Below are positions 1 through 46,846 of a stretch of 46,846 bases of DNA, piece by piece; position 1 is the first letter of the stretch; every line of letters starts with the position of its first letter. The notes below the pieces were generated by a model. That model was not told the origin of the DNA, did not search any database, and was given only the letters and a program-made list of their open reading frames with translations. Source of the stretch: a virus. The position numbers were made by a program, and so were the translations under genes. Where the stretch lies: the IMG/VR virus record IMGVR_UViG_3300045999_003312, positions 1 to 46,846 of that record; one strand, 5' to 3'.

Positions 1-267
1 GGATTTGTCAAGATTTAATCTTGACCTTCTAACTTCATCAACAAGATGATCCATCATGACCCTATATGCGCCTGGCTTGAAGCCATGGCGATTGAATATA
101 TCGTATTGGTCTTGGCTCACTTCAGTGAAGTTAGCAGTGTTTGCGTTGTAGATACGAAAGGCTCCGCTGTGGAGCCTCTCTATCTTTACACCCATGTCGA
201 TGAAGTACTCGCCTTCACTTGTTGACCATGGGGTGTGGTGCTCGGTGATGTCATTCCATGCTTTCAT
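1..267 (-). CDS. Hypothetical protein, 3' end outside window
   Basis: An open frame runs leftward from ATG at 267 through the window edge with no stop, giving at least 89 residues (begins MKAWNDITEHHTPWS). The start lies inside the last codons of the upstream gene (251..727), a 17-base overlap like the others in this operon, which supports both genes. The protein is soluble, with aromatic and charged residues and no motif I recognise. Function unknown; it is the most distal visible member of the leftward micro-gene operon. Confidence 0.7.
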   Translation of the reverse strand, partial: MKAWNDITEHHTPWSTSEGEYFIDMGVKIERLHSGAFRIYNANTANFTEVSQDQYDIFNRHGFKPGAYRVMMDHLVDEVRRSRLNLDKS

Positions 268-727
268 ACTCAAGTATTGTGTATTCTTCATCAAACTCTA
301 CCGAAACGTCAGGAAGGTATCTAAACCAAATGACATAGCCTGTCTTTGTTCTAGCTACATACACCACATATACTTTGCCGTCTTCACCTTGTCTATGAAA
401 GTAATTGAACAATGGCGCGTCAACGTCCTTGCGGTTGACATTTAAGCTGTGCATCTTGGCTCCGTTGTACTCAAGAGTGTTGAGAGCGATTGATAGAGCT
501 GTGTTCATGTCATGAGCGGTGGTGTAGAAGTTGCCGTCATTTAAGACCTCGTAGTCAGCGCGATCAGGTTTCCACTGGGCGCTGATGGCTGATGCGAACG
601 TTAGCATGCCAAGGCAGAACATTGCGACAACCATCGGGATTCCGATGGAAGCCCGAAGGATATCATTCTTGATTCTTACAACAAGGCCCATCCCGAGCAT
701 TGTTGCGATAAAAAGTATTGCATACAT
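251..727 (-). CDS. Small membrane protein of unknown function
   Basis: A 158-residue protein. The first ~50 residues hold two hydrophobic segments (about 1-17 and 27-49) split by a short basic stretch, RIKND, typical of a two-helix membrane anchor. A soluble domain of about 105 residues follows, rich in aromatic and acidic residues, with a beta-like stretch KVYVVYVARTKTGYVIWFRY. It starts right after the stop of the upstream gene and overlaps the downstream start. The topology suggests an inner-membrane protein with one soluble domain. I do not recognise a family; membrane-associated host modulation is possible but only inference. Confidence 0.72.
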   Translation of the reverse strand: MYAILFIATMLGMGLVVRIKNDILRASIGIPMVVAMFCLGMLTFASAISAQWKPDRADYEVLNDGNFYTTAHDMNTALSIALNTLEYNGAKMHSLNVNRKDVDAPLFNYFHRQGEDGKVYVVYVARTKTGYVIWFRYLPDVSVEFDEEYTILEYESME

Positions 728-728
728 A

Positions 729-917
729 TTAGTTTGGATTTATTTTATTAATACTCATCTGTACTATAGCCTGGGTGACGTCGGTGATGATATGATCACT
801 GACAATACTGCCAAGCGTTAGTGCATTCATTGGATTGGTTGCGAATAGCTTTAGTGACTTGCCATTGTCATAGGTCACGATGTACCGCTTTAAGGTTGGC
901 GACATAGATGATTTCAT
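729..917 (-). CDS. Small hypothetical protein, possible paralogue of the preceding gene
   Basis: About 62 residues from ATG at 917; an ATG at 905 is an alternative, and the longer frame to 941 would need TTG. The core RYIVTYDNGKSLKLFATNP resembles in layout the core of the gene at 868..1029 (RFHICYY, then an I-x-A-D-S-V stretch and a helix), so the two may be a diverged tandem duplicate. It overlaps the upstream gene by about 40-50 bases and ends 2 bases before the next start. Function unknown. Confidence 0.6.
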   Translation of the reverse strand: MKSSMSPTLKRYIVTYDNGKSLKLFATNPMNALTLGSIVSDHIITDVTQAIVQMSINKINPN

Positions 918-1029
918 GTTCAGGAATTTTAGATTTGTCAACTGCCTCTTTAACGCTGTCTGCCTCTATAGTTACACCTGAGCAGAGGATTGGACTCAGG
1001 TAGTAGCAGATGTGAAACCTATTTTTCAT
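868..1029 (-). CDS. Small hypothetical protein
   Basis: Fifty-three residues from ATG at 1029 (MKNRFHICYYLSPIL). I chose this start over an upstream ATG at 1059 because it overlaps the previous stop by 11 bases, the same geometry as several other junctions here. It contains a beta-like start, a Cys-bearing turn and an amphipathic segment (ADSVKEAVDKSKIP). No known domain recognised. It may be a diverged duplicate of the downstream gene at 729..917. Confidence 0.6.
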   Translation of the reverse strand: MKNRFHICYYLSPILCSGVTIEADSVKEAVDKSKIPEHEIIYVANLKAVHRDL

Positions 1030-1351
1030 ACGTGATAAGCCCCCAAAATAGTTTGACAATGGTTTTCTTTGACGGCTCTACCTTAGGCTGACGCTTAGTT
1101 ACCTTCTTCAACTGAAGAGTCATCAGCTCAACCTTGATCCGATTGAGGTGTCTCTTGGTCGGTGCTCCGCTGTCCCATCTGTACAGCCGCTTGCCATCAA
1201 CCTTCTTGACGTAGCCTAGCTTCTTGACAGCTATCAAAAAGTATTGGTTGATTCGGTGCTTGTCTCTGATGTCAGCTAAGGTGTAGCTGTCTCTCACATA
1301 CATGTCCTCTAAGACCGTCATGTACTTGGCCTGCAATCTTTCGTTCATCAT
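1019..1351 (-). CDS. Putative helix-turn-helix protein
   Basis: A 110-residue basic protein beginning MMNERLQAKY. Residues ~20-60 (YTLADIRDKHRINQYFLIA then KKLGYVKKVDGKRLYRWD) read like a helix-turn-helix followed by a beta wing, a winged-helix layout. The C-terminal 40 residues are Lys/Arg-rich and could contact nucleic acid. It starts inside the stop of the 41-residue gene at 1348..1473 (TTATGATG), implying translational coupling. A role in transcription control is inference from shape and charge. The second Met (1348) is an equally possible start. Confidence 0.62.
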   Translation of the reverse strand: MMNERLQAKYMTVLEDMYVRDSYTLADIRDKHRINQYFLIAVKKLGYVKKVDGKRLYRWDSGAPTKRHLNRIKVELMTLQLKKVTKRQPKVEPSKKTIVKLFWGLITYEK

Positions 1352-1473
1352 AACTTTATACTTATTCCGTGTAACAAAAAATGGATGAGTAACTCCCTGT
1401 CATCCAAACTCAGGGATATCGATAGGCCGATAGTCCTACCGGCTGGCCAACTTTCAGTGAATCTAATCTGCAT
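1348..1473 (-). CDS. Micro-protein with GLS motif (41 aa)
   Basis: A 41-codon frame starting at ATG 1473, 11 bases inside the stop of the upstream gene, and ending in TGA that overlaps the next ATG. The perfect coupling on both sides supports it as a real gene. The product has a polar start (MQIRFTESWPAGRT), a GLSISLSL stretch, and a hydrophobic end (LLIHFLLHGISIKL). It resembles the 42-residue product at 5986..6114 (GLSVGIEYL, then FYLLIIKLSI), and the two share the 11-mer TCGGCCTATCG at the same codons. Function unknown. Confidence 0.6.
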   Translation of the reverse strand: MQIRFTESWPAGRTIGLSISLSLDDRELLIHFLLHGISIKL

Positions 1474-1654
1474 AATAATTATTTTGTTTTAACAACTTCG
1501 ATATCTGCTTTGATAAATCAGGTGGTGATGAATCTATTGACATCATCAATTCCATCAACTCATCAACTGAAAGAACCTTAAAAGGTACTGCAGTTCCTTT
1601 TGATTTAATATGAGCTAAAAAGCCTTCTTCTTCTTCTTCTTCTTCTTCTTTCAT
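1463..1654 (-). CDS. Small acidic protein with a Glu8 tract
   Basis: Sixty-three residues. After MK come eight glutamates, all coded GAA, followed by GFLAHIKSKG and a helical acidic half (VLSVDELMELMMS) ending in a basic/Asn-rich helix. The ATG overlaps the upstream stop (ATGA). The (GAA)8 repeat could change length by slippage without shifting frame. Function unknown; the acidic N-terminus could mimic DNA or bind a basic partner, but nothing here proves it. Confidence 0.65.
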   Translation of the reverse strand: MKEEEEEEEEGFLAHIKSKGTAVPFKVLSVDELMELMMSIDSSPPDLSKQISKLLKQNNYYAD

Positions 1655-1848
1655 AGCGCGTCTATTTGTTCATAGTAATATGCCTCCGAAATGAAGTCCT
1701 CGAAGTCCCGGAGCTGTCCTTTGCTTAGCTTGGATTTCATGTCGTTGGCGGTTGATAATTCGTTCTGCTCGATGTGCTGAGCGATTGCTTCATAGTATTC
1801 AGCCATGGACTCATGGCCAACATACTCTAGGTCGTGTTTAGTTATCAT
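1651..1848 (-). CDS. Small helical hypothetical protein
   Basis: Sixty-five residues from ATG at 1848 (MITKHDLEYVGHESM). I prefer this start to a longer one at 1890 because it overlaps the previous stop by 11 bases, the operon's usual geometry. The sequence is predicted mostly helical and acidic (MAEYYEAIAQHIEQNEL, then GQLRDFEDFISEAYYYEQ). Its stop overlaps the next ATG as ATGA. No family recognised. Confidence 0.65.
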   Translation of the reverse strand: MITKHDLEYVGHESMAEYYEAIAQHIEQNELSTANDMKSKLSKGQLRDFEDFISEAYYYEQIDAL

Positions 1849-2398
1849 TTGGAAAGAATTTAGGTGGTACAATAATAAAGTGGTTGACACAGAAAACGTT
1901 ACTCGTTTCTAAAGTTACAACCTTGGTAGGTATACCTTGGGCTTTTAGTTCTGATAGTTTTGCCTTGATATTTCGCTCAGCATTCGGGTATGGGCTGTCG
2001 TCAAATTGGCCGGTGTCAGGTTCGCAGTGAACTGAGTACTTAGGCTTGGCATAGCCTCTCCAACCATCCAAGCGGACGTACTCTTGGGTCTCGTCGAAGC
2101 AGGTGCCTGCATGCTTGGCATCCGGCTGTGGATTTCTGTTGACCTTTGTGAATTCGCCGTCCCATTGGTTGCCGTTTAGGATTGGTTTTTTCTTATGCAT
2201 GTAGACGCTGACGTCAGGAAGCATGTTTAGCCACTTGTTGGTTGTGCGGGTCGGCCATCCTGCATTGGTGACATATAGGCCGTCCGGTTTGTGTTCGGCG
2301 ATGAGGTTTCCGAATAGAAATAATGAACGGCCATCCGTTTGGCCGTTACCTTGTTTTTTCTTTTTGCCTTCAAGGAAGGATTGGATTACTGCGTTCAT
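1838..2398 (-). CDS. Conserved phage hypothetical protein (186 aa)
   Basis: A 186-residue protein and one of the larger genes of this operon. It has the N-terminal pattern GQTDGRSLFLFGNLIAEH, then GLYVTNAGWPTRTTNKWLN, LP-V-S and LNGNQWDGE. I recall this succession (TDG, a NAGWxTxTT core, LNGxxWDG) as a widespread phage hypothetical of unknown function; that is memory, not a search. Cysteines near residues 100, 125 and 169 are spaced too widely for an obvious zinc ribbon. It overlaps the upstream stop (ATGA) and the downstream start (11 bases). Confidence 0.75.
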   Translation of the reverse strand: MNAVIQSFLEGKKKKQGNGQTDGRSLFLFGNLIAEHKPDGLYVTNAGWPTRTTNKWLNMLPDVSVYMHKKKPILNGNQWDGEFTKVNRNPQPDAKHAGTCFDETQEYVRLDGWRGYAKPKYSVHCEPDTGQFDDSPYPNAERNIKAKLSELKAQGIPTKVVTLETSNVFCVNHFIIVPPKFFPNDN

Positions 2399-2619
2399 GA
2401 TGTTTTGATTATTAATTTGTTTTCAATAAGGTCTGATACGTAATGCATTGTTTTGCAGTGGTTGCATTCTAATTCCTGTTCACCTGATACATTTTCCTCA
2501 TCATGAGGAAATGACCTCCAACCGCATTCTGATATGGTTTGTTGGAAGCATTCTAAACATTCGAATGAAATGTATGCATGGTATTTTACTACGTTAATTA
2601 ATATTCCTGGTGTCTCCAT
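2395..2619 (-). CDS. Small zinc-ribbon-like protein
   Basis: Seventy-four residues. Two CxxC pairs, CLEC (residues ~21-24) and CNHC (~53-56), are about 28 residues apart, which matches a four-cysteine zinc ribbon. The spacer carries an extra Cys and acidic residues. It is the first gene after the ATGACGA repeat array, so that array may contain its promoter or operator. Zinc ribbons of this size often bind nucleic acid or RNA polymerase; which applies here is unknown. Confidence 0.68.
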   Translation of the reverse strand: METPGILINVVKYHAYISFECLECFQQTISECGWRSFPHDEENVSGEQELECNHCKTMHYVSDLIENKLIIKTS

Positions 2620-2757
2620 ATGACGAAATTAGGGGTTTTATGACGATTTATGACGGCAATATGACGAAATTATAGGGCTCAAACCCTTATAGAATCTAGG
2701 TTTATGACGAGAGATATATGAAAAAAAGTCGTCATAAAGTCGTCATGGGTCGTCATA
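2619..2757. repeat. Helically phased ATGACGA array
   Basis: TATGACG[A/G] occurs on the plus strand at 2619, 2639, 2649, 2660 and 2703. Its reverse complement TCGTCAT[A/G] occurs at 2729, 2740 and 2750. Neighbouring copies are 10-11 or 20 bases apart, so they fall on one face of the helix. A small inverted repeat (TATAGGG, then CCCTTATA) lies in the middle at about 2671-2690. The stretch has no gene and sits between two blocks of the leftward operon. It is most likely a cooperative protein-binding site (operator or iteron array). Confidence 0.7.
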
Positions 2758-2784
2758 AACTTAGTGTTTACAAGGGATGTAGCG

Positions 2785-2916
2785 TCATACGCCGTATTCT
2801 CTGATGAAATACGCCACAAGTTGGCGTAAGGTCAGCCGGTTGGTGTACTGACTGCACTGCGTGGCGTAAAAGCCATTGATGATTGTGACGTTGCCATCGG
2901 CAATCCATTCTTTCAT
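2785..2916 (-). CDS. Micro-protein (43 aa)
   Basis: A 43-codon frame whose ATG overlaps the TGA of the upstream gene (AATGA). It begins MKEWIADGNVTIINGFY and ends LRQLVAYFIREYGV with an amphipathic helix. The coupled start and an unbroken frame in an otherwise fully packed operon support it. It is the last gene before the repeat array. Function unknown. Confidence 0.6.
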   Translation of the reverse strand: MKEWIADGNVTIINGFYATQCSQYTNRLTLRQLVAYFIREYGV

Positions 2917-3182
2917 TCTGCACAAAGTTCCCATGGCTGTAAATTTTTAAAGTTGATCGAGTATTCAGACTTTAAGGTCTGAACAATAAACTTGGCCAAC
3001 TTCTTATTGGTCTTCTCATTACTCAGGTCGTTGTCACCGATTGCTTTGACCACGTCGCGTGGTAGCATATTTAGAACGCGATTGCAGAACTTTACGTCTT
3101 GTCCTAAGTGATAGCGTTTGTTGCGATAGATTAATGTCCAATAGTAGGCAAATCCGTAGTGTTGTGTGATTATGATTTTCAT
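2913..3182 (-). CDS. Small hypothetical protein
   Basis: Eighty-nine basic residues beginning MKIIITQHYGFAYYWTLIYR, a beta-rich aromatic start, then a helical half (VLNMLPRDVVKAIGDND, then NKKLAKFIVQTL). ATGA-type overlaps occur on both sides. No motif I can assign. Confidence 0.66.
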   Translation of the reverse strand: MKIIITQHYGFAYYWTLIYRNKRYHLGQDVKFCNRVLNMLPRDVVKAIGDNDLSNEKTNKKLAKFIVQTLKSEYSINFKNLQPWELCAE

Positions 3183-3349
3183 AGTGTTTCAATTAAATTA
3201 AGTTCAACAATGTGTAGTGCATCGGTATCAGGACATCGCACAATGTACTTGTTTGATGTCCCGGCTACCTGACCAACTAATTTGTAATTCCCGGTCAATA
3301 CTGACTGCATTCCGTCAATCAGTATTGTTGGTTTGTTATCTAGTTTCAT
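3179..3349 (-). CDS. Small hypothetical protein (56 aa)
   Basis: A 56-codon frame, ATG at 3349 overlapping the upstream TGA and TGA overlapping the downstream ATG (CTATGA). The product looks like a small beta barrel or sheet: NKPTILIDGMQSVLTG, NYKLVGQVAG, NKYIVRCPD, LHIVELNL. Function unknown. Confidence 0.62.
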   Translation of the reverse strand: MKLDNKPTILIDGMQSVLTGNYKLVGQVAGTSNKYIVRCPDTDALHIVELNLIETL

Positions 3350-3567
3350 ACGTTTATTGGTTGAATGTATACTTTTTCTAAGCCGTCGTCTAAGTGCACG
3401 TAGAACTCATCAGTTGAGTCGGTGTACGTCTCGACTATTGTTCTATGCGTTTTGATGGCTTCTTTGATTTCATTTAATAGGTCAAGCGCTTCACCGAATG
3501 ACTTGAAATAATAGTGCTCGTTGTAGTCTAAACAATCAAAGCAATGGTGGACTGCAAATAGTGTCAT
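3346..3567 (-). CDS. Small hypothetical protein
   Basis: Seventy-three residues beginning MTLFAVHHCFDCLDYNEHYY, with a CFDC pair and several His/Tyr residues, a helix (FGEALDLLNEIKEAIKTH) and a beta end (EFYVHLDDGLEKVYIQ). The single CxxC with nearby histidines could bind metal, but a second pair is absent. It overlaps both neighbours by four bases. Confidence 0.64.
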   Translation of the reverse strand: MTLFAVHHCFDCLDYNEHYYFKSFGEALDLLNEIKEAIKTHRTIVETYTDSTDEFYVHLDDGLEKVYIQPINV

Positions 3568-3695
3568 GATAATAATTTGTTTATGTGTTTAACTTCAATT
3601 TCTTCGTAAGACATTAGCCATATCACATCTGACTCTGACCATGCTTCAACAATATAGCACTGATTTGTAGTGCTTGTAACTTTGTACTTTGTCAT
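3564..3695 (-). CDS. Micro-protein (43 aa)
   Basis: A 43-codon frame (MTKYKVTSTTNQCYIVEAWS, ending KHINKLLS). Its ATG overlaps the previous stop and its TGA overlaps the next ATG (TCATGA), so it is translationally coupled on both sides. Function unknown. Confidence 0.6.
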   Translation of the reverse strand: MTKYKVTSTTNQCYIVEAWSESDVIWLMSYEEIEVKHINKLLS

Positions 3696-3883
3696 AAATT
3701 TTCGATTAGTTTGTTTAAGTCATTAGTTTCAGGAGCAAAGAACTTGAATCCATCAACATGCTCGCTGTAGCCAAGCTCTAGCAAATTGTTGTGTTCTTTT
3801 GTATTCTTGAATGACTCCCAAACATTGATTGGCATTTGGTAGAACGTTTCAAACGCATCTACAAAGATTAGGATAGGTTCCAT
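3692..3883 (-). CDS. Small hypothetical protein
   Basis: Sixty-three residues from ATG at 3883 (MEPILIFVDAFETFYQMP). The longer frame to 3904 would use GTG, and the ATG has the A/T-rich leader typical here. It contains hydrophobic then mixed helical segments and ends NDLNKLIENL. It sits 11 bases after the upstream stop and overlaps the downstream ATG by four. No family recognised. Confidence 0.6.
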   Translation of the reverse strand: MEPILIFVDAFETFYQMPINVWESFKNTKEHNNLLELGYSEHVDGFKFFAPETNDLNKLIENL

Positions 3884-3894
3884 GGTTAATTGTT

Positions 3895-4038
3895 TTAATA
3901 CCACACCTCGTCGAGTGAGTACCCGAACCGACGTGTGGCGTAGTTGATATAATTGTCTAGGTGGTTCTTGTCGCTGAACTCGCGCCTAATCACAACGACC
4001 TTGCCGCTGCGATTGTAGAATTGAATTGTAGCACTCAT
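3895..4038 (-). CDS. Small basic hypothetical protein (47 aa)
   Basis: I start this gene at ATG 4038, giving 47 residues (MSATIQFYNRSGKVVVIRRE). The longer frame back to 4122 runs antiphase through the 40-residue gene at 4038..4160 and reads as Arg/Ser noise. The chosen start overlaps that gene's TAA by one base (TAATG). The product is a beta hairpin, then a helix (NHLDNYINYATRRFG), with net positive charge. Function unknown. Confidence 0.6.
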   Translation of the reverse strand: MSATIQFYNRSGKVVVIRREFSDKNHLDNYINYATRRFGYSLDEVWY

Positions 4039-4160
4039 TAGATTGTCATGCCTCCGGTTTGACCTACTGCTACTTTGTACAAGGCGAACGCTACTGCGAT
4101 GCCTACTGAACTTGCCATGCATATTTGGATGGCCTTTGCGATAATGATTACTGCTTTCAT
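4038..4160 (-). CDS. Small hydrophobic, probably membrane, peptide
   Basis: A 40-codon frame, ATG 4160 to TAA at 4038-4040. The product (MKAVIIIAKAIQICMASSVG, then IAVAFALYKVAVGQTGG) is one long hydrophobic stretch with two lysines near the start, consistent with a single membrane helix. The start follows an A/T-rich leader, and the next gene starts within its stop. A tiny membrane peptide in an early operon could affect host membrane proteins; that is a guess. Confidence 0.6.
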   Translation of the reverse strand: MKAVIIIAKAIQICMASSVGIAVAFALYKVAVGQTGGMTI

Positions 4161-4184
4161 GATTGTTTGTTTTAATTGGTTAAG

Positions 4185-4214
4185 ACATGAGTGAGCTCGT
4201 GAACTCGCTCATGT
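4185..4214. other. Intergenic inverted repeat (hairpin)
   Basis: ACATGAGTGAG, an 8-base loop, then CTCGCTCATGT: an 11-bp stem with one wobble pair when read as RNA. It lies in the only sizeable gap (4161-4234) between coupled genes of the leftward operon. No T-run follows on either strand, so it is not a standard terminator; an RNA processing or stability element, or an operator, are possibilities. Confidence 0.5.
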
Positions 4215-4234
4215 TTCGACTATTGAAGTGCTCA

Positions 4235-4438
4235 TCAGTTAACCTTCTGTGGGTGCAATTTCCAATAGTCGTCTGCATGCAACGTTGTCTCCGGGAAAAC
4301 AACCACCCAACCATTGTTGGTGTACTCGGTGCGATGCAATTTGTAGCGGATGTCCTGACGTCCGTTGTTACCTTTGATTTGGTCAACTACCACCAACGTC
4401 CCGTTGATGATAGCTTTGAATGTTTGTAGTGTTGTCAT
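4235..4438 (-). CDS. Small hypothetical protein
   Basis: Sixty-seven residues (MTTLQTFKAIINGTLVVVDQ), beta-rich with a pattern like a small barrel: NGTLVVVDQIKG, YKLHRTEYTNNG, WVVVFPETTLHA. The ATG overlaps the upstream TGA by four bases. A different frame on the same strand (4180..4386) is shorter and uncoupled, so I treat it as a shadow. Function unknown. Confidence 0.65.
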   Translation of the reverse strand: MTTLQTFKAIINGTLVVVDQIKGNNGRQDIRYKLHRTEYTNNGWVVVFPETTLHADDYWKLHPQKVN

Positions 4439-4578
4439 TGTTTTGGGTGTGTTAATTGGTTAGCAAATAAGCCGAAGTTGGCTAATGTTTGTTTTGATAT
4501 ATTGGTTCTACCTTTCATGATTTCGTAAGCAACCATTGCATCTATTAATGATTGCTTCATGTTGATTCTCTCATTCAT
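4435..4578 (-). CDS. Small helical hypothetical protein (47 aa)
   Basis: A 47-codon frame from ATG 4578, overlapping the previous TAA by one base (TAATG), to a TGA overlapping the next ATG. The product is helical: MNERINMKQSLIDAMVAYEI, then ISKQTLANFGLFANQL. Met7 is a possible alternative start. Function unknown. Confidence 0.6.
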   Translation of the reverse strand: MNERINMKQSLIDAMVAYEIMKGRTNISKQTLANFGLFANQLTHPKQ

Positions 4579-4688
4579 TATCTGTATCTAAAAGGGATTA
4601 ATAATTTGCGTGTCTTGATTAGTACGCCTTCTTGGAAGAAACCGATGATTTCGTAACGGCCTTCAATTTTGATTACTCTAGTTTCCAT
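4578..4688 (-). CDS. Micro-protein (36 aa)
   Basis: A 36-codon frame from ATG 4688, 11 bases inside the stop of the upstream gene, to TAA at 4578-4580. The product (METRVIKIEGRYEIIGFFQE, ending LLIPFRYR) is short, basic and beta-like. Coupling on both sides is the main evidence. Confidence 0.57.
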   Translation of the reverse strand: METRVIKIEGRYEIIGFFQEGVLIKTRKLLIPFRYR

Positions 4689-4860
4689 GGTTGATTAATT
4701 TAATGTTGTTTAAAAATGCAGTTCTACGTTCACCATTCATACGTTCATATACAAATGTGGGGCTTTGGATGTCGTCTTGTTCAATAGAAACAATAAGTAC
4801 ATTGTCTTCAATTATTGGGCTTCGATTAACTCCAAATGTTACTCTTTTACCTATCTCCAT
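4678..4860 (-). CDS. Small hypothetical protein, first gene of the leftward operon
   Basis: Sixty residues from ATG at 4860 (MEIGKRVTFGVNRSPIIEDN). An upstream ATG at 4899 gives a 73-residue form, but the inner start has the A-rich leader (AAAAAACACAAC) seen in front of other genes here. The product is beta-rich and could be a small barrel. It is the first gene after the large structured RNA, so its message may begin with, or be cut from, that RNA. Confidence 0.62.
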   Translation of the reverse strand: MEIGKRVTFGVNRSPIIEDNVLIVSIEQDDIQSPTFVYERMNGERRTAFLNNIKLINHGN

Positions 4861-4899
4861 GTTGTGTTTTTTTAGTGGTGCAGTGAGTGTCGCTCTCAT

Positions 4900-5430
4900 T
4901 AATTAGTCATCCTAACTGCACCTAATGCTTTGCATGCCACGTGAAACTGCATGCCCTCTGTTATTCCCTACAGCCGGAGCTGTGGTTCCGACATGCGACC
5001 ACCTGAGTAATGTATCGCATGCCCTAGGTTCGTCCTAGCTTTGTGTTATCGTATAGACCTCAGCACCGCTTATGGTCTCAAATAATATCGTATGTCAAAG
5101 AACTGAGCTAGTGTAGCAGACCTACCTTTGAACCACTTAAGCCTTGTGAACTCCCCGAAGGGCACTTAGTTAAGCTTTATCGTTTCGGTCACCTTTAGCA
5201 ACATGGCTCGTCGCTTGTACGTCTAAAGGATTGCATTTAATAATTTAATTGACTGATAGGCTAAGGGTTTTAATGCTCGCTTCTCGCATTCATGTTCGTT
5301 CTCAGTAGGTTTCTCCTAAGCTCTTATTACTTTCATCTAGTCTCTGTCGCAGTGACTGCTAGAACTAAGAGTCGTAATTGAATCCCCCATGTGTGTCGCT
5401 TGTCAAGTGTTTTTGTTAGCTCGTTTGCTT
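4900..5430 (-). ncRNA. Large structured non-coding RNA (about 525 nt)
   Basis: No credible reading frame occurs here, yet the leftward transcript folds into many short, well-closed hairpins. Examples by plus-strand position: ACAGC/GCTGT (4970-4983, tetraloop), CATGCGA/TCGCATG (4992-5021), CTAGG/CCTAG (5024-5038), GTAG/CTAC nested in TCAAAG/CTTTGA (5095-5131), CCC-UUCG-GGG (5153-5162), AATGC/GCATT (5272-5290) and TAGG/CCTA (5306-5318). A promoter sits just upstream (5435-5464). Size, density of tetraloops and phage setting recall the giant ornate RNA classes (GOLLD, ROOL), but I cannot match it to either by sequence. The 3' end is uncertain; no T-run terminator is visible before the gene at 4860, so it may also be a processed leader. 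Confidence 0.68.
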
Positions 5431-5434
5431 GATA

Positions 5435-5464
5435 CAAATATAAGGCAACTATTTAGATTGTCAA
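5435..5464 (-). promoter_or_regulatory. Promoter of the large RNA
   Basis: Read leftward: TTGACA (5464-5459), a 16-base spacer, then TATATTTG (5442-5435), an excellent fit to the Bacteroidota TAnnTTTG promoter box plus an upstream TTG box. Transcription should begin near 5430. The upstream box is one arm of an inverted repeat, TTGTCAA (5458-5464), 7 bases, TTGACAA (5472-5478), which could be an operator. Confidence 0.7.
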
Positions 5465-5478
5465 CTATACTTTGACAA

Positions 5479-5973
5479 TTATTTTCACATTTTATGCTAA
5501 TTTATATTCATTCTAAATAAGGACATGTTGCTCTTTGAATGTAAAGTGTTGATTTATAGGTAGTTATGAATTAATGCAAAACAGGATTCCATCAAACTGC
5601 TTTGGTATTTATTTATGTAGGTAGGTGTAACCCTCACCTTCAGCACGCGCAACCAAACTAACGAACGCAACGAACGGCCGGCAGATTGATAGGCCGAACG
5701 GCATGCGCGCCGGTTGGTTTGCCTGCTGTTCTATTTAACATAATGCAAATTATAAGACAGCCCTAGCGCGCGACACGACAAACGACAGCGCGCTGTGTAG
5801 GCCGTCTGTATTGGTATTGACGTCAAACGACAGCCCGACTGGAAAAGCCAAAAAATCCGGCCGAAAAGTTCAGAAAGCAGACCCCCCGGGGTCAAATACA
5901 AACCGTTTCCCCCGAGCGGTCGGTCGCGCCAGATGGGGGTATTACCCAAAACCTCCATACATCTAAAAATTAG
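5479..5973. other. Divergent intergenic region with GC-rich, inverted-repeat island
   Basis: About 500 bases without a supportable gene, between the leftward RNA and the rightward gene block. The first ~150 bases are A/T-rich. From about 5640 the composition changes sharply to GC-rich, with inverted repeats AGCGCGC/GCGCGCT (5765-5771, 5788-5794), GACCCC/GGGGTC (5880-5885, 5888-5893), a TGACGTCA palindrome near 5819 and several TAGGCCG-type words. A 75-codon leftward frame (5731..5958) lies here but has no family look or start context. An origin, packaging site or regulatory hub would fit; the sequence alone cannot choose. Confidence 0.5.
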
Positions 5974-5981
5974 TATATTTG
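5974..5981 (+). promoter_or_regulatory. TATATTTG promoter box
   Basis: TATATTTG fits the Bacteroidota TAnnTTTG box and lies exactly 4 bases before the ATG at 5986, which suggests a leaderless or nearly leaderless message for the micro-gene and the genes behind it. No clear upstream TTG box is visible. Confidence 0.5.
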
Positions 5982-5985
5982 CACT

Positions 5986-6114
5986 ATGATCATCACTCTA
6001 TTCCCAACGCTCGGCCTATCGGTTGGTATTGAATACCTACCGGCAGAGGATGCTTTGCGACCGGAGTGGGTATTTTATTTGTTAATTATTAAATTATCTA
6101 TAACATGGCAGTAA
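5986..6114 (+). CDS. Micro-protein with GLS motif (42 aa)
   Basis: A 42-codon frame starting at ATG 5986, 4 bases after a promoter box, and ending in TAA at 6112-6114, ten bases inside the next gene. The product starts MIITLFPTLGLSVGIEYLPA and ends with a hydrophobic segment (WVFYLLIIKLSI). It shares layout and the 11-mer TCGGCCTATCG with the micro-gene at 1348..1473 on the other strand. Function unknown; a short membrane-associated or beta-sheet peptide is possible. Confidence 0.55.
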   Translation: MIITLFPTLGLSVGIEYLPAEDALRPEWVFYLLIIKLSITWQ

Positions 6115-6884
6115 AAAAGACCAAGATAGTAGACCCAAAGACAGGAGCTCGCGTAGCTGACCCTAGTTTTGTTGGCATGTCTTTATCAAGTGGAGGAACA
6201 GGCACAAGTTGGCCTGAAGTAAGATCTCAATACCAAAAGGGACAGAGATCGGCAGAGTTCAATCGAAAGGGTGTACCGGCAGAATTGAAGAGTTATTTAA
6301 CAGGTAAGACCGATAAGTTAAGTGAAGACTTTGACGAGCCAGTTATCAGAAGTGGTGGTGATGTTTCATATACTAGAACGGCTAAATCTCCAAAGCCTGG
6401 TGAGTTCAAGGACACGCCAAAGAACGAGAAGATGACCAAGATGGCTACTATGAAGCCAACAAAGATCGCCACAGGTGGCTCACTCAAGCAGGCAAAGCCA
6501 AAGAGCACAGCCACTGAGGGTTGGTTTGGTGACTATGTGCCTAGCACTAAGGGTGTATCTAACAAGCAGCTTAAGCAGTTTGCTTCATACGCGTCTAAGA
6601 CCAATTTAGGTGAGAGTTTTATTGCTTCACCAAAGTCAGCTATTGACCAATATAAAGGTGAGATGAAGTCTCAAAGACGCGAGTATGCTAAAGAAGGCAA
6701 CATGGCTGGTGTTAAGGCTACAACTGCTGACATTCGTCAAGCGCGAAGTGCTGCCAAGTTCACTGGATCAAAAAATCCGCTTGACGTACCTGGCATGGCT
6801 ACTGGTTACAGAGCTGCTCAGGACAACGCGGCCAATCGCAACACAATTAAGGCACAAGTCAGCAGTCTTAAAAAGCTACGATAA
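6105..6884 (+). CDS. Basic, low-complexity protein, possibly virion-associated
   Basis: A 259-residue, strongly basic protein rich in Lys, Ser, Thr, Ala and Gly, with no membrane segment. It begins MAVKKTKIVDPKTGARVADP. The middle (~90-140) is Lys/Thr/Pro-rich and probably disordered. The C-terminal third is Ala/Gln/Arg helical (DIRQARSAAKFTG, then MATGYRAAQDNAANRN). It starts 10 bases before the end of the micro-gene and is followed directly by a strong terminator, so the two form one unit. Charge and composition would suit a DNA-binding or internal head protein, but I do not recognise a family. Confidence 0.7.
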   Translation: MAVKKTKIVDPKTGARVADPSFVGMSLSSGGTGTSWPEVRSQYQKGQRSAEFNRKGVPAELKSYLTGKTDKLSEDFDEPVIRSGGDVSYTRTAKSPKPGEFKDTPKNEKMTKMATMKPTKIATGGSLKQAKPKSTATEGWFGDYVPSTKGVSNKQLKQFASYASKTNLGESFIASPKSAIDQYKGEMKSQRREYAKEGNMAGVKATTADIRQARSAAKFTGSKNPLDVPGMATGYRAAQDNAANRNTIKAQVSSLKKLR

Positions 6885-6890
6885 GACAAG

Positions 6891-6914
6891 CCCCTCGAAA
6901 TCGAGGGGTTTTTT
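6891..6914 (+). terminator. Rho-independent terminator
   Basis: A perfect 8-bp stem CCCCTCGA/TCGAGGGG with an AA loop is followed directly by six T residues. It closes the 5986-6884 unit 6 bases after the stop codon. Confidence 0.9.
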
Positions 6915-6945
6915 GTTATACAACGCAAAAAATTCACTAGATTTG
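6912..6945 (+). promoter_or_regulatory. groEL promoter
   Basis: TTTG (6912-6915, inside the T-run of the terminator), 22 bases, then TAGATTTG (6938-6945), a Bacteroidota-type promoter. The ATG of groEL follows at 6963 after a 17-base A-rich leader. The chaperonin genes are thus insulated from upstream transcription and driven separately. Confidence 0.6.
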
Positions 6946-6962
6946 TAAAAAAATCAAGTGAA

Positions 6963-8531
6963 ATGGTAGTAAAACATGTACATTTAGGCGACGAAGGTCG
7001 TCAAAAGCTCATTAAAGGCATCAAAACGATCGCTGGAGCTGTAAAAAGCACATTAGGTGCGCGAGGCCGCACTGTGTTGATTGAATCAGAACATCACGTC
7101 GGTGGTATTACAGTAACAAAGGACGGTGTGACGGTCGCTAAGTCGATCAATCTCTACGACCCGGTTGAGAACTTGGCTGTTATGATGATGCGACAGGCTG
7201 CTGAGAAGACGGCTACTGTTGCAGGTGATGGTACGACAACAAGTATCGTGATCGCTGAGGCTATTGTTGATGCAGCCACAGAGTTCCTCAGCCCTGAGGA
7301 TAACGTAACCGAGGTGATTCGTGAGATCAATGACATCACAACTGACGTCGTGACGCACTTAACCAAACGAGCTAAGAAACTATCAGGCAAGAAGCTAAAG
7401 GACGTGGCGTCTATCAGTGCCAACAATGACACCACTATTGGTGGTATGATCGCTGACGCGTTTAGTGAGGTGAAGATGGTATCTGTTGAGAACAGCAAGG
7501 ACCACAACACATATGTTGAGGTGATCAAGGGGATTAAGGCTGACAGAGGTTGGACTAGTCGCCACTTCATCACTGACTACAAGCGTCAGGAGGCTGTCCT
7601 AGAGAATCCATACGTCTTAATCACTGACCAGGAGATCAATAACTTACTCAACATTGAGAGAATCCTACAGCATGTAGTCGCGCAGAACAAGTCGTTACTC
7701 ATTATCGGTGAGATGACGCCTGCTGCTTTGAACACGTTGAACATTAACGTGGCTCAGGGTAAAATCAAGGCATGCCACATTATGCCACCAAACTTTGGGT
7801 ACCGTCAGAAAGACTTGTTGGAAGACCTAGCGATTGCTTTGGACGGCACGTATTTCAGTGAGGACACTGGTGATGACCTGTCGTTGATCGACGTTGCGCA
7901 CCTAGGTAGATGCGCTAAGGTGATCGTTGGTAAGGACAACACGATCTTTATGCCCTATGCTAGCAGCCAAGAAGCTATCGACAATCGCATTGCTGACATC
8001 AACGAGACAATCTTCGACGGCATCACTAAGGAGGAGATGGACAACCGCAAGGAGCGAGCGGCCAACCTATCTGGTGGTGTTGCTGTAATCTACGTAGGTG
8101 CGTTGAGTGACATTGAGCAGAAGGAGAAGCGCGACCGAATTGACGACGCTGTCTGTGCAGTTGAGGCAGCCTTAGAGGAGGGTATCCTTCCTGGTGGTGG
8201 TGTTGCCCTGTTTGAGTACGCTAATAATAATCTACGCGGTAAGATTGGTGCTGCTGAGCGTATTATGTTCAGAGCTATAACAGCTCCAATGTGGCAGATA
8301 CTTGTGAACGCTGGTAAAGACGCTCAAGAGATCATGGACGGCATCCTACCGTTCCCTAACGAGGGCTACGACGTCAAAGGAGAGCAGTACGGTGACATGA
8401 TGAAGCTTGGTATCATTGACCCAGCGAAAGTCACTAAGAACGCCTTATTGAACGCTGTGTCGGTAGCCACGACGATTATGAGCACAAACGCAATTATCAC
8501 AAATATCAGAGCAGATGAGAGTATTAAATAA
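6963..8531 (+). CDS. groEL: Chaperonin GroEL (Cpn60), phage-encoded
   Basis: A 522-residue group I chaperonin, slightly shorter than the usual ~545. Visible family marks: the TKDGVTVAK loop with Asp54, the ATP-binding GDGTTT at residues 88-93, the equatorial DDAVCAVEAALEEGILPGGG segment with Gly411-413 and the Asp preceding it. The C-terminus lacks the Gly-Met tail of bacterial GroEL and ends NIRADESIK. It should form ATP-driven folding rings, probably for virion proteins. It has its own promoter after a terminator and overlaps groES by 17 bases. The divergent middle (apical) domain suggests a phage-specialised chaperonin, not a recent host copy. Confidence 0.95.
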   Translation: MVVKHVHLGDEGRQKLIKGIKTIAGAVKSTLGARGRTVLIESEHHVGGITVTKDGVTVAKSINLYDPVENLAVMMMRQAAEKTATVAGDGTTTSIVIAEAIVDAATEFLSPEDNVTEVIREINDITTDVVTHLTKRAKKLSGKKLKDVASISANNDTTIGGMIADAFSEVKMVSVENSKDHNTYVEVIKGIKADRGWTSRHFITDYKRQEAVLENPYVLITDQEINNLLNIERILQHVVAQNKSLLIIGEMTPAALNTLNINVAQGKIKACHIMPPNFGYRQKDLLEDLAIALDGTYFSEDTGDDLSLIDVAHLGRCAKVIVGKDNTIFMPYASSQEAIDNRIADINETIFDGITKEEMDNRKERAANLSGGVAVIYVGALSDIEQKEKRDRIDDAVCAVEAALEEGILPGGGVALFEYANNNLRGKIGAAERIMFRAITAPMWQILVNAGKDAQEIMDGILPFPNEGYDVKGEQYGDMMKLGIIDPAKVTKNALLNAVSVATTIMSTNAIITNIRADESIK

Positions 8532-8775
8532 GTTCTTACTCGTAAAGAAAGTAGCTGAGCAAAAGCAGACTAGCACCGGTTTATTATTAACCGGAGCTGA
8601 TTCTAATGATATGCGGTATCATAAGGCGGTTACCCACTCTGTGGGTGACGGCATCACCGGAATAAATGCCGGCGATACCATCCTATACGATAAAGTGCAA
8701 AGCCATGAAATCATCCTTGATAATGAAAGGATGACTATAATTCAGGAGAGGGACGTTGTTTGCGTCTTCGATTAA
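8515..8775 (+). CDS. groES: Co-chaperonin GroES (Cpn10)
   Basis: Eighty-six residues, close to the usual ~95. The order matches GroES: a beta-strand start (LNKFLLVKKV), a mobile loop (QTSTGLLLTGAD), a middle strand, then GDTILYDKV, an EIILDNERM strand and the C-terminal RDVVCVFD edge. It starts 17 bases before the end of groEL, so the lid and ring are made together. It overlaps the 3' end of the convergent gene at 8735..9220 by 41 bases, so convergent transcription could damp both. Confidence 0.9.
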   Translation: MRVLNKFLLVKKVAEQKQTSTGLLLTGADSNDMRYHKAVTHSVGDGITGINAGDTILYDKVQSHEIILDNERMTIIQERDVVCVFD

Positions 8776-9220
8776 AATCTGTGATTGCAATAGCTAAGGT
8801 CTTCTGATTAAACGGTGCGTTTTTTCGGAAGGCCTTATTGCGTCTTGATGACGTCGGAATCGGTTCTTCACCGATTAACTTCTTATAAATTGACGTAATC
8901 ATCTTCTTTGACTTAAAGGAGACCTCATATAATTGGCCTTCGTTGTAATTTTTCTGTCGCCATTCACTGATCCAACCATCCTTCAACAATCTGTTGAAGC
9001 GGTTACTATCCCAAGTCATGAAGTTCTTATATTCGTCAAAGTCTGACTTTCTGAACAGTCTATTGCCATGTAAAAAGAACAGCATCTCAAGATCCGAGAG
9101 TCTGATGCCATAGTTCACTTGGGCCCATCGTCTAACGATTGCCCACTCTGTAAGAAAGTCATACTTCAGCGGTTCGCGTTGTATTATCCTTTCGTAGATT
9201 ATTGTTTTTCTAACTTTCAT
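8735..9220 (-). CDS. Putative winged-helix transcription regulator
   Basis: A 161-residue basic protein read against groES. Residues ~35-115 look like a winged-helix domain: YGIRLSDLEMLFFLHG, then FDEYKNFMTWDSNRFNRLLK (recognition-helix-like), then GWISEWRQ, and a wing (GQLYEVSFKSKKM). This resembles MarR-type folds in layout. The C-terminus is Arg/Lys-rich. Its start lies at a perfect palindrome that also forms promoter boxes in both directions, so autoregulation and control of the rightward genes is a natural hypothesis. No closer family can be named. Confidence 0.75.
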   Translation of the reverse strand: MKVRKTIIYERIIQREPLKYDFLTEWAIVRRWAQVNYGIRLSDLEMLFFLHGNRLFRKSDFDEYKNFMTWDSNRFNRLLKDGWISEWRQKNYNEGQLYEVSFKSKKMITSIYKKLIGEEPIPTSSRRNKAFRKNAPFNQKTLAIAITDFNRRRKQRPSPEL

Positions 9221-9238
9221 TATATTTGTACAAATATA
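9221..9238. promoter_or_regulatory. Palindromic bidirectional promoter/operator
   Basis: TATATTTGTACAAATATA is a perfect 18-bp palindrome. Each half is a TAnnTTTG promoter box for one direction: rightward for the gene at 9245, leftward for the regulator starting at 9220. Such symmetry also suits a dimeric repressor, and the adjacent winged-helix protein is the obvious candidate. Confidence 0.65.
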
Positions 9239-9244
9239 TTGATA

Positions 9245-9403
9245 ATGGGACTATATAGCAACATTCACGCAAAAAGAGAGCGAATAAAAGATGGCTCAGG
9301 CGAGAAGATGCGTAAACCTGGTCAAAAGGGTGCACCGACTGCCAAGGCGTTTAAGGATGCTGCTAAGACCGCTAAACCAAAGAAAAATGAAAGCAAAAGG
9401 TAA
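9245..9403 (+). CDS. Small basic phage protein (52 aa)
   Basis: Fifty-two residues from ATG 9245, placed just after the palindromic promoter; the longer frame to 9119 runs through the regulator and is not credible. It contains NIHAKRERIKDGSGEKMRKP then GAPTAKAFKDAAKTAKPKK. I recall short proteins of this layout (an N-terminal KRxRI, then RKPG, AFxxxAKTAK) in many phages near structural genes, function unknown. Very basic. Confidence 0.7.
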   Translation: MGLYSNIHAKRERIKDGSGEKMRKPGQKGAPTAKAFKDAAKTAKPKKNESKR

Positions 9404-9524
9404 AATGATGGTCGAGAAGAAGACCGGAGAGAAGTATGCGTCTAAGTCTGCCATGGCTAAGCATGAGAAAAAAGAAGGGAAGAAAGAGCAGATGCGCGAA
9501 TACGGCAAAGTAAAGCGTAAATGA
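9387..9524 (+). CDS. Small Lys-rich protein (45 aa)
   Basis: Forty-five residues from ATG 9387, overlapping the previous gene by 17 bases. Nearly half the residues are charged (KAKGKMMVEKKTGEKYASKS, then MAKHEKKEGKKEQMREYGKV). Overlaps with genes on both sides support it. Probably nucleic-acid binding or intrinsically disordered; function unknown. Confidence 0.62.
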   Translation: MKAKGKMMVEKKTGEKYASKSAMAKHEKKEGKKEQMREYGKVKRK

Positions 9525-9712
9525 AAGACCCAAGACTAGAAAGAGCTGGCGTTCAGGGCTTTAACAAGCCCAAACGCACTCCTAGTCACCCGACTAAGAG
9601 TCATGTCGTCGTAGCTAAAGAAGGCGACCAAGTAAAATTGATCAGGTTCGGTCAGCAAAATGTTAAAGGATCCCCAAAAAAAAGTGGAGAGTCTGATTCT
9701 GATAGAATCTGA
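9521..9712 (+). CDS. Conserved small phage protein, interrupted by in-frame TGA
   Basis: Sixty-three residues to a TGA at 9710-9712. It contains GFNKPKRTPSHPTKSHVVVA, then VKLIRFGQQNVKGSPKK. I recall this family from many phages, normally ending with an SFKARH...KGKMSAA..W tail. That tail is present here in the same frame directly after the TGA (9713-9799). The full-length form would be 92 residues. The stop sits where relatives tend to have Arg, consistent with a CGA to TGA change. The gene may be truncated, decayed or read through. Confidence 0.72.
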   Translation: MKDPRLERAGVQGFNKPKRTPSHPTKSHVVVAKEGDQVKLIRFGQQNVKGSPKKSGESDSDRI

Positions 9713-9799
9713 AGAGAAAGCTTTAAAGCTAGACATGCAAAAAATATTTCTAAAGGAAAAATGTCGGCTGCTTGGTGGAGTTCTACCGTGAAGTGGTAG
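9713..9799 (+). pseudogene. In-frame C-terminal remnant of the 9521 gene
   Basis: The 28 codons following TGA 9710-9712 continue in frame as RESFKARHAKNISKGKMSAA and WWSSTVKW, then TAG. This is the expected conserved end of the upstream gene's family. It has not accumulated other stops or frameshifts, so the interruption is recent, or the TGA is read through. Confidence 0.65.
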
Positions 9800-9804
9800 A
9801 GGGG

Positions 9805-9835
9805 TTGATTATATCAAATGGTTTTATTATATTTG
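9805..9835 (+). promoter_or_regulatory. Promoter of the HNH endonuclease gene
   Basis: TTG (9805-9807), 20 bases, TATATTTG (9828-9835): a good Bacteroidota-type promoter 14 bases before ATG 9850. The inserted endonuclease gene thus appears to carry its own promoter. Confidence 0.6.
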
Positions 9836-9849
9836 CTAAAAAAAAGCAA

Positions 9850-10446
9850 ATGAAAAATGATTTAACTGGAAAGATATTCAATAATTTAGAAGTCATTGGA
9901 TTTGAAAAAGTAGTAAACACTAATTCTCATTGGAATTGCAAATGCTTGATATGCGGATCTATGACTATTGTGTCAAGACCTAATTTGAGGAGTGGTAATA
10001 CAACTGATTGCGGATGTATGAAATCCAAAAAAATAAGTGAGGCAGTCACCACTCATGGAGATTCTAGAAGTCCAACTTGGAATTCTTGGAGCAAGATGAG
10101 AAGAAGATTAAGAATGGGTGCAAAGCATAGCCATATATATGGAAAAATAGGAATACAAGACTCTTGGAGTTCATTTAGTAATTTTATTTCAGATATGGGG
10201 GAGCGGCCAATTGGAATGACATTAGATAGAATAGATAACACAAAAGGCTATTTTAAAGAAAATTGTCGATGGGCTACTCAGGCTGAACAAAATAGAAATA
10301 GAAGTACAAATGTTATTCTTAACTTTGATGGTAAATCCATGTGTATTGTAGATTGGGCTTTTGAAATTGGAGTTCATAGAAGTACAATTGAAAGAAGAAT
10401 AAAGAAAAATCTACCTATAGAGGATATTTTGAAAGGTAAAAAATGA
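9850..10446 (+). CDS. HNH homing endonuclease
   Basis: A 198-residue protein from ATG 9850, which follows a promoter; the frame back to 9772 overlaps the remnant of the previous gene. Residues 30-56 carry a zinc-binding Cys set (C30, C32, C35, C54, C56). The HNH core is MTLDRIDNTKGYFKENCRW (~123-141), with the usual L-D-R-I-D-N and N-C-R-W-A-T marks. The last 45 residues (IVDWAFEIGVHRSTIERRI) look like a NUMOD-type helix-turn-helix DNA-binding tail. It should cut DNA at a site lacking the gene and spread by repair. Markedly A/T-rich against its neighbours, a sign of recent arrival. No intron is evident. Confidence 0.88.
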   Translation: MKNDLTGKIFNNLEVIGFEKVVNTNSHWNCKCLICGSMTIVSRPNLRSGNTTDCGCMKSKKISEAVTTHGDSRSPTWNSWSKMRRRLRMGAKHSHIYGKIGIQDSWSSFSNFISDMGERPIGMTLDRIDNTKGYFKENCRWATQAEQNRNRSTNVILNFDGKSMCIVDWAFEIGVHRSTIERRIKKNLPIEDILKGKK

Positions 10447-10661
10447 TAATTATAAAAAGACACAAAGGTTTTGGCGATACCATCGCAGCAATAACAAAAG
10501 TCACCCGACTAGACGAGCTAGTCGGAGACGACTGCGGATGCCAAGAGAGGCAAGCCTATCTTAACAACCCAGACCTACTAATCAACAAGCTATTCTATGG
10601 GACAAAGCAAGACATCGAAGTATTACGCAGCCAACCCGAAGGCAGCGGAGAAGAGGCGTGA
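10443..10661 (+). CDS. Small Cys-containing phage protein
   Basis: Seventy-two residues beginning MIIIKRHKGFGDTIAAITKV, followed by LDELVGDDCGCQERQAYLN. The order G-x-GDTI...ITK, CGCxxR and LN is one I recall in small proteins near phage structural genes; function unknown. The CGC could bind metal or iron-sulphur, but only two Cys are present. It overlaps the endonuclease stop by four bases. Confidence 0.68.
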   Translation: MIIIKRHKGFGDTIAAITKVTRLDELVGDDCGCQERQAYLNNPDLLINKLFYGTKQDIEVLRSQPEGSGEEA

Positions 10662-10857
10662 ATATCAGCGAGAGTTGAACTCCACTGAGGAGCGCAAGAA
10701 GTACCGGGCTGAACACACGAAAGCTCGTCGTGCCAATGGCATCGACGGCAAGGGAGGGCCTGATATGAGTTCCACAAAAAGTGGTAAATTTGTAAAAGAA
10801 AAACCTAGCACTAACCGAGCTCGCAATGGAGCGAACGGTAATAGCGTAAAAAAGTAA
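10597..10857 (+). CDS. Small basic phage protein (86 aa)
   Basis: Eighty-six residues beginning MGQSKTSKYYAANPKAAEKR, then a helical charged stretch (REYQRELNSTEERKKYRAEH), KARRANG, and a Ser/Lys/Asn-rich end (KPSTNRARNGANGNS). I recognise the KSKYYAxNPxAxxK start and the NRARG-like end from small phage proteins of unknown role, possibly DNA-binding. It overlaps the previous gene by 65 bases, the largest same-strand overlap in the window, so both starts deserve care. Confidence 0.7.
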   Translation: MGQSKTSKYYAANPKAAEKRREYQRELNSTEERKKYRAEHTKARRANGIDGKGGPDMSSTKSGKFVKEKPSTNRARNGANGNSVKK

Positions 10858-10860
10858 GAC

Positions 10861-11127
10861 ATGGCATATCAAAAATTACAAGTACAACGCGCAGCCGCTG
10901 TAACCCCAAGTGATACAGTGAACATCCCATACGTAGGCGGTGACGGAACGACTCCAAACTGGCCTTGTGTCCTTTACATTGGCACTGGTGGTAACCTTCG
11001 TGTGATGACAGAGGGTGGTGATGACGTGGTGTTTACAAACGTATTAGGAGGCACAACGTTACCTGTTAATGTCGTAAGAGTATACGCGACTAACACTACA
11101 GCTAGTAACATTGTAGCGATGTGGTAA
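10861..11127 (+). CDS. Putative head decoration or fibre-base protein
   Basis: Eighty-eight residues, all beta in character: RAAAVTPSDTVNIPYVGG, then PCVLYIGTGGNLRVMTEGGD, VVFTNVLGGTTLPVNVVRV, and TNTTASNIVAMW. The pattern of an early A-V-T-P-S-D-T, a central L-Y-I-G-T-G-G and a final N-I-V-A-x-W recalls small virion surface proteins found in many tailed phages. Preceded by a 3-base gap. Confidence 0.72.
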   Translation: MAYQKLQVQRAAAVTPSDTVNIPYVGGDGTTPNWPCVLYIGTGGNLRVMTEGGDDVVFTNVLGGTTLPVNVVRVYATNTTASNIVAMW

Positions 11128-11128
11128 G

Positions 11129-12526
11129 ATGTGGATATTTAATGCTATAGCAAATGCCGTAGGCAATAATTTCATTGGCACTCCAAACTATCTATTTGGC
11201 CTATTATTCAATAGAGTTCAAGCTGACGGTGGTGTTACTGAGGCTCAGCAGTGTACTATTAATGAGCTGACTGATCTGCAGAACGACAATCTGTTGTCAT
11301 CTGCATCACTTTTAGTAACTCCGAATGCCTATAAAGCATCAAAGTTATATTCCATCATTCCAACTAATGGCAATGGAGATTTGACGTTCACAAGATCTAC
11401 TACCGCTACACGAACTAATTCAAGCGGAATCTTAGAAAGCGTTGCTCTTAACATTCCACGTCTTGAATACCCATCAGGTGGGTGTCCTTCAATACTATTA
11501 GAACCGCAGAGAACTAATATCATTGCGAGAAGTGAAGAATTTAACACTTGGTTACTTTATCAATTTTCATCAATTGCAACAAATACTGCAACTGCACCTA
11601 ACGGAACATTAACTGCTGATACTTTAATAAGCGGTGTTAGTGTAGGAAGGCAGGAAGTTTACAAGTCGCCAAATAGTGCCTTTGTAAATGGCACATCTTA
11701 TTCAGTAAGTGTTTATGCGAAAACTAATGGCAAAACTTGGCTTTATCTTGGAACTGATGCAAACCAATCAGTTTATTTTAATGTTGTAAATGGAACCGTT
11801 GGTAATGCAAGTTCAGGCTTTACTGGTTCCATAGTTTCGGTTGGTAATGGTTGGTATAGGTGTATAATCAACTTTGTATTTGGAACGGGAGCAACTGTAA
11901 ACCAAATTATAATTGGTAATGCAACTACTAACGGAACTCCGAGCGATTCAGGTAATGGTGTGTTAGGTAACTATATTTGGGGTTGTCAAGTTGAAGCAGG
12001 CGCATACGCTACCTCTTACATACCTACAACATCTGCGAGTGTTACGAGGAATGCTGACGTAGCATCTAAGACGGGAATCACATCTTTAATTGGTCAAACG
12101 GAAGGAACTTTGTTTGCAGAAATAGAAGTCAGTAAATTAATAGGAGCTGCTTCAAGATACATTTTTCACATTTCAGATGGTACTGCAAATAATCGTGTTT
12201 ATATGGCTTTTTCAGGAGCAAGCTCAAATGTTTTAAGAGGAAGGATATTTAACGGAGGTACTTTACAATGTAGCATTGACACATCTGCAATTACAACTAT
12301 AGGAACTTATAAACTTGCTTTAGCTTATAAAAATAATGACATTGTTTTTTATGTAAATGGTGTTCAAATAGGTGTTGATACAAGTGCAACTATTCCTACT
12401 TGCAGTAGAGTAGATTTAGGTCAAAACTATGCAAATACATCACAATTATCAGATGGTATTAAAGCCTCAGTGCTTTGGAAAACTCGCTTAACTAACGCTG
12501 AACTCGCACAACTTACAACGATATGA
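11129..12526 (+). CDS. Tail fibre/adhesin with lectin-like domain
   Basis: A 465-residue protein. The N-terminus (1-35) is hydrophobic and may attach to the virion. Residues ~85-135 (FTRSTTATRTNSSGILE, then PRLEYPSGGCPSILLEPQRT) form a block common in Bacteroidota phage and prophage tail proteins. A carbohydrate-binding-module-like region follows (~135-300: TADTLISG, VYAKTNGKTWLYLG). The last 150 residues resemble a LamG/concanavalin A-like fold (YKLALAYKNNDIVFYVNGVQ, ending LTNAELAQLTT). Probably binds host surface glycans. It starts one base after the previous stop. Confidence 0.78.
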   Translation: MWIFNAIANAVGNNFIGTPNYLFGLLFNRVQADGGVTEAQQCTINELTDLQNDNLLSSASLLVTPNAYKASKLYSIIPTNGNGDLTFTRSTTATRTNSSGILESVALNIPRLEYPSGGCPSILLEPQRTNIIARSEEFNTWLLYQFSSIATNTATAPNGTLTADTLISGVSVGRQEVYKSPNSAFVNGTSYSVSVYAKTNGKTWLYLGTDANQSVYFNVVNGTVGNASSGFTGSIVSVGNGWYRCIINFVFGTGATVNQIIIGNATTNGTPSDSGNGVLGNYIWGCQVEAGAYATSYIPTTSASVTRNADVASKTGITSLIGQTEGTLFAEIEVSKLIGAASRYIFHISDGTANNRVYMAFSGASSNVLRGRIFNGGTLQCSIDTSAITTIGTYKLALAYKNNDIVFYVNGVQIGVDTSATIPTCSRVDLGQNYANTSQLSDGIKASVLWKTRLTNAELAQLTTI

Positions 12527-12843
12527 TTTATAAACTCACATACAATGACAAAGCTACAGCAGTAGCTGACTTATACGCCAAAGGCATTCTCATAGAAGTT
12601 GATGGCATTGATGGAGAAAAACACGAAGCATACGGAGAAGGAGTTCAAGCTGTCGTTGAGCTTGGCTTAATCTGTTTAGATCCAACGGTTGATCCACCTA
12701 TATACGCAGACGGTTATCACTACGATGTGATGGCTGATAATGTGTATGACTTTGGCGCTAACTTGGTTGACCCAGTAAATCCTAAACACGCATTTGCAGG
12801 TCATGCTATAACTGAAGAATATGTACCAGCAGAGGGTATCTAA
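12523..12843 (+). CDS. Fibre-associated hypothetical protein
   Basis: A 106-residue acidic protein (MIYKLTYNDKATAVADLYAK, ending HAITEEYVPAEGI). The ATG overlaps the fibre gene's TGA by four bases. Its position after a fibre suggests a fibre chaperone or accessory subunit, but no motif proves it. The pattern of a KLTYNDKA start followed by a DG-YHYDVM stretch is one I associate with phage tail-fibre neighbours. Confidence 0.66.
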   Translation: MIYKLTYNDKATAVADLYAKGILIEVDGIDGEKHEAYGEGVQAVVELGLICLDPTVDPPIYADGYHYDVMADNVYDFGANLVDPVNPKHAFAGHAITEEYVPAEGI

Positions 12844-13150
12844 TCACGGCACCATACTGAATACATCTACAGATCTATGTGTAGGGGCTGATAATAACCA
12901 ATCGGTTGTTATGTCTATGCGCGTAAATCACCTATCGGCATGTACGTTGGTCTTCTCTTTTTACGATGCATCAGCAGCAACCACAACGACAATATACCAG
13001 GTCAGTCTAGCGGCCGGAGATATACTCACTGACACATTTCCTTATTACCTAGATGAGGGAGACAAGATAACAGCCACATCGACACCAACAGGAGCCAAAT
13101 TTACAGTTGAAGTTGAAAACGGCCCAGCACTAGGAGTAAGATGCAAGTAG
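12821..13150 (+). CDS. Small beta-rich structural protein
   Basis: A 109-residue protein (MYQQRVSNHGTILNTSTDLC), rich in Thr/Ser/Ala and alternating hydrophobics (TLVFSFYDASA, TIYQVSLAAGDIL, DKITATSTPTGAKFTVEVE). It overlaps the previous gene by 23 bases and the next by 10. Looks like a small virion surface or fibre-associated beta-sandwich. Function unknown. Confidence 0.68.
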   Translation: MYQQRVSNHGTILNTSTDLCVGADNNQSVVMSMRVNHLSACTLVFSFYDASAATTTTIYQVSLAAGDILTDTFPYYLDEGDKITATSTPTGAKFTVEVENGPALGVRCK

Positions 13151-13740
13151 TCACATCAGCAGGCGTAGAATACGGCCGGGATCACCTACAGATCTTAGGG
13201 CCAAATGGTCGGCCCAAACCGGGCACGACAAACTATGGCCTTTATGCTCAGACAGCGTCAAGCACACCTGTAACAAATACCACAACTGAGACGTCACTTT
13301 TAGATGGTGGTGTTGGCACATTATCAATACCTGCAAATGGTTTTAATGTAGGCGATAGCTTTCATGCAATATTAACTGGCTACATAAGCTCTGTAAACAA
13401 CCACACGCTTAGGATTAGAATTAAGGCTGATGGGGTGGCACTTGCTGATACAGGAGTTATTACAATGGCTGGATCAACAAACAGGCATTGGAAGCTAGAG
13501 GTATACTTTACAGTTAGGGCATTAGGTACATCAGGAACGGCTAAAATTGCAACTGCAGGCACATTTATGTACACCAAAGATGCTTCAACATCTTTTGAAG
13601 GAACTAACTTTAGTACCGAGACAGCAACTGGATTTGATACAACTGTGGCCAATACGCTTGTCATCACAGCTCAATGGGGTACAGCCAGTGCGGGAGATAT
13701 AATATATAGTGACATATTCACCCTAAACAAAACATACTAA
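13141..13740 (+). CDS. Putative fibre or virion surface protein
   Basis: A 199-residue protein with Thr/Ser/Gly-rich beta strands. Residues ~45-199 read as one domain: LDGGVGTLSIPANGFNVGDS, HTLRIRIKADGVALADTG, KLEVYFTVRALGTSG, LVITAQWGTASAGD and IYSDIFTLNKTY. This type of beta-sandwich is common at the end of phage tail or fibre proteins. No enzyme motif. Stop and the next start overlap by one base. Confidence 0.68.
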   Translation: MQVVTSAGVEYGRDHLQILGPNGRPKPGTTNYGLYAQTASSTPVTNTTTETSLLDGGVGTLSIPANGFNVGDSFHAILTGYISSVNNHTLRIRIKADGVALADTGVITMAGSTNRHWKLEVYFTVRALGTSGTAKIATAGTFMYTKDASTSFEGTNFSTETATGFDTTVANTLVITAQWGTASAGDIIYSDIFTLNKTY

Positions 13741-14165
13741 TGCGATATTTACTAATCATACTACTACTAGCGTCATGTAGCCCGATCAAGCGTTTTACTC
13801 GACTGATCGAGAAGTACCCGTATTTAATTACAACTGATACAGTTGTAATCAAAGACACCATCACGCTATATGTGCCAGAGGTGCATACTGACACTGTGGT
13901 TACTCTCAAGGAACTTATCGATACAGTGACTCTAACTAAAGACAGAGTCACTGTGAAAACATGGTACGTTCCAAAGGAAAAGAAGGTTTATATTCAAGGA
14001 AAGTGCGATCCAATCTATGTTACTAAGATAGTAGAGCGTAAGATACCTGTAAAGTATTATGAGAAATACCCATGGTGGAAGAAGCTGCTAAACAACCTTT
14101 TATCTTTTTTAATTATCTTTGTTATACTCTATACGCTGTATAGACTATCCAAAAAACTAGTATGA
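13740..14165 (+). CDS. Lipoprotein with C-terminal membrane helix, candidate unimolecular spanin
   Basis: A 141-residue protein. MRYLLIILLLASC is a lipoprotein signal with lipobox LASC and Cys13 as acylation site. The middle (14-112) is beta-rich (DTVVIKDTITLYVPEVHTD, KDRVTVKTWYVPKEKKVYI). A C-terminal hydrophobic helix lies at ~116-136 (LLNNLLSFLIIFVILYTLYR) with a basic tail. Outer-membrane lipid anchor plus inner-membrane C-terminal helix is the layout of u-spanins such as T1 gp11, which fuse the two membranes at lysis. It sits directly before holin and amidase genes, overlapping the holin ATG by four bases. Strong by context and topology, not by sequence family. Confidence 0.72.
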   Translation: MRYLLIILLLASCSPIKRFTRLIEKYPYLITTDTVVIKDTITLYVPEVHTDTVVTLKELIDTVTLTKDRVTVKTWYVPKEKKVYIQGKCDPIYVTKIVERKIPVKYYEKYPWWKKLLNNLLSFLIIFVILYTLYRLSKKLV

Positions 14166-14605
14166 AAACAAACGCCATAATTATTTTGTCTAGCATTCTT
14201 ACAATTCTTGCGCCGGTAGGTCCGCTGCTTACCATTGCCATGATTTCAATAGGATTAGATGTCTGTTTTGGCGTGTGGAGATCATATAAAAAACGTGAAG
14301 ACCAAGAGGTGAAATTTTGGGATGTAGTCCAAAGTCATCGTTTGTTAGCTACGGCAGCAAAAATAGGTATCTATACAGTAGCGATAACATTCTTTTACAT
14401 AGTAGAGAAGTACATCGCAGGTGATATTATTGCACACTTTATATCAATAGAGCTATTACTGACTAAAGCAGTGGCTCTATTTTTTGTTTTTATAGAGGTA
14501 AAGAGTATGAATGAGAGCTATAAAGATGTTACTGGTAAAGATATACTAGCTGCATTCAGAAAGTTCATTACAGGGCTTAAATCAGAAAGCGACAAATGGC
14601 GATGA
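14162..14605 (+). CDS. Phage holin
   Basis: A 147-residue membrane protein with hydrophobic segments at ~5-38, 62-86 and 93-114. The motif ISIGLDVCFGVWRSYKK matches the conserved LD..xGvxxA/S region of the phage holin family seen with TcdE/holin-4 types. The C-terminal half has a charged cytoplasmic tail (KSMNESYKDVTGKDILAAF). It should form membrane lesions that release or activate the downstream amidase. It overlaps the spanin-like gene by 4 and the amidase gene by 10 bases. Confidence 0.82.
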   Translation: MKTNAIIILSSILTILAPVGPLLTIAMISIGLDVCFGVWRSYKKREDQEVKFWDVVQSHRLLATAAKIGIYTVAITFFYIVEKYIAGDIIAHFISIELLLTKAVALFFVFIEVKSMNESYKDVTGKDILAAFRKFITGLKSESDKWR

Positions 14606-15276
14606 AATTACCATCTAATATTAAGCAGGTTCCAATGAAAGAATCTCAGTACATGAAGACTGAGACAAAGAAGAGAATGATTGTATTGCATCACACAGCT
14701 GGTAATAGTTCAGGTGTAAGCACAATAAAAATGTGGGACAATGATGCAAGAGGTCGTATTGCGACTTGCGTTGTAATCTCAGGAAAAGGACTATCTAAAG
14801 ATACGTATGACGGAGAAATATGCCAGGCATTTAGTTCTAAATATTGGGGTTATCACCTTGGCTTAAAACAAGACATATTTAGAGCAAAAGGTGTACCATA
14901 CATATCAATCGATCCTATGTCAATTGGTGTTGAGATCTGTAACTGGGGTCCACTCACAAAGAAGGGTAGTAAGTTTTACAACTATGTAGACAGAGAGGTT
15001 CCTATTGATCAAGTTTGTGAGTTAGATAAGCCGTATAAAGGACGTAAGTATTACCATGCATACACAGACGCTCAGATTGAGTCTTTGCGGCAACTGATGT
15101 TGTATTGGGGTGATTTGTATAATATTGATCTTACATATCGCGAGCAAGATATGTGGGATATTTCAGTTAAAGGATTAAAAGGAGAGAACGGTGTTTATAC
15201 TCACAACTCATTCAGAAAGGATAAGAGTGATATCTATCCATGTCCAAGAATGATTGCCATGCTTAAAACTCTTTAA
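14596..15276 (+). CDS. Endolysin: N-acetylmuramoyl-L-alanine amidase
   Basis: A 226-residue amidase_2/PGRP-type enzyme that cuts between muramic acid and L-Ala of peptidoglycan. Catalytic marks: MIVLHHTAGN with His32/His33, SIGVEICNWG in the middle, and a C-terminal HNSFRKDKSDIYPCP with His203, Lys210 and Asp212 as likely zinc ligand and catalytic residues. No signal peptide, consistent with holin-dependent release. It starts 10 bases before the end of the holin gene; a second ATG at 14602 is also possible. Confidence 0.9.
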   Translation: MAMKLPSNIKQVPMKESQYMKTETKKRMIVLHHTAGNSSGVSTIKMWDNDARGRIATCVVISGKGLSKDTYDGEICQAFSSKYWGYHLGLKQDIFRAKGVPYISIDPMSIGVEICNWGPLTKKGSKFYNYVDREVPIDQVCELDKPYKGRKYYHAYTDAQIESLRQLMLYWGDLYNIDLTYREQDMWDISVKGLKGENGVYTHNSFRKDKSDIYPCPRMIAMLKTL

Positions 15277-15286
15277 TTATTTTTAC

Positions 15287-15294
15287 TAACTTTG
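15287..15294 (+). promoter_or_regulatory. TAACTTTG promoter box
   Basis: TAACTTTG fits TAnnTTTG, sits in the 22-base gap after the endolysin gene and exactly 4 bases before ATG 15299. An upstream TTG box is not evident. Confidence 0.5.
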
Positions 15295-15298
15295 CTAC

Positions 15299-15430
15299 AT
15301 GAAGAAAATTGAACAGTCAGCTAAGAAGGATGTCAAGGTAAGTCGCCCTGGTATTCACGCTAAGTGTAAGACATCTAAATTAAAGTCTTCTAAGAATTAT
15401 AAAAAGCAAAATCGAGGCCAAGGACGATGA
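15299..15430 (+). CDS. Small very basic phage protein (43 aa)
   Basis: A 43-codon frame, ATG 15299 to TGA 15428-15430, which overlaps the next ATG. The product (KKDVKVSRPGIHAKCKTSKL, then KSSKNYKKQNRGQGR) is about 40% Lys/Arg. I recall the RPGxHAKxKTSK and YKKxxRGQGR pieces from tiny proteins in many phages; function unknown. It directly follows a promoter box. Confidence 0.65.
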   Translation: MKKIEQSAKKDVKVSRPGIHAKCKTSKLKSSKNYKKQNRGQGR

Positions 15431-15828
15431 AAGTACAGAACTATATCACTGAAACACCAAGCACAACATCAAAAGTATTTGGTACTAATGCTGCTGGAAA
15501 TACAGTTAACTTCGATGTCCCTGCATTATTGGCCTTGAATCAGGCTCCTAGTGTAATCGCGACTAACGCGCTTACGCTCGCAACCCTAACAAACGTAAAC
15601 ACATACTTCACTGGAACGGCAGGTGCGTCTTTTGCAATAACTCTTCCAGCATCAAATTCAAATCTTGATGGCGTAAAGTATGTCATCATGTCAACAGCAA
15701 CTAGAGCTACAACAACATGGACATCAGCTGGTGCTACCATTGTTGGTGCTCCTTCTACGTTAACAGCAAACACACCGGTATGTCTTCAGTATAGTCATGC
15801 CAACACAACTTGGTATATATCTTTATAA
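15427..15828 (+). CDS. Beta-rich structural protein
   Basis: A 133-residue Thr/Ala/Asn-rich protein (MKVQNYITETPSTTSKVFGT) with strands FAITLPASNSNLDGVKYVIM, ATIVGAPSTLT and a YSHANTTWYISL end. The C-terminal W-Y-I-S-L type end and composition suit a fibre or tail-associated protein. It starts in the stop of the small basic gene (ATGA) and leads into another fibre-like gene after 1 base. Confidence 0.65.
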   Translation: MKVQNYITETPSTTSKVFGTNAAGNTVNFDVPALLALNQAPSVIATNALTLATLTNVNTYFTGTAGASFAITLPASNSNLDGVKYVIMSTATRATTTWTSAGATIVGAPSTLTANTPVCLQYSHANTTWYISL

Positions 15829-15829
15829 C

Positions 15830-16627
15830 ATGGCAACAATTCCATCAGGACAGAAGTTCCACACAGTACCTTCAAACGTTCAGACAGCTGAGCGCGGATC
15901 AGCATTGGCTAACTCACAACGTGAGATTTACACTATGCAAGATATCATTGACACAGTTCCTGCAGGAGCTGCAGTTAACCCAACAAGCGGAAAGCTTCCA
16001 TATAATAACGCGGGTGTGTTTGCTGATAGTGCAATAACAAATGACACTGCAAATAAAAGAAATGTATCTAATTTTAATTATAGAATCAATAGATTAACGG
16101 CAGACGGAGCCTCAAAATTAGATTTATTTACAGATGCAAATAGTGGTTCAACCAGCGTTACGGGTGGAACTGGAATACAATGGGGTGTTACTAATTTTAA
16201 CCCAGGTTTAGGAATTACAAACTTTAATGATTGTTCAATAGTTGTAGACACTGCCAGCGCAAATGCTTTTGGAAGTCCATTGTATTTTAAAACGCAAAAT
16301 CAAATAAGTTTAGCGGTACCTTCAAGTGATACGCAAGTAACAAAATTGAGTATTATTCCCGGTAATTTCATAACACAAATTGGTGGAATAGGCGTGCAAA
16401 CTGAAAGTCCAAATTGTGCATTTCACGTTCTTCAAAGCGGTTCAAGACCAAGTTGGCAAAGCAATAATGCCATCGCACGTTTTGAATGGAATATGGGCGG
16501 AGTAGTGTTTCCAAATGTAACAACTTCAAATAGAGGAATGATGGCTCCTGAGTTCGGTATGGTTATTTACAATAGTACAACAAATAAGCTACAAGTTTGG
16601 AATGGGGCTTGGGTAGATTTACATTAA
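15830..16627 (+). CDS. Tail-fibre-like structural protein
   Basis: A 265-residue protein from ATG 15830, one base after the previous stop; the frame back to 15797 overlaps that gene and is not needed. N-terminus MATIPSGQKFHTVPSNVQTA, then IYTMQDIIDTVPAG and a PTSGKLPYNNAGVFADSAI linker. The middle repeats Asn/Ser/Gly beta strands. The end EFGMVIYNSTTNKLQVWNGA is a form common at the C-termini of phage fibre proteins. Probably a trimeric fibre component. The 3' half is more A/T-rich than neighbours, hinting at exchange. Confidence 0.7.
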   Translation: MATIPSGQKFHTVPSNVQTAERGSALANSQREIYTMQDIIDTVPAGAAVNPTSGKLPYNNAGVFADSAITNDTANKRNVSNFNYRINRLTADGASKLDLFTDANSGSTSVTGGTGIQWGVTNFNPGLGITNFNDCSIVVDTASANAFGSPLYFKTQNQISLAVPSSDTQVTKLSIIPGNFITQIGGIGVQTESPNCAFHVLQSGSRPSWQSNNAIARFEWNMGGVVFPNVTTSNRGMMAPEFGMVIYNSTTNKLQVWNGAWVDLH

Positions 16628-16649
16628 TTAATATATAAAAAATAAAAAA

Positions 16650-16961
16650 ATGGCTTTAATAATTAACGCAACAGAAAGTAAAAAATTACCTATTACTGGA
16701 ACGTCTTTTGAATTACAATCAATTTATACAAGAATAAATTGGAACGCACAAATTAATGGAATTAGCGTTCAGTATACTCTTGTACCTTTTGAAACTAAAT
16801 CATTTTATCTTAATAACGAACCTTGCCCTATAGCATTTGAAGGAGGCTCTGGATTTGTTCAGTTAGCAGAAAATCAAACACAAGACCTTGTAACAATCCA
16901 TGAACTTGTAAAAGCAGAACTTGAAGCAAAAGGATTTGAAGTAACTATTGACCTTGCGTAA
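16650..16961 (+). CDS. Hypothetical protein (103 aa)
   Basis: A 103-residue protein (MALIINATESKKLPITGTSF). It has beta strands (YTRINWNAQINGISVQYTLV, KSFYLNNEPCPIAF) and an acidic helical end (HELVKAELEAKGFEVTIDLA). A/T-rich. Follows the fibre gene after 22 A/T-rich bases and overlaps the next gene by one base. Position suggests a fibre accessory role; function unknown. Confidence 0.65.
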   Translation: MALIINATESKKLPITGTSFELQSIYTRINWNAQINGISVQYTLVPFETKSFYLNNEPCPIAFEGGSGFVQLAENQTQDLVTIHELVKAELEAKGFEVTIDLA

Positions 16962-17089
16962 TGACTAAGGAACAAGCAATTCAAATTCTAGAACAAGCTT
17001 TAAGCGCGGCTACTCAAAAAGGTGTATACAATCTTAATGATGTATCAACTATTCTAAATGCATTACAATTAATTAAAAATGAAAAATAA
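16961..17089 (+). CDS. Small helical protein (42 aa)
   Basis: A 42-codon frame, ATG 16961 overlapping the previous TAA by one base (TAATG) and a TAA 11 bases inside the next gene. Helical: KEQAIQILEQALSAATQKGV, then DVSTILNALQLIKNEK. Function unknown; coupling on both sides supports it. Confidence 0.6.
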   Translation: MTKEQAIQILEQALSAATQKGVYNLNDVSTILNALQLIKNEK

Positions 17090-17318
17090 AATCACAAAAG
17101 AAGAGCTCGAAGCGTTGGTTAACGCTAACCGAGTTTACAGAGACTTAAAATTCAATCTAGCAGACATCGAGATGAGCGTTCGTCGTTTAGGCGAGCAGAA
17201 AGAGCTCACGATGCAGCAATTAGAAACAGCTGCTGTAGCTCTCACTCAAGAGCAACAATCCATCTTTGATAAGTATGGCGATGTCAGTGTAAATCTACAA
17301 ACAGGTGAGTATAATTAG
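17079..17318 (+). CDS. Small coiled-coil protein
   Basis: A 79-residue protein, mostly helical with heptad-like spacing (KEELEALVNANRVYRDLKFN, then VRRLGEQKELTMQQLETAAV). Overlaps the preceding gene by 11 bases and the following by 14. No known family. Confidence 0.66.
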   Translation: MKNKITKEELEALVNANRVYRDLKFNLADIEMSVRRLGEQKELTMQQLETAAVALTQEQQSIFDKYGDVSVNLQTGEYN

Positions 17319-17526
17319 AAAAATTTCCATTGGTCCTGACTACATGAAGTGCATGCACTATATGGTTGGTCAGACTGTCCTAGATAGAACTTGGGAGATC
17401 AACACCATCCGAAAAGAAGACGATGGTGCTATCTGCGTTTGGATTATCAAGGACGGTGAGATTATTAAATGGAAATCATTCTCTAATGCAATGCCCATTG
17501 CAATAGAATACAAAATAGATTACTAA
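17305..17526 (+). CDS. Small hypothetical protein with GTG start
   Basis: A 73-residue protein. The N-terminal GTG start (17305) overlaps the previous gene by 14 bases; the alternative ATG at 17344 would drop an ISIGPDYMKCMHY segment that looks like part of the fold. Beta-rich (YMVGQTVLDRTWEINTIRKE, GAICVWIIKDGEIIKWKSF). It ends one base into the next start. Function unknown. Confidence 0.62.
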   Translation: MSIIRKISIGPDYMKCMHYMVGQTVLDRTWEINTIRKEDDGAICVWIIKDGEIIKWKSFSNAMPIAIEYKIDY

Positions 17527-18089
17527 TGAAATCACCATACTGCTTCATCATCAAACCAATTGGTCAGAGGCGGTACGATAACATAAGGAAGTTCGGAAAT
17601 ACCGACTTCTATATCAGCTCATCTCAAGAAGACCATAAGACATCTAATCGCTTCGCTGAAGTGGTAAGTGTTCCTATTTACTACAACGGCCCGGTACAAC
17701 CAGGCGACACTGTTGTAGTTCACCACAATGTGTTCAAGTACTACAACGACATGAAAGGTCGTCAGAAAAGTAGTTGGAACTATATCATAGACGATCTGTT
17801 TTTAGCTGAGTTAGATCAGGTCTATCTTTACAAGAGAGATGCCGATTGGCAGGCCGTTGATCCGTTTATCTTTATCAGACCAATACCAACTGAGGATAAG
17901 TTAATTAGCTCTACCGGGGCTCATGAGGCGTTGTGGGGTGAGGTTGTGTATAAAACGACCACCATTCCCAACGTGAACGTTGGAGATATAGTCTCATTCA
18001 CACCCGACAGCGAATATGAATTTATAATAGATGGAGAGACACTCTATCGAATGTATAACAAGAACATATGTCTAAAAAGGGAGAAATAG
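17526..18089 (+). CDS. Tandem GroES-like (Cpn10-fold) protein
   Basis: A 187-residue protein that reads as two successive GroES-type barrels. Second half (~111-187): PFIFIRPIPTEDKLIS, then GEVVYK, NVNVGDIVSFTPDSEYEFII, DGETLYRMYNKNICL, the same order as GroES (RVIVKR, GEVLAVG, VGDIVIF, EEVLIM, DILAI). The first half (~3-105) repeats it: YCFIIKPI, AEVVSVPIYY, VQPGDTVVVHHNVFKYY, YIIDDLFLAELDQVYLY. The phage also encodes canonical GroEL/ES. Its place just before terminase suggests a head-assembly role; capping of GroEL or a structural use of the fold are both open. Assigned by eye. Confidence 0.6.
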   Translation: MKSPYCFIIKPIGQRRYDNIRKFGNTDFYISSSQEDHKTSNRFAEVVSVPIYYNGPVQPGDTVVVHHNVFKYYNDMKGRQKSSWNYIIDDLFLAELDQVYLYKRDADWQAVDPFIFIRPIPTEDKLISSTGAHEALWGEVVYKTTTIPNVNVGDIVSFTPDSEYEFIIDGETLYRMYNKNICLKREK

Positions 18090-18349
18090 TAGAGGCTGCT
18101 AAGCAGGCTATCGATGAATTGATCAAGGTACTTAAGTCACCTATCATCACTCATGCTGAGGACGACATATCGGCTGACAAGATGAAGAACGCAGCGTCAG
18201 CTAAGCGTTTGGCATTTGAGGATGCTATGTATATGCTCAATAAGATTGAGGAGGAGGAGAATAAGGCTGCAGAGGGACCAACAGTAGAAATTACTGTTGG
18301 TAGATCAGGATTCGCAGAAGGACGAGCAAAAGCTAAGAATGGAAAATAA
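18068..18349 (+). CDS. Candidate terminase small subunit
   Basis: A 93-residue helical protein (EIVEAAKQAIDELIKVLKSP, then DKMKNAASAKRLAFEDAMYM, LNKIEEEEN) ending GRSGFAEGRAKAKNGK. It is immediately upstream of the large terminase and overlaps its start by 11 bases. Small size, helical make-up and position fit a small terminase (DNA recognition), but no helix-turn-helix is clear and family similarity is not shown. Confidence 0.5.
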   Translation: MSKKGEIVEAAKQAIDELIKVLKSPIITHAEDDISADKMKNAASAKRLAFEDAMYMLNKIEEEENKAAEGPTVEITVGRSGFAEGRAKAKNGK

Positions 18350-20558
18350 GTTATACTCAATAGTAACTGACTACGTCAATAAGACTGCTCTTAATACTAA
18401 GAACAGTAAGAAGTCGTGGGACTATGGTTACAACAAGGAGTATGACCTTATCGTTATATCTAAGGACGGAACCATTGGTGAGATCTATGAGATAAATGGC
18501 CTAAAGGTTGCGTTGCCATCTACTCCTAAAGTAGTAGAGAACAGAGACAACAGGTGGCAGCCATTAGACTATCCAGCTGAGTTGCAGAAAATCAAGTCAA
18601 TATTTGATTGGAACCGAAGAGATAATGCGTTCAAGCTGAAGTACGTCGACATGATCGAGACTGAGTTTGAAAGACGCGAGAAAGGCTTTTGGTTTATCAA
18701 CAATGGCAAGCCAACCTACATGACTGGAACGCACTACATGTACCTTCAATGGACCAAGATTGATATTGGTCTGCCTGACTTCCGTGAGTCCAACCGAATC
18801 TTCTATATATTTTGGGAGGCATGTAAGGCAGACAGCCGAGCGTTTGGTATGTGTTACCTAAAGAACCGTCGTTCAGGTTTCTCATTCATGTCGTCTGCAG
18901 AGACGTCAAACACAGGCACAATTGTCAGAGATGCGCGCCTTGGTATTCTATCCAAGACCGGATCGGATGCCAAGAAGATGTTTACCGACAAGGTTGTGCC
19001 AATTGTAAGAAATTACCCCTTCTTTTTCAAGCCGATCCAGGACGGTATGGACAATCCGAAGACGGAGTTGGCCTTCCGTGTTCCTGCGAGTAAGATTACG
19101 CGCAAGAATATGGATGAGGAGCGCGATGATGACATAGAAGGGCTAGATACTACCATCGACTGGAAAAACACCGCAGACAACAGCTATGACGGTGAGAAGC
19201 TACTTTTACTTGTACACGACGAGAGTGGTAAGTGGGAGAAGCCTGAGAACATCTTAAATAACTGGCGAGTCACTAAGACTTGTTTACGATTAGGATCTAA
19301 GATTATTGGTAAGTGTATGATGGGATCCACCTCAAATGCACTCAGTAAGGGTGGTGAAAACTTCAAGAAGTTGTTCTACGACAGTGACCCAACCAAACGA
19401 TCTGCCAATGGTCAGACCAAGTCAGGGCTTTACTCTTTGTTTATTCCAATGGAGTGGAACATGGAGGGCTTCATTGACGAGTATGGTTGGCCAGTGTTTG
19501 AGGATCCTAAGAAGCCTATCATGGGTATTGATGGTGAGGAGATTACGATGGGTGTAATTACCTATTGGAATAATGAGGTGGCTGCAATGAAGTCAGACTC
19601 AGACGCACTCAACGAATACTACCGTCAGTTCCCTAGAACAGAGTCGCATGCGTTCCGTGATGAGAGCAAGTCGTCTCTATTCAACTTAACTAAGATATAC
19701 CAACAGATTGACTACAACGATGCGATGATAAAAGATCACGTTCTTACAACAGGATACTTTCATTGGAAGAACGGTGAGAAGGATACTGAGGTCATTTGGA
19801 CGCCTGATCCAAAAGGGCGTTTTGTAGTATCGTGGATTCCTGATGCTAGGATGCGTAACAATGTCATCAAGAAGGACGGCAAATTCTATCCTGGTAATAA
19901 AGACATCGGTGTGTTTGGGTGTGACCCTTATGACATCTCAGGTGTCGTTGGTGGGGGCGGATCTGCAGGAGCATTGCATGGCATTACCAACTTTCACATG
20001 GAAAATGCACCAACTAATCACTTCTTTTTGGAATATATTGCTCGTCCACAGACTGCTGAGATATTTTTTGAGGATGTGTTGATGGCTTGTTTTTTCTACG
20101 GAATGCCTATACTTGTAGAGAACAATAAACAGCGACTATTGTACCACTTTAAGAACAGAGGCTACCGTCCATTCTCAATGAACAGACCTGACAAACATAC
20201 GTCTAAGCTATCAAAGACAGAGCTTGAGTTGGGTGGTATTCCCAACTCTAGTGAGGACGTAAAGCACGCGCATGCTAATAGTATCAACACATACATCGAA
20301 GAATATGTTGGCATTGATGCTGAAGGAAACTATAGAGAAAAAGAAAGTATGGGTGACATGTATTTTACGAGAACGTTAAATGACTGGGCCCGATTTGATA
20401 TTAACAACCGAACTAAACACGATGCCTCGATTAGTTCAGGATTGGCATTAATGGCATCAAGAAGACACCTATTTATACCTGTTAAACAGGAATCTAAAAT
20501 AAGTGTTAAATTTGTAAGATATAAGAATACTGGCATAAGAAGCGAAATTATCGAATAA
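18339..20558 (+). CDS. terL: Terminase large subunit (packaging ATPase/nuclease)
   Basis: A 739-residue protein from ATG 18339, overlapping the small gene by 11 bases; a frame back to 18297 would need TTG. The ATPase half has a variant Walker A around residues 175-182 (KNRRSGFS), Walker B LLLLVHDESG with Asp294-Glu295, and a GSTSNA coupling-motif candidate. The nuclease half has GCDPYD (Asp529) and KHDASISSGLAL (Asp695), the expected metal-binding acids. It should power DNA packaging and cut concatemers. Larger than the usual 450-600 residues, as in crAss-like and related Bacteroidota phages. The portal gene starts in its stop. Confidence 0.88.
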   Translation: MENKLYSIVTDYVNKTALNTKNSKKSWDYGYNKEYDLIVISKDGTIGEIYEINGLKVALPSTPKVVENRDNRWQPLDYPAELQKIKSIFDWNRRDNAFKLKYVDMIETEFERREKGFWFINNGKPTYMTGTHYMYLQWTKIDIGLPDFRESNRIFYIFWEACKADSRAFGMCYLKNRRSGFSFMSSAETSNTGTIVRDARLGILSKTGSDAKKMFTDKVVPIVRNYPFFFKPIQDGMDNPKTELAFRVPASKITRKNMDEERDDDIEGLDTTIDWKNTADNSYDGEKLLLLVHDESGKWEKPENILNNWRVTKTCLRLGSKIIGKCMMGSTSNALSKGGENFKKLFYDSDPTKRSANGQTKSGLYSLFIPMEWNMEGFIDEYGWPVFEDPKKPIMGIDGEEITMGVITYWNNEVAAMKSDSDALNEYYRQFPRTESHAFRDESKSSLFNLTKIYQQIDYNDAMIKDHVLTTGYFHWKNGEKDTEVIWTPDPKGRFVVSWIPDARMRNNVIKKDGKFYPGNKDIGVFGCDPYDISGVVGGGGSAGALHGITNFHMENAPTNHFFLEYIARPQTAEIFFEDVLMACFFYGMPILVENNKQRLLYHFKNRGYRPFSMNRPDKHTSKLSKTELELGGIPNSSEDVKHAHANSINTYIEEYVGIDAEGNYREKESMGDMYFTRTLNDWARFDINNRTKHDASISSGLALMASRRHLFIPVKQESKISVKFVRYKNTGIRSEIIE

Positions 20559-22981
20559 TGGATAAACCATCAGTTGTTATCTCCTCATTACCCTTTCCGG
20601 ACCAAATGGCGCCAGATGAAATTAAGGCGACATATGAGTATGGATTAAAGGTAGGAAAAGCCATCGAAGGAGAGTGGTTTAAGAGGAAGTCTAATTCAAG
20701 CAGATTTTATCAGCAGTGGGGTGAATTCCACCGCCTGAGACTATATGCCCGTGGAGAACAGCCTGTACAGAAGTACAAGGACGAAATCGCTGTTAATGGC
20801 GACATATCAATGCTTAACTTAGATTGGACACCTGTTCCAATCATACCTAAGTTTGTTGACGTTGTTGTCAACGGTATGCTAGACAGACCATACACCATTA
20901 AGGCTGAGGCACAAGACGTTCTATCTGCTGAGAAAAAGAACGTGTTCCAGGATATGATCGAGGCTGACATGGTAGCCAAAGACTTCTTAACGATGACCAA
21001 GGAAACACTTGGCATTGACGCGTTCAATGTAAATCCAGATGAGCTACCTGCAAATGATCAGGAGCTTTCTCTGTACATGCAGATGAACTATAAGCCATCT
21101 ATTGAGATTGCTGAAGAGATTGCTATCAATACACTTCTCAAGATGAATGACTATGAGGATGTGTTGAGAGATTATTACTACGATGTAGCCACGATAGGAC
21201 TTGGTGTTGCTAAACATGAGTTCCTTATCAACGATGGTGTTAAGGTTGAGTATGTAGATCCAGCTAACTGGATTCATAGCTATACTGAAAAGAGTGACTT
21301 CTCTGACTGTTTTTACTTCGGAGAGGTTAAGCAAGTTCACTACACCGAGCTGCTTAAAATGAATCCAAACCTTACTGACGAAGAACTTACTGAGATTAAG
21401 AACGCAGGGTCGGCTTGGTATGACTACTTCCCTATAATTCGTAACTACCAAGACGACGCATTCTTAAATGAGGTTGTGACGTTGTTATATTTCAACTACA
21501 AGACTCACAAGAAGTTTGTTTGGAAAAAGAAATTACTTGAGAACGGAGGAGAGCGAGTGATCCGTAAGGATGACAACTTTAACCCACCACCAAACGAAAT
21601 GTTTGAGGTAGTTGAAGCCGTTCGCGACGTTTGGTATGAAGGTGTGTTGGTCGGTGGATCAAACATTATCATCAAGTGGGAGATGATGAAGAACATGGTA
21701 CGTCCTAAGTCTGCATCACAAAAAGCACTTCCAAACTATATTGCTTACGCTCCACGTTACTATAAAGGAAATATTGAGTCACTCGTTCGTCGAATGATTC
21801 CATTTGCCGATCAGATCCAATTGACTCACTTGAAGTTACAGCAAGTTATGGCTCGCGTAGTTCCTGATGGTGTATTCATTGATGCTGATGGTATTAATGA
21901 AGTAGATCTTGGAACAGGTGCTGCATATAACCCTGAGGATGCGCTAAATCTATACTTCCAAACAGGTAGTGTGATTGGACGTAGCTATACACAAGATGGT
22001 GAGTTTAACAACGCGCGCATTCCAATACAAGAGCTCAACTCAAATAGTGGTCAAGCTAAGATGGCTGCCCTTATCGGCAACTATAACCACTACTTGAACA
22101 TGATCCGCGATGTGACGGGTGTAAACGAGGTGCGCGATGCATCAACACCACATCCAGATGCTTTGGTTGGTGTTCAAAAGCTTGCAGCACTAAACTCAAA
22201 CACAGCTACTCGCCACATCTTAGACGCTGGTATTAATGTCACTAAGAGAGTTGCTGAGTGCTTATCTATCCGCGTTGCTGACATACTTGAGTATGCTGAC
22301 TTCGCTGAGGAGTTTGCTATGCAGATTGGCAAGTACAACATGGCTATACTTGATGACGTTAAGGATCTTTATCTACATGACTTTGGTATCTTTATTGAGA
22401 TTGCACCAGATGAAGAGCAGAAGGCTCAGCTAGAGCAGAATATTCAGATGGCATTGCAACAGCAGACGATTGATCTAGAGGATGCAATTGACATTCGCAT
22501 GATCAACAACATTAAGCTTGCCAATGAGATGCTTAAGATGAAACGTCGTAAGCGTATGGAGCAGAAGCAGAAAGAGAAGGAGATGGAGTTCCAAATGCAG
22601 ATGCAGACGAACATCCAATCTTCTCAAGCAGCTGCTGAGGCTAAGGCGCAGGTTATTCAATTGGAAGGCCAAACGAAAGCTCAGATCAAGCAGATGGAAG
22701 TTCAAGGTGACATTCAGAAGATGCAGGCAGAGGCTGAGCTTAAGAAAGAGTTGATGGCTATTGAGTTCCAATACAACATGCAGTTAAACGGAATGCAGAT
22801 GCAGACATTGAAGGATCGTGAGGCTGAGAAGGAGAAAGCAAAAGATAAGCGAGTCGACCTACAGGCCACTCGTCAGTCTGAGCTAATCAACCAACGACAA
22901 AATAACTTACCACCTCAAAACTTTGAGAGCACTGAGGACTCACTTGATGGATTCGATTTAGAATCATTTGGACCTAAATAA
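20558..22981 (+). CDS. Portal protein
   Basis: An 807-residue protein starting in the TerL stop. N-terminal half has portal features: GEFHRLRLYARGEQPVQKYK, VPIIPKFVDVVVNGMLDRPY and IASEE-type helices. Central stretch VKVEYVDPANWIHSYTE, later RRMIPFADQIQLTHLKLQ and RDVTGVNEVRDAS, typical of T4/P22-style and crAss-like portals. The C-terminus (~630-790) is a long Gln/Met/Lys/Glu-rich coiled coil. It should form the dodecameric ring at the packaging vertex. Size and position right after terL make the call secure. Confidence 0.88.
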   Translation: MDKPSVVISSLPFPDQMAPDEIKATYEYGLKVGKAIEGEWFKRKSNSSRFYQQWGEFHRLRLYARGEQPVQKYKDEIAVNGDISMLNLDWTPVPIIPKFVDVVVNGMLDRPYTIKAEAQDVLSAEKKNVFQDMIEADMVAKDFLTMTKETLGIDAFNVNPDELPANDQELSLYMQMNYKPSIEIAEEIAINTLLKMNDYEDVLRDYYYDVATIGLGVAKHEFLINDGVKVEYVDPANWIHSYTEKSDFSDCFYFGEVKQVHYTELLKMNPNLTDEELTEIKNAGSAWYDYFPIIRNYQDDAFLNEVVTLLYFNYKTHKKFVWKKKLLENGGERVIRKDDNFNPPPNEMFEVVEAVRDVWYEGVLVGGSNIIIKWEMMKNMVRPKSASQKALPNYIAYAPRYYKGNIESLVRRMIPFADQIQLTHLKLQQVMARVVPDGVFIDADGINEVDLGTGAAYNPEDALNLYFQTGSVIGRSYTQDGEFNNARIPIQELNSNSGQAKMAALIGNYNHYLNMIRDVTGVNEVRDASTPHPDALVGVQKLAALNSNTATRHILDAGINVTKRVAECLSIRVADILEYADFAEEFAMQIGKYNMAILDDVKDLYLHDFGIFIEIAPDEEQKAQLEQNIQMALQQQTIDLEDAIDIRMINNIKLANEMLKMKRRKRMEQKQKEKEMEFQMQMQTNIQSSQAAAEAKAQVIQLEGQTKAQIKQMEVQGDIQKMQAEAELKKELMAIEFQYNMQLNGMQMQTLKDREAEKEKAKDKRVDLQATRQSELINQRQNNLPPQNFESTEDSLDGFDLESFGPK

Positions 22982-23613
22982 TGGCATATATAGAACATAA
23001 CTTCTTCCCTTTAAAAGTATTCGTTAGAAATGAATACATGTATCAACATCAAAAGGGACAAGGAGAATTTACACCAGGTGTTATAATGTCGGTTAGATGT
23101 ATGCCTGGTCAGGCCGCACTATTCCAAGTTCTATTAGAGAACGGAGTAATGCGCGATAAGTTACCAAGCCATGCGTTGTTAACTAAGCCTGAGCTACCTG
23201 ATTCAGACTTGCCGTTTCACTTCTTACAGATATGGAACTGCTTCTCTTACAACTTTACGTTACTGCATCTATCTTATGTGTATGACACAAAGGTTGAGGT
23301 TTATATGAAGGATCATAAGTTCTATCCGGGTAGTTACTACGCCACCATTAACTGGGGAGCGAATGACTTGAATACTGATCTGTCTTTAGCAGAGGATGCA
23401 TTGGAGCATAAGAGTCATCACATCATTTTACTTGACAATGGTCAGATAGCTCTTCAACCAAACAACCGTATTAAGTGGTCTGAGCCGTCATTTGTTACAA
23501 AGCCATTCCCAGAGCGCCCTGACTATCTAGTGAATACAGACTACTACAACTGCGAAGGCTTTGATAAGTGGCATACAGAGGATTCCGATCGTATGTTCTA
23601 CGATAATGAATAA
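22981..23613 (+). CDS. Conserved head-region hypothetical protein
   Basis: A 210-residue protein starting in the portal stop (TAATGG). It is aromatic-rich (HNFFPLKVFVRNEYMYQHQK, FHFLQIWNCFSYNF, FYPGSYYATINWGANDL), with mixed beta and loop content and no enzymatic motif. Position between portal and scaffold suggests a head assembly or virion protein. I recall similar proteins after the portal in Bacteroidota podoviruses, without a known role. Confidence 0.72.
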   Translation: MAYIEHNFFPLKVFVRNEYMYQHQKGQGEFTPGVIMSVRCMPGQAALFQVLLENGVMRDKLPSHALLTKPELPDSDLPFHFLQIWNCFSYNFTLLHLSYVYDTKVEVYMKDHKFYPGSYYATINWGANDLNTDLSLAEDALEHKSHHIILLDNGQIALQPNNRIKWSEPSFVTKPFPERPDYLVNTDYYNCEGFDKWHTEDSDRMFYDNE

Positions 23614-23626
23614 ATAAAATAATTAT

Positions 23627-23634
23627 TAACTTTG
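23627..23634 (+). promoter_or_regulatory. TAACTTTG promoter box
   Basis: TAACTTTG 15 bases before ATG 23650, in the 36-base gap before the scaffold and capsid genes. A plausible promoter for high expression of capsid genes; no clear upstream TTG box. Confidence 0.5.
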
Positions 23635-23649
23635 TCAAAATTAAATTAA

Positions 23650-24771
23650 ATGGAAGGTGAATTTAAAGTAAGGGCTGTAGAGTTTGAAGAAAAGTCTGTA
23701 GCTGAAAAAGAAGCAGCGCTTCTTGAAGGATTAGAAGATCACTCTGGCGACAACGACACCATCAAGGTGGACCTAACGGAAGGTCAGTCAGTAGTTGAAA
23801 CAGCAGTAGAAGAAACTCCACCACAAGAGGTGGATTTAGATGATAATAAAGTTCTTTCATATCTAGGAAAAAGATGGAACAAAGAGATTACATCTTTGGA
23901 TGAGTTAGTTGAGCAGCGAGCACAAGCTGAAGAACTACCTGAAGATGTCTCTGCGTTTCTAAAGTATAAGAAAGATACCGGGCGTGGTATTGAAGACTTC
24001 ATGAAGTTGAATGTCGACTACAGCGCCATGGATGAAGATTCTTTGCTTTACCAATACCACAAAGAACAGAACCCAGAGCTAGATGCTGATGAGGTTAAGT
24101 TCGAGCTCGAGTCTAAGTATTCATATGATGAGGACTTTGATGATGACAAGCACATTAAAAAGGTAAAGCTAGAACGTAAAAAAGAGCTGACTAAGGCTCG
24201 TGACTACTTTAATAAACTAAAAGAACAGTACAAAGCTCCGCTTGAGTCAAGGGATGCTTTTGTTCCGGCAGAAGAAAAAGAAGCTTACGAATCTTACAAG
24301 CAATATAAACAAGCCGCAACTAGCGAGCAAGAGGAACAAACGAAGCGGTCTCAGTATTTTGCTGACAAGACTAGTGAGTTGTTTTCAGATAAGTTTGAAG
24401 GTTTCAAATTTGCAATTGACGAAGACAAAGCACTAACCTATAAACCAGCAGAAGCTAAGTCACTTCTTGAGGAGCAGTCTTCACTAAAGAACTTTGTAAA
24501 TAAGTTCCTAAATGAAGAGGGTTACCTAAAGGATGCTGAGTTATTCCACCGAGCAATAGCGATTGCTTCGAACCCTGATAAGTTTGCGAAGTTCTTTTAT
24601 GAGAAAGGAATGGCAGACACAGTTGATACAGTCTCTAAGGAGTCAAAGAATATCGACATGGTGCGCCAATCTACTCAGGTGACTAAGAAAACTGAAGGTG
24701 GTTTCCAAGTAAGAGCTGTAGAGCCTAGTTACGGTAACAGATTAGTTATTAAACAAAAACCTAAAAACTAG
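23650..24771 (+). CDS. Putative capsid scaffolding protein
   Basis: A 373-residue acidic, helical, coiled-coil-rich protein placed directly before the major capsid gene, the usual place of a scaffold. It is rich in Glu, Lys and Asp (VKLERKKELTKARDYFNKLK). The motif F-K/Q-VRAVE occurs at both termini: FKVRAVE at residues 5-11 and FQVRAVE at 352-358, the latter followed by a basic tail (RLVIKQKPKN). A basic C-terminus is typical of scaffold-capsid contacts. Follows a promoter box at 23627. Confidence 0.72.
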   Translation: MEGEFKVRAVEFEEKSVAEKEAALLEGLEDHSGDNDTIKVDLTEGQSVVETAVEETPPQEVDLDDNKVLSYLGKRWNKEITSLDELVEQRAQAEELPEDVSAFLKYKKDTGRGIEDFMKLNVDYSAMDEDSLLYQYHKEQNPELDADEVKFELESKYSYDEDFDDDKHIKKVKLERKKELTKARDYFNKLKEQYKAPLESRDAFVPAEEKEAYESYKQYKQAATSEQEEQTKRSQYFADKTSELFSDKFEGFKFAIDEDKALTYKPAEAKSLLEEQSSLKNFVNKFLNEEGYLKDAELFHRAIAIASNPDKFAKFFYEKGMADTVDTVSKESKNIDMVRQSTQVTKKTEGGFQVRAVEPSYGNRLVIKQKPKN

Positions 24772-24776
24772 AAAAA

Positions 24777-26201
24777 ATGGCTGGTACATTAGCTTCATCT
24801 CCGGGTCCATTATTGACCCCGAGCTCTGTAAAGGCAACATTGCCTACAAACTACATCACAAATTTTGATTTCTTGAATCAGTATCTTCCTGATACTTACG
24901 AGCAAGAATTCGAGCGTTACGGTAACCGTTCAATCGCATCTTTCTTGCGTATGGTCGGTGCTGAGCTTCCTACTAACTCTGACCTCATCAAGTGGGCAGA
25001 ACAAGGTCGTCTTCACACAAAGTATACTGCAGTTACGGCTGTTAGTGCTACTGCTGGTGATGATTCAGTTACTTTTGACATCGGTACAGGTACTTGCGTA
25101 TTCCGTATTGGTCAAACTGTATTCTTATCAAACAATGCATCTGCTACATCTTCTTACAAAGGTGTTGTTACTGCATTGCCAGCTGCTGACCGCTTTACTG
25201 TAGCTTTCTACAATGCTGGTGGTATTGCTTCTGGTGATACTGGTGCTACATTCACTGCTTTTGTTTACGGTTCTGAATTCAAAAAAGGAGACACTGGTAT
25301 GTCTGGTTCTTTGGAAGCACAAGACCTTTTCTTCGACAACAAGCCAATTATCATCAAAGACAAATATACTGTCTCTGGTTCTGACATGGCTCAAGTTGGT
25401 TGGGTTGAAGTGACTACTGAGAACGGTGCTACTGGTTACTACTGGTACATGAAGTCTGAGCACGAAACTCGTCTACGTTTCGAAGACTATCTTGAAATGG
25501 CAATGGTTGAAGGTGTTCCTGCTGAAGTTAACTCTGGTGCTGCTGCAGCCCTTGGTTCTGCTGCTTATCCTGCAGGTTCTACAAACCCTTACAATGCTGG
25601 TACTCAAGGTATGTTTGCTGCTATCGAGTCTCGTGGTAACATCTGGGCAGGTGGTAACCCATCTTCTTTAGGTGACTTCGATACAATCGTACAACGTCTT
25701 GACAAGCAAGGTGCTATCGCTGAGAACGTATTGTTCTTAAACCGTCAGTTCTCTTTCGACATCGACGATATGTTGGCTGCTCAGAACTCTTACGGTGCTG
25801 GTGGTACTTCTTACGGTTTGTTTGACAACAGCGAAGAAATGGCACTTAACCTTGGTTTCTCTGGATTCCGTCGTGGTTATGAGTTCTACAAGACTGATTG
25901 GAAATACCTTAACGATGCAACCCTTCGCGGTGGTCTTGTTGGTGGTGCTATCAACGGTGTCTTGGTTCCTGCTGGTACAATGAGCGTTTACGATCAAGTA
26001 CTTGGTAAGAATGCAAAACGTCCATTCCTTCACGTTCGTTACCGTGCTTCTGAAGCTGAAAACCGTCGTTACAAAACTTGGATGACTGGTTCAGCTGGTG
26101 GTGCACAGACTAGCGACCTCGATGCTATGGAAGTCAACTTCTTGTCAGAGCGTGCGCTTTGTACAATGGGTGCTAACAACTTCTTCATCTTCAAAGGATA
26201 A
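24777..26201 (+). CDS. Major capsid protein
   Basis: A 474-residue protein 5 bases after the scaffold gene, followed by a strong terminator. N-terminal region LPTNYITNFDFLNQYLPDTY, EQEFERYGNRSIASFLRMVG, then a beta-rich insertion (~80-165, AVTAVSATAGDDSVTFDIGT, YKGVVTALPAADRFTVAFYN), and KKGDTGMSGSLEAQDLFFDN. The C-terminal half (MFAAIESRGNIWAGGNPSSL, SEEMALNLGFSGFRRGYEFY) is typical of HK97-fold capsids of crAss-like and related phages. Codon usage is strongly biased to GGT/GCT/CGT, fitting very high expression. Confidence 0.88.
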   Translation: MAGTLASSPGPLLTPSSVKATLPTNYITNFDFLNQYLPDTYEQEFERYGNRSIASFLRMVGAELPTNSDLIKWAEQGRLHTKYTAVTAVSATAGDDSVTFDIGTGTCVFRIGQTVFLSNNASATSSYKGVVTALPAADRFTVAFYNAGGIASGDTGATFTAFVYGSEFKKGDTGMSGSLEAQDLFFDNKPIIIKDKYTVSGSDMAQVGWVEVTTENGATGYYWYMKSEHETRLRFEDYLEMAMVEGVPAEVNSGAAAALGSAAYPAGSTNPYNAGTQGMFAAIESRGNIWAGGNPSSLGDFDTIVQRLDKQGAIAENVLFLNRQFSFDIDDMLAAQNSYGAGGTSYGLFDNSEEMALNLGFSGFRRGYEFYKTDWKYLNDATLRGGLVGGAINGVLVPAGTMSVYDQVLGKNAKRPFLHVRYRASEAENRRYKTWMTGSAGGAQTSDLDAMEVNFLSERALCTMGANNFFIFKG

Positions 26202-26216
26202 GAAGACCAATAATAC

Positions 26217-26247
26217 GAGAGGGGTTACGGCCCCTCTCTATTTTTTT
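26217..26247 (+). terminator. Rho-independent terminator after major capsid gene
   Basis: GAGAGGGG, TTACGG loop, CCCCTCTC, then TATTTTTTT: an 8-bp GC-rich stem with a T-run, 15 bases after the capsid stop. It likely separates the high-level capsid message from downstream genes. Confidence 0.9.
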
Positions 26248-26267
26248 AATAATTTAAATTATATCAA

Positions 26268-27032
26268 ATGAACAGAGTAAAGCTAGAGCCTAAGGATAGG
26301 ACCTATTTATTAAAATTGAAAGAAGCTCCATTGAGCTATTTTATCGCACACAAAGACACTCCTCGTAAACGTCTTTTGTATTACAATGAAGAGACCAATA
26401 CGAATCACCCACTTCGCTACGCGCGAAATTCAAACACCCCATTTCAAGACCAACAGGATGCCAATGTAATTGTTGAGCCTATCGTATTTGAAGATGGTGT
26501 TCTTACAGTTCCAAAAACAAATCCAGTCCTTCAAGAGTTCTTGCATTACCATCCTGGTAATGGAAATGAATTTTATGAATTTGATGCTGAACGTGATGCT
26601 CAAGAAGATGTTCAAGAGTTATTCTCTGAGATTGATGCATTGATACTTGCTCGTGATTTAGCTGATAAAGACTTCAATACTCTTGAGGCAGTAGCTAGAT
26701 TGGTATTAAGTTCAAATGTAGACAACATGAGCTCTACAGAGATTAAGCGTGACATGATGTTATTTGCTAAGCGTTATCCACAAGACTTTATGGAGGCTGC
26801 ATCTGATCCACTTCTTAAGATCAATAACTTTGCAGCTCGCGCATTTACATCAGGTTACTTTACATTCCGTGGTAACAAGGACATTCACTTCAACCTAAAA
26901 GACAATAAGAAACGTTTGATGACTGTTCCATTTGGACATGACAAAGTTCACGCACTTGCATCATACTTACAGTCAGATGAAGGAATTGAGCTATATAAGT
27001 TCCTTGAAGAGAAGTTTTCAGGAAATGATTAA
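26268..27032 (+). CDS. Conserved head-region hypothetical protein
   Basis: A 254-residue protein after the capsid terminator (MNRVKLEPKDRTYLLKLKEA). First half has DTPRKRLLYYNEETNTNHPL and PIVFEDGVLTVPKTNPVLQE, second half helical (AEVARLVLSSN-like segment, TEIKRDMMLFAKRYPQDFME, FAARAFTSGYFTFRGNKD). No enzyme motif. I recall a protein of this layout downstream of capsid genes in Bacteroidota phages; role unknown, perhaps head completion or stabilisation. Confidence 0.7.
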   Translation: MNRVKLEPKDRTYLLKLKEAPLSYFIAHKDTPRKRLLYYNEETNTNHPLRYARNSNTPFQDQQDANVIVEPIVFEDGVLTVPKTNPVLQEFLHYHPGNGNEFYEFDAERDAQEDVQELFSEIDALILARDLADKDFNTLEAVARLVLSSNVDNMSSTEIKRDMMLFAKRYPQDFMEAASDPLLKINNFAARAFTSGYFTFRGNKDIHFNLKDNKKRLMTVPFGHDKVHALASYLQSDEGIELYKFLEEKFSGND

Positions 27033-27062
27033 GATTTTATATGGTAGTAACAAATAATATTA

Positions 27063-27070
27063 TATATTTG
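27063..27070 (+). promoter_or_regulatory. TATATTTG promoter box
   Basis: TATATTTG between the head gene ending at 27032 and the terminator at 27095. It would give a transcript starting near 27075 and ending at that terminator about 60 bases on. Confidence 0.5.
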
Positions 27071-27074
27071 CTAC

Positions 27075-27136
27075 TTCTACTTTAGTCGGTATAAAATGGG
27101 GTATCAGGTGAGAGCGGTGCCCCATTATTTTTTTTT
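27075..27136 (+). ncRNA. Candidate small RNA (about 60 nt)
   Basis: A promoter box at 27063-27070 and a strong terminator hairpin at 27095-27136 enclose a stretch too short for a gene. A transcript would have a ~20-base unpaired 5' region and the terminator hairpin, the layout of a simple small RNA. It may instead be only an intergenic terminator with a chance promoter box. Confidence 0.35.
27095..27136 (+). terminator. Rho-independent terminator
   Basis: AATGGGGTATC (27095-27105), 10-base loop, GGTGCCCCATT (27116-27126): an 11-bp stem with two wobble pairs, then A and nine T residues. Confidence 0.87.
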
Positions 27137-27139
27137 GAT

Positions 27140-27147
27140 TAAATTTG
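27140..27147 (+). promoter_or_regulatory. TAAATTTG promoter box
   Basis: TAAATTTG immediately after the terminator and 32 bases before ATG 27180; likely drives the small structural gene that follows. Confidence 0.45.
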
Positions 27148-27179
27148 CCTAGTTATTAACTCTTTTAAAACGTTTCGAA

Positions 27180-27500
27180 ATGAACAGAAAATTTTTACAG
27201 TTTACAATTGGAGCTGCTGATGCACTTCCAAAGGCATTAATCCCTGCTAATGCAGAGTATTTTATTACTATGCCATCTACATCAACATTAGTTCTTACTG
27301 CTTTCGGTGGTGTTGCAACTGCTGATGTAATTACTATTACATTTACTACTGCTGATGCTACTTACGCATCTCATTATGCTGTTGTAAATGCATTGGCATT
27401 AGCTAACAGCGCATTATCAAATCCAGATGTTGTTATTGTACCTGCTCTTCCTTTGGTTGGCGCAACTCAACAATTGATTACATCTGTGGCTATAGCTTAA
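27180..27500 (+). CDS. Small beta-rich, probably virion, protein
   Basis: A 106-residue Ala/Thr/Val-rich protein (MNRKFLQFTIGAADALPKAL), with strands STLVLTAFGG, DVITITFTTADAT and an end ATQQLITSVAIA. It has its own promoter box and terminator, and a capsid-like codon bias (GCT, GGT, CCA), suggesting high expression. A head decoration protein would fit; no family recognised. Confidence 0.68.
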   Translation: MNRKFLQFTIGAADALPKALIPANAEYFITMPSTSTLVLTAFGGVATADVITITFTTADATYASHYAVVNALALANSALSNPDVVIVPALPLVGATQQLITSVAIA

Positions 27501-27520
27501 TCTAAAGCTAACTACTACTG

Positions 27521-27551
27521 AAAGGGCACTTCTTATGGAGTGCCTTTTTTT
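27521..27551 (+). terminator. Rho-independent terminator
   Basis: AAAGGGCACT, loop TCTTATGG, AGTGCC, then seven T residues (27545-27551): a 6-bp core stem (GGCACT/AGTGCC, extended by A-T pairs with the T-run), 20 bases after the stop of the small structural gene. Confidence 0.82.
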
Positions 27552-27554
27552 ATT

Positions 27555-27562
27555 TATCTTTG
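27555..27562 (+). promoter_or_regulatory. TATCTTTG promoter box
   Basis: TATCTTTG directly behind the terminator and 15 bases before ATG 27578, so it probably starts transcription of the connector and tail genes. Confidence 0.5.
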
Positions 27563-27577
27563 TACAAAAGCAGTCAG

Positions 27578-28294
27578 ATGATCAATGACGTTCGAAATAC
27601 AGTACTTTCTATAATTAGTAAGGAGAACCGTGGGTATATTACTCCACTTGAGTTCAATCTATTTGCCAAACAAGCACAGCTTGAGATTTTTGGTCAGTAC
27701 ATCTTTAATTACAGTAATGCAATCAATAAGCAGAACGCTAGAATGCATGGAGAGGGGTATACAGATATCCCTAAAAATATGGCCGAGGTTATAGATTCAT
27801 TCTCTGTTTTTTCACCATTATCATATAATGGTATCACAAGTAGATTTACATTACCTTCTGATTACTTTTTTTTAGATAAGTTGATGTATAACAACAATAC
27901 TGAAGTTGAAAAAGTTAGTCATAGAAAAATACTAAACTTAGTAAACTCAAACTTAACTGCTCCTACTGCTACCTACCCTGTATACACAATGGATCAGAGT
28001 GGTATTATTGTATATCCAACCACAATAGCGCCTCCACCTCCATATACGTCTACATCTATAACAGCACAGTACTTAAGATATCCAAAAGACCCACAATGGA
28101 CTTATACTTCACCTTCAGGTGATCCATTATTTGATCCTTCTTCATCAACATACCAAGACTTTGAGTTGCCGCTAGATGACTTCGCTAATCTTGTTATTAA
28201 GATTTTAGAGTACGCTGGTATATCAATCAGAGAATCTGAAGTAGTGTCAGCAGCTAAAGCTGAAGAAGTACAAGACATTCAACAAAAACAATAA
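27578..28294 (+). CDS. Putative head-tail connector/structural protein
   Basis: A 238-residue protein from ATG 27578 (MINDVRNTVLSIISKENRGY); a TTG 18 bases earlier is less likely. Marks: ITPLEFNLFAKQAQLEIFGQ, YSNAINKQNARMHGEGYTDI, EVIDSFSVF, then a beta domain, and acidic C-terminal helices. I recall this layout among structural proteins of crAss-like and other Bacteroidota podoviruses, in the connector/tail block. The next gene begins in its stop. Confidence 0.72.
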   Translation: MINDVRNTVLSIISKENRGYITPLEFNLFAKQAQLEIFGQYIFNYSNAINKQNARMHGEGYTDIPKNMAEVIDSFSVFSPLSYNGITSRFTLPSDYFFLDKLMYNNNTEVEKVSHRKILNLVNSNLTAPTATYPVYTMDQSGIIVYPTTIAPPPPYTSTSITAQYLRYPKDPQWTYTSPSGDPLFDPSSSTYQDFELPLDDFANLVIKILEYAGISIRESEVVSAAKAEEVQDIQQKQ

Positions 28295-29202
28295 TGGCAT
28301 ATATTACTAACTATCAGTACTATACCAACAATGGTAACATTCCTGAGGACGCTAATTGGGGGTCTTATCAGTACGTCAGTTTAGCTGACATCGTCAACAA
28401 CTTCATCTTAATGTATGTTGGCAATGACAAGTTGGTTAATAATGTCGATCGATATACTGTACTCTTTCATGCAAAGAGAGCTATCCAAGAGCTTAACTAC
28501 GACGCACTTAGAAATATCAAGGTGCTTGAGTTTGAGCTTGGTGATCAGTTAAAGATGGTATTGCCACCTGACTACATCAACTACGCAAGGATATCAATGC
28601 TTAGAAATGGTGTCTTATATCCACTTACAGAGTCTCGTCAGAGCATAACAGCCACAGCATACCTACAAGATAACAATGGTGACATTGTATTTGACTCAAA
28701 TGGTGAGGTGGTTATTGGTGAGGCTAAGTTAGATATACTTCGTCAACAAAACCAATTATACGTAGGCCCTGGACCATACTACAACCAATGGGGTTGGGAG
28801 TATGAGGGTGAGTGGTACTTTGGATATCCTATCGCCAATAACTTTGGCTTAGAGACCGCTGATGCAAATATTAACCCTAAATTCTTTGTAAACAAAGCGG
28901 CTGGTGTTATTGACTTTACATCTGGTGTTCAGCATGCATACATTGTGCTTGAATACATTTCAGATGGCATGGAGAATGGTGATGACTCTCTTATCACAAT
29001 CAACAAACTTGCTGAGGAATACGTTTACGCTTACTTGAAATATGCACTACTCAACAATAAGTTTGGTGTGCAAGAATACATTGTAAATAGAGTTAAGAAA
29101 GAAAAGACAGCTCTACTTAGAAATACTAAGATTAGATTAAGCAACATGCATCCTGGTCGATTGCTTATGGCTATGCGAGGTAAGGATAAATGGATTAAAT
29201 AG
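28294..29202 (+). CDS. Putative connector or tail-tube protein
   Basis: A 302-residue protein beginning MAYITNYQYYTNNGNIPEDA. A helical start (DRYTVLFHAKRAIQELNYDA) is followed by a beta domain (VLEFELGDQLKMVLPPDYIN, YARISMLRNGVLYPLTESRQ) and a helical end (LAEEYVYAYLKYALLNNKFG, then basic VNRVKKEKTALLRNTKIRLS). The AK-RAIQELNYDALR stretch and the P-P-D-Y-V/I-N step recall gp11-like tail-tube/adaptor proteins of podoviruses. It overlaps the previous stop by one base. Confidence 0.72.
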   Translation: MAYITNYQYYTNNGNIPEDANWGSYQYVSLADIVNNFILMYVGNDKLVNNVDRYTVLFHAKRAIQELNYDALRNIKVLEFELGDQLKMVLPPDYINYARISMLRNGVLYPLTESRQSITATAYLQDNNGDIVFDSNGEVVIGEAKLDILRQQNQLYVGPGPYYNQWGWEYEGEWYFGYPIANNFGLETADANINPKFFVNKAAGVIDFTSGVQHAYIVLEYISDGMENGDDSLITINKLAEEYVYAYLKYALLNNKFGVQEYIVNRVKKEKTALLRNTKIRLSNMHPGRLLMAMRGKDKWIK

Positions 29203-29204
29203 AT

Positions 29205-32200
29205 ATGGCTGAACTTCAGAGAACATTTCTTGCCGGTAGGATGAATAAAGATCTCGACGAGAGATTAGTACCGGATGGTGAATACCGTGATGCGGTTAAC
29301 ATTACTATTGATACATCTGAGGGTTCCAATATAGGTGCCGTTCAGAATGCTCTTGGTAATACGTTAATAGGCGGCATATCTACTATTTTAGCTAAATATG
29401 GCATAACTATTAATGACGAATCTGCCGTAACTATAGGTGCGTTAGCTGTTGAGGCTGAGAATCTTTTATATTGGTTTGTAAAGGCTGATGACTTTGAGGG
29501 TATATTTGAGTACAATCAAGTTACTAACACTTCGTTGTTAGTATTAGGCAGCACTGATAATCAACTTGGATTTAATAAAAATTACCTTATTACTGGTGTG
29601 AATTATGTTACAGATGGTAATGGAGGTGGGCTTCTTATTTGGAATGATAACCTGAATCCACCTAGAAAAATTAACGTCAATAGATGTAAGACGTATAGCG
29701 TAGATGATCCTAGGATTAATGATGATATCAACTTAATTGTTGCACCTCCTCTTAATTCTCCATTTATATCATTAAGCACTGTATCTACTCCAAATTTGGA
29801 GCCTAATAACATTGAGGATAAGTTTGTTTACTTCAGCTATCGATATAAGTATATAGACAATGAGTACTCATCAATATCTCCATTTTCTGCGGTATCATTT
29901 GATCCTAAAACTTTACAGATAGACACAGAGACCGGTGATAATAAAGGAATGCTTAACAAGTTTAATCAGGTTGAAGTAACATTTGAGACTGGAAATGAAT
30001 TTGTAACAGAGATTCAGTTATTGGTATGGGAGTCAAGAACGTTAAATGTAAAAATAGTTGAGACCCTAAACAAAGAAGAGATAGGTATATTAGACAACTC
30101 TACCTACAGCTTTAGGTTTATGAATAATAAAACCTATGCAGCTCTTCCGTCTGATCAGGTGACTAGATTGTTCGATAATGTGCCATTAAAGGCACTAGCT
30201 CAAGATATTATAGGTAGTCGATTGATTATGGGTAACTATACTCAGTTTAGGGATCTTCTCACGGATATCAACTACACAGTTGATTATGCATTTGACACAG
30301 TCACGTCTGAACCTAAACAAACATGGAGAAGCGATCGCGACTATGAGATTGGTATTGCGTATTTGGATGACTATGGTCGAATGACTACTGTACTTACAAC
30401 TACAACAGACAACACAAGTAATAACTTATCCAACTCAGTATACATACCACCAGCCAATTCAAGTACAGCCAATTCATTGGTTGTTAATATAAAAAACCAA
30501 GCCCCTGAGTGGGCAACCGGGTATCGATTCTTTGTAAAGCAATCTAAGACTGAGTATTACAATATCTTCCCGGTAACTTATTTAGCTTCTGGATCTTACA
30601 GATATTTTTTAATTAATGAATCAGACAGAGATAAGATTAAGGTAAATGGGTATATTATATTTAAGTCTTCTGGATCTGGACCTACAAATTCAAACAAACA
30701 ATTTAAAGTACTTGAACTCGAGCAGAAGGCTGCGAATGCTATAAATAGTGGTTCATTAGAAGGTTTATATTTTAAAATAAAGGCTGATGCATCTGATACA
30801 TTTATTAGTGCATCTAGTCAAGTTGTATTTAATACTCTTGGATCTGGGCGTGGTCCAAAAATACCTGGATTTGGATCTAGTACAGTTGATCCTGTAACAA
30901 ATAGACTTACTTTTGCAAGTATCTCTAGTACAATGGCTTACTATAATTTTAGTGGTGATAATACCATTCAAAATACTGGCCCAACAATTAATATTGGAAA
31001 TATAAACTGTCAGACAGATGCTAGGCTTACTGTATTAATAACGCCTGGAAATAAATACAAAACAACATTTAATCTCGATCAGTCATCATATAGCGCAGAG
31101 TTCAACATTACTACAACTCCTACCGTAGTAACAGTTGGAACTGGGCAAAATGTTATCTTATATTTTCAATCAGGAACTTATACAGCAGGTGATAGATTTG
31201 TATTTAATATTAGAGGTCAAGGCAATAGATCTGGTACACCATCAGCTAGAAACAATAACAACTATGGACTTCCTACATCTATAAATTCATTTGGTATAAA
31301 TGAATATGGAGGTGTAGCTTTATTAAGGGAACCAACTGGTAGCGTTATATATCCAGGAGCTCAAATAGTAATAGATATTGAATATGACTGTGCTCCGGGA
31401 GATGGATATAGAGCTCAAACTAATTCATTTACATCTTCTAATTACTATACTAATTTAGAAGAATGGTTTTATGAGTCAGGTGCTTATTCAAGCTTTGTTC
31501 AATGGAAAGATGAAAACTCGACTAATAATATTGGATCTAGGGGTGTTACATTTAGAAATGGTGTATCATATTCAAATTCAGGATCTCCTCTATCTAATAC
31601 GATAAGTCAAGTTCCTAATGCTATATCAGGATCAAGTCTATACATGTGTATACAGGGTTTTGGAAATGGCTCACTTATAGGTACTCAAAAGAATGAAATA
31701 AAAGTTTCTTTAAAAGTAACACAAACACCATTTAACAATAAATTATCAGCCGAAACAGTACCAGCTAACGACGACGTAGACATCTACTACGAAATGAGTA
31801 GAACGTATCCGATAGTCGGTGGTAATCACATGGCTTTGTGGAACTATAATAAATGCGTAGCAAGTGGAAGTAATGTTTTCTTGGTTCAAGATGACAAGAC
31901 TCAGCCTCATTACTTTAAGGATGGTCAGCAAGTATACGTTACAGCAGCTAACATACCTGCTGCATTCTACACGATAACTAGCGTACCTAGTAGATACTCT
32001 ATAGAAATAAACTACACAACATCAACAGCAATAATCCCTGGCGGTGTTTCTGATAACAATATCGATAAAAACCAATCAGGAGCATTCAATCAGGCTGTTA
32101 TTAAATTAAACAATACCAACAATAAGAACTCAGACTATAACGCTTACTGCTATGGAAATGGTGTTGAGTCTAACCGAATATTAGATGGATTCAATGAGCC

Positions 32201-33122
32201 ATGGCTGAAGTACAGCCTGCGCGCTAGTGGGGTTATTGAGGATTATGAGCAGCAGATAAAAGACACGTCGGTTACATATAGCGGTCTATATCGTTGGGAT
32301 TCGTCGATAAATAGATTGAATGAGTTCAACTTATCACTAGCCAACTTCAAGAACTTGGATAAGAACTTCGGTACAGTCCAAAAGCTTTACGCTAGAACAA
32401 CTGACCTAGTGGTATTACATCAAGATAAAATTACGTCAGTTCTGTATGGTAAAAACTTATTGGTTGATGCCGTTGGCGGTGGATCAGTGGCATCTGTACC
32501 TGAGGTGCTTGGAACACAGATTGCCCTACCATATGAGTTTGGTATATCGTCAAACCCAGAGAGCTTTGCTGTTTGGAGTGACCGGATGTACTTCTCTGAT
32601 GCTAAGAGAGGCGTCGTGCTTCAAATGCAAGGTGATCAAGTGATGCAGATATCTCGAATGGGTATGTCTGACTACTTTAGAGATCTAATGGCAAGCACGC
32701 CAAATACAGCGAAATTAGGAGCATACGATCCATACAACCACAACTATGTAATTGCATCTACAGACAGAAGAAATGTTCCATGCGACATACAAATAAATCC
32801 ATCTGCAGATAGTTTCCCATACAATACAGCAGGTGGACTTGAGTACCTTTTTGCATTATCAGGTACAACAAGCTGGTCAATTACATTAGTTAATAATGGA
32901 TTTGGCACCAACTGGATTGAACTCCCTCCTTACTGTCAGTCAGGTGTTGGCGCTCAAGACATATATGCAAGAATTCAAAATAACACCACGCTAGCGCAAA
33001 GAAGTGTCATCATTAGAGTTGCATACTGCAGCACATATGTAGACTACACACTTACGCAAGGACGTGGCCCAAGAACAGATTTTAATATTATAACATTAGG
33101 TAAAGATGAGTTTAAAAACTAA
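29205..33122 (+). CDS. Large tail nozzle/tubular protein
   Basis: A 1305-residue protein. The N-terminus FLAGRMNKDLDERLVPDGEY, RDAVNITIDTSEGSNIGAVQ is a well-known start of tail tubular/nozzle-type proteins in podoviruses. Beta-propeller-like repeats follow (LGSTDNQLGFNKNYLITGVN, FVYFSYRYKYIDNEYSSISP), a middle Ser/Asn/Gly-rich region (~480-850), and a C-terminal propeller part (RLNEFNLSLANFKNLDKNFG, VWSDRMYFSDAKRGVVLQMQ). The last ~90 residues (ATSWSITLVNNGF-like, RSVIIRVAYCSTYVDYTLTQ) resemble a BACON-type beta-sandwich, common in Bacteroidota proteins. It should form the distal tail tube. Confidence 0.8.
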   Translation: MAELQRTFLAGRMNKDLDERLVPDGEYRDAVNITIDTSEGSNIGAVQNALGNTLIGGISTILAKYGITINDESAVTIGALAVEAENLLYWFVKADDFEGIFEYNQVTNTSLLVLGSTDNQLGFNKNYLITGVNYVTDGNGGGLLIWNDNLNPPRKINVNRCKTYSVDDPRINDDINLIVAPPLNSPFISLSTVSTPNLEPNNIEDKFVYFSYRYKYIDNEYSSISPFSAVSFDPKTLQIDTETGDNKGMLNKFNQVEVTFETGNEFVTEIQLLVWESRTLNVKIVETLNKEEIGILDNSTYSFRFMNNKTYAALPSDQVTRLFDNVPLKALAQDIIGSRLIMGNYTQFRDLLTDINYTVDYAFDTVTSEPKQTWRSDRDYEIGIAYLDDYGRMTTVLTTTTDNTSNNLSNSVYIPPANSSTANSLVVNIKNQAPEWATGYRFFVKQSKTEYYNIFPVTYLASGSYRYFLINESDRDKIKVNGYIIFKSSGSGPTNSNKQFKVLELEQKAANAINSGSLEGLYFKIKADASDTFISASSQVVFNTLGSGRGPKIPGFGSSTVDPVTNRLTFASISSTMAYYNFSGDNTIQNTGPTINIGNINCQTDARLTVLITPGNKYKTTFNLDQSSYSAEFNITTTPTVVTVGTGQNVILYFQSGTYTAGDRFVFNIRGQGNRSGTPSARNNNNYGLPTSINSFGINEYGGVALLREPTGSVIYPGAQIVIDIEYDCAPGDGYRAQTNSFTSSNYYTNLEEWFYESGAYSSFVQWKDENSTNNIGSRGVTFRNGVSYSNSGSPLSNTISQVPNAISGSSLYMCIQGFGNGSLIGTQKNEIKVSLKVTQTPFNNKLSAETVPANDDVDIYYEMSRTYPIVGGNHMALWNYNKCVASGSNVFLVQDDKTQPHYFKDGQQVYVTAANIPAAFYTITSVPSRYSIEINYTTSTAIIPGGVSDNNIDKNQSGAFNQAVIKLNNTNNKNSDYNAYCYGNGVESNRILDGFNEPWLKYSLRASGVIEDYEQQIKDTSVTYSGLYRWDSSINRLNEFNLSLANFKNLDKNFGTVQKLYARTTDLVVLHQDKITSVLYGKNLLVDAVGGGSVASVPEVLGTQIALPYEFGISSNPESFAVWSDRMYFSDAKRGVVLQMQGDQVMQISRMGMSDYFRDLMASTPNTAKLGAYDPYNHNYVIASTDRRNVPCDIQINPSADSFPYNTAGGLEYLFALSGTTSWSITLVNNGFGTNWIELPPYCQSGVGAQDIYARIQNNTTLAQRSVIIRVAYCSTYVDYTLTQGRGPRTDFNIITLGKDEFKN

Positions 33123-35748
33123 GCAGGCATTCAGCTACACAGGTAGCTCAACATACACAATTGACAATGTGGTATTAAGTAGCAGCGCAATAGCTCTATT
33201 TGATACGGCTACTGGAGTTGGTGGCGTTGACTACGTTCCATATGATGGATCAACTGTAACTGTGGTCGCTGGTGATGTTTTGTCTGACTACCGTCAGCTC
33301 GCTCCTACGTTAAATAATAAGCTATATTACTTAGTATCAGACACTGCATACACAGCAGCTGACAAGACGACTATACTTAGCTTAGCTACCGAAATACCGG
33401 TCGTTTATTCGGCAGGTGTGTTTACAGGTACATTCACATTCTTAAATCCAAACAACTATGAGTATGTGTACTTGTTGTGGGATTACGAGGATAAAATGGA
33501 CACTGTTGCATCTTACAAAGGTGTGACCGATAGCCGAGCAATTGACATGAATTATGGTACTGATATTGGGCGATCTGGTATTAGTTTTAATACTGTTGAT
33601 CCTGATCAGCCAACTAGATATCAGATTGAATGGAACGGAGAGATTGTTGCTGACACCAAATATGTTGGTTTAAATTCAGCTGCAAATTATATAAAATTAG
33701 AGGCTGCTGGTATTCCTGCAGAAGACATTGGGCTTGTGGCTCCATATGATGGTCTTGTTGATAATGGCACTGGCATTATTGAATTTTATAAAAATTTACC
33801 TGAAGGTGAAGCAAGTTTGATTGTATCTTCAGCAGCTGCTAGTTCTACATGGATAGTAAATAAGATTGATCCATATTTAACTGAGTTTTATATTGATGAG
33901 ACTGCAGGTACAATAGCAAATGTATGTTCTCAGTCACCTACATATGAATTATGGCATAACGGTGTTGATTTACTTCCTAATGTTGGAGATCAAATATTTA
34001 TAGATCCTGCAGGATCTGATGTTTATGTTGGTGATGAGTATTTACATTTAATGGATTCTCCTATTGTAGCATCAGCAACAGAATATATAACCATAAGCTC
34101 AACAGGTCAAGTTTTATCAAAGGAAAGTTGTACTTGTTCAGAATTTGCTGTGCCTTTTATTATTGCAAACCCAATAACAGCCACCACAAATACATCTGAA
34201 AGCGTAACTATAGAAGTTATCAATAACCCAACTTCATGGAATTTACTTGCGAGCACGTTGCCTAACCAAGCAACTTTTTCAAACGGAACTATATACTTTG
34301 AGAACTGCCCTGCAGGTGTTTACTCAATAACAATAAGAGCTAATAACTGCCTTGGTGCAAGCTCATCTGCTGTTATATCAGTAACGGTTTCAGATCCAGG
34401 TAATATGAAGCCATTCTTAATTGACATTGAGCAATTTAAAGAATCAGGATCAGACGCTTGTTTAGTTATTCCAACATTTACTTTGATGTACTTTGATGGT
34501 GATGGGTATATACCAAACCTAGTTGATACTGTATTCTACGACTCAGAAGGTAGACGTCCATTCATGGGAGGTAAGAAGTGGTATCAGATCAACGACTCTG
34601 ACTACAGCATACAGATTGATCAAGAGGGTACAATAATTGGTAAGTCTACATGCCCAGGCACAACTACAACTACAACTACAACTAGTACTACTACACTTCC
34701 ATCAGGCACATATTTTAAAGGCGTATCTTGTGTAGATAACGTGACGGCTGTTGTGTTAAGAAATTCATTAGGAACAGGCATAACAACTGGACTAATAGTT
34801 AAGACAACGGATGGGAACTGTTGGAGAGTAGCTGCATCAGCGACAGCTTCATTCCCATACTACAATGTGATTACTCCTATCGTTACATACGCTGACTGCA
34901 CTGCATGTACTGGAACTACAACTACCACAACTACTAGTACAACCACGACATCAACGCCTGTAACCGGTTTTGATTTTGATGTGACTAGTTTTATTTCAGA
35001 CAGATTAGCATGCACATCAACACCATCTTATGTGACATACTACCATACAGGCACTCTAGCAGTAAACAGTTTTGTTTACACTGATGCAGGTGCCACCACA
35101 TTATTTGATGGTGCATTCTTGTGGTATTTAGTTCGAAAGTCAGGCGTAACTTATGCTTGTCTAATTGCTGATACAGGTCAAATATTAAAGCTATCAGCTT
35201 GCTCAGGTGTTACAACTACTACAACAACGACAACCATACCAACGTTTTACTACAATGGTACCAAGTGTGTGGGTGGAGCTGCTGTGCTAATGAGATACCG
35301 TGGCTTTGAGGCATTATCATTGCCTAACTATGTCAAAGACAGTAACGGTGATTGCATTACAATTACAGCCACTGCATCTCCTGGTGTTCAGAATGGTGAC
35401 ATATACTACACTTACGGAAGTTGCTCTGAGTGTGCTGCCACTACAACGACCACAACCACAACAACTACGTCAACGACTACAACTACAACGACCACAACAA
35501 CCACGACAACTATAGCTCCATTAACAATGCTTACGTTGTCTTACTCTTCTTCACAATCAACAGTTTGCACTGTTCTTGATATTGATAATTATTATGTAAA
35601 TGGTGCCATTGGTGTTCCTGGAAACTCTATCTTTACAGACATACTAGGCGTTAGTTTAGCTCCTAGTGGTTGGTACTTGAATTTAATTATTAATGTCGCA
35701 TACGAATGGAATGGTTCAAATTGGACCGGTGCGACTAAAGCTTGTTAA
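33106..35748 (+). CDS. Modular fibre/adhesin with poly-threonine linkers
   Basis: An 880-residue protein overlapping the tail gene by 17 bases. An N-terminal virion-binding part (~1-260) is followed by repeated small Cys-containing domains. Type A (YxxG.L...D.++.D..G..., ending in Gly-Gln/Thr-ϕ and a Cys) occurs about four times; type B (FxGxxCV...GxCxxIxAxA, ending CTAC or CSEC) occurs twice. Between them lie four Thr-rich linkers of 8-24 residues coded by ACN triplets. Such beads-on-a-string architecture suits a receptor-binding fibre. Threonine tracts are likely O-glycosylated or stiff linkers; the next gene is a putative glycosyltransferase. Confidence 0.76.
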   Translation: MSLKTKQAFSYTGSSTYTIDNVVLSSSAIALFDTATGVGGVDYVPYDGSTVTVVAGDVLSDYRQLAPTLNNKLYYLVSDTAYTAADKTTILSLATEIPVVYSAGVFTGTFTFLNPNNYEYVYLLWDYEDKMDTVASYKGVTDSRAIDMNYGTDIGRSGISFNTVDPDQPTRYQIEWNGEIVADTKYVGLNSAANYIKLEAAGIPAEDIGLVAPYDGLVDNGTGIIEFYKNLPEGEASLIVSSAAASSTWIVNKIDPYLTEFYIDETAGTIANVCSQSPTYELWHNGVDLLPNVGDQIFIDPAGSDVYVGDEYLHLMDSPIVASATEYITISSTGQVLSKESCTCSEFAVPFIIANPITATTNTSESVTIEVINNPTSWNLLASTLPNQATFSNGTIYFENCPAGVYSITIRANNCLGASSSAVISVTVSDPGNMKPFLIDIEQFKESGSDACLVIPTFTLMYFDGDGYIPNLVDTVFYDSEGRRPFMGGKKWYQINDSDYSIQIDQEGTIIGKSTCPGTTTTTTTTSTTTLPSGTYFKGVSCVDNVTAVVLRNSLGTGITTGLIVKTTDGNCWRVAASATASFPYYNVITPIVTYADCTACTGTTTTTTTSTTTTSTPVTGFDFDVTSFISDRLACTSTPSYVTYYHTGTLAVNSFVYTDAGATTLFDGAFLWYLVRKSGVTYACLIADTGQILKLSACSGVTTTTTTTTIPTFYYNGTKCVGGAAVLMRYRGFEALSLPNYVKDSNGDCITITATASPGVQNGDIYYTYGSCSECAATTTTTTTTTTSTTTTTTTTTTTTTIAPLTMLTLSYSSSQSTVCTVLDIDNYYVNGAIGVPGNSIFTDILGVSLAPSGWYLNLIINVAYEWNGSNWTGATKAC
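34660..35511 (+). repeat. Four (ACN)n poly-threonine microsatellites
   Basis: Thr-coding ACA/ACT/ACC/ACG tracts lie at 34660-34695, 34915-34956, 35212-35235 and 35440-35511, each between folded domains of the fibre. A few AGT/TCA Ser codons interrupt them. The tracts are long enough for slippage or recombination, which would change linker length or domain number without breaking the frame. Confidence 0.85.
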
Positions 35749-36665
35749 TGAAGACACTTAGAATGTTGTCAGCGCAACCTGCGCTTGACTACTATGCATG
35801 GCAGATAGAGGTATGTATACATAACTTTGCATCTCTTGGTTATAATAATATAGATATTGTAGCCGGGTATCAAGATGAGATACCAGAGTCGTGGAACAAA
35901 TTATATCAGACATACTCTGATATAGCTAGGTTCTTTTTCTACAAGGATACAATGGGTGAATGCAATTACCCACCTGCCATTCAAGCTCACTTATTGCAAA
36001 AGCATTTCAAGAAGCATCCTGATCTAAAAAATGATGCGTTCTTTTTTCATGACGCTGACTTTGTTTTCACTAAGTATATGGACTTCACTCCATATCTTCA
36101 GGACGACATATGGTACTTCTCAGACACTATCTCATACATAGGCTATGACTATATCATGAGTAAGGGAGAAGAGGTTTTAAATGCGATGTGTAATCAGGTT
36201 GGTATATCACGTAAGTTGGTTGAGTTCAACAAAAATAATAGTGGAGGAGCTCAGAAGCTAATGAAGAATCTGACATCACACTACTGGAAAAAAGTTGAGC
36301 AGGATAGCAAGGATCTGTATAATATATTGACTAATCTTCAACACGTTAGAAAGGAAGGCGATCCGAACGGCATACAGGCATGGACGGCAAGCATGTGGGC
36401 CGAGCTGTGGAACGCTTGGTTTTTCGGCCATCATGTTGAGGTGCCTAAAGACTTTGACTTTGCTTGGGCTACTTGCCCGTCTAATAGATGGGATGAGCTA
36501 CATTTCTTTCATAACGCTGGTGTCATAAATGCAACACAAGGAATGTTCCACAAGGCGTCGTATATGAACAATCTACCATTTGAAACAGACCTTCAGTTAG
36601 ACCCAAACAGATGCTCATATAAGTACTATGAGATGATCAAAAGCATGAAAAGCTGCTTGGTCTAA
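35748..36665 (+). CDS. Putative glycosyltransferase
   Basis: A 305-residue soluble protein from ATG 35748, one base into the fibre gene's stop. An N-terminal Rossmann-like part (EVCIHNFASLGYNNIDIVAG) is followed by FFFHDADFVF with Asp102-Ala-Asp104, a DxD-type sugar-nucleotide/metal site, then DDIWYFSDTISYIGYDYIMS, a SGGAQKLMKNLTSHYW segment and a late FHNAGV. This order matches GT-A glycosyltransferases, with some resemblance in layout to peptidyl O-glycosyltransferases. Encoded right behind the poly-Thr fibre, it could glycosylate that fibre. The family call is mine by motif; donor and acceptor are unknown. Confidence 0.6.
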   Translation: MKTLRMLSAQPALDYYAWQIEVCIHNFASLGYNNIDIVAGYQDEIPESWNKLYQTYSDIARFFFYKDTMGECNYPPAIQAHLLQKHFKKHPDLKNDAFFFHDADFVFTKYMDFTPYLQDDIWYFSDTISYIGYDYIMSKGEEVLNAMCNQVGISRKLVEFNKNNSGGAQKLMKNLTSHYWKKVEQDSKDLYNILTNLQHVRKEGDPNGIQAWTASMWAELWNAWFFGHHVEVPKDFDFAWATCPSNRWDELHFFHNAGVINATQGMFHKASYMNNLPFETDLQLDPNRCSYKYYEMIKSMKSCLV

Positions 36666-36671
36666 AATTCG

Positions 36672-36679
36672 TAACTTTG
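36672..36679 (+). promoter_or_regulatory. TAACTTTG promoter box
   Basis: TAACTTTG in the 18-base gap after the glycosyltransferase gene, exactly 4 bases before ATG 36684, the same geometry as at 5974, 15287 and 37425. Confidence 0.5.
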
Positions 36680-36683
36680 TTAT

Positions 36684-37427
36684 ATGATTATAGATACGCT
36701 TACATTCTCCAATAAGGCTGAGGGATGGACCTCTAGGTGGACCTATCGCCCCGAGTGGATGATTGGTCTTAACAGCACATTCTATTCATTCAAAGAAGGT
36801 AGTCTGTATCAGCATGATACAAATACCAATAGAACGCAATTTTATAATGAGCCTATTATTGACTTAGAAGGTTTTTCTATATCTACAGTATTCAACCAAG
36901 AACCAACAACAATTAAAATGTTCAAGACATTAGCTCTTGACTGCACATTTGGATTAGATACTATTGGAGCCACTGATCTGGATCAGATTCAGATGAGTAA
37001 AAGCAATTACATTAATAAAGAAGGAGAGTTTTTCTCATATATGAGAAGACCTGCTAATCAAATTAATTTACAATTACTTTCATCGCAAGGAATAGGCACT
37101 GTATCTTCTGCAGTAGGTACAACTATTACAATGAACTCTTCATTTACGAATATAAGTCAAGGAGATTCAATATATGAATTCGCTGGATCAACGCCAATTT
37201 TAGTTGGCATCGTTCAGTCTATATCTGGAAATAATATAACAGTTAACACTGTGTTTAGTAGCCCTTCGCCTGGAGATTATTTAATATGCGTAAAACAATC
37301 ATCAGTAGAATCTTATGGAGCTAGAGGATATTTTATGGATGTTACATTATCATTGAGCGGATATGATGCTATACCTGAAGTTGAGCTATTCGCTATCAAG
37401 GCATCAATATTCAAAAGTTTTCCTTAA
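36684..37427 (+). CDS. Conserved structural protein of the tail block
   Basis: A 247-residue protein. The motif NKAEGWTSRWTYRPEWMIGL, NSTFYSFKEGSLYQHDTNTN, then RTQFYNEP is one I recall from structural proteins of Bacteroidota podoviruses. A central beta-barrel-like insertion (VSSAVGTTITMNSSFTNISQ, IVQSISGNNITVNTVFSSPS) and an end DVTLSLSGYDAIPEVELFAI complete it. It should be a virion tail or stabilisation protein. Starts 4 bases after a promoter box. Confidence 0.74.
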   Translation: MIIDTLTFSNKAEGWTSRWTYRPEWMIGLNSTFYSFKEGSLYQHDTNTNRTQFYNEPIIDLEGFSISTVFNQEPTTIKMFKTLALDCTFGLDTIGATDLDQIQMSKSNYINKEGEFFSYMRRPANQINLQLLSSQGIGTVSSAVGTTITMNSSFTNISQGDSIYEFAGSTPILVGIVQSISGNNITVNTVFSSPSPGDYLICVKQSSVESYGARGYFMDVTLSLSGYDAIPEVELFAIKASIFKSFP

Positions 37428-37432
37428 ATTTG
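37425..37432 (+). promoter_or_regulatory. TAAATTTG promoter box
   Basis: TAAATTTG overlaps the stop codon of the preceding gene and ends 4 bases before ATG 37437. Confidence 0.48.
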
Positions 37433-37436
37433 TTAC

Positions 37437-37841
37437 ATGGAAGTTAGGTATCTTGATGACCGTGACTACGATGTTTTGGCGTCATGGTGGAAAGATTGGA
37501 GATGGACTCCGCCACCAAAAGATATGCTACCTCAGGACGGCCGTGGAGGTCTGATGATTACAAAAGAAGGCGTCGATATTTGCGCTGGATTTATATACTT
37601 CACCAACTCCTCTACAGCATGGGTTGAGTTTATTATATCTAACTTTCAATACAAAAACAAAGACCGAAAGGACGCTATTCTACTTTTGATTAACGCACTA
37701 TCGGAGGTTGCCAAGGAGAATGGATGCAAGTATGTATACACCTCACTTAAAAACCAAAGCTTAATAAACTACTATGCAGAGTGTGGATTCGAAAAGGGAT
37801 CCGATAACTGCACTGAAATGATAAAGATATGGCAGCAGTAA
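37437..37841 (+). CDS. GNAT-family N-acetyltransferase-like protein
   Basis: A 134-residue protein. It starts MEVRYLDDRDYDVLASWWKD, as many GNAT proteins do, then has a beta-rich middle (GVDICAGFIYFTNSSTAWVE, FIISN), an acceptor helix (KDRKDAILLLINALSEVAKE) and the typical end GCKYVYTSLKNQSLINYYAE, CGFEKG. The classic Q/R-x-x-G-x-G/A acetyl-CoA loop is not clear (FQYKNKDRKDA in its place), so activity may differ. Similar small GNATs occur in tail regions of Bacteroidota phages. It overlaps the next gene by 13 bases. Confidence 0.7.
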   Translation: MEVRYLDDRDYDVLASWWKDWRWTPPPKDMLPQDGRGGLMITKEGVDICAGFIYFTNSSTAWVEFIISNFQYKNKDRKDAILLLINALSEVAKENGCKYVYTSLKNQSLINYYAECGFEKGSDNCTEMIKIWQQ

Positions 37842-38518
37842 CATCAACATTAGTGGCATTAGGAGGCGTTGGACTCAGTGCCGCACAAGCCATCAAGGCA
37901 AATAAAGACATGAAGCAGGCTGCGTCAGCGTCTGACCTAGCTAAACAGCAACTCAAACAAATTAAAGAGACCAATCCGTTTAAAGCGGTTCAGACTCCTA
38001 TGCTTGGATTTGAATTAGCACAACAGCAGCAATCACAAAGAGAAGCTCAATTAGTAGGAGCGCTTGAAGGCGCAGGTGCTGAAGGAATTATTGGTGGTAT
38101 TGGTCAAGTAGCTCAAGCAGGTAATGAGCAAGATTTGCAATTGGCAGCTCAAGCCAATCAAGCTCAGTTTGGTAGAGATATGGCTCAAGCAGAAGCACAG
38201 CAAGGAATTGAAGCTCGCAAAGCTGAAAGAGACTTTACTGCTGGTATAGGTGAAATTCAAGAGCAAAATATGCGAAGAGCAGAAGCAACTGCTAATAGAA
38301 ATGCTGCTATTGAAGGTGCGCTTAGTTCTCTAGGAACTGCTGCACTTGGTATTGACAAGATGATTGATCTTTACAGAACTCCAAAAAATAAATCAGCAGA
38401 AGTTCAAAAAGCATTTAATAGCTTTCAAGATGCTCAATCAAAAATACCAGCTGGTGCGCTAACAAAGCAACAAAGCCAAGATCTAGGATATAATATTTTA
38501 ATGGGTGATTGGAATTAA
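37829..38518 (+). CDS. Internal virion protein (gp14-like)
   Basis: A 229-residue Ala/Gln-rich helical protein. An N-terminal Gly/Ala hydrophobic stretch (MAAVTSTLVALGGVGLSAAQ) is followed by KANKDMKQAASASDLAKQQL and repeated Q/A/E helices (FELAQQQQSQREAQLVGALE, then EAQQGIEARKAERDFTAGIG). This composition and size match podovirus internal core/ejection proteins such as T7 gp14, which enter the host envelope at infection. It lies directly before two more candidate internal proteins. By-eye assignment; sequence identity to T7 gp14 is not claimed. Confidence 0.65.
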   Translation: MAAVTSTLVALGGVGLSAAQAIKANKDMKQAASASDLAKQQLKQIKETNPFKAVQTPMLGFELAQQQQSQREAQLVGALEGAGAEGIIGGIGQVAQAGNEQDLQLAAQANQAQFGRDMAQAEAQQGIEARKAERDFTAGIGEIQEQNMRRAEATANRNAAIEGALSSLGTAALGIDKMIDLYRTPKNKSAEVQKAFNSFQDAQSKIPAGALTKQQSQDLGYNILMGDWN

Positions 38519-38529
38519 ACTAGTATAAA

Positions 38530-40017
38530 ATGGCAATCAATCAAAACATATTTGGGTATATACCTGTCGAGTCTATCGACTGGGCAAAGCAAATGAACAG
38601 CTTATCAGGTACTATATCTGGTATTGGTGAGCGTCGTGAAAAAGAGAAAGAGTACCTAGATCAGTTAAAGACTGACAATATAAAGACCATTCAAACTTCT
38701 GATGCTTTTGCAAGTCAGAACTTTGGACAGATGATGCTTTCCTCTTCTCAGGAAGGTGTTGGTACTATTAAAGCTTGGAATGATGCTTTGAAGAGAGGTG
38801 AGTTGGATCCAAAGCAATATAAGCAGAACATGAATAATCTCATGGAAAGCTGGGGAACTTTGGGCAATAGTATTAAAAGCTTTGACGCTAAGAATGCTGA
38901 GCTTCAAAAAAGACTTCAAGACGGAACAGCGTCAAAGGCATCTGTTGAGGCTGCTGAATATTTCTCTAGAATGGGTGATATTAAAAACATGAAAGTTTTT
39001 ATTGATCCATCAACAGGCACTGTAAGCACAGGAAGATTAGATCCACAAACAGGACAAGTTATTCCAGATACAATCGAATCTGCAAAAACAATGGCTGATC
39101 CAAGTAATGCTGTCTTTGATAAAGTAGAGCTTGATAAAGCTGTTAATGAAATAACAAAATTATGGAAGCCATATGTTAATGAACAAGGAATAAAGACATT
39201 AACAGATTTAACAAAAAGGCCTGGATTTGCTAATAAAATGGCAGATGTTGTTGGATCATTAACAAGCAATAACCGAATGACATTAAGCATCCTTCAGGAT
39301 AATATGGATGAAGGATACACAACATACTACACATCTCAGGATCGTGACCAAATACTTATTGGTATGGTTCAAAAAGAGAATGAGTCTAGAAGATATCAAG
39401 ATCTACCAGAATTATCAGGAGAGAATTTTGAAGCATTTATGCAAGAAGCTGAAAAAAAGCTTATACCAATGCAAAAGGATGCATCTGGAGTTTATCAACC
39501 TATGATATCTGACGAGCAAAGAGATAGAGCTAAAAAAACAATTGAGTCTACTATTGAGATGCAACTTGAGTTTAAGTCATTAGAGGATGAGCCTAAAGCA
39601 GCAGGCGGCGGCGGTGGGTCTACTACTGTAAAAGCAGAGGATAAGCCTGAATACTACAAGACAGCTGCTGACGTCAGAACCGCTTGGGTTAATGGTGATG
39701 TAAATGCATTGAGTAGCCTATCTGGAGGTAAATACTTATTTGAGAAGAAAGGCGAAAATACATATCTTGTTATAAACGCATCAAATCCAAAAGATGTAAA
39801 AGGACCATTCTACAAACTTGATGATGTAGGTAGCTTCTTTGGTGTTGGCAACAGGGATACATGGACTAAGAAGATGGGTAAAGCTAGATCAGCTGCGAAT
39901 AATCAACAGACACAACAACCAAAAATGACACAAGATCAATGGAATACTAAATGGGCATCACTTAAAAAAGGCGAGACTATGGTAGGATTAGATGGTGTAA
40001 CTTATACAAAGAAATAA
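38530..40017 (+). CDS. Internal virion/ejection protein
   Basis: A 495-residue helical, charged protein (MAINQNIFGYIPVESIDWAK). It has coiled segments (GERREKEKEYLDQLKTDNIK), a central region with DPSTGTVSTGRLDPQTGQVI, and a Gly-rich linker (AGGGGGSTTV) near residue ~358 leading to a small C-terminal domain (TAADVRTAWVNGDVNALSSL, GPFYKLDDVGSFFGV). Located between the gp14-like protein and the giant ejection protein, it is probably another ejected or core component. No enzyme motif seen. Confidence 0.66.
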   Translation: MAINQNIFGYIPVESIDWAKQMNSLSGTISGIGERREKEKEYLDQLKTDNIKTIQTSDAFASQNFGQMMLSSSQEGVGTIKAWNDALKRGELDPKQYKQNMNNLMESWGTLGNSIKSFDAKNAELQKRLQDGTASKASVEAAEYFSRMGDIKNMKVFIDPSTGTVSTGRLDPQTGQVIPDTIESAKTMADPSNAVFDKVELDKAVNEITKLWKPYVNEQGIKTLTDLTKRPGFANKMADVVGSLTSNNRMTLSILQDNMDEGYTTYYTSQDRDQILIGMVQKENESRRYQDLPELSGENFEAFMQEAEKKLIPMQKDASGVYQPMISDEQRDRAKKTIESTIEMQLEFKSLEDEPKAAGGGGGSTTVKAEDKPEYYKTAADVRTAWVNGDVNALSSLSGGKYLFEKKGENTYLVINASNPKDVKGPFYKLDDVGSFFGVGNRDTWTKKMGKARSAANNQQTQQPKMTQDQWNTKWASLKKGETMVGLDGVTYTKK

Positions 40018-40020
40018 TAA

Positions 40021-43000
40021 ATGGAAAACGAATGGACACCCCCAAGTGACGGAGTAGCATCAGGCTCATCTTTTGTTCCACCATATGATGCAGTAAAAAA
40101 AAAAGATCTTACGGCATCTGGATCGGCACAACCTTCATCGGTAAGATCATCGACCACAACAACTATCAAGCCTACGGTATCTTCGTCTTCAAAAGGAAAG
40201 GCTGACGGAACATACTCTTTTCCGGGTGAAGATAATGCCATCTATAAGAAAGAGAATGGAGAGTGGTTTAAGTCATTTAAGGGTGAGTATAAGTACTATC
40301 CAATCACAAAAGGAGACGTTCAAAATCGCCTTCAATCACTTGAGAAAAACGCTGTTTCTTTAGATAATTATAGCTTTGAGAAGCCTGAACCTAAGATGCC
40401 TGAGGTTCCAAAAGAACTACAAGGAGACAGAAACACTATAGAATATTGGGACAAACTACTAGCAGCTGGCAAAGTAGATAAAAAGATTTACGATTACCAC
40501 GCTGATAGAATTGCGTCTTCTGATTTTGGCCAAGCAGTCAATAAAGCAACCGCTCAAAAGCCAAAACAAACAGCCGCTCAAAAGGCCGAGCAGAAGTTAT
40601 TCAAAACATCTTTCGATTCGCTAGATGTAAATGACCCAGAGTATTTAAGAAGGAAAGCTCAGTCTGATAAAATAGACAAATCGCTTTCATTGGTAACACC
40701 TGACTTTGTTAATGACAATGAAGGAGATGTTGTGCCAGTGGTTCAGCGGATCATTAAAGACTATCCATATCTTCAAGTCGCTGAGTCTGGTTTTGGTTAT
40801 GATGAACTCCGAATTGTCAACACAATTACAGGTGAGGACGCTGTAGTCAATCTAGAGAACTGGACAACAAGTCGAGATAAAGAAGAGGCTAATATATTGA
40901 GAGGATTCTTAGACGTTCAGATGAGATCTGAAAATTATGTAAGGCAAAAACAAAAAGTTGACAAACTGCAAGCACAATTGCAAGTAGCTACACCAACTGA
41001 ACGTATTGAGCTATCTAAGAAAATGCTAGAAGAGAAGGCAAAACTTAACGAGTTAGCAACCGGTAGATATAACTACGCTAAAAACGATAAGTATAAGTCT
41101 GCTGCCATATATGATAAGAATGCAAAGGATAATATTAAAACTGAATTTGCAAAGCTTCAGATTCAAGCTATTGATTATTCTGAAAAAGCAAAAAGCTATA
41201 ATGAATGGAATGCCACTGTAAATGAGGCAAGAAAAAATGGCACTATTACCGAAGAACAATACAACTTAGAGTATGCTCCAAAGTTAGAGGCTGAGAAAAA
41301 TATGCTTACTGAAGAAAAGAATAAAATCAATGAGCAGGTTATACAAACAAAAGACAAGAGTGTATCTATTGATAACATAGCAGCCAATCAATATGCCATT
41401 CAAGCTGAGAGAGGTAACGTGCTATCAGGTATAACTTATTCATTCTTACAAGGTGCTGAGAACTCATTAAGATTCTTACTTGAGACTGGTGACTTCCAAG
41501 ATGGTGAGTTTAAAGGATTACTTACTGAAGCAGCACCAGGATCAGTCAGTGATGTGTATACGTCAGCTGAGGGAAGAAATGATTTTGAAAAGATTATATT
41601 TGGCCTTGCCAACTCAGGTGGATCAGCATTAGTTGGCGCTGCGGTAGGATCTTCATTTTTAGGATTGTATGCATCTTCATATGTAACTATGAAGGATCAA
41701 ATGAGTACGCCTGAATTTAAGGACGTGCCTGAATACCAAAAGATATTAATGTCTGGCGTCTATGGCGCTACTGTTGGTGTTCTTGAAAAGTATGGGGTAA
41801 GCAAGTGGTTTACAAAGACTCCTGCCGGTAAAGGCTTGACAAACTGGATTCTTAAGAGAACAATTGCTGAGCTTGGCGAAGACGCTAGTGCTGAGGCTAT
41901 TGAACTATCTATTAAGAAAAATCTTGGTGCCGCTATAACAAACGGACTTATTCAAGTCACATCAGCCGGCACTGTTGAGGGATCAACGGAACTTGCTCAA
42001 GAAGCAGCTGACATGGTTTATAAGGATGTCTTTAATAGAATGGCTGGTAAAGAGTACTTCCAAAATCCAAAGACATGGGGTGAGGTTGCTGATAGATTAG
42101 GCGAGGCGTTTAAGCTTGGTTTTGCAGGTGGTGCAGGCATGCAGTCGATTACACAAACTACTCAGGTTGGACTTAATGAGCTAAACAAAGCACAGATAAA
42201 CAACATCACCGACCTAATTGAAAACACCGAACTTAAGGATACTTTCAAGTTACATCTTAAGGATCAGATGATTTCAGGTGAGATAACAAAAGACGAAGCC
42301 AAAAGACAGATCGATAAGATTAACCAAATTGAAGGTGTACTCAATAAGATACCAAGCAAGGTTGATAGGTTTGAGGCTTTTAAGTTGATTACTGAAAGAG
42401 ATGAATTAAAAAAAGAAATTGCAGGGAAAGACCCTGATCTTGTCGCTGCTCAGACTGAGCGCGTCAATACTATTAATGATCAATTAAAACAATTAAGTTA
42501 TGCCATTCAAGAGCAAGCAACAAGTGAAGTATCTGTACAGCCAGGAGCCGAAAGTGGCAGAGAAATGGCGCAAGGAAAACCCGAAACAGGATCTCAAGAA
42601 GTTACCCAAGAAGGTGAAAAAGTAAACGAGCTTCAGACGGTAAGAGATAGGATATTAAAAATTGAAGAGTCAAAGAAAAAAGGTGAGTTATTGGAAGACT
42701 CTAAGCCAGGAGAATTAAAATCCTTAAAGCAAAGAGAATCTGAGCTTGTTCAAGAAATGGATAGGCTTGTTAATATAGAAAATAAATCTACCAAGGAAAT
42801 ATCCAGCGAACTTAATACTATAGACAATACAGATCTAATAAAACAATTAGGTATAGAATCTAACTGGGATATGACAGCAGAAGGTGATTTTCTTGCTGGT
42901 AATGATCCTGTTTTGGCTTATACACAAAGAAAACTACCTGAATGGAATAGAGAAAGCCAACGAGGTAACATAAATCCTGAGTCAGAATTAACTTATGATA

Positions 43001-46000
43001 TAGTTAGGGGTCGTTTCGGTAGTGAAGATAATAAGGGAGTAGTAATTGCTAAAGATGAGAATGGAGTTACCGTAGGAGTTGTTGAATTGGCTAGTAATGG
43101 AGGAATAGAACATATTGCTGTAGCACCTGAATTTAGAAGAAAAGGAGTAGCTAATAAATTAATAGAAGTTTTAAAAGAAAACAATCCAAACCTTGATCTA
43201 TCTAAAACAAAATTAAGAAGCGAGGGGTTTGAAAAAGCATTCTCTAACACTATAATTGCTGAAGCATATAAAAAAGCCAAGCAAGATGGTAGCAATCCAA
43301 CGCTAGTCAAAGCAGTTGAGGATTTATTGAGTAATAAAAATTTGGATAACAACCAAAAAGAAACTAACTTTGTACAAAATGAAACAGGAAACATACAACC
43401 CGAACGCACTGGAGATGGAAGAGGACGGACTGAGAGCAGGAAGTTTACGCCTCTTGAAGGCGCGCCAGCAGTTCCAGGCATTAACGGGCCGGACCCACAG
43501 CTTGTTGGAGTCGCAGAAAAGTACGCAGCCGACAATGGCATCGACCTCAAAAGACAGTCAGAGTACGTCGAAGTAGACGAACAAAGAGCCAAAAGAATAG
43601 CCGATGCTTACGAGCAAATGGCTGACAATCCTCAGGATCCAAAAGTAAAAGAAGCATACCAAGATCTTATAAACCAAACAATTGCTCAGTACCAAGCATT
43701 AGTTGATGCCGGGTATAAGTTTTGGTTTATGGACCTGAATATCCCAAGCAATGAGGAGTATGCATCGACTCCATACAATGCCTTAAGAGACTTAAGACAG
43801 AACAAAGAGATGGGCGTGTTCCCAACCACTGATGGATATGGAGAAGGTGACATAACACAAGCACAAATTGACGCAAACCCATTACTAGCTGATACAGGTA
43901 TCAAATGGCCTGTAGGTGGAATAAGTGGAGAAATGAAGCCAGTTCTAGCAAATGACTTGTTTAGAGCAGTGCATGATGCATTTGGTCATGGCCTTGAAGG
44001 CGCTGGGTTTAGAGCAAGAGGTGAAGAGAATGCATGGCAAGCTCACGTCAGATTGTTTACCGGACCTGCAGTCGGTGCTATTACTAGTGAGACTAGAGGT
44101 CAAAACTCTTGGTTGAACTATGGACCTAATGAAGAGACCAATAGAACAGCTAAAATAGAGGACACTATATTTGCCGATCAGAAGATTGGCCTTATGCCTG
44201 AGTGGACTTGGTCTGAAGGTCGTGCAGGTGATATGGCTTATCAAGAGAATCTAGTAACTAATGAAAATATCAATGATATAATTGATAGTCAAGATACAGA
44301 AACTAGACAAAAAATAGCTAAGAGCGCTAAGCTTGTAATGAAAGCTATTCCTGAGGCAAAAATCTATCTTCATAATAATACAGCTGAATATGATGCTGCT
44401 ATTGGTGAGCAAACCGAAGGAAAAGAAAAGGGAACATTTATTGGAACTGATATGGCTATCCATGTTAACATGGAAGAAGCATTTCCACACACCTTGTTAC
44501 ACGAAGCGTTCCATTATGTTATACTGAATAAAGGTCTAGATGCGAAAGTACTTAATGGATGGGCTAAATCACTTAGATCTATTATTAAGGATAAAAAATT
44601 ACTTGATCGTATTGACACATTGCTTAAAAAGTACTCTGCTAAAGATCAATCTGAGGAGTTTATATCAGAATTAGGTGCCATTATGGGTGCGGCAAAAGGA
44701 CAATTAAGTACAAGCGCGCTACAAAAATTCAAGACGTTAATCAATAAGATTGCTAAAGCAATTGGATTACCGACTATATTTACAGCAGCATCTACTACTC
44801 AAGATGCAGTTGACTTTATCAATACTATTAGCAGTCAATTAATTACTGGAGATCAGGTATTCGCTAATGGATTCCAAACAAAGATTGTACCTACTGATTT
44901 AGCTCGTAAAAAACAAGTCAAAGTAACAGAAAATCAGAAGCTTACATTTGTAAAGCAGTCTGATATAGTTGACTTTAAAGCGATTATTGACGACATTACA
45001 TCTAAAGACCAAACAGTTTGGTTTTGGGTTGCTGATCAACTTGGACGTGGAATGTACTCTGATGCAGAAATAAATGGCGAACACTATTTAGACGCAGGTC
45101 CATCGTATGCATTAGATCCTGAGAATAGAAAAGATGGTATCATATGGGCATCTGGAAAATCAAAAGCAGATTTACAAAAATTAATTAATGCTAGTGATTA
45201 TATATTTATTATAAGCGGATCACCGCAGGCATCCAAACTATTCAATAAATCTGTATTTGATTTATATGCTAAGAAGATAGGTGATTATAAGTCTTTTAAA
45301 GAGAAACTATTAAAAGCAGGAACCGTAAAGGCTTTAAGAGATGTGTTAGATGCGCACGATTCATGGGCATCTATTATGGAAGACGCATCAGTGGATAATG
45401 CAAAGTCTAAAAAAATAGGCACAGGGCGTAAAAAATTCTTAATTGCTTTAAATGAGTCATTAAAAAAACCTAATTCTTCAACATATAAACTGCTTGAAAG
45501 TTTAAATGCTATAATTGATGTAAATTCACTTAGAGATGGTTTTTATTTAGAAAACAATTTTGAAATGGGTGATGTAATGCTTGTGTTGAAACCTACTGGA
45601 GTGGGCGGCAAAGCAAATCATTCTACATATGAAAATAATGTATTGGGAGAAGTTGTTGGTGTTCCGGACATCATCGTAAACTCATATGATATTATGCCTG
45701 AAGAGGTGCGTAATAAATATAAAGATGATATAGATAGAGCTCAACAACAACAAGTAGTAGCGCCTTATGGAGCTGGACTTAAAAAAGTACAGCAAGTAGC
45801 TGAGCGTAAGAAACAAAAAGGATTCAGCAAGCAGGAAGCTATTAGAAAGGCCAAAGAAAAGTATGTACTATCTGTAAAGGAAAGAGGTAACACGCCAGAA
45901 CAGGGTGTCACTTCAGCACTCGAGGACTTGAGAAAGTCAGAATGGTATAATGAGGCTGATGACTTAATGAGAGAAGAAGCCGAAAGAGAGCTCAGGAAGT

Positions 46001-46846
46001 TCTTCGGTGAAAAAATGAAAGCAGCTCCTTCTGTCAAGAAAGTAATGGCTATCAAGCCAACTAAGATACAAGTGGAAGAGATGGCAGCACTCAAGTCGCA
46101 AATTAGACTTGAAGCCAAGGCTGCTCGTGAAGCTAAGGGTGATCTGAATTCTAAAAGAAAAGCTCTTGCAGCTGCCATCACAGGTATGGTAAGACAGGGC
46201 AAGATTACAGCCGTTCAGGCCAGAAGCATCATCAATAAGGTAAGCAGAGTTAACCTTGACAACCCTGTGATGGTTGATCGATTGATCAGCTATGCAGAGA
46301 AAGTGTTCGATAGAGCCGACTATCAAGAGACATTAAGCAAAGCAGCCAAGATCAGAAAGTCAATCAAAAAGGCCATGAAGTCAAAAGACCTACAGGCTGA
46401 GGTTGCGGCTATGGCTAAAAAGTTCTCAGGTGTTGATCCGTTTATGGTTGAGGATATCGACCAGTACATCGAGAATGCAGAGAAGGTGCTTAACGCTGTT
46501 CGTCCTGTCAGAGAAACAGACGTACCACTTCGACAAGCTGCTGATATTGAAGCTATTAGCGAGTACACGACAACTCAGGTTGAACGTCAAGAAGCGAATA
46601 AAAAAGCTGAATTACTTGCACTAAATAAATATTTAGTAGATGCTGGTATAATTACTGACGACATGACTGCTAAGGAGATCCAAGAGATGATCGACATTAT
46701 TGCAGCTGAAGAGTATGAAGTTGAAAACGCTGACAAGAAGCTTAACTTTTTGAAAAATCGTTTTGATTTTATGTCCGGTGTAATAGAAGAGATGATTGTG
46801 AACAACAAAGATATCTTCACAGACGAAGCACTTGATCTAACGCACC
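40021..46846 (+). CDS. Giant polyvalent ejection-type protein, 3' end outside window
   Basis: An open frame of at least 2275 codons from ATG 40021 with no stop to the window edge. Order seen: disordered start; helical part to ~430; hydrophobic glycine-rich segments (~460-650, e.g. GSALVGAAVGSSFLGLYASS) that may insert in membranes; coiled coil (~730-950); a GNAT acetyltransferase domain (~985-1075, IAVAPEFRRKGVANKLI with RRKGVA at 1039-1044); a conserved domain (~1145-1400, GINGPDPQLVGVAEKYAADN to QKIGLMPEWTW) with HDAFGH at 1318-1323; a zincin HEAFH at 1494-1498; further domains and long helices. This is the architecture of phage polyvalent proteins, thought to be injected with DNA to counter host defences. 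Confidence 0.83.
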   Translation, partial: MENEWTPPSDGVASGSSFVPPYDAVKKKDLTASGSAQPSSVRSSTTTTIKPTVSSSSKGKADGTYSFPGEDNAIYKKENGEWFKSFKGEYKYYPITKGDVQNRLQSLEKNAVSLDNYSFEKPEPKMPEVPKELQGDRNTIEYWDKLLAAGKVDKKIYDYHADRIASSDFGQAVNKATAQKPKQTAAQKAEQKLFKTSFDSLDVNDPEYLRRKAQSDKIDKSLSLVTPDFVNDNEGDVVPVVQRIIKDYPYLQVAESGFGYDELRIVNTITGEDAVVNLENWTTSRDKEEANILRGFLDVQMRSENYVRQKQKVDKLQAQLQVATPTERIELSKKMLEEKAKLNELATGRYNYAKNDKYKSAAIYDKNAKDNIKTEFAKLQIQAIDYSEKAKSYNEWNATVNEARKNGTITEEQYNLEYAPKLEAEKNMLTEEKNKINEQVIQTKDKSVSIDNIAANQYAIQAERGNVLSGITYSFLQGAENSLRFLLETGDFQDGEFKGLLTEAAPGSVSDVYTSAEGRNDFEKIIFGLANSGGSALVGAAVGSSFLGLYASSYVTMKDQMSTPEFKDVPEYQKILMSGVYGATVGVLEKYGVSKWFTKTPAGKGLTNWILKRTIAELGEDASAEAIELSIKKNLGAAITNGLIQVTSAGTVEGSTELAQEAADMVYKDVFNRMAGKEYFQNPKTWGEVADRLGEAFKLGFAGGAGMQSITQTTQVGLNELNKAQINNITDLIENTELKDTFKLHLKDQMISGEITKDEAKRQIDKINQIEGVLNKIPSKVDRFEAFKLITERDELKKEIAGKDPDLVAAQTERVNTINDQLKQLSYAIQEQATSEVSVQPGAESGREMAQGKPETGSQEVTQEGEKVNELQTVRDRILKIEESKKKGELLEDSKPGELKSLKQRESELVQEMDRLVNIENKSTKEISSELNTIDNTDLIKQLGIESNWDMTAEGDFLAGNDPVLAYTQRKLPEWNRESQRGNINPESELTYDIVRGRFGSEDNKGVVIAKDENGVTVGVVELASNGGIEHIAVAPEFRRKGVANKLIEVLKENNPNLDLSKTKLRSEGFEKAFSNTIIAEAYKKAKQDGSNPTLVKAVEDLLSNKNLDNNQKETNFVQNETGNIQPERTGDGRGRTESRKFTPLEGAPAVPGINGPDPQLVGVAEKYAADNGIDLKRQSEYVEVDEQRAKRIADAYEQMADNPQDPKVKEAYQDLINQTIAQYQALVDAGYKFWFMDLNIPSNEEYASTPYNALRDLRQNKEMGVFPTTDGYGEGDITQAQIDANPLLADTGIKWPVGGISGEMKPVLANDLFRAVHDAFGHGLEGAGFRARGEENAWQAHVRLFTGPAVGAITSETRGQNSWLNYGPNEETNRTAKIEDTIFADQKIGLMPEWTWSEGRAGDMAYQENLVTNENINDIIDSQDTETRQKIAKSAKLVMKAIPEAKIYLHNNTAEYDAAIGEQTEGKEKGTFIGTDMAIHVNMEEAFPHTLLHEAFHYVILNKGLDAKVLNGWAKSLRSIIKDKKLLDRIDTLLKKYSAKDQSEEFISELGAIMGAAKGQLSTSALQKFKTLINKIAKAIGLPTIFTAASTTQDAVDFINTISSQLITGDQVFANGFQTKIVPTDLARKKQVKVTENQKLTFVKQSDIVDFKAIIDDITSKDQTVWFWVADQLGRGMYSDAEINGEHYLDAGPSYALDPENRKDGIIWASGKSKADLQKLINASDYIFIISGSPQASKLFNKSVFDLYAKKIGDYKSFKEKLLKAGTVKALRDVLDAHDSWASIMEDASVDNAKSKKIGTGRKKFLIALNESLKKPNSSTYKLLESLNAIIDVNSLRDGFYLENNFEMGDVMLVLKPTGVGGKANHSTYENNVLGEVVGVPDIIVNSYDIMPEEVRNKYKDDIDRAQQQQVVAPYGAGLKKVQQVAERKKQKGFSKQEAIRKAKEKYVLSVKERGNTPEQGVTSALEDLRKSEWYNEADDLMREEAERELRKFFGEKMKAAPSVKKVMAIKPTKIQVEEMAALKSQIRLEAKAAREAKGDLNSKRKALAAAITGMVRQGKITAVQARSIINKVSRVNLDNPVMVDRLISYAEKVFDRADYQETLSKAAKIRKSIKKAMKSKDLQAEVAAMAKKFSGVDPFMVEDIDQYIENAEKVLNAVRPVRETDVPLRQAADIEAISEYTTTQVERQEANKKAELLALNKYLVDAGIITDDMTAKEIQEMIDIIAAEEYEVENADKKLNFLKNRFDFMSGVIEEMIVNNKDIFTDEALDLTH

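Follow-up and report, generated by a model that had tools for sequence, protein, structure and literature searches.

What occupies the gap between the two divergent transcription units of this virus, and what might it do there? The stretch of DNA analyzed (the window) is a piece of viral sequence 46.8 kb long, and all coordinates given are window positions. It encodes terminase, portal, and other virion genes, and its source is a virus of Bacteroidetes-type bacteria. Within the gap, the initial annotation had placed an ornate, leftward-transcribed RNA at 4900 to 5430 and had interpreted it as a member of a giant RNA class such as GOLLD or ROOL, as a new class, or as a folded leader preceding the leftward operon. 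The observation of a leftward RNA element was confirmed, with its conserved bounds mended to approximately 5430 to 4877 (∼554 nt). The interpretation stood in part: the data support a new class and a leader and do not support membership in GOLLD or ROOL.

Some other features of the window were also noted. Phage GroEL (6963 to 8531) and GroES (8515 to 8775) are conserved through the group. A GC-rich block at 5843 to 5966, which immediately precedes the rightward promoter TTAGTATATTTGCACT, is conserved in most relatives and is possibly an origin or regulatory DNA. The frame at 40021 to 46845, of at least 2,275 aa and open at the window end, contains a GNAT acetyltransferase domain, and its product resembles a polyvalent protein that is injected or forms part of the virion. 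A weak match at 36684 to 37427, below the Pfam cutoff, to the C-terminal domain of the crAss-phage muzzle protein hints at a distant tie to crAss-like podoviruses.

A structured RNA between the leftward promoter and the first gene

The leftward unit begins with the following features.

5435 to 5464, minus strand: promoter TTGACA-N16-TATATTTG of the leftward transcript, from sequence, with TAnnTTTG kept in relatives
4877 to 5430, minus strand: mosaic structured leader RNA, ∼554 nt, from homologous leaders and covariation
4678 to 4860, minus strand: first gene of the leftward early operon, a 60-aa ORF with no Pfam match
4178 to 4244, minus strand: type I hammerhead motif between early genes, with one bulged base in stem II

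The promoter that had been claimed was found on the minus strand, with TTGACA at 5464 to 5459, a 16-nt spacer, and TATATTTG at 5442 to 5435, a Bacteroidetes-type TAnnTTTG promoter element. In relatives, TAnnTTTG is followed a few bases on by the GCAAACGAGC hairpin, and the same layout recurs. The region had also been described as lacking a reading frame, and no ORF of at least 50 aa was found to start inside 4900 to 5430 on the minus strand. Reading TAG or TGA as sense codons opened nothing convincing, and the homologues were found to contain no conserved protein-coding frame, which favors an RNA. The 3′ bound of the RNA, at 4877, lies next to the start of the first leftward gene at 4860.

Homologues were collected with the neighboring rightward gene and GroEL as baits, yielding 88 IMG/VR loci. 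Most of those reaching far enough contained the same gap between divergent units, filled with related frame-less sequence. Further members were obtained by pattern scans with the 5′ motif, the T-loop module, and the D-module. Most 5′-motif matches outside the family (3300006674 contigs and others) proved to be coding or chance, and an extra segment that some relatives have between positions 5981 and 5986, considered as a second RNA, was actually an additional rightward gene (L021). No bacterial or prophage carrier turned up when 84,980 species genomes were scanned with the D-module pattern, and blastn of the RNA region against INPHARED likewise returned no match. Among named phage records, terminase relatives were found in MW202828.1, an uncultured complete genome (69%), the cultured Flavobacterium Elemovirus (44%), and Cellulophaga phages (37 to 38%). 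The homologous leaders measured 268 to 696 nt. In the relatives examined, the leftward promoter precedes the RNA and the first leftward gene follows it, which makes the RNA a leader, as one option of the initial annotation had it. Its position was constant regardless of the identity of the first gene, which varied among relatives.

The tetraloop hairpins and the long-range stem claimed earlier were all located in the sequence: the UUCG tetraloop hairpin CCCUUCGGGG at 5162 to 5153, the UCCG tetraloop hairpin at 4985 to 4967, and a 7-bp long-range stem, GGTGCAG/CTGCACC, spanning 4922 to 4877, all on the minus strand. The leftward strand displayed no excess of folding energy, with a minimum free energy of −131 versus a shuffled mean of −131.6 (z of 0.10), and the opposite strand gave a z of 0.66 against its shuffles. 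Since the single-sequence fold was only as stable as shuffled sequence, the window alone is no proof of a structured RNA.

Covariation was assessed with homologues from approximately 60 related phage contigs and was decisive in three independent parts, favoring a structured RNA. Alignment A1 covers the 3′ domain, with 23 sequences and six helices. Standard pairs made up 97.9% of its cells, two-sided changes were observed in 27 of 36 pairs, and none of 500 shuffles matched its pairing, two-sided-change, or covariation scores; slid versions were only 24 to 38% paired. Helices 1 to 3 of A1 played no part in picking the sequences, and these were paired in 97.5%, 100%, and 100% of cells, with two-sided changes in 4/7, 6/7, and 6/7 pairs, respectively. 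Alignment A3, comprising 35 sequences of the terminal three-way junction, was 99.6% paired, with two-sided changes in 14 of 15 pairs. The A3 finder demanded pairing of the acceptor and one hairpin and left the other hairpin free, and the free hairpin paired in 99.3% of cells. Junction members found by BLAST and missed by the strict finder differed in the loop and not in the pairing. In alignment A4, covering module C, 92.2% of cells were paired and 10 of 11 pairs exhibited two-sided changes. A tree-aware null was made for this analysis, in which substitutions were re-placed on the branches of a FastTree tree and column pairs were scored by an APC-corrected G-test. Under this null, 16/36 pairs in A1, 8/15 in A3, and 7/11 in A4 were significant, and all column pairs above the null maximum fell inside the proposed structure.

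In the leftward reading of A1, G-U cells numbered 36 and A-C cells 7, an excess expected of RNA from that strand, so it is the leftward transcript that folds. The same strand asymmetry bears on the idea that the region acts purely as DNA, as an origin of replication or a packaging site containing inverted repeats. Such an element could well be sited in a divergent hub, where a part outside the RNA (5843 to 5966) is also conserved, but strand-asymmetric G-U pairing, a three-way junction with asymmetric constant loops, a promoter fixed at the 5′ end, and hammerheads at the 3′ end of related leaders make it hardly credible.

Known RNA families were then compared. Rfam gave no match at gathering score over the window, with only chance-level results in the RNA region at E values up to 10, and no family match over the relatives, where the only finding was a 17-nt match to the tmRNA 3′ end in one locus (L186). 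The covariance models of GOLLD, ROOL, OLE, HEARO, tmRNA, RNase P RNA, and the group I intron did not match, and the window contains no tRNA or tmRNA genes. Because nothing in Rfam matches, the RNA is not GOLLD, ROOL, OLE, or tmRNA; membership in the GOLLD/ROOL class is further disfavored by the lack of tRNA genes nearby, and no evidence was found for membership in any named family. A covariation-supported family without an Rfam match fits the new-class option, and the data thus support a new RNA family in approximately 60 related viruses. No earlier description of this RNA was found in the literature searched.

Exchangeable modules and a host-type boxA

Comparison of the leaders resolved the window RNA into these parts, from 5′ to 3′ along the transcript.

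5418 to 5430, minus strand: constant 5′ hairpin AAGCAAACGAGCT, near-invariant at the transcript start, with AGC/GCU here and GGC/GCC in others
5239 to 5408, minus strand: module A, from module comparison; its slot holds module B in other phages and is empty in many
5114 to 5235, minus strand: module C with the UUCG hairpin (5153 to 5162), from A4 covariation
5092 to 5103, minus strand: boxA-like GTTCTTTGACAT, enriched in leaders; GTTCTTTGACATATTG precedes 23S in Bacteroidota
4990 to 5090, minus strand: module D2, replaced by D1 in other phages; its hairpin at 4990 to 5023 carries conserved TACTCAGGTGG (A1 helix 1)
4967 to 4985, minus strand: hairpin CCACAG..CTGTAGG with UCCG loop (A1 helix 2)
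4932 to 4954, minus strand: hairpin GCATGCAGTTTCACGTGGCATGC with constant loop (A1 helix 3)
4877 to 4922, minus strand: 3′-terminal three-way junction, from A3 covariation; single copy per genome

The covariation alignments cover module C, the 3′ domain, and the terminal junction; module A was recognized by module comparison, and its structure is putative. The leader of the early operon is a mosaic in which modules are swapped in a roughly fixed order. In most leaders the constant hairpin (A)GCAAACGAGC(T) comes first, followed by the A-or-B slot, module C, and boxA; an optional module K and then one of D1, D2, F, G, H, or I come next; and the D-core/GTTTCACG hairpins, an optional T-loop module, and the 3′ element complete the RNA. 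From 59 leaders, approximately 39 arrangements were counted by simple motif detection, an approximate figure in which some differences are motif misses. The shortest leader, at 268 nt (L052), has most modules lost or replaced. In two loci (L178 and L185), the D1 module and boxA were observed in a different context, where the RNA runs on into other sequence, and no copy of the three-way junction was found in the L185 genome with the junction model.

Swapping of modules between constant ends could indicate that the modules are variable determinants against co-infecting phages, or decoys for host defense. P4 CI RNA and the C4 RNA of P1 and P7, which are RNase P-processed early-leader RNAs and short antisense immunity RNAs, have a similar layout: like them, the present RNA is an untranslated early leader with a tRNA-like processing site, a parallel for which the literature searched gave no direct source. 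It differs from these antisense RNAs in that no antisense target was found in a limited search. The helices vary by compensatory change while the loops stay constant, a pattern more suggestive of conserved binding factors from the host or phage than of variable pairing, and a specificity or immunity role is distinctly unlikely.

Most leaders carry GTTCTTTGACAT(ATTG), and a strict GTTCTTTGACAT was present once in 25 of the 39 distinct leaders. Its density was 1.41 per kb in leaders versus 0.018 in phage loci at large, an enrichment of approximately 80-fold. About one third of the leaders contained a degenerate boxA copy only, and none was visible in L064, L065, and L067. In species genomes, GTTCTTTGACATATTG matched mostly Bacteroidota, and 35 of 121 genome matches sit 39 to 196 nt before the 5′ end of 23S, which is the place of the spacer boxA. 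Judged by this match, GTTCTTTGACAT is the host's boxA, as upstream of 23S rRNA in Bacteroidota. BoxA was also found in the hub leaders of MW202828.1 and the cultured Cellulophaga phage phi46:3, and in the elemo phage leaders the hammerhead was present and boxA was not found.

The 3′ element and hammerhead motifs

The three-way junction of the window consists of a 7-bp acceptor-like stem and two 4-bp hairpins, followed by ACTAA. The acceptor is directly adjoined by a T-arm-like hairpin with a 7-nt loop (AGCGACA), an arrangement supported by A3 and resembling part of a tRNA, and from this adjacency the hairpin would be expected to stack coaxially on the acceptor. Neither the canonical T-loop UUCRANN nor a CCA end is present in the window junction, so cleavage by RNase P or RNase Z can only be guessed at.

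The junction is the 3′ element of the window and most relatives, and it was found to be interchangeable with other elements. In L139, L074, L161, and L186, the same place is taken by an 11- to 12-bp minihelix with a UUCGAYU T-loop and GG in the linker; L117 has a noncanonical minihelix, and L105 has a plain 11-bp hairpin. In still other leaders the 3′ end is formed by a hammerhead motif, of type I in L053 and L049 and of type III in L136 and the cultured elemoC and elemoD. The 3′ end therefore looks like a processing element, to judge from these motifs. The literature searched contained no account of hammerheads that form the 3′ end of a large structured leader and trade places there with tRNA-like forms.

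Hammerhead motifs also occur downstream of the leader. The motif at 4178 to 4244 in the window possesses the type I core (CUGAUGA..GAAA..UC, consistent with CUGANGA, GAAA, and UH) and three helices, with a 6-bp stem I (GGUUAA/UUAACC) and a long stem III; relatives carry type I hammerheads with perfect stems. In the loci fetched with GroEL, 24 distinct type I hammerheads were identified, all on the leftward strand; the opposite strand and 1.38 Mb of shuffled sequence contained none. Compact type I hammerheads lie between early genes in many loci (for example, L037, L041, L049, and L053), with up to three per genome. The Rfam hammerhead model gave no match to 4178 to 4244 at E values up to 1 and likewise did not reach the motifs of relatives; it may lack sensitivity for these hammerheads because their stems are short. 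In elemoD and elemoC a type III hammerhead ends the early leader, and elemoC also has type I between genes. The hammerheads in Flavobacterium elemoD and elemoC (L311 at 12348, plus strand; L188 at 4532 and 2743, minus strand) are absent from the feature tables of the records.

Hammerheads that flank phage genes have been suggested to process long phage transcripts (PMC3088659). Those described here resemble them in the conserved core and in the several copies flanking phage genes within one transcript. They differ in being compact type I motifs with a 6-bp GGUUAA/UUAACC stem, below Rfam detection, and in also forming the 3′ end of a large leader, where those of the cultured elemo phages are type III.

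The first AUG lies 15 to 45 nt past the 3′ element, a spacing compatible with a leader that acts purely in cis on the first gene as a riboswitch, a ribosomal-protein-like leader, or a translational control element. The first gene is not the same among relatives, no terminator or alternative helix masking the start site was noticed, and the module variation is too great for a single aptamer, all of which make such a role very unlikely.

A proposed rRNA-like leader for the early operon

On balance, and by a slight preference, we regard the RNA as the phage counterpart of the leader of an rRNA operon, in which boxA would promote antitermination of a long early operon and the leader would then be cut off or insulated. 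Two features expected of such a leader are present. The host boxA sequence lies within the promoter-proximal leader (5103 to 5092), and the leftward genes extend from 4860 to the left end of the window. The corresponding leader of the cultured elemoD heads a unit that extends from the hub over 12391 to 30594, 18 kb in one direction. That NusB-S10 binds boxA, and that boxA acts in processive antitermination, is established in lambda. The same holds for rRNA (PMC4807359 and PMC10250234).

Under this antitermination reading, transcription would start at approximately 5430, and the emerging RNA would present a host-type boxA, as in the 16S-23S spacer, among its folded modules. NusB, S10/NusE, NusA, and NusG may then load onto the host RNA polymerase, which would run through the long leftward operon without termination. 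The 3′ element would separate the leader from the first mRNA or shield the mRNA from the leader fold, with cleavage possibly by RNase P or RNase Z for the tRNA-like forms and by the self-cleaving hammerhead in relatives. The other modules presumably bind partners of their own.

The likeness to known leaders is incomplete. As with lambda nut (boxA) and HK022 put, a promoter-proximal RNA precedes a long early operon, and boxA is present in most members; unlike nut and put, this leader is far larger and modular, with no boxB/N or put hairpin pair identified and a putative activity. The rRNA leader and spacer boxA has the same GTTCTTTGACATATTG upstream of 23S in Bacteroidota, and in both cases boxA is followed by structured RNA and by tRNA-like or processing sites, but the phage leader heads a protein-coding operon and contains no rRNA sequence.

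Counting against an antitermination leader, there is no obvious need for 300 to 550 nt of ornate modules. In the main rival reading, the leader, cut off at the tRNA-like site or hammerhead, is itself functional, for example as a multimer or scaffold, and boxA only boosts yield or rRNA-like folding. GOLLD and ROOL are large phage-encoded RNAs that form cages (PMC12286853), and the present RNA resembles them in being phage encoded, several hundred nucleotides long, and rich in covarying helices, and resembles GOLLD in combining a conserved part with a variable one. In favor of a free RNA are the elaborate domains, whose loops are in many cases constant, the size of 268 to 696 nt, and 3′ ends that resemble processing sites in almost all forms observed. 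Unlike GOLLD and ROOL, it has no Rfam match, heads an early operon with boxA rather than lying near tRNA islands, exchanges its modules wholesale, and ends in a swappable processing-type element. Because relatives lose or replace most modules, as in the 268-nt leader, it is also a poor fit to one conserved quaternary assembly. We consider a free-standing function somewhat unlikely, and it is compatible with the antitermination leader, from which the RNA is possibly released as a separate molecule.

More tentatively, and short of an even chance, both aspects may be combined in a new kind of RNA, a domain-shuffled early-operon leader with at least 10 structured modules exchanged between phages in roughly fixed slots, together with a host rRNA boxA, tRNA-elbow mimics, and interchangeable 3′ processors (tRNA-like junction or hammerhead), such that the phage would run its early operon much as an rRNA operon is run and would release a large structured RNA from it. 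Large phage RNAs and antitermination leaders are known kinds; their combination and the domain shuffling are new, as far as was searched.

The family adds a large phage RNA, strongly supported by covariation and absent from Rfam, which occurs in a widespread Bacteroidetes phage group whose cultured relatives include Elemovirus and Cellulophaga phages. Exchange of entire RNA domains is a rare observation, and the leaders serve as natural experiments in how RNAs are built. As one site takes either a tRNA-like junction or a hammerhead, RNA processing can be put to a specific and inexpensive test. To our knowledge, phage antitermination in Bacteroidetes appears little studied; if the boxA reading is true, early transcription in Bacteroidetes phages would be tied to the rRNA antitermination machinery of the host.
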